From contig NZ_JADEWL010000041.1 in NCBI RefSeq assembly GCF_015207665.1, positions 1-49,293 on the forward strand: 49,293 nt of DNA. The letters are read 5' to 3'. Below, in pieces: positions 1 through 49,293 of the stretch. The DNA comes from Plectonema cf. radiosum LEGE 06105. GTDB taxonomy: Bacteria > Cyanobacteriota > Cyanobacteriia > Cyanobacteriales > Nostocaceae. The translations under genes were made by a program, and so were the position numbers. Under the pieces are notes generated by a model. It was not told the DNA's origin, ran no database searches, and saw only the letters and a program-made list of their open reading frames with translations. How positions within the stretch are numbered: position 1 is the stretch's first letter; each line of letters starts with the position of its first letter.

Positions 1-127
1 CGTTCTAAAGCTTGTGTTAATTGCGACATATAAATATTTAATTTAGAGCATTAATTAATTCCGAATTCATTAACTTATAGTTTTTTGTATAAATAGGGGA
101 GTATGAATATTGAGGGTAATATTCCTC
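1..127. repeat. Terminal direct repeat marking circular closure (left copy)
   Basis: Bases 1-127 are identical to bases 49167-49293. An exact 127-bp overlap is what a de Bruijn assembler with k=127 leaves on a circular contig. The unique molecule is therefore 49,166 bp. Bases 1-29 are the 5' end of the SUKH/HEAT gene, whose ATG is at 27-29 on the minus strand. Confidence 0.95.
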
Positions 128-132
128 AGTTT

Positions 133-167
133 ATAGGTAAAGAGTAATATTAATACTTTTGACCTAT
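133..167. promoter_or_regulatory. 35-bp imperfect palindrome, candidate recombination site or operator
   Basis: The outer arms are ATAGGT (133-138) and ACCTAT (162-167); 14 of 17 arm positions are complementary. It lies between the recombinase stop (231) and the SUKH gene start (29). Two arms around a short centre fit a tyrosine-recombinase core or res site of a TnpI-type Tn3 element. An operator for the cargo gene is an alternative. A second dyad, GAATATT/AATATTC, is at 105-124. Confidence 0.45.
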
Positions 168-230
168 TTTAAGTAAAATATACTTCTAGATATGATTTTG
201 ATTTACTTTTCGACATAAAGTGGTTATTTA

Positions 231-1124
231 CTAACTGTAGTTAGGAATCATCTGAAACGCTTGTTGTGCTACTTTTTCTGCTCTTTTAGAAGTTACTTTT
301 GAGTAGCGCAAAGTCATTTGAATACTAGAATGACCCATAAGCGCACGTAGCTCATCAATACCCATCAAACCAACTCGTTCTGTAGCGAAAGTGTGTCTCA
401 AATGGTGGAAGCGAATTCCTTTTAACTCTTCTATACCATTGATTGCTCCCACTAAAGATTTATGTGCGGTCGCATAAGACAAACGAGAAACATCTTTGCT
501 AAAAGGCTGTTGGGCAGTAAACAAGGCACTTATATTTGAATGCCTGTAATACTTTAAGTAATTATTTAAACAAATTTCTGCCGTTTCACTGTAAAAACAC
601 CACCTTTGCTTATTCCTTTTACCAATCACTTGAAACTTCCTATTTTCAGTATCTAAATCCTTCAAATTTAACGCTAGTATCTCTGCAATTCTCGCTCCAG
701 TACTATGTAGCAAATGCACCAAAGCATTCAACCGCGCATCTGATTTTACTGCTCGGTACAAAAGACTTAGTTCTTGGGTTGTCAGATAACGTATTTCCTC
801 ATCTGAATCACATTCTCCTTTCTCAAAGTCCGGCTTGCGCCGTTTCAAATTAGAAATCGGATTTGATTTAAGATGACCTTTTTCAACTGCAAAATTAAGC
901 AGTGCAGTAATCACAGCTTGGTGTTTGTGATGTGTCGTGAATTTGATTTGCTGCAAAGCGTTCAAATACTCAACCAACATATCTCGGTCTACAATTTCCA
1001 CTGACCAATGTCCATAATCCTTAAGTAGTGGTATCAAAACAGACTCATAGCTGCGAATAGTGGACTTTGTTAATTCCGCACGGTCTAAAAACTGCGTTGC
1101 TAACGCTGCTAAAGTTATAGTCAT
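231..1124 (-). CDS. Tyrosine recombinase, probable TnpI-type cointegrate resolvase
   Basis: 297 aa. It is a phage-integrase family recombinase with an N-terminal SAM-like core-binding domain (about 5-90) and a catalytic domain (about 110-290). The full active-site set is visible: R145 (TGARIAE), K169, H240 and R243 (HHLRHTFAT), H265 (GHSS) and the nucleophile Y274. It lies inside the Tn3-family element, divergent from the regulator-tnpA unit by 84 bp. Tn3 elements that lack a serine resolvase (the Tn4430 type) use such an enzyme to resolve cointegrates, and no serine resolvase is visible here. A role as an independent integrase is less likely because the gene is enclosed by the transposon ends. 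The ATG start fits the family length. Confidence 0.9.
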   Translation of the reverse strand: MTITLAALATQFLDRAELTKSTIRSYESVLIPLLKDYGHWSVEIVDRDMLVEYLNALQQIKFTTHHKHQAVITALLNFAVEKGHLKSNPISNLKRRKPDFEKGECDSDEEIRYLTTQELSLLYRAVKSDARLNALVHLLHSTGARIAEILALNLKDLDTENRKFQVIGKRNKQRWCFYSETAEICLNNYLKYYRHSNISALFTAQQPFSKDVSRLSYATAHKSLVGAINGIEELKGIRFHHLRHTFATERVGLMGIDELRALMGHSSIQMTLRYSKVTSKRAEKVAQQAFQMIPNYS

Positions 1125-1171
1125 AATTAAGACAAAAATTTGAAATTAGCTGAAATTTTATACACATATTA

Positions 1172-1185
1172 ATTTAATATTAAAT
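1172..1185. promoter_or_regulatory. Perfect 14-bp palindrome between divergent genes, likely operator
   Basis: ATTTAATATTAAAT is a perfect palindrome 24 bp upstream of the XRE/zinc-ribbon gene and 48 bp from the start of the divergent recombinase. It is a plausible autoregulatory site for the XRE protein, controlling both tnpA and the recombinase. Confidence 0.4.
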
Positions 1186-1208
1186 ACTGCAAAGAGAATA
1201 ATACTTTT

Positions 1209-1664
1209 ATGGATGTATCTATTTCGGATGCGGCTCCAAGCCCATCCGAGTCGTTGGGACGGTATATTATGCGCGTCCGAAATTCTCTGTGTTTAACGCA
1301 GTCAGAATTAAGTATCAAAGCTGGTATACACGTCCAGACCATACGCAAAATTGAATCAGGAGTAACTTCCCGATTGAGTCAGAAGGGTAAATCAGGATTG
1401 GCGGCTGCGTTGGGAATTCCCCAGGAATATCTTGATGCTGTGGTCAAACAAACGCCCGTTGAAGCGATAACTGCGCTCAAATTTTGTCCCAAATGTTGGA
1501 CACCAGGAACAACGCTTGATCCAATGTGGACTTCGCTACGTTCAAAATATTGCTTTGCTTGTGGTACGAATCTGCGTGACCGATGTGGAAGCTGTAACGA
1601 ACCTATCATGTCTTTAAAATTCAGGTTTTGCCCCTATTGTGGGCAATCTTACAAGCAGACGTAA
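1209..1664 (+). CDS. XRE-family regulator with C-terminal double zinc ribbon
   Basis: 151 aa. Residues about 18-75 form a Cro/CI-type helix-turn-helix (LTQSELSIKAGIHVQTIRKIE). The C-terminal half has four CxxC pairs at C93/C96, C115/C118, C126/C129 and C141/C144, consistent with two stacked zinc ribbons. The stop is 20 bp before the tnpA ATG, so the two genes probably share a transcript. I infer that it represses or times transposition; the palindrome at 1172-1185 is a candidate binding site. The combination of an XRE domain with a double zinc ribbon beside a Tn3 transposase is uncommon. A target DNA or protein partner cannot be read from the sequence. Confidence 0.8.
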   Translation: MDVSISDAAPSPSESLGRYIMRVRNSLCLTQSELSIKAGIHVQTIRKIESGVTSRLSQKGKSGLAAALGIPQEYLDAVVKQTPVEAITALKFCPKCWTPGTTLDPMWTSLRSKYCFACGTNLRDRCGSCNEPIMSLKFRFCPYCGQSYKQT

Positions 1665-1684
1665 AGTCGTTTTTGACGTAAAAA

Positions 1685-4600
1685 ATGGACACCTGTCCGC
1701 TTTCTTCTACAAAAAGCGAATTGTCGCTCCCGTTTTCTATTCCCATCAATCAAAAAAAAACAAATATACAGGTTCATCTCTTGGCTACCCGCGAATTATT
1801 ATCTCCCGGACAACGAATACAATTTACAGAAATACCTTCAGATATTAGTACTAGAGATATCGCTCGTTATTATACTTTCAATTCTGACGATTTAAGAGCT
1901 ATTAATAGCTGCCGTCGCGCACATAATCGTTTAGGATTTGCAGTACAATTATGTTATTTAAGATTTCCAGGTCGGGTATGGGAATTGGGAGAAAAAGTTC
2001 CAAAACCCGTTTTATCTTACATTGCTTTACAATTGGATGTTAAATCCAAATTAATTAAAAATTATGCGCTGCGAGATACTACTCGAAGAGAGCATTTAGC
2101 TAAAATATCATATGTCTTTGAATACTCTCCTTTGAATATATTTTATTATAAAAAACTTTCCAAATGGTTAATGCAGGTAGCTTTTGGCACGGATAAGGGT
2201 ATTGCTTTAGTTGAAGCATTAATTGAAGAAATGCGTCGTTGTAAGATAATAATTCCTGCCATGTCTACTGTAGAAAGATTGGCTTGGGAAACACGAAGAC
2301 GCGCTCAAAAGCAATGCTATTTATCGCTTACTAAACATTTAACTACATTTCAGAAGAAAGAAATTGATGGCTTATTAGTTTTAAATCCAGATAAAAATCG
2401 TACACCTTTAGTTTGGTTAAGACAACCACCAGGGGTACCAAATCCCAAGAACTTTTTAAAAGTATTAGAGAAGTTAGAATTTATCCGCAATTTGAATTTA
2501 GATTCTTCTTGTTTACAAAAAGTACATCATAACCGCTTGGTACAATTAACAAGGTTGGGGCAGAAAAATACTCCCGCGCATATAGCGAGATTAGATGAAA
2601 GTAGAAGGTATGCAATAATCGTCGCTTTTTTATTAGAAATGGCTGCATCATTGGTCGATACTGCAATTTCTATGCACGATAAGATGATGGGTAAATTATT
2701 CCGTCGCAGTGAAAATCAACGGAATCAAAAATTTCAACAAGATGGTAAAGCGATAAACGAAAAAGTACGCCTATACGCAAATATAGGAAATGCTTTGATT
2801 GATGCAAGAGAGAGTGAAGGAGATGCTTATGCAGCAATTGAATTAATCCACCAGTTGGTCTGAGTTTATCGAAAGTGTAGAAGAAGCGGAAGAATTGGTA
2901 CGTCCTGCGGGTTTTGATTATTTTGACTTACTTGATAGACGTTATTCCCAGTTACGTCGTTATGCACCTAAATTATTATCCACTTTTGAATTTAAAGCCA
3001 GTAGACCGTCTGCTTCTATTATAGAAGCTTTAAATGTTATCAAAACATTAAATGAAACCAATCGTCGTAATGTACCCGACGATGCACCAGTTGATTTTGT
3101 CAAACCTAAATGGTCAAAATATGTGTTTTGTAACGATAAAATTGACCGCCATTATTACGAAATGTGTGCTTTAAGTTCGTTACGAGACGGCTTACGTTCT
3201 GGGGATATTTCTGTAACTGGCTCCCGTCAATATAAGGATTTTGAAGATTACCTTTTACCCAAAGAACAATGGCAGCAATTAAAAGATAATTATAAAATTC
3301 CAGTTGCAATTACAACCGATTTTACCACTTATATTGAACAGCGCCAAAAACTATTATTTGAGCAGTTTGTAATGGTATCTAATCTAATCGCTAAAAAGCA
3401 ATTATCAGGTGTTGTAATAGAAAATGGAAAATTAACTATCAGTCCTATTACCAGTAATATATTTGAAGGTGCAAAACAGTTTCGTAACCGAGTTTATGAT
3501 TTATTACCGCGAATTAAGTTAACTGATTTACTCGTTGAAGTTGATAATTGGACTGGTTTTACTAAACATTTTACTCATTTACAAACTGGAGAATTCGTAT
3601 CAGATAAAATTACTTTGTTCAGTAGCATTCTTGCCGATGCGATAAACTTGGGTTTGGTAAAGATGGCGGAAGCATCTCCCGGTTTGACTTTTGAGCGTCT
3701 GGCATGGATATCTGACTGGTATATTCGTGACGAAAGTTACTCTAAAGCGTTAGCTCTTTTAGTAAATTTTCATCATGAAATTCCTTTCGCTTCTTATTGG
3801 GGTGATGGTAAAACTTCTTCTAGCGATGGTCAAAGGTTTAAGGCTGGCGGCTTTAACTCGATTAATGAAGAGATTAATGCCAAGTATGGTACGGGTAGAA
3901 GCGTTGTTTTTTACACTCATATTTCCGACCAGTATGCACCGTTTCATACGAAAGTGATTAATGCAACTGTCAGAGATGCTACGCACGTTTTAGATGGTTT
4001 ACTGTATCACGAAACCGATTTAAAAATAGAAGAACATTTTACCGATACCAATGGTTTTACCGAACAGGTGTTTGCAATTTGCCACTTACTGGGGTTCCGG
4101 TTTTCTCCTCGGATGCGAGATTTGAGTTCCAAGAAGCTGCACGTATTTGAGGGTGTAGATTCCGACTCCCCATTGTCACCATTATTGGGCGAGAAAATTA
4201 ACGTTAAATTGATTCAAGATTGTTGGGACGATATTCTGCGTTTGGCTACTTCCATTTCCAAGGGAACGGTTACAGCATCTTTAATGATGAGAAAGTTAGC
4301 GTCTTATCCTCGTCAAAATAAGCTGGCAACTGCTTTACGAGAATTGGGAAGGATTGAGAGAACCTTGTTCACTTTGGACTGGCTACAAAGCCCAAAACTA
4401 CGACGTAAAGCTACAAACGAACTTAATAAAGGAGAATTGAAACATTCCCTTGCTAGAGCGATTTTCTTTCACCGTCTGGGAGAGATACGCGACCGTTCCT
4501 TTGAAGACCAATCTTTACGAGCAAGTGGGTTGAATTTAGTAATTGCTGCAATTGTGCTGTGGAATACGGTGTACTTGGAGAATGCGGTTAATTGGTTGAA

Positions 4601-4757
4601 ATCGGAAGGTGTGAATATACCGGATGAATACTTGCAACATTTATCACCTATGGGTTGGGAACATATCAATTTGACTGGGGATTATATTTGGAATTTGAAG
4701 TCGGCGAGCAGTTTCGATAATTTGCGTCCGTTGAGAACCAAAAAGATAAAATTTTGA
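1685..4757 (+). pseudogene. tnpA: Tn3-family transposase TnpA, interrupted by a +1 frameshift
   Basis: Two adjacent frames together give a Tn3-type transposase of about 1,020 aa, the usual family length. The first frame (1685-2863, 392 codons) holds the N-terminal DUF4158-type DNA-binding part (NRLGFAVQLCYLRFPG). It ends at TGA 2861-2863. The second frame continues from about 2856 without its own start and carries the DDE domain: the first Asp in the SSSDGQRF segment, the second in HFTDTNGFTEQ, and the conserved LNKGE / GEIRDRSFEDQ / GLNLVIAAIVLWNT tail. Removing one base near 2855 restores ...HQWSEFIESVEEA..., the expected junction. It is therefore either an inactivating insertion, a sequencing error or, less likely, a recoding site. 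The ATG at 1685 lies upstream of the conserved region, so the true start may be somewhat later. Confidence 0.9.
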
Positions 4758-4805
4758 ATGGTTGAAAGCTCTATATCAAGAGGCTTTCGGAAGTTGTGTT
4801 AATTC

Positions 4806-4843
4806 CTTAGCGTACAATTTTCCCGTTTTGGCACAGTCTCGCC
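4806..4843 (-). repeat. Tn3 38-bp terminal inverted repeat (right)
   Basis: This is an exact inverted copy of 47808-47845, lying 48 bp downstream of the tnpA stop codon. The imperfect extended match to the left end covers 4693-4843 and so includes the last 65 bp of tnpA coding sequence. Confidence 0.95.
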
Positions 4844-4848
4844 ATTCA
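4844..4848. repeat. Target-site duplication ATTCA (right)
   Basis: ATTCA follows the right terminal repeat directly and equals 47803-47807 before the left repeat. The intact pair means no rearrangement has separated the ends since insertion. Confidence 0.92.
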
Positions 4849-5259
4849 CAACGAGGCAGCAAAGTCACCATTATTGTTATTTTAAAAGAAAAGATTCAAC
4901 TGAACTCCTAAGTTCCCAGGCGTACCGCGTTTGCTCAAATGAGCGCGGTGTTGTCTTCTCTTACCCTCTGTTGATTCAGAAGTGGGCGTTTCAAAATGTT
5001 TCTAATGAAGCAATATGAAAAGTATATTGAGGAGCAAAGAGATCACGATACTACTTGATGTCGCGTCGCAGCAATTAAAATTGCCGTTGTTTGTACATTC
5101 AGATGCCTCAAGGACGTGTATGGATTCCTGATTCATCCACACACTCAGAAGTTTTGCGCCTATCGCGTAACCCGATAAGGAGGCAACAAGAAGAACAACA
5201 ATCCTTGAGAGTGCCAGTGTTCCAAATACTCATGTGTTAATTTATTCATCGGAAGAGCA
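4849..5259. other. Intergenic 411 bp, no gene recognised
   Basis: No credible ORF on either strand. It contains a bulged stem CCGC...GCTC/GAGC...GCGG near 4925-4955. This is backbone DNA directly next to the transposon insertion point; before insertion it was continuous with the region downstream of the WD40 gene. Confidence 0.5.
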
Positions 5260-5880
5260 TTATTTTATAGTGAATTTCCTTTTTCTTAACCAGTAACCTA
5301 GTGCCATAGTAAGAGCAAAAGCAAAGACGTTAGAGGGTTCAGGGACTGTTTTGGAACCCTCGTAAAAAAATGCTATTAAAAGTGAATCATCTCCATTTAT
5401 AGGTGTTAAATCTCGATTAGTAATAAAACTAAGTGCAAAGCTTTCACCATCTTCAATTATTCCATTTGTTAGCTCTAGTCTTGGAGCATTGACATTTAGA
5501 ACTGGGACAGTGAAGTCAGGAGCGATATTAGTATTTGTAAAAATGTTAGATAAGCCAATTTTGCCATCTCCATCTACGTCTCCCCATACTAAATCATTCC
5601 CAAACTCAGGATCTCTTGGAACCAAGAGTAGGGAAAATTTATTTATTGTATAGTCTGTTTCATTTAAGAAGTTTATCCCAGTATCATTAGGAGAAAAAGA
5701 CGTTAATGCTGTGTTAAATGGTAGGAAATTTGAAAGCGCTCCCGGTGGTATATCAGGAAAATCTTCCCTCTCGTTTGTAAAAATTGGTTCTACTAAAGTA
5801 GCAGCAGTAGCTGAAGTCAATGAAAGAAGGAGACTTCCTAAAGCGCTTGAGATTAATAATCCAATATCTATAGTTTTCAT
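5260..5880 (-). CDS. PEP-CTERM exported protein
   Basis: 206 aa. A Sec signal peptide (1-27, hydrophobic core SALGSLLLSLTSATAA) is followed by a beta-rich exported domain. The C-terminal sorting signal has VPEPS at 179-183, a hydrophobic helix at 185-197 and a basic RKRK tail. PEP-CTERM proteins are exported and processed by an exosortase, which is not encoded on this plasmid, so processing would depend on the host chromosome. A DVDGDGKIG segment (101-109) resembles a single calcium-binding or dockerin-like loop. The passenger has no function I recognise. It stands alone, with the receiver/AraC gene about 285 bp upstream on the same strand. Confidence 0.8.
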   Translation of the reverse strand: MKTIDIGLLISSALGSLLLSLTSATAATLVEPIFTNEREDFPDIPPGALSNFLPFNTALTSFSPNDTGINFLNETDYTINKFSLLLVPRDPEFGNDLVWGDVDGDGKIGLSNIFTNTNIAPDFTVPVLNVNAPRLELTNGIIEDGESFALSFITNRDLTPINGDDSLLIAFFYEGSKTVPEPSNVFAFALTMALGYWLRKRKFTIK

Positions 5881-6164
5881 TTCTTCTGGTTTGGAAATTA
5901 TTTTTTTGCGTGTCTGTGAAATAGTTTAAGTAAGCTTTGGTTAAATGTACGAGGTTAATCATCTAAGCATCAAACAAATCACACTCTTACTGGTTTTTGG
6001 TAATTTCTTGTAGTCATTGCTAAAAGTTCGGTAGTGTTCGCGCTTAACTGTAAATTACGTTCCACTAATCAACGGGGTAGTATCTGGAATCTTGAAATGC
6101 AATTAAATCTAGAAGTTTCATTAATAGGGTAACTTTGACTATTGGTAACTTGTATAAAGAACGC

Positions 6165-7040
6165 TTATGCTATATCCTCATAGGTTTTCCCAACACAGCC
6201 ATGATAAGTGCTTCGCCAGTCTCTAGGAGTCATACCAAAACTCTTGCGAAACTGCCTAAAGAAACACCATGCATGGCGATACCCTACCGCTTCGGCAATG
6301 TATTCTATTGAGTGAGTGGTTTCTAGGAGTAGAGAGCAGGCTGCTACCATCCTGCGCTTGGTTATCCAGCGATACACGCTTTGTCCTGTCTTACGTCGCA
6401 CTAGATCGGTTAAGTAAGCTGGGGAGTAACCAACTGAGTGTGCCACGTCATCTAAGCTAATTACTTGGTAATAATGAGTTTCAATGAAGTCGAAGATGTC
6501 ATTCAACTGGGGGACAGGTGGAAAAATTGACAAGGCTGTGGAATCAACCACTGCTTTGTCTGGGAGCCTTTCCGAGCCTTGCTGAGTTTTGACGTTACTC
6601 CCTAGAGCATTCTCGGCTTCCGGTAACTCTCTGAAAGGCTGTAACTGAGCAATGTACCACTGTTTGATGACTGCTTGTTTTTCTAGTTGGGCTATAACTG
6701 CTTCCAGTAATTCTTCTATAGTACAGGGTTTAGTGAGATAGTCATCCGCTCCCAATTTCATGCCTTTGCGGATATCAGCCTGAGTCGCTTTCTCACTAAG
6801 AAAAATAAAGGGAATAATAGCAGTTGCTCCCATTTGTCGCAGCTTGGTTAAAACACTATAACCATCAAGGGATGGCATTACAATCTCACTTATTATCAAA
6901 TCGGGCAACTCTTGCTTTACCCTCTGGATACCAATCTGTCCGTTTTTAGCACCTATAGCGTCAAAACCTTTAGCTTTCAATTCCTTTAGAAAAAACTTTC
7001 GAGTTGAGGTTTTATTTTCAATCACCAAAATTCTTTTCAT
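6165..7040 (-). CDS. Pseudo-receiver / AraC-type transcription regulator
   Basis: 291 aa from the ATG at 7040; an upstream ATG at 7055 would add five residues, but MKRILVIEN is the usual receiver start. An N-terminal receiver domain (about 1-120) is joined to a C-terminal AraC double helix-turn-helix (about 180-280). Numbered from the longer start, the phosphoacceptor site reads LIISEIVMP, with Glu57 where Asp is expected. The upstream acidic pair is only partly kept (IENK), while the conserved Lys109 (YLTKP) is present. Phosphorylation at this site is therefore unlikely; Glu may mimic the phosphorylated state. It is followed by a PEP-CTERM gene and preceded on the same strand by a haem-oxygenase-fold gene, 50 bp away. 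Those neighbours are possible targets, but no operator was identified. Confidence 0.85.
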   Translation of the reverse strand: MKRILVIENKTSTRKFFLKELKAKGFDAIGAKNGQIGIQRVKQELPDLIISEIVMPSLDGYSVLTKLRQMGATAIIPFIFLSEKATQADIRKGMKLGADDYLTKPCTIEELLEAVIAQLEKQAVIKQWYIAQLQPFRELPEAENALGSNVKTQQGSERLPDKAVVDSTALSIFPPVPQLNDIFDFIETHYYQVISLDDVAHSVGYSPAYLTDLVRRKTGQSVYRWITKRRMVAACSLLLETTHSIEYIAEAVGYRHAWCFFRQFRKSFGMTPRDWRSTYHGCVGKTYEDIA

Positions 7041-7090
7041 GGTTTCTTCTACCATTAAATCATTCTCTATGGATTGGTCAGATGCTTTAA

Positions 7091-7864
7091 TTAATAAATT
7101 ACTTGCGCTGCTGTTCTTAATTGCTTAATATTGCTCGTTGTTATAAACGGTCTATCATAAGGATGCTTTTGGGCAAACACCAGCATCTCATTCATTGCCT
7201 CTGTAAAATCTACAAACACTTTTTCTACTAAAACAAAAGCTTTTTCCCTCTGCGTTTCTGTCAGTTGTATGCTTTCAACGAAATGCTCCACATCATCCAT
7301 TTCTGCTTGAATGTGACCCGATTCCTTGGCATAATGAGACTCACCAAAATAAGGATGATGCTGCTTTGTAATTTGTTGAAGTTCCTTTGCCACTTCTGCA
7401 ATCTCAAATAAAGCAACATTTCCCGTTGCTTCTATCGACTCAACCACAACCAACTTCATCAAAATATCTTCTTCAAAAGTACATATGGCAAATAAGTCAT
7501 AAGCCATCTGACGTACTTTTTGCGTTTCTTCACCCCAAAGGAATTTCAATGTATCGGTATAGTTGATGGGATTGTCGTATCCCATTACCTTCATGTCTTG
7601 CAGAAACCACACCCAATGGCGACCATCTTCATAGGAGTGCTGGTTAATCATTTCTTGTAGTAAGCTATCCGCAGGCTCTTTACGAAGTACACTTCTGTTA
7701 AAGTCTTTAAAGCTCATTGCGAAAGGAGCAAATGCAGGACCCCAAGCTAACCTTTGTCTTGGATCTATGCTCTTATCTTGCAGAAACTTCATGAACGGCA
7801 CCTGGGCAAATTCAAGTTTCTTTTTTTGAATCAATGCAAGGACTTCTTTCATTTTTAGTACCAA
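7091..7864 (-). CDS. Haem-oxygenase-fold (TenA/PqqC/CADD-like) protein
   Basis: 257 aa; the start could also be the Met at residue 5 (MKEVLALIQ). It is all-helical and resembles the TenA/PqqC/CADD superfamily, which includes haem-oxygenase-like di-iron oxidases and oxygenases. Candidate metal ligands sit on successive helices: H76, E79 and H83 (NQHSYEDGRHW), E142 and E145 (VESIEATGN), and H184, D190/D191 and H194 (SGHIQAEMDDVEH). The spacing does not exactly match the textbook E-x6-H...H-x3-D-x2-H pattern, so an active di-iron site is a guess. It lies 50 bp upstream of the pseudo-receiver/AraC gene on the same strand and may be co-transcribed with it. The substrate is unknown. Confidence 0.65.
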   Translation of the reverse strand: MVLKMKEVLALIQKKKLEFAQVPFMKFLQDKSIDPRQRLAWGPAFAPFAMSFKDFNRSVLRKEPADSLLQEMINQHSYEDGRHWVWFLQDMKVMGYDNPINYTDTLKFLWGEETQKVRQMAYDLFAICTFEEDILMKLVVVESIEATGNVALFEIAEVAKELQQITKQHHPYFGESHYAKESGHIQAEMDDVEHFVESIQLTETQREKAFVLVEKVFVDFTEAMNEMLVFAQKHPYDRPFITTSNIKQLRTAAQVIY

Positions 7865-8487
7865 TTGTCAAACTATTTGATTGCGTGGTAGCTACGGTAA
7901 TTAAAGTTATCTAGCGTTAAAAAAACTGCTTGTGTATTTATATCGAGTATTTGCCGATGATGTTCCACAATATTTACCCCCATTCCAAGTGAGAGTAACT
8001 TATGTTTACGAAGTTTTTTGCACATAGAAAACAGCAGAAATGGTATCCCCAGTAGATTTTTAGGGACTATGGTATAAATAGATGCTGATATTCACTGTCC
8101 TTGGTTCAAAACCTTGACTAGTAATTCGAGAGAAACATCTGTCTTGTATGTCAAGACTTCAGATGAGGGCTGCTAAATTCAACAACTACTGCACAAGTCC
8201 ACTTCCTCCAAAACATCGAATTTTTAAGACGGCTGCATTTATTTTCTTAGCTTGCTTTATTTTTTCATCTCTACACTAAACTATATTGATGGCATAATAC
8301 TAGTCAACTAGCATAAAATATTCTAATACAAAAGCATAAATTATAGATTCTATATCTATGTGTTTTTTTTTACATAAGGCACGCAAAAGCTTATATAGTA
8401 AATGTTTGATAAAAACGAATAAATAAAAATATGATAAATTTTCAGTAGATACTTAATTACAAGTAGCTGTACTTATAAATAGTAATT
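7865..8487. other. Intergenic 623 bp, AT-rich, divergent promoter region
   Basis: It separates the minus-strand haem-oxygenase-fold gene from the plus-strand PAS gene. No ORF was seen. The only notable element is a CTAGT/ACTAG dyad around 8300-8314. Confidence 0.5.
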
Positions 8488-8928
8488 ATGAATTACTTAA
8501 GGAAGAGAAATATCCAATCTAATACGAATGGTATTCTTGTGGTTGGTAGTAATAATAGAAGGATTGTAGGCTTAAATAGAAAATTTGTAGAAATGTGGGG
8601 TTTTTCCTCATATATTGTAAACTCTCAAGATGAAAATCTAGCATTAGATTTTGCTGCATTGAAGCTTGATAATCCTCTCAAATTTCTCACCGAGGTTCAA
8701 GAAATTTACACAAATATAGAATTAGAGATTCATGACACCATAAAATTAAAGGATGGTCGAATATTTGAACGTCATTCGTTGCCTCAATACTTAGAATCAA
8801 AAAATGTGGCAAGACTCTGGATGTTTCGTGACATAACAGACGAAAAGTGCTTGAAAAACTTGCCGGAGGTACTTAGCAATAAAATATTATATTTTCCCAG
8901 TATTGATTCTAATAAGAAAGTTAAATGA
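8488..8928 (+). CDS. Stand-alone PAS-domain protein
   Basis: 146 aa, almost entirely one PAS domain (about 12-118). It opens with the beta-strand GILVVGSNNRRIVGLNRKFV, has a MWGFS helix, and closes with the strand ARLWMFRDITDEK typical of PAS domains ahead of histidine kinases. No kinase, HTH or cyclase domain follows; only about 28 residues remain. In cyanobacteria this kind of PAS normally sits N-terminal to a two-component kinase, so this is either a truncated sensor or a free sensory subunit. No Cys or other cofactor signature was seen. Neighbours are the haem-oxygenase-fold gene (divergent) and the GntR gene (downstream). Confidence 0.75.
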   Translation: MNYLRKRNIQSNTNGILVVGSNNRRIVGLNRKFVEMWGFSSYIVNSQDENLALDFAALKLDNPLKFLTEVQEIYTNIELEIHDTIKLKDGRIFERHSLPQYLESKNVARLWMFRDITDEKCLKNLPEVLSNKILYFPSIDSNKKVK

Positions 8929-9249
8929 GAGAAGATGACTTTTCCATTTACATTAAAGTGAAAAGTTTCTTGTTACGTATAATACAAGTTTATTAAAAAG
9001 ATACATTATTTGACAGGACGACAAATAGTTTGAAATGCTCAATACACTCAAGTTGTAGCTATTTATTATAGTTAAAGGAGGTCTGACAGGTGCAATTATA
9101 ATTAATTTAATAATAGTTAATATTAATAAGAGCAAGTGCTGTCATTCGTTTATACGGAATATAAGGTTGATTGCGCGTTTTTTATTGTTATAGTCATTAA
9201 CTCATTCTATGATTATAAAAAAAGATTAATTAGATTTTTACATACCTTA
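8929..9249. other. Intergenic 321 bp before the GntR gene
   Basis: It contains a strong Shine-Dalgarno-like AAAGGAGG around 9074, followed by GTG and a stop three codons later, so no protein is implied. The GntR reading frame is open back to a GTG at 9136, but those codons give an implausible hydrophobic leader with no family match. Confidence 0.4.
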
Positions 9250-10236
9250 ATGAGAATACCTGAGCCATTTGTACTCCCGATTATTGTTGACAATTCTGCA
9301 CCTATAACGATTAATGCTCAAATTGTCGAACAAATTAAATTGCTAATTGCTACAGGAGAATTACATCCTGGTGATGCTTTACCAACTGTGACTCAGCTAG
9401 CCAAGCATTTAGGCGTAAATCACAACACTATTGCAGCAGTTTATAACTATTTGATTGAATCCAATTATCTAATAGCTCAAAGAGGAAAAGGAACTTTTGT
9501 TGCCGATACTTTGGCTGTCAAAAATGTTGTTAATTATAAGCAATTTTATAATCTGTTGGGACAAGCCTTTAGTACTGCGACAATGATGAAATTATCTCCA
9601 TCTGAATTTGCTGGGGCTGCTTATGCACAAGCTATTATGTTAAATCAGCATACTATTACCCCTTTGAAGTTAGTATTTGTAGAATGTTTGCAGCACAGTG
9701 TAGAAATATATGAAGCTATTCAAGCCGAAATACAGCAAGATATAGAGTTTCTTAGTTTAGAAGATTTAAAGGCTGAAAAGCCTTCTGCTTTGAAGGAATT
9801 ATCTACTGCTGATTTAATAGTTACAACAACGCAACATCTATGGGACGTTATTCAAATAGCTACTCCCTCTAAAGAAGTAATTGGCATTAACATAAAACCA
9901 GATTTACAACTTTTGACTCATATTTCCTCTCTACCTCGTAACAGTTTAGTACTGCTTGTTTGTGAAGAAGAAACTGAAAGTGAAGATATGAAAAAGATGT
10001 TACAGCAGTCTGGAATATCTCACATAAATTTTCAACAACTAGATTGGGATTACCTGAAGGAAAATCGTCAACTTTTGAAGCAGGCTTCTTTAATTTGTGT
10101 TTCAAAAAAACTTGAGGATAATGTACGTCAGTATAGCCATAAATCGGACAAGCTAATAGTTTTTAGTTTCAGTTTTGATGAAACGAATATGTCAGTTTTA
10201 AAAGCTCGTATAGCCGCAATTATGTCAGCAAGATAG
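9250..10236 (+). CDS. GntR-family transcription regulator
   Basis: 328 aa from the ATG at 9250. I prefer this start because the conserved GntR winged helix begins right after it (about 17-87: QIVEQIKLLIATGELHPGDA, then LAKHLGVNHNTIAAVYNYL and the wing QRGKGTFVAD). The remaining 240 residues are not an FadR, UTRA or aminotransferase domain that I can recognise. The layout of a GntR head on an unassigned C-domain recalls the cyanobacterial regulator PlmA, known for an effect on plasmid maintenance, but similarity beyond the HTH cannot be judged by eye. It may act on plasmid genes; no operator was identified. Confidence 0.8.
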   Translation: MRIPEPFVLPIIVDNSAPITINAQIVEQIKLLIATGELHPGDALPTVTQLAKHLGVNHNTIAAVYNYLIESNYLIAQRGKGTFVADTLAVKNVVNYKQFYNLLGQAFSTATMMKLSPSEFAGAAYAQAIMLNQHTITPLKLVFVECLQHSVEIYEAIQAEIQQDIEFLSLEDLKAEKPSALKELSTADLIVTTTQHLWDVIQIATPSKEVIGINIKPDLQLLTHISSLPRNSLVLLVCEEETESEDMKKMLQQSGISHINFQQLDWDYLKENRQLLKQASLICVSKKLEDNVRQYSHKSDKLIVFSFSFDETNMSVLKARIAAIMSAR

Positions 10237-10648
10237 ATTGTATAAAGTTGTCGTGTTGTTGACTTTATAAAGATATTAAATAAAAGGATAGAGTTATATT
10301 ATCCGAAATATTTATAGTTGAAAATTTTCTTTCATTGACTTGTCTTATTAGACTGAAGTTTCTATACAGTAGTTCTTTTAACCCTCGCTATAGTCAATAC
10401 GGTTGTAAGCGTTTAAGTATTATCTATTACCTTATTTATTATCTAGTTTGCCGCCAGTATATTACGCCAGCGGACAGTTTTAATAGCTCGTATTACTAGT
10501 TTCGTATGATTGAATCGGTGAAAAATTTTCTATAGAAGAAGCAAACTCGAATCATTTATTTATAGCGTCCGTTTTTGTAGTCTTACTAATATTCGGTCTT
10601 TCTTCGGTTATCGTTATTACTTGCTTTCTTGAAAATACCTAAGTACTA

Positions 10649-10668
10649 TTTCAGCGCAAGCGCTGAAA
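10649..10668. terminator. Perfect 8-bp hairpin between convergent genes
   Basis: TTTCAGCG-CAAG-CGCTGAAA forms a tight stem-loop between the 3' ends of the GntR (+) and MobV (-) genes. A clear T-run is missing, so terminator function is a positional inference. Confidence 0.4.
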
Positions 10669-10741
10669 AACCCCGTGTTAAGTGTTGTGGTGTTTACGCT
10701 ACAACTCTTTATTTCCCACATTCCACACGTCACAGCTAAAA

Positions 10742-10852
10742 GCACCCGTGAAAAATGGGCGTAGTGCTGCCCCCGATTCCGAATATATTGCTTGTCCGAT
10801 GAATTTCAATGCGGGGGCAGCACCGCCGTTTTAGCGAAGCGGTCACGGGTGC
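10742..10852. repeat. Nested double inverted repeat (large cruciform)
   Basis: The outer arms are GCACCCGTGA (10742-10751) and TCACGGGTGC (10843-10852), an exact 10-bp match. The inner arms are GTGCTGCCCCC (10764-10774) and GGGGGCAGCAC (10813-10823), an exact 11-bp match. The region is much richer in G+C than its surroundings. It could be a structured RNA, a replication or transfer initiation site, or a remnant of a palindromic element. Confidence 0.7.
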
Positions 10853-10923
10853 GTCACCATAATATGACCTAAATCAATAGTTCGTATTATTACTAACTTT
10901 TCCAGCGGATAATTTTAAAAACA

Positions 10924-12747
10924 CTACCGCTCCAATCCAATATCATTCTTTTGTTCGGCTTCACGTTTCAATATTTGTCGCCGTCTCAATTCCAACAACT
11001 GCTGATTCCAATCGGTTGCATTGGGCTGTTTTATGATAGTCTGTGGCAATAATTTTTGAATATCCCGTGATAATTGATTACCCGCAGAATCTTTATCGTA
11101 AGCTGCTATAACTTCCGGAATATCTTTGATTAATTCTACTGGTAGGTTTCGGGTACTATCTAATGCTAAATAAATCGTCTTTGGAATAGACGCTTTTCTC
11201 ACTACCTGAGATTCAAGAGTTAAGTAGGACAATGCATCAATTGGAGATTTACACAACACTATTCTTTGAATTGGAGAATCTGCTTGTCCACCCCAACCGA
11301 CGTAAAACCATCCTTGATTGCGTTTTGTGCCAATTGCATATCCCATAAACGAATTATTTTCTCCTCTTGTCCCCCGTAAAAACGCACCAACTGTTGAAGT
11401 AGAGGCATTTTTTGCACTTTGCGTGCGCCTCCGGCGTGCGGCTTCGAGCCGTATCTTATCCACTTCTTCCAATGAACGCATCGCGAACACGGCGTTTTGA
11501 TGTTCCGAGGCATAAACTATTCCTTGTTCGTAGAGGGCATTCACTAAGGTTGGGGGCAATCCTCGCTTTATCGTAAGGTAGTTATATACTTCTTCCCACT
11601 GATTTTCATCAGCCTGTGGTTTTATAAATTGGGGTGCTGGTTCTTTTTCAACAAGTTCACTAGCTCGTATTCTGGCATGGTGGGTAACAGTTCGCTGCAT
11701 CCCCTCTTCCCCAAAACGGTCATTTAACCAAACAACAGCTTGTTTAAAATTGCAGCCGTTAACGTGCATTACCAAATCAATCGCCCCACCACCACCCTTA
11801 TCTTTAAGAGGGGCAAAGTCATAAAACTTGGAGTTATCAATATTAATAATGCAACCGTGTCCCTTCCATCTACCACTACCAATATTCTCGTGAATTAATC
11901 CCAAGTGCCACGCTACATCATCTAATGGTAAATCTCGCAGATGGTCAACTGTTCGATTAAGTTGATAACGTAATTGTTGATTAGATTGTTCTAACTCAGT
12001 AATTCGTTTTTGCAACGCTTCGTTGTCCCGCGCTAACCGTTTGGCGGTTGCTTCCATTTCCAATTTCTTTTCAATAGCCCTTTCCCTATCAGCAGCTTTG
12101 GCTTTCACTGCAAGAGTATTAAATTGATTGACTTCTAAACCAAATCCTTCTTCAACAATCCGATAAAAATCTTTGATGTCTTGGTGTTTTGCTAAACTCC
12201 CCTTGATACCGCGTTCTAACCCCAGGTATTCTACCGCATCATAATACGAATCTTGGAAAGCCCTCATCTTCTGTCGCCCATCAAAGAAATGATTGCACCG
12301 TAATTGCCCCTTCTCATCCAACGGTACAAAATAAGCGTGGATGTGGGGAGTCATTTCATCTAAATGCAATTCTGCTCTGACAATACGGTCATCGTATTTT
12401 TCCTTCAACCATTGCTCGGAAGCTTCGAGCCAAGATTGAAGTTGTTCTTTTTCATAGTATCCCCCATTAGTCGGGTCTTCTGGGCGGAAATATTCAGGAG
12501 ATGCAGTGAGCAGAATTTCTACACAGTACACCGCGTCGGTGCGTATCTTGCGCTTTTGTTCGTGCTGACTAATTTTATTTAAAACTATTTGTTCTAAATT
12601 CTCCTCAGAATAAAAATTGTCAATAAACCTGATATTATTTTTATTGGGGTCGGCATTGGGAGTATCCGCTTTGCGAGAAGTATGCGCTCCACTGCCTCCG
12701 AGATTGGCTTTTTTGAGTTTAGCAAGTCTGGCGATCGCATATGCCAT
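10924..12747 (-). CDS. MobV-type relaxase fused to a primase-like (Toprim) module
   Basis: 607 aa. The N-terminal Mob_Pre/MobV relaxase (about 1-200) starts MAYAIARLAKLKKANLGG and has the metal-binding motif HLDEMTPHIH (H128, E131, H135, H137). It would nick oriT and lead DNA transfer. A coiled coil (about 225-265) links to a primase-type zinc-binding-like fold without cysteines (FYDFAPLKDKGGGGAIDLVM), a DUF3991-like segment (GLPPTLVNALYEQGIVY) and a Toprim domain (about 500-590). The Toprim Glu is replaced by Lys (CKSPIDAL), while the later DKD is kept, so catalysis by Toprim is doubtful. Relaxase-primase fusions fit priming of the transferred strand. An HIP1 octamer lies in its first codons. 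MobV oriT sites usually sit directly upstream, here 12748-13100. Confidence 0.85.
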   Translation of the reverse strand: MAYAIARLAKLKKANLGGSGAHTSRKADTPNADPNKNNIRFIDNFYSEENLEQIVLNKISQHEQKRKIRTDAVYCVEILLTASPEYFRPEDPTNGGYYEKEQLQSWLEASEQWLKEKYDDRIVRAELHLDEMTPHIHAYFVPLDEKGQLRCNHFFDGRQKMRAFQDSYYDAVEYLGLERGIKGSLAKHQDIKDFYRIVEEGFGLEVNQFNTLAVKAKAADRERAIEKKLEMEATAKRLARDNEALQKRITELEQSNQQLRYQLNRTVDHLRDLPLDDVAWHLGLIHENIGSGRWKGHGCIINIDNSKFYDFAPLKDKGGGGAIDLVMHVNGCNFKQAVVWLNDRFGEEGMQRTVTHHARIRASELVEKEPAPQFIKPQADENQWEEVYNYLTIKRGLPPTLVNALYEQGIVYASEHQNAVFAMRSLEEVDKIRLEAARRRRTQSAKNASTSTVGAFLRGTRGENNSFMGYAIGTKRNQGWFYVGWGGQADSPIQRIVLCKSPIDALSYLTLESQVVRKASIPKTIYLALDSTRNLPVELIKDIPEVIAAYDKDSAGNQLSRDIQKLLPQTIIKQPNATDWNQQLLELRRRQILKREAEQKNDIGLER

Positions 12748-13059
12748 ATCTCAAAACCCGATAAAACGAACTTGGCTAACGAAGGTCTACCTACCTTCCG
12801 ACAATGCCAGCCGTCTGCAAGACCCCGCGCAGGGTTTTTGTTCCGAGCGCAGCAAGGAATCGCCGCAGGCGACCCATAGGGCAGAAACCCGTAGTGGGTA
12901 CGTCTATTTTATACGACACAACCCAAAATTGATGTGCGGTAGCCGGGATGCTGGTGGACGACGAGGGCGCAAGTGGGGTGTGATTCGGTAAAAAAACGAC
13001 GGTGCGCGGTTGTCCGCTTGAAGAAAGGAACGATATTTTTGGGGGATGGCTAACCCAAT

Positions 13060-13086
13060 ATAAATTGTGTAACCTACACAATTTAT
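13060..13086. promoter_or_regulatory. Perfect 12-bp-arm dyad, candidate MobV oriT or recombinase/operator site
   Basis: ATAAATTGTGTA-ACC-TACACAATTTAT is an exact inverted repeat with a 3-nt centre. A related GTGTAA-CTA-TTACAC dyad is at 13506-13520. The position upstream of the MobV gene and the TGTGTAA core loosely recall MobV nick regions. Confidence 0.5.
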
Positions 13087-13422
13087 GAAAATTGGAGCCA
13101 AATTATGAATTTTTATGATTAAAAATGCAGGTTTTTACGCTAAAAACTGGCTCCAGTTGGCTCCGTTGAGGGCAACAAAATAATAATAAATGCGGGTTTT
13201 TAATATTTATAATTGAATGAAGGATAATACAGGAATTGCAAGGTATTTGAAGGATAGTTATTAGCTTTTCTAATGGAATTTAGTCATAATTTAAGAGTAA
13301 TTTTACCTTCGTTTTCCTTCATTTTCCTTACCGCACCTCGATTTTAATTAATAAATATCTTACTCTTCAAGCTCCCGCAAAGGCGCTTATAGTAAGACAA
13401 GAGGGATATTAATATGAAATAT

Positions 13423-13520
13423 GAGGACTGAGTAAAATCGAATATTACTCAATTTTCACTGCTACCGTCCTCAATTAAAATATTGAGGTTATCTGAGTAA
13501 TAAAGGTGTAACTATTACAC
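13423..13520. repeat. Chain of overlapping inverted repeats
   Basis: GAGGAC (13423) pairs with GTCCTC (13467). TGAGTAA (13429) pairs with TTACTCA (13445) and recurs at 13494. CCTCAAT (13469) pairs with ATTGAGG (13482). GTGTAA pairs with TTACAC at 13506-13520. GAGGAC/GTCCTC and CCTCAAT/ATTGAGG share bases, so the folds are alternatives, as in switch-like RNAs or origins. Confidence 0.55.
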
Positions 13521-13866
13521 TTATTAAAATATAAATCTAATTTTTTGGACTGGTTTGAGATTGAAATTATCTTCTTATTCCTCTACCAAGGATGGGATAG
13601 TTGAGGCGCTTATCCGGCGTATTATTAAAACTTATGTTCCATTTTTTTAATTAACTTTTGAGCGGCAAGGTGGGGTGATGTTGTCACTGCTAAAAAATAA
13701 GCGTTGCTCCACTCAGAAAGCTCAATTACTTATCGTATTTTGCGCTCAACCGTAAAAAATCGGCTGCGAGAGATAAAAACGTAGTCCCAATCATTTCACT
13801 TCCCTGTATCAAATAAAGGCTCGTCTGTATTCCTTGTTTTACGCCGGTAATCCCACTGGAGGGCGT

Positions 13867-15603
13867 TTACTGCTCAAACCCCTCAACCGATTTATTGGGC
13901 TGCTGTACCTGCGTGTCCCGGATTTCTTTTAGTTGAAGAATTCGTTTTTTCTCTTCTGAGGTAAATTCTTTAGAATTCTTAATAATCCAACCACCACCAG
14001 AAGCCGAATAGTAACCAGATAATATTGTTTCGCCGCTATCGTACCTTTGTACTTTCAAGATGGTGGCATCAGAGCTTAAGGTAGCGTGTAATGTATCGCC
14101 TTTTATTTCAAGGGTATTTTGATTAGCCATATACCCCGCGATAATTACGGCATATTTTGTTGCTTCGGGTTCTATGGCTGGCTCAATTACTTCTGGTTCT
14201 GGTGTACTAATTGGCTGGGATTCAATACCCGTATCAGCTTGTATAATATTCTTCTCCCGTTCTTTTTCTTCGCTATCCTTGGGACTGGGAAATACGGACT
14301 CAATCGACGGCATAACCAGGACGTAACTTTTTTGCGGTGGCGCTACTGCGTCCGTATTATCATTAGGAAAGCTAGTTACTTTATTATTGTTTTTAGCTTT
14401 ATTAATAATTAATTGCTTTTTAGCTTTATTACTTAGAGGTGTACCGAATACTTCTTCGATCGACGGTACAACGCTAATGTAATCTTTTTGTGGTGGTTTT
14501 ACTACATTTGTATTATCTGTAATTGATTCGTTTGTAGAATTGGAATTGTTATTGTTATTCGTAATTATTTCGGGGTAAACATCATCCGATGTAGTTGGTG
14601 ATTGAGTTTCCCTCTTTATTGGTGAAATAGGAATGGAAGAGAGGGGAACTGGTATTGTTTCTACTGACTGGGTTTGCTGTGGGGCAGATTCATTATTACT
14701 ATATTCAACTTCAAGCGATTCAATATTAGAATCCGATTCTTGATTCCTACACCAACTTTTTAGATGTTCTATCCACTCATCATTAATTGTACGCCCGCGC
14801 TTATGTGATTCCATCAACGAGGTAATTGGGTCAGAATAATGTTGCTGATAACCGACTCCCAAGTGTTCGCGTATACCAACGTGGGTATATAACTTGCCCA
14901 AATTCCCACCCTTGAATGCTTCTCCCTCCATGCAATAGCTAATTCCCTTGAGCTTGCCAGTACGGGTAAATTGACAACTAACTTGTATATTATCCTTTAA
15001 CAGCCGTGCTACAAATACGGGCATCTCTGGTTTATCTACGGCTGCTCGTTCAATCGCATTTTGCAACCGCTCGACTATATTTAATTCCCCCGCTGCTTTT
15101 TCTACGTGCTTGGGATATGCTTTCTTCTTTTCTACTTCCCAACTGCTAGGTTGAGGAATTAAGTTATAGGTTTTCTCAATTTGACGTAATAATTTCTCGG
15201 TGCGGTAGTAGTCCAGGTAATCGTCGTTGCACTTGCCGTTCACTGATACCCGGTTAATTACTAAATGTATATGGGGTCTAACTTCTCCTTCATATTCCGC
15301 ATCGTTGTGTTGAACCAAGATAAATTGATTGTTCGATAACTCCAATCCTTTAAGTAAATCCTGGGCTATCATGCATAATTCCCACTCGTCAAGGATTCTA
15401 TCATCGGGGGCGGGGCTTAATGATATGTGTAGCACTGGTTTTTCTACACGTTGATTTAACTGCGCGAATTTCCTAAATTCCCATGCTAAATCGGTGGGCG
15501 TGGTTGAAGCCATATTACTATTAATCATCTGTGCGTTTTCCTTACCCAAGACATAAGCAACACAACCGTAGAAACCATTCCCCTTCGTGATATTACCAAT
15601 CAT
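13867..15603 (-). CDS. MobP-type relaxase (Relaxase/MobA-VirD2 family)
   Basis: 578 aa. The N-terminus MIGNITKGNGFYGCVAYVLGK is typical of the MobP relaxase domain, with Y17 the likely nucleophile. The metal motif is HNDAEYEGEVRPHIHLVINR (H99, H111, H113). The relaxase domain spans about 1-260. The C-terminal 300 residues are low-complexity and Asn/Ser/Pro-rich. They contain two copies of a PPQK-Y-V-PSIE-VF motif (about 369-386 and 422-438), followed by a compact beta-rich end. Its MobC gene is 47 bp upstream on the same strand, so the pair is an operon. The repeated motif may dock a coupling protein; that is inference. Confidence 0.9.
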   Translation of the reverse strand: MIGNITKGNGFYGCVAYVLGKENAQMINSNMASTTPTDLAWEFRKFAQLNQRVEKPVLHISLSPAPDDRILDEWELCMIAQDLLKGLELSNNQFILVQHNDAEYEGEVRPHIHLVINRVSVNGKCNDDYLDYYRTEKLLRQIEKTYNLIPQPSSWEVEKKKAYPKHVEKAAGELNIVERLQNAIERAAVDKPEMPVFVARLLKDNIQVSCQFTRTGKLKGISYCMEGEAFKGGNLGKLYTHVGIREHLGVGYQQHYSDPITSLMESHKRGRTINDEWIEHLKSWCRNQESDSNIESLEVEYSNNESAPQQTQSVETIPVPLSSIPISPIKRETQSPTTSDDVYPEIITNNNNNSNSTNESITDNTNVVKPPQKDYISVVPSIEEVFGTPLSNKAKKQLIINKAKNNNKVTSFPNDNTDAVAPPQKSYVLVMPSIESVFPSPKDSEEKEREKNIIQADTGIESQPISTPEPEVIEPAIEPEATKYAVIIAGYMANQNTLEIKGDTLHATLSSDATILKVQRYDSGETILSGYYSASGGGWIIKNSKEFTSEEKKRILQLKEIRDTQVQQPNKSVEGFEQ

Positions 15604-15650
15604 TTCAATTCAAAATGCAACTGTAATTAATAGCCGAACCGATTGCAATT

Positions 15651-16073
15651 TCACTTGCGCCACGAGTTCTTATCCGGGTTATATTGATTGGGCATACCTA
15701 TTAGCATTTGCTTAACTTCTTGCAGCAATGGTTTTAATGCTTCAATTTCTGCTATTGGGTCGGTGGTAACGGGTTCTCCCATTTTGATAGCACGATTGAT
15801 AGCATAAGCAATTTGATTAATATTATTGCCGATTCTTCCTAATTCCGTATAGGCATCCGAATTGATGGCTGGTGCTGGTGGTGCAATGCGGCGATTCTCC
15901 ACGCAATAGCGGATAAACTTTGATAAATTATTCCCCAAACCCGCTTCCTCCGCTAATCGTTCCCATGCTTCTTTTTCTTCTTCCGTTAGCCGCAAACTGA
16001 TAAGCGAAGTGCGTTTCGGTAGTGGTTCAACTTTTCGTCCAGATTGAAAAACTTTTTTATTATTGGTTTTCAT
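15651..16073 (-). CDS. mobC: MobC-like relaxosome accessory protein
   Basis: 140 aa. A basic N-terminus and a ribbon-helix-helix-like region (about 20-60: ISLRLTEEEKEAWERLAEEA) are followed by the MobC signature ELGRIGNNINQIAYAINRA (77-95). MobC proteins bind oriT and help the relaxase reach its nick site. It is the first gene of the mobC-relaxase operon on the minus strand, so the oriT is expected in the 800-bp region directly upstream (16074-16877), where a dyad cluster exists. Confidence 0.9.
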   Translation of the reverse strand: MKTNNKKVFQSGRKVEPLPKRTSLISLRLTEEEKEAWERLAEEAGLGNNLSKFIRYCVENRRIAPPAPAINSDAYTELGRIGNNINQIAYAINRAIKMGEPVTTDPIAEIEALKPLLQEVKQMLIGMPNQYNPDKNSWRK

Positions 16074-16118
16074 CCCATTGGAGCATGATATTAAAAGGCA
16101 TCGGCGGAGGTGAAGGTT

Positions 16119-16144
16119 CAGGTGTTTACCTGTAGACTTCTACA
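16119..16144. other. Candidate oriT dyads of the MobP/MobC system
   Basis: CAGGT-GTTT-ACCTG (16119-16132) overlaps TGTAGA-CT-TCTACA (16131-16144). Both are perfect dyads 46-71 bp upstream of the mobC start, where MobP oriT sites are commonly found. The nick site cannot be assigned. Confidence 0.45.
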
Positions 16145-16284
16145 TCCTTTTTAACCTGCGCTGTGGGTCTATTAGTTAATGTTTAATTTTACTAAATATA
16201 TAATTCACACGTAGCTAATCTACGGCAATTCTATCGGATAATGTAAAATAATCCACGACATCTACATGGAGGAACGGGGGTTTT

Positions 16285-16374
16285 CAAAGGGGGCTTGTCC
16301 CCTTTGGCGAGCATGGGCAGCGCCGCAAATCAGGTTGAAACGCAGTATATTGTAATACGCTGCCATTGCTCGCT
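16285..16374. repeat. Hairpin plus long inverted repeat
   Basis: CAAAGGGG-GCTTGT-CCCCTTTG (16285-16306) is followed directly by GCGAGCATGGGCAGCG, whose inverted partner CGCTGCCATTGCTCGC ends at about 16374 (14 of 16 paired). This G+C-rich structure could be a transfer, replication or RNA element. Confidence 0.5.
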
Positions 16375-16507
16375 AGCCGGAACTGCCGGAACATACGACA
16401 ATCCATGCTCGGCGCGGGAATGCGAGACTGGGCGCGGGTTTTGAGGTGATGGCTGAAATGAAAGAGATTTTTTCAAATGGTTCTCAACATACACCCAACA
16501 TACACTA

Positions 16508-16602
16508 ACAGTACCCTTATTTTTGGTGGCGGAGAATAATTTTTCTAGAATTTTGACGAAATAATTGAGAAAACAGTACCCAAAAGTACCTCTACAGTAC
16601 CC
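16508..16602. repeat. Iteron-like ACAGTACCC direct repeats
   Basis: ACAGTACCC occurs at 16508-16516, 16573-16581 and 16594-16602, with a degenerate AGTACCT at 16585-16591. The last three units start 10-12 nt apart, one helical turn, as expected for protein-binding iterons. Two AACATACAC units lie just before the first copy. Confidence 0.5.
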
Positions 16603-16815
16603 CTTCAGCACCACCGTACACATGAGTTAGAATCGCTACGAGTTAAATACTGAAGAAAAAAATTTTCTTTCTCAAAGAAGGTTTCTTATCTAGACAACTC
16701 ATGGTCTTATACTTCAGAATGTATTATGCTGCGATTACGTTTGATTTGGTGGGAATTTACAATTATATGACATCTGCTACTGCAATAAGCAGCCATTGCA
16801 AAAATTGACGGTAAT

Positions 16816-17171
16816 TTAAATTTTATACTTATAACTCTGGCGGTAGTTTACCAGAACGAAAGCGCTTTTCATCCCCGTTAAAATAGCAAAGAAGGAACGT
16901 TGTTTTTTCCTTTTCCGGTTCTGCCATCTACACTTGTATTCATCCATCGCGGTGTAACTTTGTGCATTATTTGGGTGGCATCCGACGATTTATTGCAGTC
17001 GGGATGCCATATAGTCGCCAATTTCTTGTATGCTGCTTTTACCTCATCATATGTGGCATAGTCCCACCGTTTTCGGACTTTTAGTCTCATCATAAAATAA
17101 TTATGATTAGAGAATAAAGGCTGCTCAAGGTCAGAAGATATTTCGGACCATTGTTTAAAAGTAATGTCCAA
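16816..17171 (-). pseudogene. J-domain (DnaJ-like) protein with a frameshift
   Basis: The open frame to 16878 gives 97 aa with a J-domain: helix II YDEVKAAYKKLATIW, the essential HPD motif and helix III SSDATQIMHKV. After HKV the frame is wrong (TPRWMNTS...). Adding one base near 16950 restores NTAMDEYKCRWQNRKRKKQR and extends to a stop at 16816, giving about 118 aa with the expected helix IV. So one base is missing. Small J-domain proteins recruit Hsp70 (DnaK) and on plasmids may assist Rep activation; the location between rep and mobC suits that. Function in this copy is probably lost or altered unless the indel is a sequencing error. Confidence 0.75.
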
Positions 17172-17334
17172 GGGTAGCAGGAATTCTGCTCCCCCCTATT
17201 AAAGTTAATCCGTTGCACCGACTGCTTGTAGAAATGCCTTCTTGAGAGTTATCACGCTCAGGGGATAAGATATGGAATTCCCATACCAACCGCGTGAAAT
17301 AAAATCCCGTTCCTGTAGTAAGGTAATAACGTGC

Positions 17335-20300
17335 TTAATACCCCGGCTCCATTACAGCCAGAGATATTGGGAATGCACCCAACAGCGCAGAAAGTAAATC
17401 AATTTGCGTTTTCCCATCTGTCATCTCCCAAATTTTGATTAAATCCGGCAGACTGTACCCATCGAATAGTACACTTATACTCTCTAACATCGTATCTCTG
17501 GGTTCAGAAGCTATTAAAGGTAGGTAAGTTTTGGCTACCCACTCTCCATCTGGGGGTGTGTTGGGGGGTGAATTATTTTTACTAGTTTTGGTATATATAG
17601 TCCCTTTAAGCAAAACTAGTAGAAATTCTCGGAGTTGAGAAATACGTTGCTGCGATACGTTTGCGAGTTTTGCGATTGCTTTTTGAGTAACTTTCTTACC
17701 TTCCGATAACAAAAGCTCAACCGCTTTCTTAATCGCTAGTTGCAAGCGTTCGAGTTTAGTTGCAGCTTCGGGGGTTATCTCAGATGCTTGAGTAAGTGTT
17801 ACGGGTAAATCCAATGGGAAATCACCTAAGATATATACTTTAAATTCCCTATCCGGGTATCTATCAGCGCGATTGCGTCCGATGGCTTGGTCAATCGTTT
17901 CCAAAATGCGGTGCCGGATAAAATCAGCGAAATCATTATCAATACTGACTTCATAATCAAAATCGGGCTGTACTCCATCCGGCATTGGGTTATTTAATTT
18001 AATTGATTGTTTGACCGTTTTAGTACCCTGGAGGGGCGTTCTACCATATATACAAGTAAATTCAGCTTTGAGTGCTTCTAGGTTAGGTGTGGGGATGCCA
18101 TCTAGGATTATATTTTGAATTCCTTCTAAATCATTGCTTCCTCTCGAATCTACGAACCACTGATATTTACCATCAAACTTCTTAAAGGTAATAAGCTCGC
18201 AGCTTTCCCCTTTCTCAGAGGATTGTTTGGTGATTTCTTCACATACTGCTTTACCGCGTCGCTGTTGGTCGTCACCGCGAGATATGCCCATCCGTCCGAG
18301 TCCTGCGACTTGAATTACTTCTAAGTTGCTTGGTGTTTCGGCTTTCTGCTTGCAGCTAAATATCTGAGTATAGGGTATTACCAGTAATTGAGCTAAATCA
18401 ATTACTCGTCCGGTCGCGTCCAGGAATATATTTTTCTTAGCAGAAGCAGCTATTTCTGCAAGCCTGGTGTTAGGAGTAGTAATTGTCAGGTGATTAAAAT
18501 CGCATGAGATATACCCGGTACAATCGCCTTTTAAGATTTCCAGTAACGGTAAAATCCATTGCTTCAGCACCGATTGCTTTACTTCCTGGGCGGTAACGTT
18601 ATCGCGTTGCTGGAAGCGCTTTCTTACGGATGCGGGTAAATCGGCGATATCTACCCCCGAATCAAGGGTGGGGTTGAGTGGAAGTAAATCTGGCGCGGTC
18701 GCCTCTTCAAGTGCTACTAAATCAATATTTTCTGGAAAATAAAACAATTCCTTTAAATGCTCGTAGCTCCACCCGTACCGCGTTGGGGCTTTCTCTCGGG
18801 AGGTAAGAATTGATTTTATCTTGTTAAGCAGTGGGTGTAACTGCTGCAATAGCTCAAGGTTATCTGTAGCAAGCGCGGTTATCAGCATATCCACATCTCG
18901 CGCTGTCACCTGTACTGATTCAAAATTCTTAAAGATTTGTGACCATTCCTCCCAAACTAGTACGCTATCTGAGTAATCAAAATCTTCTCCTGGTGATGGT
19001 AAACTTTGGGGGTGAGAAATTATACGACTATTACTGAACGTCTTGGCGCGGTCGTTCAAGTACCCGAATAAATGCCCACCCCTGCAAGCTTCTAGATAAG
19101 CGCAATTCTGACAAGCAACGTTAGCACTATAAGCCGAACGGATATTAGCGTTTTTGAGCGCGTTTATGGTATCTGTTCTCGCACAATTTGGTGAAACTAC
19201 ATATTTATCACCATCTTTTTTACGTCGCAGTTTACCTTTATCATCTCGAATTAAACCATTATGTCTACCTTCTAGGTGCGCCCACCCTTGCTGTAATGTT
19301 GGTGTGGTGGGATTGCGGGAATCATTTGAAATATAAAATATCTTCTCGCAATCAAAATCGGATGGCTGCAAATTACCAGCATCGTAGCTCTTACCGCTAC
19401 CAGTACCCGACGAATCAAAGATGTATTTATGGGGAGAATTAATCCAAGTAGAAACGCGATCTGCTTGCAGCAGCGCTTCGCTATCGCACTTTTCATATGT
19501 ATAAGTATAAGTTGAGACTTTGCATGGTTCCTTTTGGGTTACTTTTGGTTCGTCTTTGCTAAAGCCCCATGATTGCTTTTTACTGGTAAATCTTGCTTTT
19601 AGCTTGGGTACTAGTTCGAGTAATTCCTTAAAAGATTTTGCTGATTCCCACTCCTTACGGGTGATTAATCTATCTTTGGGCTTGTATTCAATACTTATAG
19701 ATGTAGCAATTTCTTGATTTAAAGCTGTAATACTCGCCAAGCCCGAATCAATCCAATCGGAGATATCACCTTTATCTGGGCATTCGGACCACATCCTTAC
19801 TGGATTAATTGCAATGAATGGGAGTTTCGCCTTGGCACAAGCGTAAGCTAACTTTTCGGCTTTCTTACGTCCGGCATCATCATTATCTGGGAAGTAGATA
19901 ATTCCGGCAATACCAGCATTTTTAAATCTATTGGCAGCTGTTGATAATGAATCTTCTCCCCAGCTAGCACCTTGAAAGGTAAACGTTACTAGTTTTAGAT
20001 CACTTCGAGAATTATCTGTATCTTTCTCCCCTTCTGCTCCCAATACCCATTTCCCAATACCATATTTTAAAACTTCATCCCAACAGTAGGGATGCCACTG
20101 TTTATCACCTTTCCCGCAAACTACTTCACCATTGCTTGAGGTGTGATAAGGCAAAGTTATTTTCTTGCCGTCCGGGTTTTGTTTTCTTAATACCCACTGT
20201 GTTGGGGAGTAGGGGTATTTAATTTCTGTGTACCTACCTCGGTTAATCGGTTGAGATGGAGTAGGGGAGTAGGGGAGTGTCGCTAATTCAATATCCCCGG

Positions 20301-20589
20301 ATGGAATTGGTGCGGGTGTTGGTGGTAAAGGTTTTGGTTTTCGTTTATATAATAGGCGCGAGTGAGAAGAATAGTTAGAAGAATTAAATAATTCTGGTGC
20401 AATTGCCTCACGTATATCTTTACTATCGCACTCGTTGCTCCAACATTTGTAAGCCCCCGATTTTTGATTAATCGTCAGCGAGTGACCGCCACACACCGGA
20501 CATTCATAGCGGTGCTTTCGCTTTGTGGGCGTAAGTCGGTCGTAGTAATTTCGGATGTCAAACGGTTCTCGGTTTTGGGAGAGTACCAT
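17335..20589 (-). CDS. CyRepA1-like plasmid replication protein (zinc ribbon, Toprim, helicase, HTH)
   Basis: 1,084 aa from the ATG at 20589. The longer GTG start at 20604 is less likely, because GGGAGGG lies 6 nt before the ATG. Numbered from the GTG: a CHC2-type zinc ribbon (C35, C38, C54, C59); a Toprim/DUF3854-like domain with E191 and D240/D242; then a superfamily 2-like helicase with Walker A SSGTGSGKS (about 398-406), a DEAH-like WEEW box (551-554) and motif VI QAIGRNRADR (906-915). A C-terminal HTH (about 971-995, QKAIAKLANVSQQRISQLR) follows. Four cysteines between Walker A and the DEAH box (C474, C498, C501, C507) look like an XPD/DinG-style iron-sulphur site. This primase-plus-helicase layout matches the cyanobacterial CyRepA1 class. 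It is translationally coupled to the leader ORF upstream. Confidence 0.85.
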   Translation of the reverse strand: MVLSQNREPFDIRNYYDRLTPTKRKHRYECPVCGGHSLTINQKSGAYKCWSNECDSKDIREAIAPELFNSSNYSSHSRLLYKRKPKPLPPTPAPIPSGDIELATLPYSPTPSQPINRGRYTEIKYPYSPTQWVLRKQNPDGKKITLPYHTSSNGEVVCGKGDKQWHPYCWDEVLKYGIGKWVLGAEGEKDTDNSRSDLKLVTFTFQGASWGEDSLSTAANRFKNAGIAGIIYFPDNDDAGRKKAEKLAYACAKAKLPFIAINPVRMWSECPDKGDISDWIDSGLASITALNQEIATSISIEYKPKDRLITRKEWESAKSFKELLELVPKLKARFTSKKQSWGFSKDEPKVTQKEPCKVSTYTYTYEKCDSEALLQADRVSTWINSPHKYIFDSSGTGSGKSYDAGNLQPSDFDCEKIFYISNDSRNPTTPTLQQGWAHLEGRHNGLIRDDKGKLRRKKDGDKYVVSPNCARTDTINALKNANIRSAYSANVACQNCAYLEACRGGHLFGYLNDRAKTFSNSRIISHPQSLPSPGEDFDYSDSVLVWEEWSQIFKNFESVQVTARDVDMLITALATDNLELLQQLHPLLNKIKSILTSREKAPTRYGWSYEHLKELFYFPENIDLVALEEATAPDLLPLNPTLDSGVDIADLPASVRKRFQQRDNVTAQEVKQSVLKQWILPLLEILKGDCTGYISCDFNHLTITTPNTRLAEIAASAKKNIFLDATGRVIDLAQLLVIPYTQIFSCKQKAETPSNLEVIQVAGLGRMGISRGDDQQRRGKAVCEEITKQSSEKGESCELITFKKFDGKYQWFVDSRGSNDLEGIQNIILDGIPTPNLEALKAEFTCIYGRTPLQGTKTVKQSIKLNNPMPDGVQPDFDYEVSIDNDFADFIRHRILETIDQAIGRNRADRYPDREFKVYILGDFPLDLPVTLTQASEITPEAATKLERLQLAIKKAVELLLSEGKKVTQKAIAKLANVSQQRISQLREFLLVLLKGTIYTKTSKNNSPPNTPPDGEWVAKTYLPLIASEPRDTMLESISVLFDGYSLPDLIKIWEMTDGKTQIDLLSALLGAFPISLAVMEPGY

Positions 20590-20930
20590 TACAGACCCTC
20601 CCACTGGAAATACTGTATTCTACGAATTGCTGAAGTACTGTAATAGCCTAGATGTGCAAAACGATCGAGCGGTTGCTGAAGGAAGTTTCTTAGTACGTCG
20701 AGAGCTAGATGCCAAGATGCCAACTTTCCCCCCATGCTTTCCGGTGTTTCGCGGTTTCTTAAGATGTAGCGGGGTCTATATAATGAGTCTTCTACGTCAC
20801 AAAAATTGCGTACATCTTTCAAAGGATGAAAGATTGAGCCATTGACGAAAGAATTTTTTACAAAAAGTATTGGGTATCTGAACTGAGAATTGTAGCTTTC
20901 TTGTTTCTGAGTAGATACGGAACTGACCAT
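20589..20930 (-). CDS. Small protein translationally coupled upstream of rep
   Basis: 113 aa, no recognised family. It is considered real because its TAA stop overlaps the rep ATG as TAATG, the classical coupling arrangement, and because GGAG lies 7 nt before its own ATG. The sequence is basic, with a conserved-looking C-terminal half (SWHLALDVLRNFLQQPLDRF). No membrane helix. The leader's Shine-Dalgarno is partly inside a 7-bp hairpin (20940-20967). By analogy with leader-peptide/rep pairs of other plasmids, its translation may be what lets ribosomes reach rep, so it could set copy number. It could also be a Rep partner protein. Confidence 0.65.
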   Translation of the reverse strand: MVSSVSTQKQESYNSQFRYPILFVKNSFVNGSIFHPLKDVRNFCDVEDSLYRPRYILRNRETPESMGGKLASWHLALDVLRNFLQQPLDRFAHLGYYSTSAIRRIQYFQWEGL

Positions 20931-20939
20931 TATTTTTCT

Positions 20940-20967
20940 CCAATTCGTAGGGATGTTCCTGAATTGG
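20940..20967 (-). promoter_or_regulatory. Hairpin overlapping the leader-ORF ribosome-binding site
   Basis: On the minus-strand transcript CCAATTC (20967-20961) pairs with GAATTGG (20946-20940). The last two G of the stem are the first two of the GGAG Shine-Dalgarno of the leader ORF. Just upstream, CCCCTCCTCC could also pair with the rep Shine-Dalgarno GGGAGGG. This is a plausible translational control element. Confidence 0.5.
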
Positions 20968-21092
20968 AGGAGGGGTGCTGCGTCACCGTGCGCTTGGCTT
21001 AGGCTTTATGACTCGCTTGTGGGGTAATTCACAACGTTGAAACGAGCCGGGGATTATTGCCAAAAATTAGTAAATATTCTTCTTCAATATTC

Positions 21093-21106
21093 GTAACTGG
21101 AGTTAC
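21093..21106. promoter_or_regulatory. GTAACT-GG-AGTTAC dyad upstream of rep leader
   Basis: A perfect 6-bp-arm dyad 12 bp before a TTGACA (21118) on the plus strand and about 160 bp upstream of the rep leader. It is a candidate operator for either direction of transcription. Confidence 0.4.
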
Positions 21107-21117
21107 TTTTCTAAAAA

Positions 21118-21330
21118 TTGACAAAAAAATCCCTGCCTAACACATATCGTTTGACGACTTACTGTAGTAAGATATGTGTAGATACGGATTGTCTCGAAAG
21201 ACAAGCTGATGACGGCGTGGCACAAGTACGTCTTTTCTTGAACTTAGATGTGGATACAGTTCTTCAGGCTACACCACTCTTAGTTTTTGACGACTTAACC
21301 CGCCTCCGGCAAGTATTTAAAATTGAATAA
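21118..21330 (+). CDS. Possible small protein opposite the rep leader
   Basis: 70 codons from a TTG at 21118. The TTG is also the start of a perfect -35 box (TTGACA), with ACATAT about 18 nt on, so the true start may be a later TTG or GTG. The main support is a strong intrinsic terminator 19 bp after the stop (21349-21388), which shows that a short plus-strand transcript ends there. The C-terminal part is acidic/hydrophobic (LFLNLDVDTVLQATPLLVFD) and not recognised. The unit may instead make a regulatory RNA; ACACATAT (21141) pairs with ATATGTGT (21172) around an inner CTTAC/GTAAG hairpin. Confidence 0.4.
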   Translation: MTKKSLPNTYRLTTYCSKICVDTDCLERQADDGVAQVRLFLNLDVDTVLQATPLLVFDDLTRLRQVFKIE

Positions 21331-21348
21331 TTTGAATTTATATCTATT

Positions 21349-21388
21349 GCAGGCGATAAGAGTAATGAACTTGTTGCCTGCCTTTTTG
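21349..21388 (+). terminator. Intrinsic terminator
   Basis: A 12-bp RNA stem (GCAGGCGATAAG with CTTGTTGCCTGC, two G-U pairs) with a 9-nt loop is followed by CTTTTTG. It ends a plus-strand transcript that begins upstream of 21330. Confidence 0.8.
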
Positions 21389-21614
21389 TACCTCCATCAA
21401 AATGTAAATTTTTATTTCAGTTAAGTAGCTTCCTGACCTTACTTGTGATAAGTGGGGAAATTGTCAAAGAAAATACTCAAGATTTCTGCCTTATTGTACA
21501 TCTATGCGGATTCATAAAGCAGTTATTAGAGCAAAAATAATCAGCTACTTACATCACTCCTCAAGAACGAAGCTTTACTACATATCTATATTTTTTTATT
21601 TCTATTAAGAGTCA

Positions 21615-21929
21615 TTAACTTTGTTTTGTTAAAGAATCTCTTAATTTCAGTAATTGCTCCGCGTCTAAATCTAAAATTTCAGCAACTTTTACGGTTTCAA
21701 TTAAAGATGGTTGTTCGCCTCCAATTAGTTTTTCTAAAAAGGATTTTAAGTGCTTCTTTATATGAAAGTCGTCACCAACTTTTTTTCTTGTTTTGACCGC
21801 TTCCTCAAGCAGCAAACGCATCATAGCCGAGAGCGGACGTTGTTCCCCCTCGGCGATTTTAGTAATTTCTTCTCTTAAGTCGGTTCCAGTTAAGTCAATA
21901 CTGACCCTCTGTCTTTCATTTTTAGCCAT
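21615..21929 (-). CDS. Ribbon-helix-helix-type regulator
   Basis: 104 aa from the ATG at 21929; a longer frame to 21986 runs through a dyad and is unlikely to be translated. The N-terminal MAKNERQRVSIDLTGTDLRE plus the helix RPLSAMMRLLLEEAVK fit a MetJ/Arc-type RHH domain (about 5-50). The C-terminal half is helical (LIETVKVAEILDLDAEQLLKLRD). It is divergent from the 22.3-26.5 kb operon. Its upstream DNA has an 11-bp-arm dyad (21936-21968), a tandem TTTGTCAGCA repeat (21976-21995) and an inverted copy (22029-22038), so it probably represses itself and the operon. An antitoxin role is possible, but no toxin partner is adjacent. Confidence 0.7.
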   Translation of the reverse strand: MAKNERQRVSIDLTGTDLREEITKIAEGEQRPLSAMMRLLLEEAVKTRKKVGDDFHIKKHLKSFLEKLIGGEQPSLIETVKVAEILDLDAEQLLKLRDSLTKQS

Positions 21930-21935
21930 GCAAAC

Positions 21936-21968
21936 AAGTTTATCCCAAAGATGACAGGGGATAAACTT
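21936..21968. promoter_or_regulatory. 11-bp-arm dyad upstream of the RHH gene
   Basis: AAGTTTATCCC (21936-21946) and GGGATAAACTT (21958-21968) are exact inverted copies with an 11-nt spacer, starting 7 bp before the RHH gene ATG. It is either an operator or an mRNA hairpin. It argues against the longer reading frame. Confidence 0.6.
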
Positions 21969-21975
21969 TTTGATC

Positions 21976-22038
21976 TTTGTCAGCATTTGTCAGCACTTAT
22001 ATGATTTTATGTTATTGTACTCTGTAAATGCTGATAAA
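21976..22038. promoter_or_regulatory. TTT(G/A)TCAGCA operator-like repeats
   Basis: TTTGTCAGCA occurs in perfect tandem at 21976-21985 and 21986-21995. The inverse TGCTGATAAA is at 22029-22038. The layout suits cooperative RHH binding between divergent promoters. The same core (GCTGATA/TATCAGC) flanks the start of the gene at 28923. Confidence 0.55.
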
Positions 22039-22149
22039 GGTTGAATTATTTGAAATTTTTCACCCTTTAAAAGCGCTGGAATACAGTCTATGACGGGAGG
22101 TGCAGCCATTTTATCAACAAGTGAAATCATAAAAACTGCTGCTATGTGG

Positions 22150-22210
22150 AGGTTATGCACTGTAATTTTTATCAGTGCGTGAGAATTTTTCAGTGCGTGG
22201 AGGTTTTACA
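22150..22210 (+). promoter_or_regulatory. Structured, repeated leader before the operon
   Basis: GCACTG (22157-22162) pairs with CAGTGC (22173-22178). TCAGTGCGTG is repeated directly at 22172-22181 and 22190-22199. Outer CTGCTGCT / ACAGCAGC segments (about 22136 and 22210) can also pair. It is an operator array or a regulatory leader about 80-140 bp before the first gene. Confidence 0.45.
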
Positions 22211-22287
22211 GCAGCAACCTATACGGTGCGCTCCAACCTTGCACAATCATCGATATCAAATATTGACTGTCTTCGGGGATACAGAAA

Positions 22288-22722
22288 ATGAGGTTATCGT
22301 CACGTCCATTAAAAGATTTTTACGAGTCCAAATTAGGTAAAAAGATCAGCGATTCAAGCTGGTACAGAATTCAAGATTGCTTGCGTGGAACTTGTGGAGA
22401 AGTAACTTACTCAAATTTAGAAACTTACGCGACTATGCGTAAAGCTTGCCAGCGGCTACCAATTGAATTATCAGAATTTGCTCAAGTTTGGCAGGAAGTA
22501 GAAACAATCAGGAATTCTAAAGAAGAATCAATTGTTGGAAGTAAATTCAGAAAGATACTGATGAGAAAAATTCCTTCTTCTATTCCAGATATTACCTTTT
22601 ACCGTTGGTTTTACCGTGCTGGATTGAATTTTAGAAAGAGGGAAGAATACACACCCTCCGAATTAGTACCAGTCGTAGTCAGTGCATTTTGTTGGTATTT
22701 ACGCAAAAAGACGGAGCGTTAA
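22288..22722 (+). CDS. Unrecognised protein, first gene of the ATPase operon
   Basis: 144 aa, no family recognised. It is basic and helical, starts MRLSSRPLKDFYESKLGKK, and has the pattern of a small DNA-binding or adaptor protein, although no canonical HTH is certain (SSWYRIQDCLRGTCG and PDITFYRWFYRAGLNFRKRE are the most HTH-like stretches). GGGG lies about 9 nt before the ATG. The stop is 2 bp before the ATG of the next gene, so the two are co-translated. It is divergent from the RHH regulator and downstream of a repeat-rich leader. Confidence 0.65.
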   Translation: MRLSSRPLKDFYESKLGKKISDSSWYRIQDCLRGTCGEVTYSNLETYATMRKACQRLPIELSEFAQVWQEVETIRNSKEESIVGSKFRKILMRKIPSSIPDITFYRWFYRAGLNFRKREEYTPSELVPVVVSAFCWYLRKKTER

Positions 22723-22724
22723 TA

Positions 22725-23345
22725 ATGGCTAAAACAGATTTTATTAAACGTATTCAGAAACGATTGTCCGATAAAGGAATCAAGATAAGTAGAAATGATT
22801 TAAAAGCTGAAATCTCATCACTTGGTTTTGATTATTCCGCTTTAGGTGAAGAGAATGTTAATACGATTACCCGATTGCTTTTAGATAAGCATCAAAATAC
22901 AGAATTGACAGTATCGGAACCAGAAGAAATTACAGTTGCTCCGTCGGACGAGCATCACGCATCTACACCCAACTCAACAGCTATTACCAATCAGCAAAAA
23001 GAGCAATTGATATCAGTACAAGCTGAATCTTTGGGTATTAAGCTAGACGAATCAGAAATAACGGATATCTCTCAAACCGTCAGCGACTCATTTACCGACT
23101 TCGTTAGTGCTGTAGAAACTATCAACTCATCAATCAAAGATTACGCCCAAAGTAAATTTGATGAAGTTGAACAAAAAATTGATTCTAGCAACAGCAACCT
23201 GCGTGACTATATCAATAAGAGAACTACCAGCTTGCAAAGAAAGAGTGTAGAAGGAGCTATAACAACAAAGGAGGTACTAGAGCAAAAAAGCTCTAGCCTT
23301 AAAAGCTTCTCCAAAACACTCGCAGCAGCATTTAAAACCAAGTAG
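22725..23345 (+). CDS. Unrecognised soluble helical protein of the ATPase operon
   Basis: 206 aa from the ATG at 22725, two bases after the previous stop (a longer frame from 22689 overlaps that gene). The N-terminal 55 residues (FIKRIQKRLSDKGIKISRND) form a small helical domain. A Ser/Thr/Glu-rich linker (about 65-95) follows, then a long helical C-terminal half with heptad character (SDSFTDFVSAVETINSSIKD). Near its end an A6 run (23284-23289) precedes a +1 frame that stays open for 140 codons and encodes a membrane helix. A shift there would give a membrane-anchored version. Function unknown; possibly a filament or adaptor subunit. Confidence 0.65.
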   Translation: MAKTDFIKRIQKRLSDKGIKISRNDLKAEISSLGFDYSALGEENVNTITRLLLDKHQNTELTVSEPEEITVAPSDEHHASTPNSTAITNQQKEQLISVQAESLGIKLDESEITDISQTVSDSFTDFVSAVETINSSIKDYAQSKFDEVEQKIDSSNSNLRDYINKRTTSLQRKSVEGAITTKEVLEQKSSSLKSFSKTLAAAFKTK

Positions 23346-23703
23346 AGAACTACACTTTAAAAATGTATTTCGTCTATTAGTAATAATAATTCCTGCTTTA
23401 TTCCTAATAGATTACTGCTACCAATCAATCAGCTATCACTTCAAATATCAAGCCTACTTAGAAAGAAAAGACAGGGTACAGCAATACCAACAGTGGATGC
23501 AATATCAATGTACAGAAATACTAACAGAAGAGAGGATTAATCGTTGTGAAAAATACTGGCAAGCTGAAAAACTTGGTTTCTTCCAAATCGCGCCACCTAG
23601 AAAAACAACTACGTGGGAAATTCAACGCTTCCACAAACCTAATTTACAGGGCATTAATGGGCGACCAAAAAGCACTCAAACTAATCGGTCAAATGGGAAA
23701 TGA
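23281..23703 (+). CDS. Membrane-helix ORF without a standard start, overlapping both neighbours
   Basis: The frame is open from 23281 to the TGA at 23701-23703. It encodes a clear transmembrane helix (FRLLVIIIPALFLIDYCY), a YQAYLERKDRVQQYQQWMQY amphipathic stretch and a Cys-containing tail (CTEILTEERINRCEKYW). No ATG, GTG or TTG precedes the helix; the first ATG is at 23497, after it. The frame overlaps the upstream gene by 65 bp and the downstream gene by 158 bp. It is either the +1-frameshift extension of the upstream gene (A6 at 23284-23289) or starts at a rare codon such as ATT/ATA. The coordinates give the open frame and not a proven start. Confidence 0.45.
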   Translation, partial: SKKALALKASPKHSQQHLKPSRELHFKNVFRLLVIIIPALFLIDYCYQSISYHFKYQAYLERKDRVQQYQQWMQYQCTEILTEERINRCEKYWQAEKLGFFQIAPPRKTTTWEIQRFHKPNLQGINGRPKSTQTNRSNGK

Positions 23704-24199
23704 TGGAGCCAAAATAAGCGAATTTGCCCCCAAAGTTAAAGACAACATGATTGCTGCAATTAAGGGAGCAGAAGATTTAAACACAACCCTAGCAGCTATT
23801 TATAAACAAGCTGGTGTAAGTGGAGAAAGAATAGAACGAGAAATCCAATCAGCAACACTCGCTGACGATAAACTAGCAAATCAATTAGAAGAATTAAACC
23901 TTGATTTTGAAGGTGCTAAAAGTAGAGAGGAATTGCGCCATAAACAAGCTAAAGAACATATTACATTAAAAGCTTGGGTTGATAGACATATGATGTCGAT
24001 TGATGGCGAATACAAGATGCTGCAAGAAGAATTGAAAACAGAAGTAAGGCAGCAAACGATTGATTTACAGCACGATAAAGAACTGGGTAACTATTATCTT
24101 GATGCTGGTGACAATGCTAGAGATGATTTAAAACCTAAGAAACAATATGCAGGTCGTTCAATAATTCAAAAAATCAAAGATACAATCCTTGGATTTTAA
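23546..24199 (+). CDS. Unrecognised helical, charged protein of the ATPase operon
   Basis: 217 aa from a GTG, with AGAGAGG about 10 nt upstream. It is almost all helix with strong coiled-coil character from about 90 to 180 (REIQSATLADDKLANQLEEL). The N-terminal third is basic (KLKNLVSSKSRHLEKQLRGK). There is no membrane helix and no enzyme motif. The C-terminal end (GRSIIQKIKDTILGF) is a short amphipathic helix that could touch a membrane. It sits between the start-less membrane ORF and a structured 103-bp gap before the four-helix membrane protein. A structural or scaffold role next to the ATPase is a guess. Confidence 0.65.
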   Translation: MKNTGKLKNLVSSKSRHLEKQLRGKFNASTNLIYRALMGDQKALKLIGQMGNDGAKISEFAPKVKDNMIAAIKGAEDLNTTLAAIYKQAGVSGERIEREIQSATLADDKLANQLEELNLDFEGAKSREELRHKQAKEHITLKAWVDRHMMSIDGEYKMLQEELKTEVRQQTIDLQHDKELGNYYLDAGDNARDDLKPKKQYAGRSIIQKIKDTILGF

Positions 24200-24302
24200 T
24201 AAGGAAGAAAGGTAGATAAGTTAATAACAATACTACCATTTATTTATCTTTCTTACTTTTTAACTTATCCAACTTCTAACTCCCCCCAATATTCATCAAC
24301 AT
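24200..24302 (+). promoter_or_regulatory. Intergenic gap with a pseudoknot-like repeat order
   Basis: AAGAAAG (24205-24211) is complementary to CTTTCTT (24248-24254), and GATAAGTTAA (24215-24224) to TTAACTTATC (24260-24269). The order 1-2-1'-2' is that of an H-type pseudoknot. GGTAG/CTACC (24211/24233) is a competing stem. It could control the ratio between the two halves of the operon. Confidence 0.4.
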
Positions 24303-24863
24303 ATGATTGAGCAATTTGACGAATTAGAAGAACAAGAACATTCAGAAACTACACCAGATACCCAATTACCCAAAGACTTAATAGAACATTTGGAAGAACG
24401 TAAAAAACACAGAAAGCAAGTCATTCAAACAACGGAACTAGTACAGAAATATTTCATAAGTTGGTCGTTAAGTGCTAGCGGATTTTTCCTAGCAAGACTA
24501 CTTTTATTAATCAACGGTGGTGCATCTCTGTGGCTTGCAGCAGGATTGTGTTTTTCTATTTGCTCTATTAGTTCAATAGTTGGTTTATCTGGATTTAGAG
24601 CTAATTATAACGACGGATTTGAGGTTGAAGGAATGGAAAAACCAGTAAAAACAATTGGTGGGTTTGTAATAGCTGCTGGAAGTACTTGGTTAGCTATCAA
24701 AGACTATCAATACTTCCAGCAAATGACTACAGATAGCGCATATCAAATCAGCGCCGATATTCAGACTATTTATCAAGAAAGACCTTGGTTAGACCCTTGG
24801 CTATCAATTGGTATTGCAGCAGGAATAGTACTTGGTTCGTTATTTATTATTAGTAGGAGATGA
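24303..24863 (+). CDS. Four-helix membrane protein, partner of the P-loop ATPase
   Basis: 186 aa. A charged cytoplasmic N-terminus (1-48) precedes four predicted membrane helices at about 52-70, 75-98, 117-134 and 163-183 (LSIGIAAGIVLGSLFIISRR). No known family. Its stop overlaps the ATPase start (ATGA at 24860-24863), so the two products are made together and probably interact. Such a coupled pair recalls the membrane subunits that accompany conjugative coupling proteins, but this is inference. No signal peptide; the last residues are basic, which places the C-terminus in the cytoplasm. Confidence 0.7.
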   Translation: MIEQFDELEEQEHSETTPDTQLPKDLIEHLEERKKHRKQVIQTTELVQKYFISWSLSASGFFLARLLLLINGGASLWLAAGLCFSICSISSIVGLSGFRANYNDGFEVEGMEKPVKTIGGFVIAAGSTWLAIKDYQYFQQMTTDSAYQISADIQTIYQERPWLDPWLSIGIAAGIVLGSLFIISRR

Positions 24864-26353
24864 GTAGAAATACAGTTGAACTATCAGCAATCATCATATC
24901 AGCAGTAGTCGGCTTAACCGGCTTCTGCTTTTCTCATTCACGCCAACCTTATCGACTAGCACAAATACAATTTTGCCCGCAAACTGCTAACAAAAAAGAG
25001 AACATTTTAGCGGATAAAAATAAAGCTAAAAAACTACGATATTATGATTTAGAAAAAGCACAAAATAAACTAGATAGTAAATACTGCCATCAACCCAGAT
25101 ATGTTCTGGCAGAAGAGTGGGATAAATACAACAGCTATGGCTCAGTTATTCCATACATGGGTAACACAATTAGCTTAGTAAAAATAATCCCTAGAGATAA
25201 TCCTTATCAAGTATACGGTAACATTGCAACTACATTGGGACTTTGGGGAATTAGTTTTACTTTACTAATTAGAGTTAATCGATTAAAAAGAACCGACTAC
25301 CAATTAGGAGAAGAAGAGAAAAGTACGGCTTATTTTAATTGGCAACAACACAGACGTAAACGAGATATCAAACAACATTCCAACCAATTGCATACAGATA
25401 TTTTAAAAGACGGCTTAACCCAAGAAGATTTACAGCAAAGAAAAGAATTAGGGCTAACCGATGATGAAAACGAAGCTATTAAAAATCAACTTCAATCTTA
25501 TGATTATCTCAAAGCCAGAGCCGTAAAACATTCCGACATGGACAAACAAATTGCATCCAATCTACTGGATAAACATAAAGCAGAAAAAGAAATAGATAAA
25601 TTACAAAATAAAAAATTATCTCATACAAATACGAATCAATCCAGTGACAAACAACTGGTTAACTCCCTTATAGAAGCCCTCAAATCCCATGAAGACGGTT
25701 GGCTGTATGACCTTATTAAAAACGCTAAACCCCTGTGGCTGATTGGTTCTCAGGGTAGCGGTAAAACTAATACCGCAGGTGCAATATCATTAATTAGAAA
25801 ATACTGCTTTGATGCACCAATTTACCAACTGATTGATAGACACGCTACCGGAGAAAACTGGGAAGTATGGAAACTACTTGATGCTACATTAAAAGCCGAA
25901 TCAGAAGAAGAAATCGGACAGTCTTTAGAAGATGCTACTGATAGATGGTTACAACGAATCAAAGAAAAACCATCTACCAAACAACAAATAATTATTGATG
26001 AATTTACCAACCTGAAGAAAATTGATAGCTGTAAAGAAGCAGCAATGAAATTCTTCTCAATGCACCTTACAGATACTCGTAAAGCCAAAGAATACTTTAT
26101 TGGTGTTAACCACTATTTTACTAATGAAAGCACGGTAGAAGGAACATTTGAAGCCAGAAAATCAGGCACAATTCAACTTAAAAAGTTTTCAGCCAACGGA
26201 GAAACACCATTATCTAGAGTGCAAATTGTACATGGCTTAGTCGATGAGAATGGAAACGAATTGGAAGAAGTGGAAAGAACATTACCCAATTGGTTAGAAG
26301 CGAATAAGATTTATGGGCATTTCAATGGTAATCCGATTAACTTTGAAGGCTAA
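24860..26353 (+). CDS. Membrane-anchored P-loop ATPase, coupling-protein-like
   Basis: 497 aa. Two membrane helices (about 6-25 and 118-137) enclose a roughly 90-residue probably external loop with Cys39 and Cys76. A charged linker with coiled coil (about 150-255) leads to the ATPase domain: Walker A GSQGSGKT (296-303) and Walker B IIIDEFTNLKK (377-387), ending with a small C-terminal beta-rich region. The layout (two N-terminal membrane helices, extracytoplasmic loop, cytoplasmic ATPase with DEF-x-x-L) matches that of VirD4/TraG-type coupling proteins and FtsK-like pumps, though overall sequence is not recognisable. With two relaxases but no VirB genes on the plasmid, a minimal coupling factor is one reading; plasmid segregation or defence are others. 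Confidence 0.7.
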   Translation: MSRNTVELSAIIISAVVGLTGFCFSHSRQPYRLAQIQFCPQTANKKENILADKNKAKKLRYYDLEKAQNKLDSKYCHQPRYVLAEEWDKYNSYGSVIPYMGNTISLVKIIPRDNPYQVYGNIATTLGLWGISFTLLIRVNRLKRTDYQLGEEEKSTAYFNWQQHRRKRDIKQHSNQLHTDILKDGLTQEDLQQRKELGLTDDENEAIKNQLQSYDYLKARAVKHSDMDKQIASNLLDKHKAEKEIDKLQNKKLSHTNTNQSSDKQLVNSLIEALKSHEDGWLYDLIKNAKPLWLIGSQGSGKTNTAGAISLIRKYCFDAPIYQLIDRHATGENWEVWKLLDATLKAESEEEIGQSLEDATDRWLQRIKEKPSTKQQIIIDEFTNLKKIDSCKEAAMKFFSMHLTDTRKAKEYFIGVNHYFTNESTVEGTFEARKSGTIQLKKFSANGETPLSRVQIVHGLVDENGNELEEVERTLPNWLEANKIYGHFNGNPINFEG

Positions 26354-26355
26354 AT

Positions 26356-26532
26356 ATGAACAAAATACTAATTTTAAATGATTTTAATTATTTACCTGCT
26401 TACATATTACTCAAATGGGGAATATCAATGCCTTATTATGACTTAATCGAAATACTTAAAACCATCGATAGTTGGATTATTACCAATAAACAGCAACTTT
26501 TGAATGACTTATTAATCTTGATTGACACTTAA
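26356..26532 (+). CDS. Small ORF directly after the ATPase gene
   Basis: 58 codons. The ATG lies two bases after the ATPase stop, so it can be translated by reinitiation. The product is acidic/hydrophobic (LILNDFNYLPAYILLKW, then EILKTIDSWIITNKQQLLND) with no known family. The close spacing is the main argument for it being a gene; no separate ribosome-binding site was seen. Confidence 0.45.
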   Translation: MNKILILNDFNYLPAYILLKWGISMPYYDLIEILKTIDSWIITNKQQLLNDLLILIDT

Positions 26533-26690
26533 CACCGCGACAAAAACAAGGATTCTGGGAACACATATTTATTACGTCTTTAGAAGAATAAATTTCTAAA
26601 ATTATAATCAAAATGTGGAATTTTTATTTACACAAAATGATAGAATAATATTGCTCAAATCAAATGAAAACTATAACCAAAACTCATTAA
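26533..26690. other. Intergenic, promoter region of the DUF4351 gene
   Basis: AT-rich, no ORF. The operon most likely ends before or within this segment; no strong terminator was found. Confidence 0.4.
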
Positions 26691-27599
26691 ATGACTCGAT
26701 TTATTCATGACGAATTCGCTAAGGACTATTTAGAAGAATTACTCAAAAACTATGGAACAGTAGAACCTGATAAAAAAGTGTCAGGGGAGAAAAAAGAAAT
26801 AGATATTTTATTTACTCCTTCAGCACAACAAACCTATGATTTACAACTAATAGGAGTTCTAGGAAGATTTGCAGAATATCCAGCAATATTGGAACCATTT
26901 CGTAATGCTGCTCCAGCCGATGAAATCTGTGATTGCATTATCAAAGTATTAGAAGTAAAAGCTAAAATGAGGCGGGAAGCTAAAGCAAATAATACAAAAT
27001 TGCAAGAAGAGAAAATACCCAAATTGTGGGTTTTGACTCCCACAGCATCTGAGACAGTATTATCTGGATTTAACATCAAACAAAAAGAGGGATGGTTGCC
27101 CGGAGTATACTTTTTAGGTGACAATTTACGCAGCGCAATTGTAGCAATACACCAATTGCCTAAAACTACAGAAACATTGTGGTTGAGGCTTTTGGGTAGG
27201 GGTAGAGTGCAAGAACAAGCAATACTTGAGTTACAAGATTTACCGCCATCAAACCCTTTTCAACAAGCAACGTTAAAATTAGTTTATAACCTGCGAGAAA
27301 ACTTAAGAGCAAATCAAAATTTAGATTTATATGATAGGGAGTTAATTGTGAGATTAGAACCACTTTATCAAGAAGACCGGGAACGAGCCAAGCAAGAAGG
27401 GAGAGAAGAAGGAATAATTGATGGAGAAAAACGTCTGGTTATACGTCAGCTAAATCGCCGTCTTGGAGAAATTAATTCATCATTAATTGACCGAATTAAT
27501 GGTTTATCTATTGAAAGATTGGAAACGTTGGGAGAAGCATTGTTAGATTTTACTTCTGTTGCTGATTTAGAATCTTGGTTAAATCAACAAGAAGCATAA
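26691..27599 (+). CDS. DUF4351-domain protein with Rpn/PD-(D/E)XK-like N-terminus
   Basis: 302 aa. The C-terminal 55 residues (LVIRQLNRRLGEINSSLIDR, then ETLGEALLDFTSVADLESWL) match DUF4351, common in multicellular cyanobacteria. The N-terminal 180 residues resemble the Rpn-type PD-(D/E)XK nuclease fold found with DUF4351 (KEIDILFTPSAQ, later KLWVLTPTASETVLSGF), but the catalytic set is not clearly complete. Rpn relatives are recombination-associated nucleases, so a role in DNA exchange or element mobility is possible. A fragment of a second copy lies 260 bp downstream (27860-27953). Confidence 0.75.
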   Translation: MTRFIHDEFAKDYLEELLKNYGTVEPDKKVSGEKKEIDILFTPSAQQTYDLQLIGVLGRFAEYPAILEPFRNAAPADEICDCIIKVLEVKAKMRREAKANNTKLQEEKIPKLWVLTPTASETVLSGFNIKQKEGWLPGVYFLGDNLRSAIVAIHQLPKTTETLWLRLLGRGRVQEQAILELQDLPPSNPFQQATLKLVYNLRENLRANQNLDLYDRELIVRLEPLYQEDRERAKQEGREEGIIDGEKRLVIRQLNRRLGEINSSLIDRINGLSIERLETLGEALLDFTSVADLESWLNQQEA

Positions 27600-27667
27600 A
27601 TAACTTTTTATTAATTAAATTTTTATTAAGTCGGGGTAATATCTCCGACTTTTATTTTGAATTTTGA

Positions 27668-27835
27668 TTAATTGTCATCAATGAGTGGAAATTTCTCTGC
27701 GAGATTCTGTCCCCAAAAATACTGACACCAAAACTCAGCTATTTCTAACAGCATATTTGCAGATTCCAGAATTAAACCCGTACCATATTTAGGTTTATAT
27801 AGTTCCGTGTACTCCCCAGCTTTCTTTATAAGCAT
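27668..27835 (-). CDS. Small ORF or gene fragment
   Basis: 55 codons on the minus strand from an ATG at 27835. The product has a coherent composition (GEYTELYKPKYGTGLILESA, then ANMLLEIAEFWCQYFWGQNL), unlike a shadow frame. No family is recognised. It lies in debris between two genes, next to a CCGGAA-AA-TTCCGG palindrome (27840-27853) and a DUF4351 fragment, so it may be a truncated remnant. Confidence 0.35.
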   Translation of the reverse strand: MLIKKAGEYTELYKPKYGTGLILESANMLLEIAEFWCQYFWGQNLAEKFPLIDDN

Positions 27836-27859
27836 AGAACCGGAAAATTCCGGTCAGTC

Positions 27860-27953
27860 CAGCAAGGAACGCTCAAACTTGTTTACAACCTGCGGGAAAA
27901 TTTGAGAATTAACCAAGAATTACATGAAATCGTGCTTAAACTTACACCAATTA
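27860..27953 (+). pseudogene. Fragment of a second DUF4351 protein gene
   Basis: Translation gives QQGTLKLVYNLRENLRINQE, which matches QQATLKLVYNLRENLRANQN of the intact gene at 26691-27599, at the position before its C-terminal domain. DNA identity is only moderate, so it derives from a diverged paralogue and not a recent duplication. Both ends are lost. Confidence 0.75.
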
Positions 27954-28077
27954 AAAAAACCTCGCGTATTATTGTTGTAACAAAAGTGATATCAATGCAG
28001 GGAAGGTTGTGAATTCCATAGATAATTCCCGATCTTTATATGGGCGGAATGGTTCTCGACCGCACAATGAGTGTCCG

Positions 28078-28797
28078 ATGCCTCTTTCCCCCGAAATTCT
28101 TGCGAACACTCTCGCAGAGCTTGCAGATGCACGGGGATTCGATGTGGTTGCGCTCTCGTTACGTACCCGTGAAGTTCGTATTACTCTCGAAGAGTACGAT
28201 AACTGGGACGGTGGGATATGGACGTGGTTAATTAGGGTGCCTTTGTCACCGGGTGATTGGGCTGCGTTTGGTGGAAAGGAAGAACGAAATATAGTTGTTC
28301 GGGAACTTACTGAACTCGCCAACACTATTGTGGTAAGTGATGCCCATGTTTTCACAGTTCGGTTTGGAGTGATAGCAGTTTCACCCTCCACGGGTATAAC
28401 CAACCAAGGTCGAGCGCATTCTGCTAATCCAGCGGCTATTGAACATGACGGATTCCTATTTAGGTCTCAGCCAGAGGTATTATTGTTCGTTGCACTTCGT
28501 GATACAGGACTGCCTGTAATGCCACTGCCCGTCGTAGCATCTAAGGAACCACGCTTTAAGCGAATAGAACCCGATTTTATTATCATTCGCCGAGGCGTGA
28601 CATTCGTTGTAGAAGTAGACGGCGATCACTGGCATCCAGAATCGCCAGCCGCAGCACAGGAGCGCTTACGTCACTTGGAGGACGAGGGAGTGAGAATCAT
28701 TCGCGTATCGGCTGAGAACTGCAACTCAACTGCAAAAGCTAAGGAGGCAGCAAAAAATATCTTATTGAGAATCGAACGAATATTAGAGAGCCGCTAA
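28078..28797 (+). CDS. DUF559/Vsr-like endonuclease-domain protein
   Basis: 239 aa from the ATG at 28078; an upstream GTG at 28009 would add 23 residues of poor composition. The C-terminal half has a PD-(D/E)XK nuclease core of the DUF559/Vsr type: EPDFIIIRRG, then FVVEVDGDHWHPES and the helix AAAQERLRHLEDEGVRIIRV. The Asp, the Glu of EVDG and the downstream His are present. The N-terminal 130 residues are not recognised and may bind a partner or DNA. Codon and base use are visibly richer in G+C than in flanking genes, suggesting recent acquisition. No methylase is adjacent, so a standard restriction system is unlikely; repair or defence nuclease are options. Confidence 0.7.
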   Translation: MPLSPEILANTLAELADARGFDVVALSLRTREVRITLEEYDNWDGGIWTWLIRVPLSPGDWAAFGGKEERNIVVRELTELANTIVVSDAHVFTVRFGVIAVSPSTGITNQGRAHSANPAAIEHDGFLFRSQPEVLLFVALRDTGLPVMPLPVVASKEPRFKRIEPDFIIIRRGVTFVVEVDGDHWHPESPAAAQERLRHLEDEGVRIIRVSAENCNSTAKAKEAAKNILLRIERILESR

Positions 28798-28898
28798 AGC
28801 TATTGCTTATTATCATCTACCCAACCCCTGACACTCCCAATCAATCATCCATCCAGATAGCTTATGTTTTATTTCCGCTCAACGACTTGGTAAAATTT

Positions 28899-28922
28899 GC
28901 TGATAGCAATTTTGATATCAGC
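28899..28922. promoter_or_regulatory. GCTGATA/TATCAGC dyad abutting a start codon
   Basis: GCTGATA (28899-28905) and TATCAGC (28916-28922) are exact inverted copies ending at the base before the ATG at 28923. The 13-mer TGATAGCAATTTT in the dyad recurs inside the gene at 29075-29087. It is a candidate autoregulatory site, and the core resembles the RHH operator at 21976-22038. Confidence 0.5.
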
Positions 28923-29480
28923 ATGAGCGAACCCGCACCCAAAAGCCAAATGCTTCGTGTTCCTACCGCCTTGATTCCAGCAGTCCGCGAATTATCCCGG
29001 TTACATCGAGAAGGTCATACAACCGCCATCCTACAAAGTCTTCAAGATGTTATCGCAGAAATTGATAGCAAAAATGATAGCAATTTTATCTCTACAAACA
29101 TTAATACCAAGCACCTGGAAGAAAAACTCGACCAACTTGAAGCTCAACTCAAAAGCGATCGGCGCAGCCGTGCGGCTGATCACCAATTCCTGCTGCAAAA
29201 GTTAGAAAAAATCGAAACGGCAATTCGCACCACCAGAAACAGCCAGAACTCAAGAAGCCGCTCAAATTCTTACAACCCGTTTCAGCAACCAGCCGTATCC
29301 TTGGGACCCTTCCCCCATGAAAACTTAGCTCAACGTCTGGGACTAAACCCTGCATCCCTGCTAGCAGAAAGAGAAAAACTCACTCCGAGTGAATTTATCA
29401 GTTATACCCGCAACCGGGACCCGCGTTCATTTGGGTGGGAATATCGTAAAGATGGATTGTACCACCCAGTGCCGCAATAA
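28923..29480 (+). CDS. Regulator-like protein upstream of the recombinase
   Basis: 185 aa from the ATG at 28923, a start supported by the adjoining dyad; the longer TTG frame from 28803 is not favoured. The N-terminus SQMLRVPTALIPAVRELSRL with the following helix suggests a small DNA-binding or oligomerisation domain. Residues about 60-110 are coiled coil (LEEKLDQLEAQLKSD), a linker is Ser/Asn/Arg-rich, and the C-terminus (LAQRLGLNPASLLAEREKL) looks like a second small helical domain. No family is assigned. It is followed after about 115 bp by the tyrosine recombinase on the same strand and may be its accessory or directionality factor. Confidence 0.6.
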   Translation: MSEPAPKSQMLRVPTALIPAVRELSRLHREGHTTAILQSLQDVIAEIDSKNDSNFISTNINTKHLEEKLDQLEAQLKSDRRSRAADHQFLLQKLEKIETAIRTTRNSQNSRSRSNSYNPFQQPAVSLGPFPHENLAQRLGLNPASLLAEREKLTPSEFISYTRNRDPRSFGWEYRKDGLYHPVPQ

Positions 29481-29595
29481 TTGCAGCTCCACTGTGCTGT
29501 CTTAGCGCCGAGGAAGGAGACGAGAGTAGAACCGGGATGCACCATGCTGCTCTAGAATAAGATTTATCGCTAGAAGTGCAGTTCCACGTATAAAA

Positions 29596-30573
29596 GTGCA
29601 TCTAACAACCCAACAGAGCGCCCCCTCTCTTAAGCTTGAATCTGCCGTACCAGCTAATTTGCACCCAGCTTTGGTGTACTTAAATGGGTTGAGCGAAGGT
29701 TCTCAATCAACGATGCGTCATGCTCTTAATTCGATTGCGTCCCTATTAACTATTGAGCAGTGTGATGCGTATTCTTTGGATTGGGCTAAGTTACGATATC
29801 CCCATACGGCGGCTGTACGCGGGGTTTTGAAAAAAAAGTTTGCACCGGCGACGGCGAAAAAAATGTTGTGTGCTTTGCGGCGTACTTTGAAGGAAGCATA
29901 CAAGTTGGGGTTGATGGATTTTGAAGATTACGTGCGTGCAACAGATTTGGAATCAATTGATACACCGCCAACTAAAAGAAGGGGTCGCGCTTTAAGTGAA
30001 GAGGAAATTGCTGCGTTGATGGATGTTTGTCTTCAGTCCAAGCAGAGTCTTATTGATATAAGGGATGCGGCGTTAATTGCAATTTTACGTGGTGGGGGGT
30101 TGAGGCGCAATGAAGTGGTGCGGTTAAAAATAAAAGATTTCTCCTCAAAAACTGGGGCGTTAGAGATACACAAGGGGAAAGGGGGGTCGTATAGAACGGT
30201 TTATTTACCCGACGATGCAATAAATTTGGTATCCGATTGGCTTGATGTGAGGGGAAGAAAACCGGGACCGCTATTGTGTCATGTAAGGAAGGGGGGAATT
30301 ATCGAGCTGCGCCCTTTGTGTGCGGATTCTATATTAAAGATATTAAATCGGCGTGCTGAAAAAGCTGGGGTTGATAATTTTTCTCCTCATGATTTTAGAA
30401 GGACGTTTTGCTCCGATTTGTTGGATGCTGGGGTCGATATTGCTACCGTCCAAAAGCTTGCGGGACATTCTTCTCCTGCGGTTACATCTAAGTACGATAG
30501 GAGAGAGGATGAAACCTTACGCAAAGCCGTGCAGAAGTTGTCTATTCCTATAAAGCGTCGAAAAAGTAATTGA
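29596..30573 (+). CDS. Tyrosine recombinase (site-specific integrase), plasmid backbone copy
   Basis: 325 aa from a GTG. The phage-integrase domain (about 130-315) has a complete active site: R170 (GGGLRRNEV), K193/K195 (HKGKGGSYR), H265 and R268 (SPHDFRRTF), H291 (GHSS) and the nucleophile Y300 (KYDRR). The N-terminal core-binding domain spans about 25-120. It is unrelated in detail to the transposon recombinase at 231-1124. On a plasmid with partition genes next to it, dimer resolution or gene-cassette integration are the likely roles. It lies directly before the centromere-like repeats, as multimer-resolution enzymes often do. No recombination site could be assigned. Confidence 0.9.
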   Translation: MHLTTQQSAPSLKLESAVPANLHPALVYLNGLSEGSQSTMRHALNSIASLLTIEQCDAYSLDWAKLRYPHTAAVRGVLKKKFAPATAKKMLCALRRTLKEAYKLGLMDFEDYVRATDLESIDTPPTKRRGRALSEEEIAALMDVCLQSKQSLIDIRDAALIAILRGGGLRRNEVVRLKIKDFSSKTGALEIHKGKGGSYRTVYLPDDAINLVSDWLDVRGRKPGPLLCHVRKGGIIELRPLCADSILKILNRRAEKAGVDNFSPHDFRRTFCSDLLDAGVDIATVQKLAGHSSPAVTSKYDRREDETLRKAVQKLSIPIKRRKSN

Positions 30574-30599
30574 TGGTTTTATCTGAAGTCTGGATACTC

Positions 30600-30961
30600 G
30601 ATCGGTTACACGTATAAAGGTATTATATGTTTATACATTAACTACACCGCTAATTCTGCACCTTTCTCTCAATCTCTATAGCTATAAAGCCTTTATGACC
30701 TATAACCATTAATAGTATTAAACCTTTGTACTTTCAGTGCATTGATATTGATATGGTATTGAATACATTCCATTAAAAGTTAATGGTATTATACCTTTAT
30801 AGAATAGGGCAGAGTAGTAAACACTTCCCATCAGAACAGAGGAAGGTATTAGACCTTTAATAAAATCAATTGGGCTTGCACATCCTCCACCCAAGCCTAC
30901 TCCTGATAACTATTAATAGTATTAGACCATCATGGTATAAAGACATTAACGATTCATACCC
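30600..30961. repeat. parS-like dyad repeats downstream of the partition genes
   Basis: There are five variants of a dyad with consensus AAAGGTNTAATACCTTT: 30616-30629, 30714-30727, 30784-30799 (GGTAT-T-ATACC), 30843-30860 (AAGGT-ATTAG-ACCTT) and 30916-30930. They are spaced 60-100 bp apart. The same dyad occurs upstream of parA at 32235-32252, so they probably form the centromere and operator bound by the ParB-like protein. Confidence 0.75.
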
Positions 30962-31432
30962 TTATATATCCAATAATCGCTTCAAATCCTCCACATTCCT
31001 CACCTCGCTCCAATCAATGTTACCAGCTTGCAGCAGTTCTATCGCCACCCCGATTAGGTGTTGCGGGTAAACTCTATCCCCTGGGGGGACTGGTTCCGTA
31101 TTGTTATCCCTAACGGTTCTGGCGGTGTCGGTTAACCATTCGTGCTGAGTGCGAGATATTTTGATGTTGACGGTGACGGGTTTTTCTTTAACTGGTGGTG
31201 TAGGTTGTTCTTTGGTAGTTGGAGCGTTTGTACTATTGGAATGTTCCGCAGTTGTGGAAGTTGGGGATGTATTTAATGTGGTTTTAGGGGAGCGTGTTGC
31301 TGGTTTTTGTTGACGACGGGTTACTGGGCTTGGTTTTGTTTCTTGTGTGGTTTCTGGTTGTTGTTCCGTTTCCGGTGTGTTTTTGATTCCAGAAAAGGAG
31401 CTTAGTTTGCCAAGCATCTTTTTTTTAGTCAT
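30962..31432 (-). CDS. ParB-like centromere-binding partner of ParA
   Basis: 156 aa from the ATG at 31432, which overlaps the parA stop as TAATG. The first 85 residues are Thr/Pro/Gln-rich and disordered. The C-terminal 70 form a ribbon-helix-helix-like domain: KPVTVNIKISRTQHEWLTDT, then PQHLIGVAIELLQAG. Adaptor proteins of type Ib partition systems (ParG and ParR kind) have the same design, a flexible N-terminal tail that stimulates ParA and an RHH that binds the centromere. Dyad repeats on both sides of the operon are the probable binding sites. No HTH of classical ParB or CTP-binding motif is present. Confidence 0.8.
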   Translation of the reverse strand: MTKKKMLGKLSSFSGIKNTPETEQQPETTQETKPSPVTRRQQKPATRSPKTTLNTSPTSTTAEHSNSTNAPTTKEQPTPPVKEKPVTVNIKISRTQHEWLTDTARTVRDNNTEPVPPGDRVYPQHLIGVAIELLQAGNIDWSEVRNVEDLKRLLDI

Positions 31433-32157
31433 TATTTCTTCTCCCAATATTTAATACATTCTTTAGCTAGCGATTTGTAAGCCTTAGCACCACTGGACTT
31501 GGGGGCGTATTCAGTTACTGGTTGTTGCTGGGCTATGGATTCGGCAACGGCGATGTTATCCGGTATGGTGGTCAAAAGCAGACGGTAATTAAGTTCTGCT
31601 GCTGCTTCTACGAGTAATTCATCCGCTTCTTTGGTAAGAACTAGTCGGGGTTTGTAGCGAGTTCTTACTACATCTATTTCTATGTCTTCCCTTTCTCCCC
31701 GAATTAATTCCACTGCTTCCGATAATCCTTTGAGGGAAGCGGGTTCTAGGGTGGTAGGAATGAGTATTCTATCGCTGGCGAGGATTGCTTGTACCGATGC
31801 GGGGGATAGCCCTGGGGGACAGTCCATTAGCACGATATCAAATTCTTGCAATTTTGATAATGCTGGGGTGAATAAGTCGGAGTCCGGGTTGAGTTGGAAC
31901 ATCCCGATATCTCCGGGGATGAGAGATAGGTTTTTTACGGAAGTGGCGGTGGGGGTAATATTGCCCGCTTTGTTGAGCCAGTCGAGGGCGGTTGGTTGCG
32001 TACCGTCTAGTCCCAAGGCAAAGGAAAGCGTTCTTTGTCCGTCGGTGTCTACCAGGAGGATTTGGCGTTTGGAACTAGCCAAGGATGCGCCCAGGTTAAG
32101 GGTTGTGGCACTTTTGCCAGTGCCGCCTTTGAAATTGAAAACGCTGATTGTCAGCAT
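31432..32157 (-). CDS. parA: ParA-family partition ATPase
   Basis: 241 aa. Deviant Walker A FKGGTGKSATTLN (about 9-21), the A' segment LLVDTDGQ (34-41) and Walker B DIVLMDCPPG (107-116) identify a small ParA/Soj-type ATPase that positions plasmid copies on the nucleoid. It lacks an N-terminal HTH, so it is type Ib and its promoter is probably controlled by the partner protein. The coding end overlaps the partner start (TAATG), so the two are translationally coupled. Upstream, an AAAGGTCTAATACCTTTT dyad (32235-32252) fits an operator/centromere half. Confidence 0.93.
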   Translation of the reverse strand: MLTISVFNFKGGTGKSATTLNLGASLASSKRQILLVDTDGQRTLSFALGLDGTQPTALDWLNKAGNITPTATSVKNLSLIPGDIGMFQLNPDSDLFTPALSKLQEFDIVLMDCPPGLSPASVQAILASDRILIPTTLEPASLKGLSEAVELIRGEREDIEIDVVRTRYKPRLVLTKEADELLVEAAAELNYRLLLTTIPDNIAVAESIAQQQPVTEYAPKSSGAKAYKSLAKECIKYWEKK

Positions 32158-32196
32158 ATGTTTATGGGTAGAAGCGTTAATTAGTATATAGTATAT

Positions 32197-32333
32197 AGGT
32201 TTAATGGTTAGTTGTGATTATGGTTTAATACTATAAAGGTCTAATACCTTTTGATATTCAATGTAAGTATACTTAAATTTCAAGCTTTTAGCAGGCACAC
32301 GGTATGACGGTTCGGTTGCGACTCACACGGTAT
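32197..32333. repeat. Dyad and direct repeats upstream of parA
   Basis: AAAGGTCTAATACCTTTT (32235-32252) is the best dyad of the centromere family. GGTTTAATGGTTA-like degenerate copies are at about 32197 and 32221. CACACGGTAT is repeated directly at 32296-32305 and 32324-32333, which is a different motif. Confidence 0.65.
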
Positions 32334-32394
32334 AGCAACGAGATTCAGTAATATTTTTAGATGCGCTCTTACGTGTGTCTATTGTTAGTGAGAC

Positions 32395-33894
32395 TTACAG
32401 GTCTGTAATCAACCTTGCTTTTCTAAGAAAGAATTGCAGTACAGTTTCTTCATGAGTAATAATATCAGCTCTACCATCCATACCCAATTGAATTTGACAT
32501 TTCTTTTGAGTGCGACCTAAAGCAAGCTTTTCTGGCTCAATCGTCACCTCGTAGAAAGCACCAGGCGCAGTTATTGAAGTAGCATTTGTTTCATTAGAGG
32601 CATCATTCCGAGTAGAAACAGTTGTATCTGGAGCAATAGTTTTGACTTTACCGTTGAGAGTACCGTAATCTGGATAAGGACAAGCTCCAACGCGCATTTG
32701 CACCTTTTGACCGACTTTTATCTTATCTTTACTTTCCGAACTTACCGCTGCTTTAATTACCTTGGGAGCTTTCTCAGGCACAATAATAACAACTTCCTCA
32801 CCAGCACGTACAGTTTGACCGGGATTTCTCAAATTTAGTTTGGAAATAATACCGTCATCTGTAGCGGTAATAGTAGTTTGATTCAGGTCAAATTCTATCT
32901 GTTTGAGTTCGCTTTCCTCGCGCTCTAATTGTTTTTCAATTTCAATTCTTTGTTGGATGAGTGCAAGACGTTCTTTTTCTACATTTGCTTTGTTGGCTTC
33001 CCCCGCTGCTTTTTCTTGAGCAATGCGTTCGCTTGCAATTGCTACCTCTGTATCAGTTGGGTTAAGAGCTGCTTTAGCGCCATCTCGTCGAGCAATAGCT
33101 GCTCCAACTGCTTGCTTTAACCGCTCAATTGTTTGTTTTTGCGCCTTAACTACTGCTTCTTGCGCTTGCACAGCTTGTTCTTGTTGATTCACAGCTAGCT
33201 GTGCTTCTTCCATTTGATTTTTAGAAAGCGCTCCTTTTTTGGCGACACCTTCATAACGATTGCTTTTTGTTCTGGCTGCTCCCAAGGAAGCGACCGTAGC
33301 ATTAAAATTTGCTAGTTCTGATTGTAACTGTGCTTGTCCTACGTGCAATTCTTCTTGTGCTATTTTAACGTTGGCATTTGCTTCTTGTAGTTCGGTGACG
33401 GTAGTAATTTTTTTGTCTTGATAAGCGCGCTCTCGACCGCTTAATTCAGCTTTGGCTGAGGCGATAGTACGGTTAATGCGGTCGGTTTCTGCTCTAATCT
33501 GAGTATTGAGGGCATTAATTTGGGCGTTGATTTGCATTCCTTGCAACTTGGCTTGCCCGATGTTGCTTTGCATCTGGCTTTTTTTAGTTTGTAGACGGGA
33601 ATCGTCGATAGTGGCAATTCTATCTCCTTTTTTTACCGCTTGATTTTCTTTAACGTAAATCTGCGTTACTTGTCCTTCTGTGGCGGCTTGGACAATTCGT
33701 AATTCACCCGCCGGACGAACAACAGCCTGTCCTTGGACAGTCACCTTATATTTAACAACAGCAGCCACGGGAACAGCTAGTCCCAAGACAAAAAGAATAA
33801 ACATTCCGCCAAAAGTCGTCCAAGGACTAATTGGTGGGAGAAATTCGTTTTCTTTCGCCTCCGGGAGGAATTTTGGGTTAGAGTTACTAAGCAT
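32395..33894 (-). CDS. HlyD-family membrane fusion protein of the C39 exporter
   Basis: 499 aa from the ATG at 33894; a longer frame to 33993 starts in implausible sequence. It has one N-terminal membrane helix (FGGMFILFVLGLAVPVAAVV), a beta-barrel/lipoyl half (VRPAGELRIVQAATEGQVTQ), long alpha-helical hairpins (about 85-340, heptads of Gln/Ala/Lys) and a second lipoyl/beta half (DGIISKLNLRNPGQTVRAGE). Such periplasmic adaptors link an inner-membrane ABC exporter to an outer-membrane TolC channel in type 1 secretion. It lies 200 bp downstream of the C39 transporter on the same strand. No TolC gene is on the plasmid, so a host channel is needed. Confidence 0.9.
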   Translation of the reverse strand: MLSNSNPKFLPEAKENEFLPPISPWTTFGGMFILFVLGLAVPVAAVVKYKVTVQGQAVVRPAGELRIVQAATEGQVTQIYVKENQAVKKGDRIATIDDSRLQTKKSQMQSNIGQAKLQGMQINAQINALNTQIRAETDRINRTIASAKAELSGRERAYQDKKITTVTELQEANANVKIAQEELHVGQAQLQSELANFNATVASLGAARTKSNRYEGVAKKGALSKNQMEEAQLAVNQQEQAVQAQEAVVKAQKQTIERLKQAVGAAIARRDGAKAALNPTDTEVAIASERIAQEKAAGEANKANVEKERLALIQQRIEIEKQLEREESELKQIEFDLNQTTITATDDGIISKLNLRNPGQTVRAGEEVVIIVPEKAPKVIKAAVSSESKDKIKVGQKVQMRVGACPYPDYGTLNGKVKTIAPDTTVSTRNDASNETNATSITAPGAFYEVTIEPEKLALGRTQKKCQIQLGMDGRADIITHEETVLQFFLRKARLITDL

Positions 33895-34093
33895 ATGTTG
33901 ATGGGGAGAGGGGGAGACAAGGGGACAAGGGTATGGAGAGACATTGTTAAAGTAAGTAGCGAGTAACGAGTAGCGAATAGGAAGTTTACCCAAAACTGTA
34001 TGACAATAAGAAGAATTTGCTATTTAATTATTACCCTCTACTCATCACTCCTAACTCCTAATTCCAATGCCCAATTCCCTTTCGGACTAATTA

Positions 34094-36280
34094 CTAATAA
34101 CTAGCATAAGAATTGAAACCGTTCTGAGGTGGGAGAAAATCGTCTAAGAAATCTAAATGCTCGCCTTTGATTTGACGCAATTCTTCCGGTTTTCCTTGAA
34201 TTTTTAAACGTCCATTTTCAAGCAGCACAATCCAATCAGCCCGTTGAATAACTTTAGGACGGTGGCTAATCATAATTGTGGTTTTATCTTGACGATAGTA
34301 AAGTAGTTTATCTAATACTTGGGCTTCACTTACCGGATCGAGAGCGCCTGTAGATTCATCTAAAATTAGTATGGGTGGCTCGGTCACAATCGCTCTGGCT
34401 ATGGCTAATCTTTGTTTTTGACCGCCGGAGAGGTTAGCACCAAATTCACCTAAAATAGTTTGATATTTATCTGGTAGTTTGCTGATAAATTCATCTGCAC
34501 CAGCAATTTGACAAGCTTTAACTATATCTTCAAAACTAATATTGGGATAACTAAAGTGGAAGTTTTCAATAATTGAACGACTCCAGAAGTGGGGTTCTTG
34601 GGGAACTAACACTACCTGTTGTCGCAAACATTCTAAAGATAAATCTTGTTGGTTGTATACACCATAGCGGATATTACCAGATTGAACTTTGTATAAACCA
34701 GCCATTAGTTTAGCAAGAGTGCTTTTACCGCAGCCAGATTTACCTATTAAAGCAGTAACTTTACTACCTGGAATATTTACGGAAAAATCTGCTAATAAAT
34801 CAACTCTACCGGCGTGGTGGAAATTAATGTTAGTACAAATAATATCTTTATGACGAGAAATTTCTGCCCAAGGCTTTTTAAAATCATTTTCATCTTCTGG
34901 GGTGGTATCAATAACTTCATTCAAACGTTGGATAACAACTTTAGCAATTACAAACTCATCAATTAACCCAATAGCAGTACTCAGGAATCCGAGAAAGTTA
35001 CCACTCATGCCATAAAAAGCCAGCAGTTGTCCAATAGATAAAGTATTACCAATTACTAGAAAACTACCTAACCACAGCACGCCAATACTAGTTAAACTTG
35101 AAAAAATACCAGTAATTGTACTGCTATAAAGCTCCAGCTTCATAGTTTTCCATCCTACGTTGGCAATCCGACCGTAATTCGCTTGATATTCTTGCCATGC
35201 TTGGGGTGTGGCTTGAGTAGTTTTTAATACTTGAACGCCGCGAAAAGTCTCTACAAGAAAACCTTGATTCTCCGTACCTAAAACAATTTGTTTGCGGCTT
35301 TGCTGATGCATTGCTGGGAGGAAAAGCAGGTTAATAACTGCAACCAAGATAAAAGCAACAATAGAAGCTAATGTAAGTTGCCAGCTGTAAAACAGCATGA
35401 AGCTCAAGGAAACTATGGCGATAAAAAATTGACTGGGTAAACCAAGAACTATCTGGGAAACTAGTCGGTTAACTGCACCAATATCAGCAATCCGGCTGAC
35501 TACTTCCCCACTGCGACGACCTTCAAAATATGATAGGGGTAAGTGCAACAGTTTGCGCCCATATTCAAAGATTAACCCTAATTGCAAGCGCTGACCAAAG
35601 TGACCAATTAAGTGAGCCTGTACTAAGCCAATGACGCTTTGAATTAAGTTTAATGTAATTACCCCAATTGCTACGGTGGTTAACAATTGAGTATCTCCCC
35701 GCACCAGTACATCATCGGTGAGGAGTTGCATCATAAATGGAGATGTTAAGGAAAGTAATCCCACTGCAAAGTTAATTGCGATCGCTTGAGCAAGAATAAA
35801 CCGATAGGGCAAAACCCTGACCAGAAAGCGTCTTATACCTTCTACTTTATCTTCTGGTTGCTCGTGAAAGCGGATGTCGTCTGGCACCAAGAGCAACATA
35901 ACACCGTTAAGCCAACTACCAATTAACTCCTCTTCGCTGAGATAGCGGATACCTACACCAGGGTCGGAAATTACATATTTTTTACGTTTTTTTGCGTATA
36001 AAACTACCCAGTGGTTGCCTTTCCAATGAATAATCGCTGGTAAAGGAGCGTTGTGCAATTTCTTCAAAAACTCACTGCTAGCTCTGACACAATGAGCATT
36101 GAATCCTAGAACTTCTGCACCCCGGCTCAAACCCAACAAAGAGGTTCCCCGCGAACCTGTTCCTACTGCTTCCCGCACCCGATGTATGGCAAAGTTGCGT
36201 CCGTGATGTTTAGCAACAGTCGCAATACAAGCTGCACCACAATCTTCTTCACTGTGTTGTCGAACAACTTGGTATTTCAT
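34094..36280 (-). CDS. Peptidase-C39 ABC exporter (PCAT / bacteriocin type)
   Basis: 728 aa. The N-terminal C39 peptidase (about 1-125) has Q8, C14 (DCGAAC), H90 (GNHWVVLY) and D106 (ISDPGVG), a complete catalytic set. Membrane helices span about 160-440. The nucleotide-binding domain carries Walker A GKSGCGKS (513-520), the signature LSGGQ (617-621), Walker B ILILDE (637-642) and the switch His in MISHRP. Enzymes of this type cut leader peptides after a double glycine and export the product. Two candidate substrates lie upstream on the same strand: the proteins at 38327-38710 and 40527-40880. The HlyD partner follows. Confidence 0.95.
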   Translation of the reverse strand: MKYQVVRQHSEEDCGAACIATVAKHHGRNFAIHRVREAVGTGSRGTSLLGLSRGAEVLGFNAHCVRASSEFLKKLHNAPLPAIIHWKGNHWVVLYAKKRKKYVISDPGVGIRYLSEEELIGSWLNGVMLLLVPDDIRFHEQPEDKVEGIRRFLVRVLPYRFILAQAIAINFAVGLLSLTSPFMMQLLTDDVLVRGDTQLLTTVAIGVITLNLIQSVIGLVQAHLIGHFGQRLQLGLIFEYGRKLLHLPLSYFEGRRSGEVVSRIADIGAVNRLVSQIVLGLPSQFFIAIVSLSFMLFYSWQLTLASIVAFILVAVINLLFLPAMHQQSRKQIVLGTENQGFLVETFRGVQVLKTTQATPQAWQEYQANYGRIANVGWKTMKLELYSSTITGIFSSLTSIGVLWLGSFLVIGNTLSIGQLLAFYGMSGNFLGFLSTAIGLIDEFVIAKVVIQRLNEVIDTTPEDENDFKKPWAEISRHKDIICTNINFHHAGRVDLLADFSVNIPGSKVTALIGKSGCGKSTLAKLMAGLYKVQSGNIRYGVYNQQDLSLECLRQQVVLVPQEPHFWSRSIIENFHFSYPNISFEDIVKACQIAGADEFISKLPDKYQTILGEFGANLSGGQKQRLAIARAIVTEPPILILDESTGALDPVSEAQVLDKLLYYRQDKTTIMISHRPKVIQRADWIVLLENGRLKIQGKPEELRQIKGEHLDFLDDFLPPQNGFNSYASY

Positions 36281-36424
36281 ATATTTTTAACAGCGTTCTG
36301 ATGCTCCCCTGATATCATTCAACTTCGGATTAAACTAGAAATAATCTAATCTTGTGCTTGCTCCCGCATATACTCAGATGCAAGCAAGATAAATTAAGGA
36401 TTTTCTTGTCTGTAAAATCTTCAT

Positions 36425-37276
36425 TTACTTTCTTGCAGTGCATTGCCCAACGATATCAGCATTTTGTTGCCTTTTGCGCTTGAGTACTGAACAGCCACCT
36501 ATTACACCAAATGCCAATAAACTCAAAAATGAACTTGGTTCGGGGACGGATTTAACATAGCGGACATCATCAATACCCACAGTGTAATTTGATATAGCAA
36601 AAAAGCCTCCAACTAATTCAACGTTTGTATAACGTTGCTGCACTGTAACAGAAGAAATAGGCTTGTCAGGGTTTGTGAATCCGAAGAATTGAGCGCTTGA
36701 TAAAGCAAATGGCGAGACTCCCACAAGCGGAATACTTTGACTGGTTCCATCGTTGAATAGAAAGCTGGCTTGAATTCCTGGAGTTTGATCCAATGCTGTA
36801 ATATTCGCTCCGAATGCTTGGATCGGGTTAGCGAAGGAAAAGTTAGCAGTAGCTACCGTCTCGGCATTAAGAGGGACGAATTCTGTTTCAAATCTTAAGA
36901 AGTTAGCTCCCCCTTCTGTTGTATTGAAGCCCAAATCGGGTATTGTTGTGTCGTTTGTAATCCCTTCATTGAAGTTACTAACATTTGAAAGTGTTAGTGT
37001 AACATCTGGTGCTACTTCGAGGGTACTAAAATCTCCCAGCGGCAAATTCTCAAAATTGATTAAATTAATTCCACCTAATGTAGATGCAGCATTGTCAAAT
37101 TGAGCAGCAGCATTTGAATTCGGCAGAGGGCTACCTAGTCCATCATTAGAATCCCGGTCTTGGAACAAAGTTATAGCGAGAGCAGCACTACCAGCTATTT
37201 CCATAGCAATAAATACTGCTGAGGCGATCAGCATCGATAACATTTTAATAACAGTTGAATTAGTCATGAAACTCAT
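36425..37276 (-). CDS. PEP-CTERM exported protein with extra C-terminal tail
   Basis: 283 aa; the start could be the Met at residue 4. A signal peptide (about 1-34) is followed by a beta-sandwich-like exported domain (PIQAFGANITALDQTPG and similar strands) and a PEP-CTERM signal: VPEPSS (244-249), hydrophobic helix (250-264), basic KRKRQ (266-270). Thirteen more residues (QNADIVGQCTARK) follow, where the signal normally ends. The exosortase must come from the host chromosome. The gene is 145 bp upstream of the C39 exporter on the same strand and could share its transcript. It may be a surface or sheath protein. Confidence 0.8.
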   Translation of the reverse strand: MSFMTNSTVIKMLSMLIASAVFIAMEIAGSAALAITLFQDRDSNDGLGSPLPNSNAAAQFDNAASTLGGINLINFENLPLGDFSTLEVAPDVTLTLSNVSNFNEGITNDTTIPDLGFNTTEGGANFLRFETEFVPLNAETVATANFSFANPIQAFGANITALDQTPGIQASFLFNDGTSQSIPLVGVSPFALSSAQFFGFTNPDKPISSVTVQQRYTNVELVGGFFAISNYTVGIDDVRYVKSVPEPSSFLSLLAFGVIGGCSVLKRKRQQNADIVGQCTARK

Positions 37277-37473
37277 GAATAGATCGTTGTTGATCGCATA
37301 TGCAATAATTTCCTCCTAGATATTTTTCTCTTATTTCTTATCTCTGGAGAGGATTTTATTGCTTTTACGACTCCTTTTTGACTGGTAAGCGTATAACTAG
37401 CAACTTAAATTATTAGTCCGTCGGGGAATTTGATTACCCGTCTAGTAGCATAAGTCCATTTTAAATTAGACAG

Positions 37474-37559
37474 GACTTACGCAACAATACGTAATTTCGT
37501 CATTGCGACCGTAGGGAAGCAATCGCAAAGCCTTACTTTTCATAACGAGTGCGTAAGTC
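37474..37559. mobile_element. MITE-like 86-bp element
   Basis: GACTTACGCA (37474-37483) and TGCGTAAGTC (37550-37559) are perfect terminal inverted repeats. The interior has CATTGCGAC...AAGCAATCGCAA, a motif of small dispersed repeats in cyanobacteria. No clear target duplication was seen. It lies between two genes of the export island. Confidence 0.55.
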
Positions 37560-37568
37560 ATATTAGAG

Positions 37569-38081
37569 TTAACGCATTGCATCGTATATGTTTGTTAGTT
37601 CACCACTGCGAACCCTCTCGGCTCGTTCTTGGAGTTTTTTCGCTTCGTCTTCATTGCCGCGACTTCTAAAAAAGATGACATTATCTTCCAAGTAACTTGC
37701 TAGCTTTCCTCGGTTTTCTGCAAAATTAATCTTATCTACGTTTTGAAGACCGTTTTCGGCTGCTTGAATTAATTCCTGTTTCTTGCTTTCGGGTATGTCC
37801 TCCATCTTCGCTACTCTTGACTTTGCTAACGTAAACGCTCGCACCGCTTCTTCCCTTTTTAGAGCACGGTATCCATTAGCTATTAACTGATAATAACTTG
37901 CGTTTTTCTCGTTCATTTCCGGCATCTTTTCCGTCTCTATTAGTCCCTCTTCTTCAGAACTTGATTGAGGCTGCTGTGCAATCACAACATTTGACGCAGA
38001 AGTTGTTCTCTGCGCCCAAAGAGGTAAGAAAGTTACCAATGCTGAAAAACTAACGATTCCTATTGATAATAAATTTTTCAT
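37569..38081 (-). CDS. Small secreted helical protein
   Basis: 170 aa. A signal peptide (1-23, LLSIGIVSFSALVTFLPLWA) precedes a Ser/Glu-rich linker and a helical domain (about 60-170) with a TPR-like look (YYQLIANGYRALKREEAVRA, then RSRGNEDEAKKLQERAERVR). No catalytic motif. It lies between the first double-glycine protein gene and the PEP-CTERM gene on the same strand, so it may be a periplasmic helper of the export island. Not a known family. Confidence 0.7.
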   Translation of the reverse strand: MKNLLSIGIVSFSALVTFLPLWAQRTTSASNVVIAQQPQSSSEEEGLIETEKMPEMNEKNASYYQLIANGYRALKREEAVRAFTLAKSRVAKMEDIPESKKQELIQAAENGLQNVDKINFAENRGKLASYLEDNVIFFRSRGNEDEAKKLQERAERVRSGELTNIYDAMR

Positions 38082-38139
38082 TTACAATTTCCAAAAAAAC
38101 TATACCAAACTCCAGTGTGGAATTTTAAAGATTATACCC

Positions 38140-38165
38140 AACCTTCTTGTTAGATAAAGAAGGTT
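38140..38165 (-). terminator. Hairpin between the precursor gene and downstream genes
   Basis: AACCTTCTT (38140-38148) and AAGAAGGTT (38157-38165) form a perfect 9-bp stem with an 8-nt loop. On the minus strand it follows the double-glycine protein gene and precedes TATAAT. There is no clear U-run, so it may act as attenuator or RNA stabiliser rather than a full terminator. Confidence 0.45.
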
Positions 38166-38326
38166 AGGATAAGGAAGGCTCAAGAATCATAAACACAACT
38201 TGCTAATTATTAATCCTCAATGGTATTGCACTAAAGCAATATTTCATTTTAATGTATTTATAAACACAAATATTTAAGGCTTTGTATTTATAAAGAGGAA
38301 TTTTTTATAATTAGCAACTTGAGTGA
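38166..38326. other. Intergenic, AT-rich
   Basis: Contains a direct repeat TGTATTTATAAA (about 38251 and 38285). No ORF. Confidence 0.3.
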
Positions 38327-38710
38327 TTAAGGAATTGACCCCCGTAGTCCTTCGTACTCAACCTGATCAAATCCGTCAAAAAACAATGCTTGTGCTCTAA
38401 GTCTTCGTCCTGTTGTTCCTGGAGGATTTGGCGCAAAGTATTTGCCATTAGATTGTACCGTCATTTCGCCAAGCCTGAATCTCCCAGAACTGCCGTCTGA
38501 AAATACTGTTACAGGACTGCGATTTGTAGCCGTACTGGTTCTTACTTCTTGGACGAATCCAGGTGCCGTATTCCCACCGAATGGATTGTTATAAGGGACG
38601 AGTGTAGCCCGTGCACCTCTTCTACCACCCACAACTTGAGTGAGAGCGTCTTTTTCATTCGATAAATCGACAACACCGAGTTTTTCTAATTCTAAAGTAG
38701 GCATTTGCAT
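38327..38710 (-). CDS. Double-glycine-leader exported protein or peptide precursor
   Basis: 127 aa; Met3 is an alternative start. The first 29 residues form a typical double-glycine leader: MPTLELEKLGVVDLSNEKDA followed by LTQVVGG. C39 peptidases cut after such GG (G28-G29). The remaining 98 residues are Gly/Arg/Ser/Asn-rich with no Cys, so disulphide or lanthionine rings are not expected. It is larger than most bacteriocins and resembles a small beta-rich secreted protein. It lies on the same strand as the C39 exporter and HlyD genes, directly downstream of an AraC regulator. Substrate assignment is by leader and position. Confidence 0.75.
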   Translation of the reverse strand: MQMPTLELEKLGVVDLSNEKDALTQVVGGRRGARATLVPYNNPFGGNTAPGFVQEVRTSTATNRSPVTVFSDGSSGRFRLGEMTVQSNGKYFAPNPPGTTGRRLRAQALFFDGFDQVEYEGLRGSIP

Positions 38711-38890
38711 TTTCCCTGGTTTCTACAAAACAACAGTTAAAGCAGTGGATACAATCCACATTCCTCGCTTCACAAAGCGTTGTAAAAGAAGTTTCCAACG
38801 CTCTGAAAATAGCTTAGTCCTTCTCCCCTTCTTTGTCTTTGCACAAAAACGCGAAAACTATCAAATTCTCACTCAATTTCACTTGCCAAG

Positions 38891-39790
38891 CTACAACATC
38901 TGTCTGTAAGTATAGGGAGTTGTTGACATATGCTGACGAAAAACTTTTGTCAAATGACTATGGCTATTGAAACCAGTATGCTGGGCAATCTCTTCAATAG
39001 TTAAATTCGTATTAGCTAACAATCTTCTTGCTTCTGATAATCGGTACTTAATCAGGTATTGGTGGGGAGTTAATCCAGTTGACTGCTTAAATTGGCTTCC
39101 AAAGTAAGAAGGACTCATATGTACTAATTCAGCTAACTCAGCCAAGCCGAAATCTTGCTCTAGATGACAAGTAATGTAGTCCATTACTTGCTTCAATTTT
39201 CGCTTTGGCAGTCCATCTGTATACTTTTTAATAGGCTGCTTTCTTGTAGAGTAGTGTTGTAACATATGAACTGCAAGTAAGTGTGCGGCACGGTCAGCAT
39301 AAAGCCGACTAACAGATTCATTATTATTAGTTTCAAGTTCTGACTTTAGCTGTAACCCAATTTGATGTATCAGTGAATCTGGTTGTGCAAAATGCGGGAT
39401 AATTTCGATATTACTTGAAGGATTAAATTCAGAAGCAGTACGAGCAATTAATGCAGGTTCAATAATTATAAGAATAAATTCAATATTTTCGTGCCATGAT
39501 GCTTTGTGAAGTACATTAGCAGGGCTTATAACAATATCGCCTTTTTTTACATATTCAGTTTGAAAACGTCCGTCAAGTTGGCGTTCAAAAACTCTGGTAT
39601 AACTATTATTAAAAATAACAATTATATTTTGTATTGGTTTGCATTCAGGAACTTCATGAGCAGAATGTTGATGATACTCAAGATTAATATTATTCCATCC
39701 TGCTCCCCAACTTGAAATAATTGGCGTGTCAGAAAAAATTCGTAAACTAGAATTTTTCTGACTGTAATCCAAAATTAAATCTTTTTCCAT
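38891..39790 (-). CDS. AraC-family transcription regulator
   Basis: 299 aa. The N-terminal half (about 20-160) looks like a cupin-type sensing domain (KKGDIVISPANVLHKASWHE). The C-terminal AraC/XylS domain (about 195-299) has both helix-turn-helix units (FGLAELAELVHMSPSYFGSQ, then LTIEEIAQHTGFNSHSHLTK). It lies 180 bp upstream of the double-glycine precursor gene on the same strand and is the obvious candidate activator of the export island. The effector is unknown. Unlike the protein at 6165 it has no receiver domain. Confidence 0.9.
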   Translation of the reverse strand: MEKDLILDYSQKNSSLRIFSDTPIISSWGAGWNNINLEYHQHSAHEVPECKPIQNIIVIFNNSYTRVFERQLDGRFQTEYVKKGDIVISPANVLHKASWHENIEFILIIIEPALIARTASEFNPSSNIEIIPHFAQPDSLIHQIGLQLKSELETNNNESVSRLYADRAAHLLAVHMLQHYSTRKQPIKKYTDGLPKRKLKQVMDYITCHLEQDFGLAELAELVHMSPSYFGSQFKQSTGLTPHQYLIKYRLSEARRLLANTNLTIEEIAQHTGFNSHSHLTKVFRQHMSTTPYTYRQML

Positions 39791-40526
39791 TGGAAAACTT
39801 TTTGTTACTTCGCATTAGAAGAGATGCTGAAATTTTCAATCAAGTTAGTAATACATTTAAAAGATTTTGTTGTCACATATGATTCATTCCCTCATATCTT
39901 GCACATAACTGAATAAAACCTTAAAGGACAAATACAGACTGCAAAGGTGTAACAATAGATGCAAGGAGATAAGTAATTAATAGAACTAAAATAAATCGTA
40001 ATATCACATAGTTAGTAGATGTGGTATCACGTTTTACGTCATGCCACAGTGTGATCGCTTTCATCCTCAGTAGTAAAGTTTTCTGCTTTAGAGGCTCAAA
40101 ACATGAAAAATAGGGCGTAAAATATATTTCCGTTTATCCCTTTTCTGTCACTCTCCAGATTAAGGAAGTAAGAAACTAGCCAGATTACCCAGAGAATAAA
40201 ATGGTTGACATTATGGAGTGCATTAATTAATTGTTTCCCTTCTTTTTCTTGAGGTCATCCTTGAATATTTCTACTCATTTCGACCAACGAATCACAGCCG
40301 TGTCTTCAGACCGAAGAGAGGTCAAAACAATAAATTTGCAGTAAAGCAAAGATTGCTTTGACCTTCAAAACAATTAGGTAATATGGGCAAGGCAAGCCTC
40401 GCCCACTATTAATTTGAAAGTAGAGAAGGTTACTAAAGCTATGAAAAAAGCTTGAGCATTTTTATCATCCCTAATTACTAATCCCTAAAACTTAAGTATT
40501 AATTCATTAGTTCAATGTGCCAGAAC
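39791..40526. other. Intergenic 736 bp upstream of the AraC gene
   Basis: No ORF. It contains the hairpin GGGCAAGGC-AA-GCCTCGCCC (40385-40404), a probable terminator for the crystallin-like gene, which ends at 40527 on the minus strand. Confidence 0.45.
40385..40404 (-). terminator. Stem-loop after the crystallin-like gene
   Basis: GGGC-A-AGGC / GCCT-C-GCCC with a 2-nt centre, about 120 bp past the stop codon. No long T-run, so function is tentative. Confidence 0.4.
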
Positions 40527-40880
40527 TTAATTGCGCTTTATGGACGAGATGCTATTGTTATATATGCTACTGAGGTTGCCTGCACCAGTCAGGCGAAGAG
40601 ATCCGCCGCCCGAAGGACCATACCACTCGCTGCTAGTAAAATTCGTCCCAGAATACGCGTTCCATGAACCAGACAGAACATTATAGGATGAAGCACGATT
40701 GTTGAAAGACCCTAAAGTTGAATAACTGCCGTCTTGGCGGTAAAAAGACTCTCCAGTGTAACTGGTTCCGTCATATAGAATTATCTGTCCACCAGAACAG
40801 GCGGCAGCACTTTCATGCGAAATGTCTTGCACACCAATAACTTCCTGGAAAGATGGGGACTTTTTGTTGATATTAGACAT
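40527..40880 (-). CDS. Double-glycine-leader beta/gamma-crystallin-like exported protein
   Basis: 117 aa. A leader ending AAACSGG (G30-G31) precedes a domain with the beta/gamma-crystallin pattern: IILYDGTSYTGESFYRQDGS, then LGSFNNRASSYNVLSGSWNA and the second motif (FTSSEWYGPSGGGSLRLTGA). Such domains bind calcium and are usual in secreted stress or surface proteins. The GG leader suggests export through the C39/HlyD pair of this plasmid rather than the Sec route; no Sec signal peptide is present. AGAGGA lies 6 nt before the ATG. A single motif pair means it is one crystallin domain, the smallest functional unit. Confidence 0.75.
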   Translation of the reverse strand: MSNINKKSPSFQEVIGVQDISHESAAACSGGQIILYDGTSYTGESFYRQDGSYSTLGSFNNRASSYNVLSGSWNAYSGTNFTSSEWYGPSGGGSLRLTGAGNLSSIYNNSISSIKRN

Positions 40881-41468
40881 TGTTTTTCCTCTGAGTGATA
40901 AGGTCGTAATAACTTTTAGCGGTTATTTGAATCACCGCAATTTCAAAATATTAGTTAAACCCTTAGATAAACAATCCAATTTTTTTAGTTATCCTCTGTC
41001 TAAATTCTTTAGATTTTAATTAGGTGCTAGACTACTTTCACTAAATAAATAATTTTTATAATCATGAAAATAATTGCTTATATACTCCTATCAAATATAG
41101 GTATAAGGAATGCTATTTTAAAAGAATATCTTTAAAAGTAGGTTGCGTGTTAAATTCTAGAAAAGGTTGAATTTAGATTCATCTTGCTCAAAAAGAAAGC
41201 AATAAGTATCTAGAAATAGAAATGTTGTTTTGTTTTTGGTCAGATTTGATAAGCAATTGATTGTCTCTTTCTTGTAAGAGAATGTTTGTAAAATCAAAAA
41301 AAGCTTCAGTAATAATATCCTGTCAGTAGATAAAAAGGCGCTACTCGTTACTAGAAAATGTCTAAATCATACCCAACTGGTTTGACAGGTAAACAAAGCG
41401 AAGAAGAGAATTAGCGCTCGTCTAATACGGTTAGTTTGTATTTGGGTTGATGCTGGATACTTAATTTT
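40881..41468. other. Intergenic 588 bp, AT-rich
   Basis: No gene recognised. It is the promoter region of the crystallin-like gene on one side and the 3' flank of the XRE/AAA gene on the other. Confidence 0.45.
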
Positions 41469-42758
41469 TCACACATGAATTCGTAAATACTGACGATATA
41501 AATTACAGCGTGGGAATACATTATCCCCTTGCAATTTAATTAATCCGATACTTTGTAATTTAAATTTAGTTACTATTGATAATGCAGGGTTACTGTTATT
41601 AACTATATCTTTCATAGCCTCAGCTAATTCCGGTTGTTGAGTTAGAATTAAACTTTGACGGCGTAAATGTTCTGCGAAAATACTTTTCGGACTTGTAGCG
41701 TTTTCTAGTATTTTAGTTAAACTCACATTTCCACTAGCTATATGATAGAAAGCAAGACGTATTAAGAATGGATGCCCACCCACCAGCGTCATTAATTTGT
41801 CAACTTCGGTATCATTCCAATTAAGTTGATGTCTTTGAGCTAAATCTAAAATTTGTTTACTATTAAATTCAGGTAATTCTATAGCAAGTCCTACATTAAA
41901 TGGTGATTGATTGATATCAAGAGGCACGTAAACTTCTGTAGAATGTACAATTACCAATCGCAGCTTTTTCCAAATCTCTCGACGTTTACCTTCTTCGTGT
42001 AAAGCCCGCAGCAGTCCAAAAAAATCTCGATAAATTTCTGGGTATTCAAAAACTTTATCAACTTCATCTAAACCGAGCGTTAGTGGTTTATTAATTGTTG
42101 GTAATAGATATTCTTCAAAGTAGGCTTTACAAGCCATACTGCTACCGACAATTGACGCTAAATCCCAATATTCATCAATTTTATTGGGAATATTTAAAGC
42201 TAAACCAACACTGGCACAAAACCAACGTAAAAACTTATCTGAATTGACAAAAATTTGCTGTGCTGCAAGTTGAAAATCTAACGTTACGGTACTATCTCCT
42301 TGAGATGCTGACTTATTAATAATTCTTGTTAAAAGTGAAGTTTTACCCATTTGTCTAGGAGCTTTGATTCTAATTAAAGCACCGGGTTGATGAATTTGTT
42401 CGTAACATCTTTCTTCAATTGGGGTTCTTTTAATATAAAATGGCGAATCTAACGGTACTTGTCCGGAAGGATGTTCTAGAGATGGGAATGAAGATATTTT
42501 ATTTAATATTGGTGCTACGGATGATGTTCCAGTTTCTACTGTTAAATCGGCAATATCTTGCCATTCCAGCCCTAAAGCAAGACAAATTTCTCTAAAATTC
42601 AAATAATCTACAGGTCTACCATTAAGAAAACTGCTGATAGTAGATTGAGATATTTGTAAATACTCAGCTAAATCTGTTTGACGAATATAGCCATTACGTG
42701 GTAAGGAAGACTTTACCTGCGATATAAATTCAGAACGTACTTTAACTGAGCGTGGCAT
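41469..42758 (-). CDS. XRE-fused AAA-like NTPase
   Basis: 429 aa. An N-terminal XRE helix-turn-helix (about 22-75: QTDLAEYLQISQSTISSFLN) is fused to an AAA-like (AAA_35) NTPase domain with Walker A APRQMGKTS (133-141) and a Walker B LTLGLDEVDKV about 90 residues later. A C-terminal helical/winged part follows (SIVTKFKLQSIGLIKLQGDN). AAA_35 proteins are abundant in filamentous cyanobacteria, mostly unstudied, and have the STAND/NLR-like logic of a nucleotide switch. This fusion would be a nucleotide-dependent transcription switch. It is divergent from the TPR and AAA-WD40 genes; the 182-bp gap between is a likely target. Confidence 0.8.
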   Translation of the reverse strand: MPRSVKVRSEFISQVKSSLPRNGYIRQTDLAEYLQISQSTISSFLNGRPVDYLNFREICLALGLEWQDIADLTVETGTSSVAPILNKISSFPSLEHPSGQVPLDSPFYIKRTPIEERCYEQIHQPGALIRIKAPRQMGKTSLLTRIINKSASQGDSTVTLDFQLAAQQIFVNSDKFLRWFCASVGLALNIPNKIDEYWDLASIVGSSMACKAYFEEYLLPTINKPLTLGLDEVDKVFEYPEIYRDFFGLLRALHEEGKRREIWKKLRLVIVHSTEVYVPLDINQSPFNVGLAIELPEFNSKQILDLAQRHQLNWNDTEVDKLMTLVGGHPFLIRLAFYHIASGNVSLTKILENATSPKSIFAEHLRRQSLILTQQPELAEAMKDIVNNSNPALSIVTKFKLQSIGLIKLQGDNVFPRCNLYRQYLRIHV

Positions 42759-42940
42759 TTTTGATATTGTAACTGCTAGATTTATTTATTTGGCAGAATT
42801 TTAAAAATATTCAATCTCGTTACAAAATCGATACGTACTCGATATACTCCCATGTAAACTCAGATATTGTTGGGGTTAAATGAGATTAGTAGGAATCACT
42901 AGTCCTAATTCTACTAAAAACTATTCTAAATTACATAATT

Positions 42941-43954
42941 ATGAAATTTCCATTCTCTATACCTTCCGTATTAACTCATACATCATCTATCTTGCTGCTG
43001 AGTTTTTCCCTACCATTAATTACACCAATCCTAGCTTCTAATAATCCTGATGAATGCAGAACTCCTAAACCACCACAACTTAATACAGTAGATGACTTCA
43101 TAAGCATGGGACTCTTTCAGATGGAGTGCGAAAAAGACTCCCAAGCTGCAATTTCTTCTTACACGCAAGCAATTCAACTGAATCCTCAAGTTGTAGCTCC
43201 CTACTATCAACGTGCAAATGCTTACTTTAAAATTGGGAATTACAAAGCCGCAGTTAAGGATTATACCGAAGTAATTAATAAAAATGCAGGTAGATCGGGT
43301 TCAGGTGACGTTGCATATTGGAACAGAGCTAGGGCTTATGAAAAATTAGGTGAAAAACAAAAAGCAATTTCAGATTTGACTGAATACATTCGTGATAGTG
43401 GTTCCTCTGCTGGGGCTGAGACTTATTTTTACAGAGCTAATTTGTATCGGGATTTGGGAGATAAAAATAATGCTATTCAAGATTACAAAGCAGCGGATAA
43501 AATCTTGCGGGAAGATTTCAATATGGTTTTTGCGATTAGTGGTATAGATCCCATGTATCAAGAAATGATAGATAAAGTTAGAACTGAATTATCACAACTA
43601 GGGGTATCAGTTCCAGAGCCGGATCTTGCCACTGCTAAGATTTTAAAATCAATTGCAGAAATAGAAGTCGAGCGAGCATTAAATTTAGCAAAATTCAAAC
43701 TTCAAAACCCATTAATCAGGAAATTTGACGCTCAACTTCAGGACTTATATAAACAACTTGAAAACACACAAGCACAGCCACTTGAAGGAATAGAAAAAGG
43801 CATAATATCAAATACTGCTCGTATAAAAATCGAACGTTTGAAAGTAGCGCGATCGCAACTTACAACAAAATATAATCCAACGCATCCAGAAATAGTTTTA
43901 ATTAATAGTCAGATAAAGCAGTTAGAAGCTTTGATTAGTCGTAATCGGATGTAA
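42941..43954 (+). CDS. Secreted TPR protein
   Basis: 337 aa. A signal peptide (about 1-32) is followed by at least four TPR units (about 50-185; for example AAISSYTQAIQLNPQVVAPY and KQKAISDLTEYI) and a long helical, probably coiled-coil C-terminal third (about 215-335). TPR repeats bind peptides or assemble complexes. It is located in the periplasm or outer membrane zone. The gene lies between the XRE/AAA gene (divergent) and the AAA-WD40 gene (same strand, 77 bp later), so the three may work together; the AAA-WD40 protein is membrane-anchored and could meet this protein across the membrane. Confidence 0.8.
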   Translation: MKFPFSIPSVLTHTSSILLLSFSLPLITPILASNNPDECRTPKPPQLNTVDDFISMGLFQMECEKDSQAAISSYTQAIQLNPQVVAPYYQRANAYFKIGNYKAAVKDYTEVINKNAGRSGSGDVAYWNRARAYEKLGEKQKAISDLTEYIRDSGSSAGAETYFYRANLYRDLGDKNNAIQDYKAADKILREDFNMVFAISGIDPMYQEMIDKVRTELSQLGVSVPEPDLATAKILKSIAEIEVERALNLAKFKLQNPLIRKFDAQLQDLYKQLENTQAQPLEGIEKGIISNTARIKIERLKVARSQLTTKYNPTHPEIVLINSQIKQLEALISRNRM

Positions 43955-43961
43955 TTGTTCG

Positions 43962-44007
43962 TAGTAAGGGCTGTCTTCCCTTCCGGAGAGGACTAAAGTC
44001 CTTACTA
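43962..44007. repeat. Small palindromic dispersed repeat
   Basis: TAGTAAGG (43962-43969) and CCTTACTA (44000-44007) flank a 30-bp centre. The CTAAAGTCCTTACTA arm is typical of short palindromic repeats scattered in cyanobacterial genomes. It occupies most of the gap between the TPR and AAA-WD40 genes. Confidence 0.55.
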
Positions 44008-44031
44008 TAAACTTAAAATAAATATCACATC

Positions 44032-47000
44032 ATGAACAACAATTTTTCCTACAAAGTTGGTGGAAGTCTCACAGAAGATGCTCCTAGTTATGTAGTGAGA
44101 CAAGCAGATTTTGACCTTTACAAAGAATTAAAAGCAGGCAACTTTTGCTATATTTTTAATTCTCGACAAATGGGTAAAACCAGCTTACAAGTTCGCGCCA
44201 TCAAAGGATTGCAAGCTGAAGGAATCGCTTGTACAACAATTGATATTTCTGGACGTGGTAGTAAAGATATAAATCCAGAACAATGGTATGCAGGAATTGT
44301 TTACACTTTGGTAGCTAATTTTGGTATAGCTAATCCCAGCGAGTTTATTAGAACATCTTGGAAGAAAAATTCCGAACTATCTCCCTTACAGCGTTTGGAT
44401 ATATTTATTGAAGAAATATTATTAGAAAAAATCAAATCTAAAATAGTTATCTTTATTGATGAAATCGATAGTATTTTAAGTTTAAATTTTCCCTGCGATG
44501 ACTTTTTCTCTTGGATTAGAAGCTGCTATGAGAAACGTAATCTTAATAAAGAGTTTAATCGGCTTACTTTTGTACTTTTAGGAGTTGCAACACCAAGCGA
44601 TTTAATCGCTGATAAAGTTAGAACACCTTTTAATATTGGTAGTGCGATTCAAGTTAATGGTTTTCAAATAGATGAGATTACACCTTTAGCAGCAGGATTG
44701 AAAGAAATTGAAAATCCCCAAGCTGTTTTACAAGAAGTTTTAGATTGGACTGGAGGACAACCATTACTTACACAGAAATTATGCGATTTATTAGCAAGTT
44801 TTCCGCAATTAACAAGTCATGATGTAGAAAATATTGTTAGACAAGAAATAATTGAAAATTGGGAATCCCAAGATGAACCACCGCACTTAAAAACAATCAA
44901 AGATAGAATTTTGAGGAGCAAGCATAATACAGGTGCATTGCTTGGTTTGTATCAGAAAATTTTACAATTAGGACGAATACCTGCCGAAGATAGTCCAGAA
45001 CAAATAGAGTTACGTTTATCTGGATTAGTCGTAGAACAGCAGGGATATTTAAGAGTTTATAACCGCATTTATGCAAGTGTTTTTGATTTGAATTGGGTAG
45101 AAAAAGCACTTATGAATTTAAGACCATATTCGGAAGCATTATCAGCTTGGGTTGCTGCAAACTGTCAAGATGATTCTAGATTGTTGCGTGGTAAAGCATT
45201 GAAAGACGCGAATATTTGGGCTGTGGATAAAAGTTTAAGCAAGCAAGATTATCAGTTTTTAAATGCTAGTCAGGAATTAGAAAAACAAGAAATAGCTACC
45301 GCTTTATCTCTTCAAGAAGAAGAAAGTCGTATATTAGCACAAGCTAACGATACCTTAACTACTGCTCAATATAAAGCTAAACGACAAACTCGTATTGGTG
45401 GTGCTGTTTTGATTTGTTCAGTTATTGGAGCCACGATTGCTTTTATAGGAGCAAATCATCAATTACAAGAAGCTCAAGAAGGTACGAAATTAGAACGAGC
45501 GGGAGTTACAGCATTAAAACAGTTTGAAACCAAACAAATCGAATCTTTAGTAACAGCAATGGATGCGGGACAAAGGTTGAAAAAACTAGTGAAAGATGGA
45601 CGTTCTCTAGAAAATTATCCCGCTACCAGTCCGCTGTTTGCTTTGCAAACAATAACCAATAATATCCGTGAAGTAAAGCAGTTTGTTGCTCATGAAGGTA
45701 ATATTACAACTGTGAACTGGAGCGATGATGGAAAGTATCTTATTACTGGCTCCGATGATAAAACCGCTCGGATTTGGGATTTGTCAGGTAAACTGATAGT
45801 TCCACTAAAAGGACATCAAGGAGGAGTATATAATGCTGAATTTAATCCGGATGGTAGGCATATTCTCACCTCTTCTGATGATAAAACAGTTCGTATCTGG
45901 GATTTTGCTGGCAAACAATTAGCAATAATTAAATATCAAGAATGGGTAAATAGTGCTAGTTTTAGCCCTGATGGAACACGTATAATTACTACATCTCAAA
46001 AACCACAATTTGAGGTTAGTGGCTCTGATGAAAAAATAGTTCGTATTTGGGATTTATCCGGTAATTTATTGTTGCAACTTAAAGATACAGTTAATACTGC
46101 CAGTTTTAGCCCAGATGGTAAATATATTTTGACTACTTCTAATGATAAAACAGCCAAAATTTGGGATACATCGGGTAAACTAGTGCGAACATTTGCGGGA
46201 CATTCAAAAGCTGTCAGCAGCGCTTACTGGAGTCCCAATGGAAAGTATATTTTAACTAACTCTAATGACTCCTATGTTTGGGATATTTCAGGTAAACAAA
46301 TTGCACGATTTCAAGTAGATGACGATACGGAAACTGGAGATGCTGGTTTTAGTCCCGATAGTCAGCGTATCTTTGTATCAAAATATGGCAAAACTTACGT
46401 TTGGGATTTATCCGGTAGGCTAATTAGAGAAATAAAAAATCAGAAAGAATTGAATAGCAATGCAGAATTTAGTCCTGATGGTAATCAATTTTTTACAACC
46501 GACGACACCATAAAAGTATGGGATATAAGAGATGGTGCTGCAAAAGCATGGGATTTATCTGCTGATTTAATCGCCGAATTAATAGGAAATCAAAGTAGTC
46601 CCCGTTGGAGTCTAGATGGTAAATATATTGTTACTTATGGATTTGATAAAAAAGTTCGTATCTGGAATTTATTCGAAAAAATCCCAGTAGTTACAACAAC
46701 TATTAAATCAAAAGATAAAATTAATGGAGCAAGTTGGAGTCCGGATGGTAAATATGTTGTTACCCCAACTTGGAAATCTGTATTAATTTGGGATAAATAT
46801 GGTAAGCAGTTAGCAAGATTTCAAGGACATTCAGGTATAGTTAGTAGTGCTAATTTTAGTCCAGATAGCAAAAAAATAGTTACAACATCAACCGATAAAA
46901 CTGCTCGTGTTTGGGATAGATCGGGAAAACAGTTACTATTACTTTCCGGACACGAAAAAGCATTAGAATATGCTGCTTTTAGTCCAGATGGCAAGTATAT

Positions 47001-47760
47001 TTTAACTACAACTGATGAGAAAGAAACTAAAATTTGGTCAGATTCAGGTAAGTTAATCTCTACATTCAAAGCCAGAGGTATGATCTGGAGTCCTAATAGT
47101 AAATATATTATTGCCAAATTTGATTATGACGGCAAAAATTATTCTAGTTTGTGGAATATTTCGGGTAAAAAAATAGTAGAGTTTCCAGCAAGTGAAAAAA
47201 GCTTTTTTGGTGCTAGCTTTAGTCCAGATGGAAAGCGCATTATTACCACTGATGGCACGATATCAAGCATTTGGAATACATCGGGTCAAAAGTTATCAGA
47301 ATTTAAAGTAAATCAAGACATTTACAACCCTAGTTTTAGTCCAGATGGAAAACGAATTATTGCTATTTCCACAGACAATATGGCAATTATTTGGGATACG
47401 AATGGTAAACAACTAGTTGAAATACCCCATCAAACTCCGGTTATGTATGCTAAATTTAGCCCGGATGGTAAGCGTATCCTCACAGCTTCAAATGACAAAA
47501 AATTTCATATTTGGGATACTTCAGGTAAGCAGCTTGCAGAGTACAAGTATTCATCTACATTTGTAACCGAAGCAAATTTCAGCCCGGATGGTAAATACAT
47601 TCTCGCGCACGTTCAAGGTAATCAACCTCAAGGAAATGAGGTGCTAATTTGGTCTATTGACGAATTAAACAGGTTATTAACAAAAGGATGCGAGAAGTTA
47701 AAAGATTATCTTGATAGTAATCCTCGTGTAAGGGAAAGATTAAAGGTTTGTCGGGGTTAA
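44032..47760 (+). CDS. AAA-like NTPase with membrane segment and 16 WD40 repeats
   Basis: 1,242 aa. An N-terminal AAA_35 domain (about 5-350) has Walker A NSRQMGKTS (43-51) and Walker B KIVIFIDEID (137-146). A helical region leads to a membrane helix (about 455-473, IGGAVLICSVIGATIAFIGA). Sixteen WD40 repeats with the pattern FSPDGK-(h)-SxDK-(h)-WD follow from about 560 to 1215, enough for two propellers of seven to eight blades. NTPase-plus-WD40 is the layout of STAND signalling proteins such as APAF1-like ATPases, here tied to the membrane. The effector domain usual in STAND proteins is missing, so an associated protein (the TPR gene upstream?) may act. Repeats differ in sequence; a recent expansion is not obvious. 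Confidence 0.9.
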   Translation: MNNNFSYKVGGSLTEDAPSYVVRQADFDLYKELKAGNFCYIFNSRQMGKTSLQVRAIKGLQAEGIACTTIDISGRGSKDINPEQWYAGIVYTLVANFGIANPSEFIRTSWKKNSELSPLQRLDIFIEEILLEKIKSKIVIFIDEIDSILSLNFPCDDFFSWIRSCYEKRNLNKEFNRLTFVLLGVATPSDLIADKVRTPFNIGSAIQVNGFQIDEITPLAAGLKEIENPQAVLQEVLDWTGGQPLLTQKLCDLLASFPQLTSHDVENIVRQEIIENWESQDEPPHLKTIKDRILRSKHNTGALLGLYQKILQLGRIPAEDSPEQIELRLSGLVVEQQGYLRVYNRIYASVFDLNWVEKALMNLRPYSEALSAWVAANCQDDSRLLRGKALKDANIWAVDKSLSKQDYQFLNASQELEKQEIATALSLQEEESRILAQANDTLTTAQYKAKRQTRIGGAVLICSVIGATIAFIGANHQLQEAQEGTKLERAGVTALKQFETKQIESLVTAMDAGQRLKKLVKDGRSLENYPATSPLFALQTITNNIREVKQFVAHEGNITTVNWSDDGKYLITGSDDKTARIWDLSGKLIVPLKGHQGGVYNAEFNPDGRHILTSSDDKTVRIWDFAGKQLAIIKYQEWVNSASFSPDGTRIITTSQKPQFEVSGSDEKIVRIWDLSGNLLLQLKDTVNTASFSPDGKYILTTSNDKTAKIWDTSGKLVRTFAGHSKAVSSAYWSPNGKYILTNSNDSYVWDISGKQIARFQVDDDTETGDAGFSPDSQRIFVSKYGKTYVWDLSGRLIREIKNQKELNSNAEFSPDGNQFFTTDDTIKVWDIRDGAAKAWDLSADLIAELIGNQSSPRWSLDGKYIVTYGFDKKVRIWNLFEKIPVVTTTIKSKDKINGASWSPDGKYVVTPTWKSVLIWDKYGKQLARFQGHSGIVSSANFSPDSKKIVTTSTDKTARVWDRSGKQLLLLSGHEKALEYAAFSPDGKYILTTTDEKETKIWSDSGKLISTFKARGMIWSPNSKYIIAKFDYDGKNYSSLWNISGKKIVEFPASEKSFFGASFSPDGKRIITTDGTISSIWNTSGQKLSEFKVNQDIYNPSFSPDGKRIIAISTDNMAIIWDTNGKQLVEIPHQTPVMYAKFSPDGKRILTASNDKKFHIWDTSGKQLAEYKYSSTFVTEANFSPDGKYILAHVQGNQPQGNEVLIWSIDELNRLLTKGCEKLKDYLDSNPRVRERLKVCRG

Positions 47761-47783
47761 ATCCTTATTTTTTTGACGCTCTA

Positions 47784-47800
47784 CCCGGCTTCTAGCCGGG
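47784..47800. terminator. Hairpin after the AAA-WD40 gene
   Basis: CCCGGCT-TCT-AGCCGGG forms a perfect 7-bp stem 24 bp past the stop codon. The T-run (TTTTTTT, about 47767) comes before, not after, the stem in the plus direction, so it would better suit minus-strand transcripts arriving from the transposon. Confidence 0.5.
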
Positions 47801-47802
47801 AG

Positions 47803-47807
47803 ATTCA
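47803..47807. repeat. Target-site duplication ATTCA (left)
   Basis: ATTCA lies directly outside the left terminal repeat, next to a CCCGGCT/AGCCGGG hairpin (47784-47800) that was present before the insertion. Confidence 0.92.
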
Positions 47808-47845
47808 GGCGAGACTGTGCCAAAACGGGAAAATTGTACGCTAAG
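47808..47845 (+). repeat. Tn3 38-bp terminal inverted repeat (left)
   Basis: This 38-bp sequence starts GGCGAGACTGTGCC and ends ACGCTAAG. It is the exact reverse complement of 4806-4843. The similarity continues imperfectly to about 47961, where it includes a remnant of a tnpA 3' end. Confidence 0.95.
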
Positions 47846-47961
47846 GAATTAACGCAACTCCCAAAAACCTCTTGACGCAAAGCTTTCAAGCATTCAAATT
47901 TTTATCTTTTTGGTTCTCAATGATGGACGCAAGTTATCAAAACTGCTAGCTGACTTCAAAT
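47846..47961 (-). pseudogene. Remnant of a second tnpA 3' end inside the left transposon terminus
   Basis: Beyond the 38-bp repeat, 47846-47961 is an imperfect inverted copy of 4693-4805. Read on the minus strand it still encodes a TnpA C-terminus in frame: LKSASSFDNLRPSLRTKKIK plus one residue and a stop. The intact gene ends LKSASSFDNLRPLRTKKIKF. Differences are mostly silent plus one inserted codon, so the source was a diverged relative and not a recent copy. The left end is therefore a second tnpA-side end. Confidence 0.85.
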
Positions 47962-47992
47962 GGAGCGGGTAATTTATATAAGCGAGAGCAAT

Positions 47993-49195
47993 TTAAAAAG
48001 GAATTAAATTTTCAACCTCTGGAAACTTTAAAATTATCTTTAAAAGAGCTTCTCTTGTCGCCTGTCTAACTTCTTTATTTTCATCTTGCAATGCTTCAAT
48101 TAAAGGTTCTGCTGCGCCCAGTGCTTTAATTTCTCCTAATGCCCAAGCAGCTTCGCTACGAATGAAAGCATCATCATAGCTTAAAGCTTGAGTAAGTGTA
48201 TTTACTGATTTCAGCATAAATAGTATAAAAATAGTTGCTATTTTTATACTTTGTTCGCGTCTCTTTTGGTCAATTTGTTTGATACTTTGTCCGTTATAAA
48301 CTTCTTCTTCTATTGATAAATGAAATCTCTGAGAAGATGATATTAATGGTTCTTTAATTTTCCAATATTCTTTCAACAGATTGGAATAAGAAAATTCTTT
48401 TGGTATCTTTTTAACTCCCTCTCCAAGTATTCTTGTGATTTTTTCTTTAATATTTTTATCTTCAGTATTCAGTTTTATTTGTTGAAGAATCTGGATTAAA
48501 GGTTCTTGAGTGGTAGGGTCTATAAAATTAATATTATTTGTAAATAATTGATTAATAAAATTAAAATTAGTAATTTGAATAATTTTATTCAAGGTAGATT
48601 CAGATAACTTTGATGAATTATATTGATACCAAATATTTTTCCTTGTTTCTTCATTTACTTTCCAATCATCCCTATTATCTTGATAATATGCTTTTTCATA
48701 GGAGTTTGCTATAGTCAAAACCATATTGGTTAAATTAGTGTAATAATAAGTGTAATAATATTCATCTATTCTTACTGAAAAACCATCAACAAAGGAAACC
48801 ATTTCGACCCATTTGGTTTCTCCTTTTTCATCAAATACTATATAACCTCCAGAATCATATTCATAACAAGGCAATATATTTAGAGCATAAAAAGGAGTAT
48901 CAAGTTCATATTCATAAGGCGATGGCTGCTTTTCTATAGATAAATTTTGTAGAGGCTCAAATCCCCATATATCAAATAAACTAGCAAATTCATAAATCGA
49001 GCAATGACCGTCTGCAAACCCATTTCTCCACTGATATAGTTCATAGATTTCAGTTGGTAGTGGAATCTGCCAATCTTTAGTTATCTTTTCTATTTCATTT
49101 ATTGTAAGACCTGGGTTTAAATTAGCTGTTACAGAAGGATAAATTTTCTTCCGTATTTCTAAAATACGTTCTAAAGCTTGTGTTAATTGCGACAT
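47993..49195 (-). CDS. SUKH (SMI1/KNR4) plus HEAT-repeat protein, transposon cargo
   Basis: 400 aa, reading through the contig junction (circle coordinates 47993-49166 plus 1-29). The N-terminal 150 residues match the SUKH/SMI1-KNR4 fold (ITKDWQIPLPTEIYELYQWR, NGFADG, later LPCYEYDSGGYIVFDEKGET). The C-terminal part has HEAT-like repeats (AWALGEIKALGAAEPLIEAL, QDENKEVRQATREALL). SUKH proteins are often immunity proteins against polymorphic toxins, and HEAT repeats bind proteins. It is the only cargo gene of the Tn3-family element and lies at its left end, so it could spread immunity between plasmids; no toxin partner is visible. Confidence 0.85.
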   Translation of the reverse strand: MSQLTQALERILEIRKKIYPSVTANLNPGLTINEIEKITKDWQIPLPTEIYELYQWRNGFADGHCSIYEFASLFDIWGFEPLQNLSIEKQPSPYEYELDTPFYALNILPCYEYDSGGYIVFDEKGETKWVEMVSFVDGFSVRIDEYYYTYYYTNLTNMVLTIANSYEKAYYQDNRDDWKVNEETRKNIWYQYNSSKLSESTLNKIIQITNFNFINQLFTNNINFIDPTTQEPLIQILQQIKLNTEDKNIKEKITRILGEGVKKIPKEFSYSNLLKEYWKIKEPLISSSQRFHLSIEEEVYNGQSIKQIDQKRREQSIKIATIFILFMLKSVNTLTQALSYDDAFIRSEAAWALGEIKALGAAEPLIEALQDENKEVRQATREALLKIILKFPEVENLIPF

Positions 49196-49293
49196 ATAAA
49201 TATTTAATTTAGAGCATTAATTAATTCCGAATTCATTAACTTATAGTTTTTTGTATAAATAGGGGAGTATGAATATTGAGGGTAATATTCCTC
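49167..49293. repeat. Terminal direct repeat marking circular closure (right copy)
   Basis: This is an exact copy of bases 1-127 and should be removed when the circle is closed. The SUKH/HEAT gene reads through the junction without interruption, which supports circularity and not a genuine duplication. Confidence 0.95.

What the first reader, a model, noticed from the sequence alone, without database searches (positions are those of the whole stretch)
22288..26532. Candidate undescribed system: operon of coupled unknown proteins with a membrane-anchored ATPase
At least five tightly packed genes (144, 206, 217, 186, 497 aa, plus a small one) are overlapped or coupled (2-bp gap, ATGA). Coiled-coil proteins, a four-helix membrane protein and a P-loop ATPase with two membrane helices make a machine-like set. 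It is controlled by a divergent RHH regulator with a tandem operator. No type IV secretion gene is present, so it could be a minimal DNA-transfer coupling complex, a membrane-based segregation device or a defence system.
Basis: inference. Interest (0 to 1): 0.8.

Follow-up and report, generated by a model that had tools for sequence, protein, structure and literature searches.

The report
Membrane machine with apparent frameshift anchor
Plasmids and some viruses of filamentous cyanobacteria share an undescribed set of genes that looks like a membrane machine driven by an ATP-burning motor, in which one part appears to gain its membrane anchor only when the ribosome slips into another reading frame; what the machine does is still unknown.

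Summary
The operon is real and conserved. Order A-B-(C)-D-E-F holds in all 50 distinct loci where A, B, D, E and F were all found. Matches to F occur in 105 of 217 genomes of the own family and on 45 plasmid records, one place each; A, B, D and F also lie on a siphophage-like prophage. No component reaches a named family's cut-off.

A small membrane ORF (C) follows B: in 78 of 80 junctions in B's +1 frame, open across B's stop; 25 of 80 have no ATG/GTG/TTG before the helix (55). B's 3' end carries AAA-AGN in 22 of 30 clusters (controls 0-3 of 29-30), and an SD-like sequence precedes the site in 15 of 30 (control windows 50 of 1135). This indicates a programmed +1 frameshift giving a membrane-anchored B-C protein; it was not observed in cells.

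The genes form three exchangeable blocks: A-Bn, (Bc-C)-D-E-Fn, and the ATPase Fc. Fc is modelled as a RecA/FtsK-like fold.

Function is inferred: an element-specific, membrane-anchored DNA machine. The conjugation-coupling guess is weakened; partition and exclusion remain open.

The parts
22288..22722 (+). gene A, 144 aa, soluble; possible helix-turn-helix DNA-binding protein
   Evidence: alignment A10 shows a conserved T-x-x-RWF / G-x-F / Y block; no library match. DNA binding is inference
22725..23345 (+). gene B, 206 aa, coiled-coil-like; N half co-varies with A, C half with D-E-Fn
23267..23275 (+). SD-like element AAAGGAGGT (GGAGG starts 16 nt upstream of the candidate slip codon)
   Evidence: SD-like in 15 of 30 clusters against 50 of 1135 control windows
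23286..23291 (+). candidate +1 slip site AAA AGC (a second AAA AGC lies 5 codons on)
23344..23703 (+). C: single membrane helix (23365-23421) plus tail, in the +1 frame of B; the frame is open from 23281; no start codon before the helix
23546..24199 (+). gene D, 217 aa, soluble
24303..24863 (+). gene E, 186 aa membrane protein (three helices by hydropathy, a fourth possible)
24860..26353 (+). gene F, 497 aa: N part (to about residue 262) with a membrane helix, then RecA/FtsK-like ATPase
25607..26350 (+). F ATPase module (Fc) as modelled, mean pLDDT 85.8
17335..20604 (-). divergent primase-like replication gene, 1089 aa (neighbour)
   Evidence: phrog_47 DNA primase E 8.5e-9
21615..21986 (-). 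RHH-type regulator, 123 aa (neighbour)
   Evidence: borderline

Best explanation
A-F is a mobile-element-borne inner-membrane machine that works on the element's own DNA. B is made in two forms: ribosomes that stay in frame give soluble B (206 aa); some slip +1 at AAA-AGN (or TTT-YNN) near the 3' end, helped by an upstream SD-like sequence, and read on into C, giving B with a membrane helix and a short far-side tail. A, probably DNA-binding, sits on the N half of B; the C half of B, C, D, E and the N part of F form the membrane scaffold; the RecA/FtsK-like ATPase of F is the motor. Shown by sequence: conservation, +1 register, slip-site and SD-like enrichment, block exchange; by model: the motor fold. 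Inferred: that recoding occurs in cells, that the proteins form one complex, that A binds DNA, that the motor moves DNA, and that the output is pumping or pulling element DNA at the membrane, most likely passing it between neighbouring cells of a filament, with tethering for inheritance a close second. My confidences: frameshift 0.9; co-adapted membrane complex 0.8; acts on DNA 0.55; cell-to-cell transfer 0.3.
For: Order A-B-(C)-D-E-F in all 50 distinct loci where A, B, D, E, F were found. C in +1 in 78 of 80 junctions; no ATG/GTG/TTG before the helix in 25 of 80; 12 of those 25 also lack ATT/ATC/ATA/CTG. +1 frame open >=50 nt upstream of B's stop in 93% of 30 clusters against 20-28% at the ends of A, D, E and 57% at F. 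AAA-AGN in B's last 27 codons: 22 of 30 clusters against A 1/29, D 0/30, E 3/29, F 0/30, upstream B windows 4/90 (103). Lys-Ser codons AAA-AGY 24 of 29 there against 44 of 234 elsewhere. SD-like 15 of 30 against 50 of 1135 windows. C-frame third-position excess p<0.05 in 5 of 6 clusters tested, including the window cluster, where 0 of 10 loci has a start. Identities over 50 loci: A~Bn r 0.91; D, E, Fn r 0.94-0.98; Fc r 0.33-0.40 with all others. Window against the co-resident C304 and C213 copies: A 24%, Bn 29-31%, but D, E, Fc 94-97% and Fn 84-88%. Motor: mean pLDDT 85.8; FtsK 6t8o TM 0.52 and EccC 4n1a 0.51 are the highest TM scores in the top 50. One place per plasmid record in 45 of 45.
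Against: No experiment. A's DNA binding rests on a motif read by eye; no library supports it. RecA/RadA give better Foldseek E-values than FtsK, TM scores in the top 50 run only 0.33-0.52, and a RAD51-paralogue chain also reaches 0.50. Sequence profiles of the motor match mainly P-loop stretches of AAA+ and SRP proteins; no FtsK or HerA among the best 60. The slip motif was chosen after looking; clusters share ancestry. Exceptions: L011 has C in the other frame, L050 has none; 55 of 80 loci do have some ATG/GTG/TTG in that frame upstream of the helix; synonymous variation near the site is lower in four of six larger clusters but not in the L009 and L010 clusters. L209 has C with its own ATG in another frame. 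An integrated prophage has little obvious use for cell-to-cell spread.
Confidence: 0.4

Rival explanations
1. A membrane-tethered inheritance or positioning complex: A marks the element's DNA, B-C and D-E-F hold it at the membrane, the motor separates or places copies.
For: One place per plasmid in 45 of 45 records. In 8 of 16 annotated stretches a named primase/helicase-type gene lies divergently upstream, as in the window. A is under 60% alike in 8 of 14 co-resident pairs with near-identical scaffolds, as expected of an address tag.
Against: 9 of 16 annotated stretches, several only part of a record, already show ParA-type and/or ParB genes; A, B, D, F sit in a prophage beside chromosomal-looking genes.
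Confidence: 0.25
2. Exclusion or defence: the complex blocks entry or establishment of related plasmids or phages, with A-Bn and Fc as exchangeable specificity parts.
For: Shared by plasmids and a prophage; modular exchange; D matches 18 of its 19 phylum genomes inside the own family; one phage-type F (L168) has a sub-family-level PADLOC match, mad8 E 1.4e-5. A listed, unread paper links conflict systems to multicellular prokaryotes (PMC7159879).
Against: No window protein below E 0.014 in PADLOC; up to seven F matches in one genome; 4 of 34 co-resident pairs are at least 80% alike in every block.
Confidence: 0.2
3. Coupling ATPase for the plasmid's own relaxase (mobilisation).
For: Window has a MobA/VirD2-like relaxase, NikA/MobC and a Mob_Pre relaxase; 26 of 45 F plasmids typed mobilizable, none conjugative.
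Against: 19 of 45 non-mobilizable; 32 of 40 listed relaxase-matching records under 100 kb absent from the F and D lists; present on a prophage.
Confidence: 0.08
4. C is not frameshifted but made by re-initiation at unusual start codons after B's stop, or by transcriptional slippage.
For: 55 of 80 loci have an ATG/GTG/TTG in that frame upstream of the helix (52, 55); L209 uses TAATGA with its own ATG; some sites are runs of 6-7 A or T.
Against: Register +1 in 78 of 80 although the stop-to-helix distance varies from 0 to 24 codons; 12 loci have neither ATG/GTG/TTG nor ATT/ATC/ATA/CTG there; most AAA-AGN sites have only four A's.
Confidence: 0.1

Closest known systems
Streptomyces TraB and Spd proteins (FtsK-like, T4SS-independent plasmid transfer and spread)
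   Same: Plasmid-borne RecA/FtsK-type motor in a multicellular host, with small accessory proteins; passages of PMC5365140 and the abstract and outline of PMC4170104 seen
   Different: No FtsK_SpoIIIE match in Pfam for F; six conserved components and a frameshift; also on a prophage
Thermus TdtA (HerA-like DNA donation ATPase)
   Same: Orphan FtsK-HerA-type motor for DNA export without a T4SS; passages of PMC5365140 seen
   Different: Its operon neighbours are nuclease and other genes; no sequence relation tested here beyond Pfam
VirD4-type coupling proteins
   Same: N-terminal membrane part followed by a RecA-like ATPase (recalled)
   Different: No family match; not consistently linked to relaxase
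dnaX and prfB recoding signals (dnaX from passages of review PMC5009743; prfB recalled)
   Same: Slippery Lys codons (dnaX) and an upstream SD-like stimulator (recalled)
   Different: Long SD spacing with a +1 product; the product gains a membrane anchor
PHROGs 30531, 30525, 31528, 29669
   Same: Match A (E 3e-4), B (0.005, weak), the D of L214 (1e-11) and F (1e-14)
   Different: All of unknown function

Membership tests
Programmed +1 ribosomal frameshifting | downstream ORF in a fixed shifted frame, open across the stop, often without its own start | tested here: met
   78 of 80 in +1; 25 of 80 without ATG/GTG/TTG before the helix
Programmed +1 ribosomal frameshifting | conserved slip site and stimulator | tested here: met
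   (motif chosen after inspection; SD-like in half the clusters)
Programmed +1 ribosomal frameshifting | fusion protein made in cells | not testable with these tools
   needs mass spectrometry or a reporter
FtsK-HerA motor superfamily | RecA-like ATPase with Walker A and B | tested here: met
FtsK-HerA motor superfamily | significant match to a family model | tested here: inconclusive
   only one of 29 F-like members (L056) reaches DUF87, E 7.6e-5, 23.3 against cut-off 23.2 bits; Foldseek mixes RecA and FtsK; PDB profile search gives AAA+ and SRP
VirD4-type coupling protein | T4CP family match | tested here: not met
VirD4-type coupling protein | consistent link to relaxase or T4SS | tested here: not met
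   not consistent, although relaxases are present in the window
ParABS or ParMRC partition | ParA/ParM ATPase or ParB family match | tested here: not met
   none of the operon proteins matches
Known anti-phage defence system | PADLOC family match | tested here: not met
   best for the window proteins E 0.014; other F types reach mad8 1.4e-5 (L168) and Avs2 0.0014 (L012)
Streptomyces TraB/Spd | specific recognition of a transfer locus and dsDNA transfer | not testable with these tools
   needs experiment

The most novel reading that the evidence does not exclude
Plasmids and prophages of multicellular cyanobacteria share a type IV-secretion-independent DNA pump that moves the element from cell to cell along the filament; its membrane anchoring is set by a programmed +1 frameshift, and its address (A-Bn) and motor (Fc) are exchangeable cassettes.
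Probability: 0.25. Interest if true: 0.93.

Novelty: categorically new. Interest (0 to 1): 0.78.

Why it matters
About half the genomes examined in the host family (105 of 217) match its motor gene, yet nothing in the set has a name. If it moves or holds DNA at the membrane, it would explain how small plasmids persist or spread in organisms that live as chains of cells, and give a new motor system. The frameshift would add a conserved case in which recoding decides whether a protein is soluble or membrane-anchored. It also means that annotation misses C: no CDS is listed there in, for example, the records.

Tried and rejected
AlphaFold of full-length F with six sequences failed (mean pLDDT 36.8); no fold search was made on it. 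Profile searches of PDB sequences with F, A, D and Fc gave P-loop or chance-level matches. Isolated-phage records gave no match to window F, L168 F, L168 D or L055 F. IMG/VR scans: none with the single F, one locus with alignment A2, none with A4 or A5, one with A6, the same contig again, two with the L057 F. No iterated centromere-like repeat upstream of A: no 11-mer with three copies (one mismatch) in 43 of 47 regions of 450 nt; hits in L049, L126, L129, L143 were not pursued. The 58-aa ORF downstream was dropped as unconserved. Whether the separate C of L209 contains a copy of the B coil: not significant. In one search four of ten loci of the L045 cluster were left out because too little C lies before D. 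In one search, two of 41 chosen loci were dropped because a gene was missing. The C hydropathy used the wrong frame and was redone. Literature searches listed no description of this operon or frameshift; only the listed part of each result (e.g. 12 of 148 papers) and the passages named were seen.
Full report
What is there. Window 22288-26353 holds A (144 aa), B (206 aa), D (217), E (186) and F (497), with a 2-nt A/B gap and an ATGA overlap of E and F. The window is a whole 49,293-base contig of a 323-contig, 7.6-Mb draft. It carries a primase-like replication gene (7), a ParA-type gene and HlyD/C39 export genes, two relaxases, MobC and a Tn3 transposase, and integrases: a mobilizable plasmid by content. 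No T4SS gene was seen among the window ORFs scanned; not every ORF was scanned.

Conservation. tblastn with F finds 45 plasmid records and 45 places; 26 typed mobilizable, 19 non-mobilizable, none conjugative. D finds 45 records. Whole genomes: F in 21 of 386 sampled across the phylum (19 in the own family, 2 in other families of the order), in 105 of 217 of the own family, some matches being fragments; D in 19 of 386, of which 18 are in the own family (90). With a phage-type D as query, 5 of 29 relatives of one outside genome match. The own genome has three F copies and a divergent fourth locus with A, B, a separate C, D, E and, in F's place, a 185-aa ORF that the F profile did not match. Of 102 distinct loci with F, 50 show A, B, D, E, F, all in the order A-B-(C)-D-E-F; the other 52 are partial (DEF 20, CDEF 11, F 9, EF 8, four singles), mostly because short stretches were fetched, though not always (e.g. 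L051 D-F in 18.7 kb).

The missed gene and the frameshift. Between B and D lies a small ORF with one membrane helix (window: KD 2.07 over 19 residues). In 78 of 80 distinct junctions it is in B's +1 frame and open across B's stop, the overlap being 23-110 nt; L011 is in the other frame and L050 has none. In 25 of 80 there is no ATG, GTG or TTG in that frame before the helix (13 of 30 clusters), and in 12 of these no ATT/ATC/ATA/CTG either; the other 53 of the 78 do have one or more. The distance from stop to helix varies from 0 to 24 codons yet the register holds. The +1 frame is open for at least 50 nt before B's stop in 93% of 30 clusters, against 21%, 20% and 28% at the ends of A, D and E, and 57% at F. 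A membrane ORF open across the stop in +1 occurs in 27 of 30 clusters for B, 0 for A, D and F, and 9 of 29 for E, where F itself begins with a helix. C is selected as protein: variable sites favour the third C-frame position, p 0.003, 0.0002, 0.001, 0.013, 0.022 and 0.073 in the six clusters with four or more loci (four of ten loci of one cluster left out); in the window cluster none of the ten loci has a start.

The signal. In B's last 27 codons AAA-AGN occurs in 22 of 30 clusters (A 1/29, D 0/30, E 3/29, F 0/30, upstream B windows 4/90); AAA-AGN or TTT-YNN in 30 of 30 (7/29, 12/30, 8/29, 11/30, 10/90), which includes the two exceptions L011 and L050 (103). AAA-A and TTT-Y let the same tRNA re-pair one base on. 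Lys-Ser in that region is coded AAA-AGY in 24 of 29 cases against 44 of 234 elsewhere. GGAGG, GAGGT, AGGAG or GGGAG lies 4-28 nt upstream in 15 of 30 clusters against 50 of 1135 same-length windows in B; GGAGG itself is at -21 or -22 in seven. Caveats: the motif was found by inspection, clusters share ancestry, the site taken was the first match (for L047 one at -78), L138/L139 need a site within 23 nt of the stop, and synonymous variation near the site is lower in four of the six larger clusters but not in those of L009 and L010 (54). In phage-type L168 the same +1 layout holds with no start before the helix; in L209 C has its own ATG.

Exchangeable blocks. Over 50 loci, pairwise identities of A and the B N half correlate at 0.91; D, E and the F N part at 0.94-0.98; the B C half at 0.66-0.71 with D, E and Fn; the F ATPase module at only 0.33-0.40 with everything. 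In 51 loci, 42 of 1275 pairs have Fn >=75% with Fc <=50%, and 57 the reverse (Fn <=45%, Fc >=75%); in ten DNA comparisons the shared part ends or begins inside F, about residues 208-285 (74). A, Bn and Bc are weakly tied to Fc beyond Fn (partial Mantel p 0.008, 0.004, 0.012), D and E are not. In the own genome the window copy and the C304 and C213 copies are 94-97% alike in D, E and Fc but 24% in A and 29-31% in Bn. Among pairs with Fn >=80%, A is >=60% alike in 6 of 14 co-resident and 44 of 66 other pairs; suggestive only. Adjacency alone could account for part of the linkage.

The motor. The ATPase module modelled from nine sequences gives mean pLDDT 85.8, pTM 0.86. Foldseek against PDB: best E-values RadA/RecA (1e-5), best TM scores in the top 50 FtsK 6t8o (0.52) and EccC 4n1a (0.51), with a RAD51-paralogue chain at 0.50 and AAA+ proteins at 0.33-0.36; in viral models, an FtsK-named siphovirus protein at 0.54 and unnamed ones to 0.57. 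The sequence profile, in contrast, finds mainly P-loop stretches of AAA+ and SRP proteins, and one of 29 F-like proteins just reaches HerA DUF87. So: RecA-like fold, FtsK/HerA membership plausible but not settled. The full-length F model failed.

Phage link. IMG/VR contig L167 is identical over 17,686 nt to contig C53 of genome G300 and carries A, B, D, F (E not detected) (78) next to a lambda-type tail fibre J protein (phrog_31, E 5.7e-207), tail assembly (2.3e-36) and endolysin (1.9e-17) genes. Genes to its right look chromosomal (my reading of ORF starts). L168 carries A, B, D, E, F, with a ParB-like match and a weak tail-fibre match (6.6e-4) nearby. L214 and L215 carry a D match with a 596-643 aa ORF in F's place, that of L214 matching phrog_29669. 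No match in isolated phage records.

How it most likely works. See the best explanation. Shown: conservation, register, signals, block structure; modelled: fold. Inferred: recoding in cells, complex formation, DNA as substrate, output. Transfer along filaments is favoured slightly because the set is element-specific, coexists with ParA/ParB on many of the plasmids viewed (9 of 16 annotated stretches), and is concentrated in one family that I take to be filamentous and heterocyst-forming from the named plasmid hosts; but a prophage copy and the lack of experiment leave tethering and exclusion open.

Known systems. The nearest working analogies are Streptomyces TraB/Spd and Thermus TdtA (passages of PMC5365140; abstract and outline of PMC4170104). 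No membership could be shown. PHROGs holds families matching A, B (weakly), phage-type D and F, all of unknown function. A frame-transition survey (PMC3711429, passages) does not name Nostoc or Anabaena in its main text. Searches listed no paper describing the operon or this frameshift; only listings were seen, and subscription papers and preprints are not held.

Noticed in passing
window 10924-12747 and 13867-16073: Two different relaxase types on one plasmid: Mob_Pre with a toprim domain, and MobA/VirD2-like with NikA/MobC.
   Followed up: partly
window 32395-36280: HlyD-type adaptor and C39-peptidase ABC exporter side by side, typical of peptide export.
   Followed up: no
L209 5097-10822 (own genome contig C250): Divergent copy: A, B, separate C with ATG, D, E and, in F's place, a 185-aa ORF not matched by the F profile.
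   Followed up: partly
L210, L211, L213: D-E-F sets with an F of about 630 aa and no recognised A or B; in L213 an actin-like ALP gene lies nearby.
   Followed up: partly
window 23277-23296: The slip site in the window sits inside a perfect inverted repeat, CTAGAGC-AAAAAA-GCTCTAG; L053 keeps it with changes on both arms, L113 does not keep the outer pair, as read by eye.
   Followed up: no
L074 (IMG/VR 51 kb contig): Listed as viral but shows an ORF whose start looks actin-like (read by eye, not tested) and no phage gene was recognised; possibly a plasmid.
   Followed up: no
window 44032-47760 and 41469-42758: 1242-aa AAA_35 plus WD40 repeat protein near an HTH plus AAA_35 gene.
   Followed up: no
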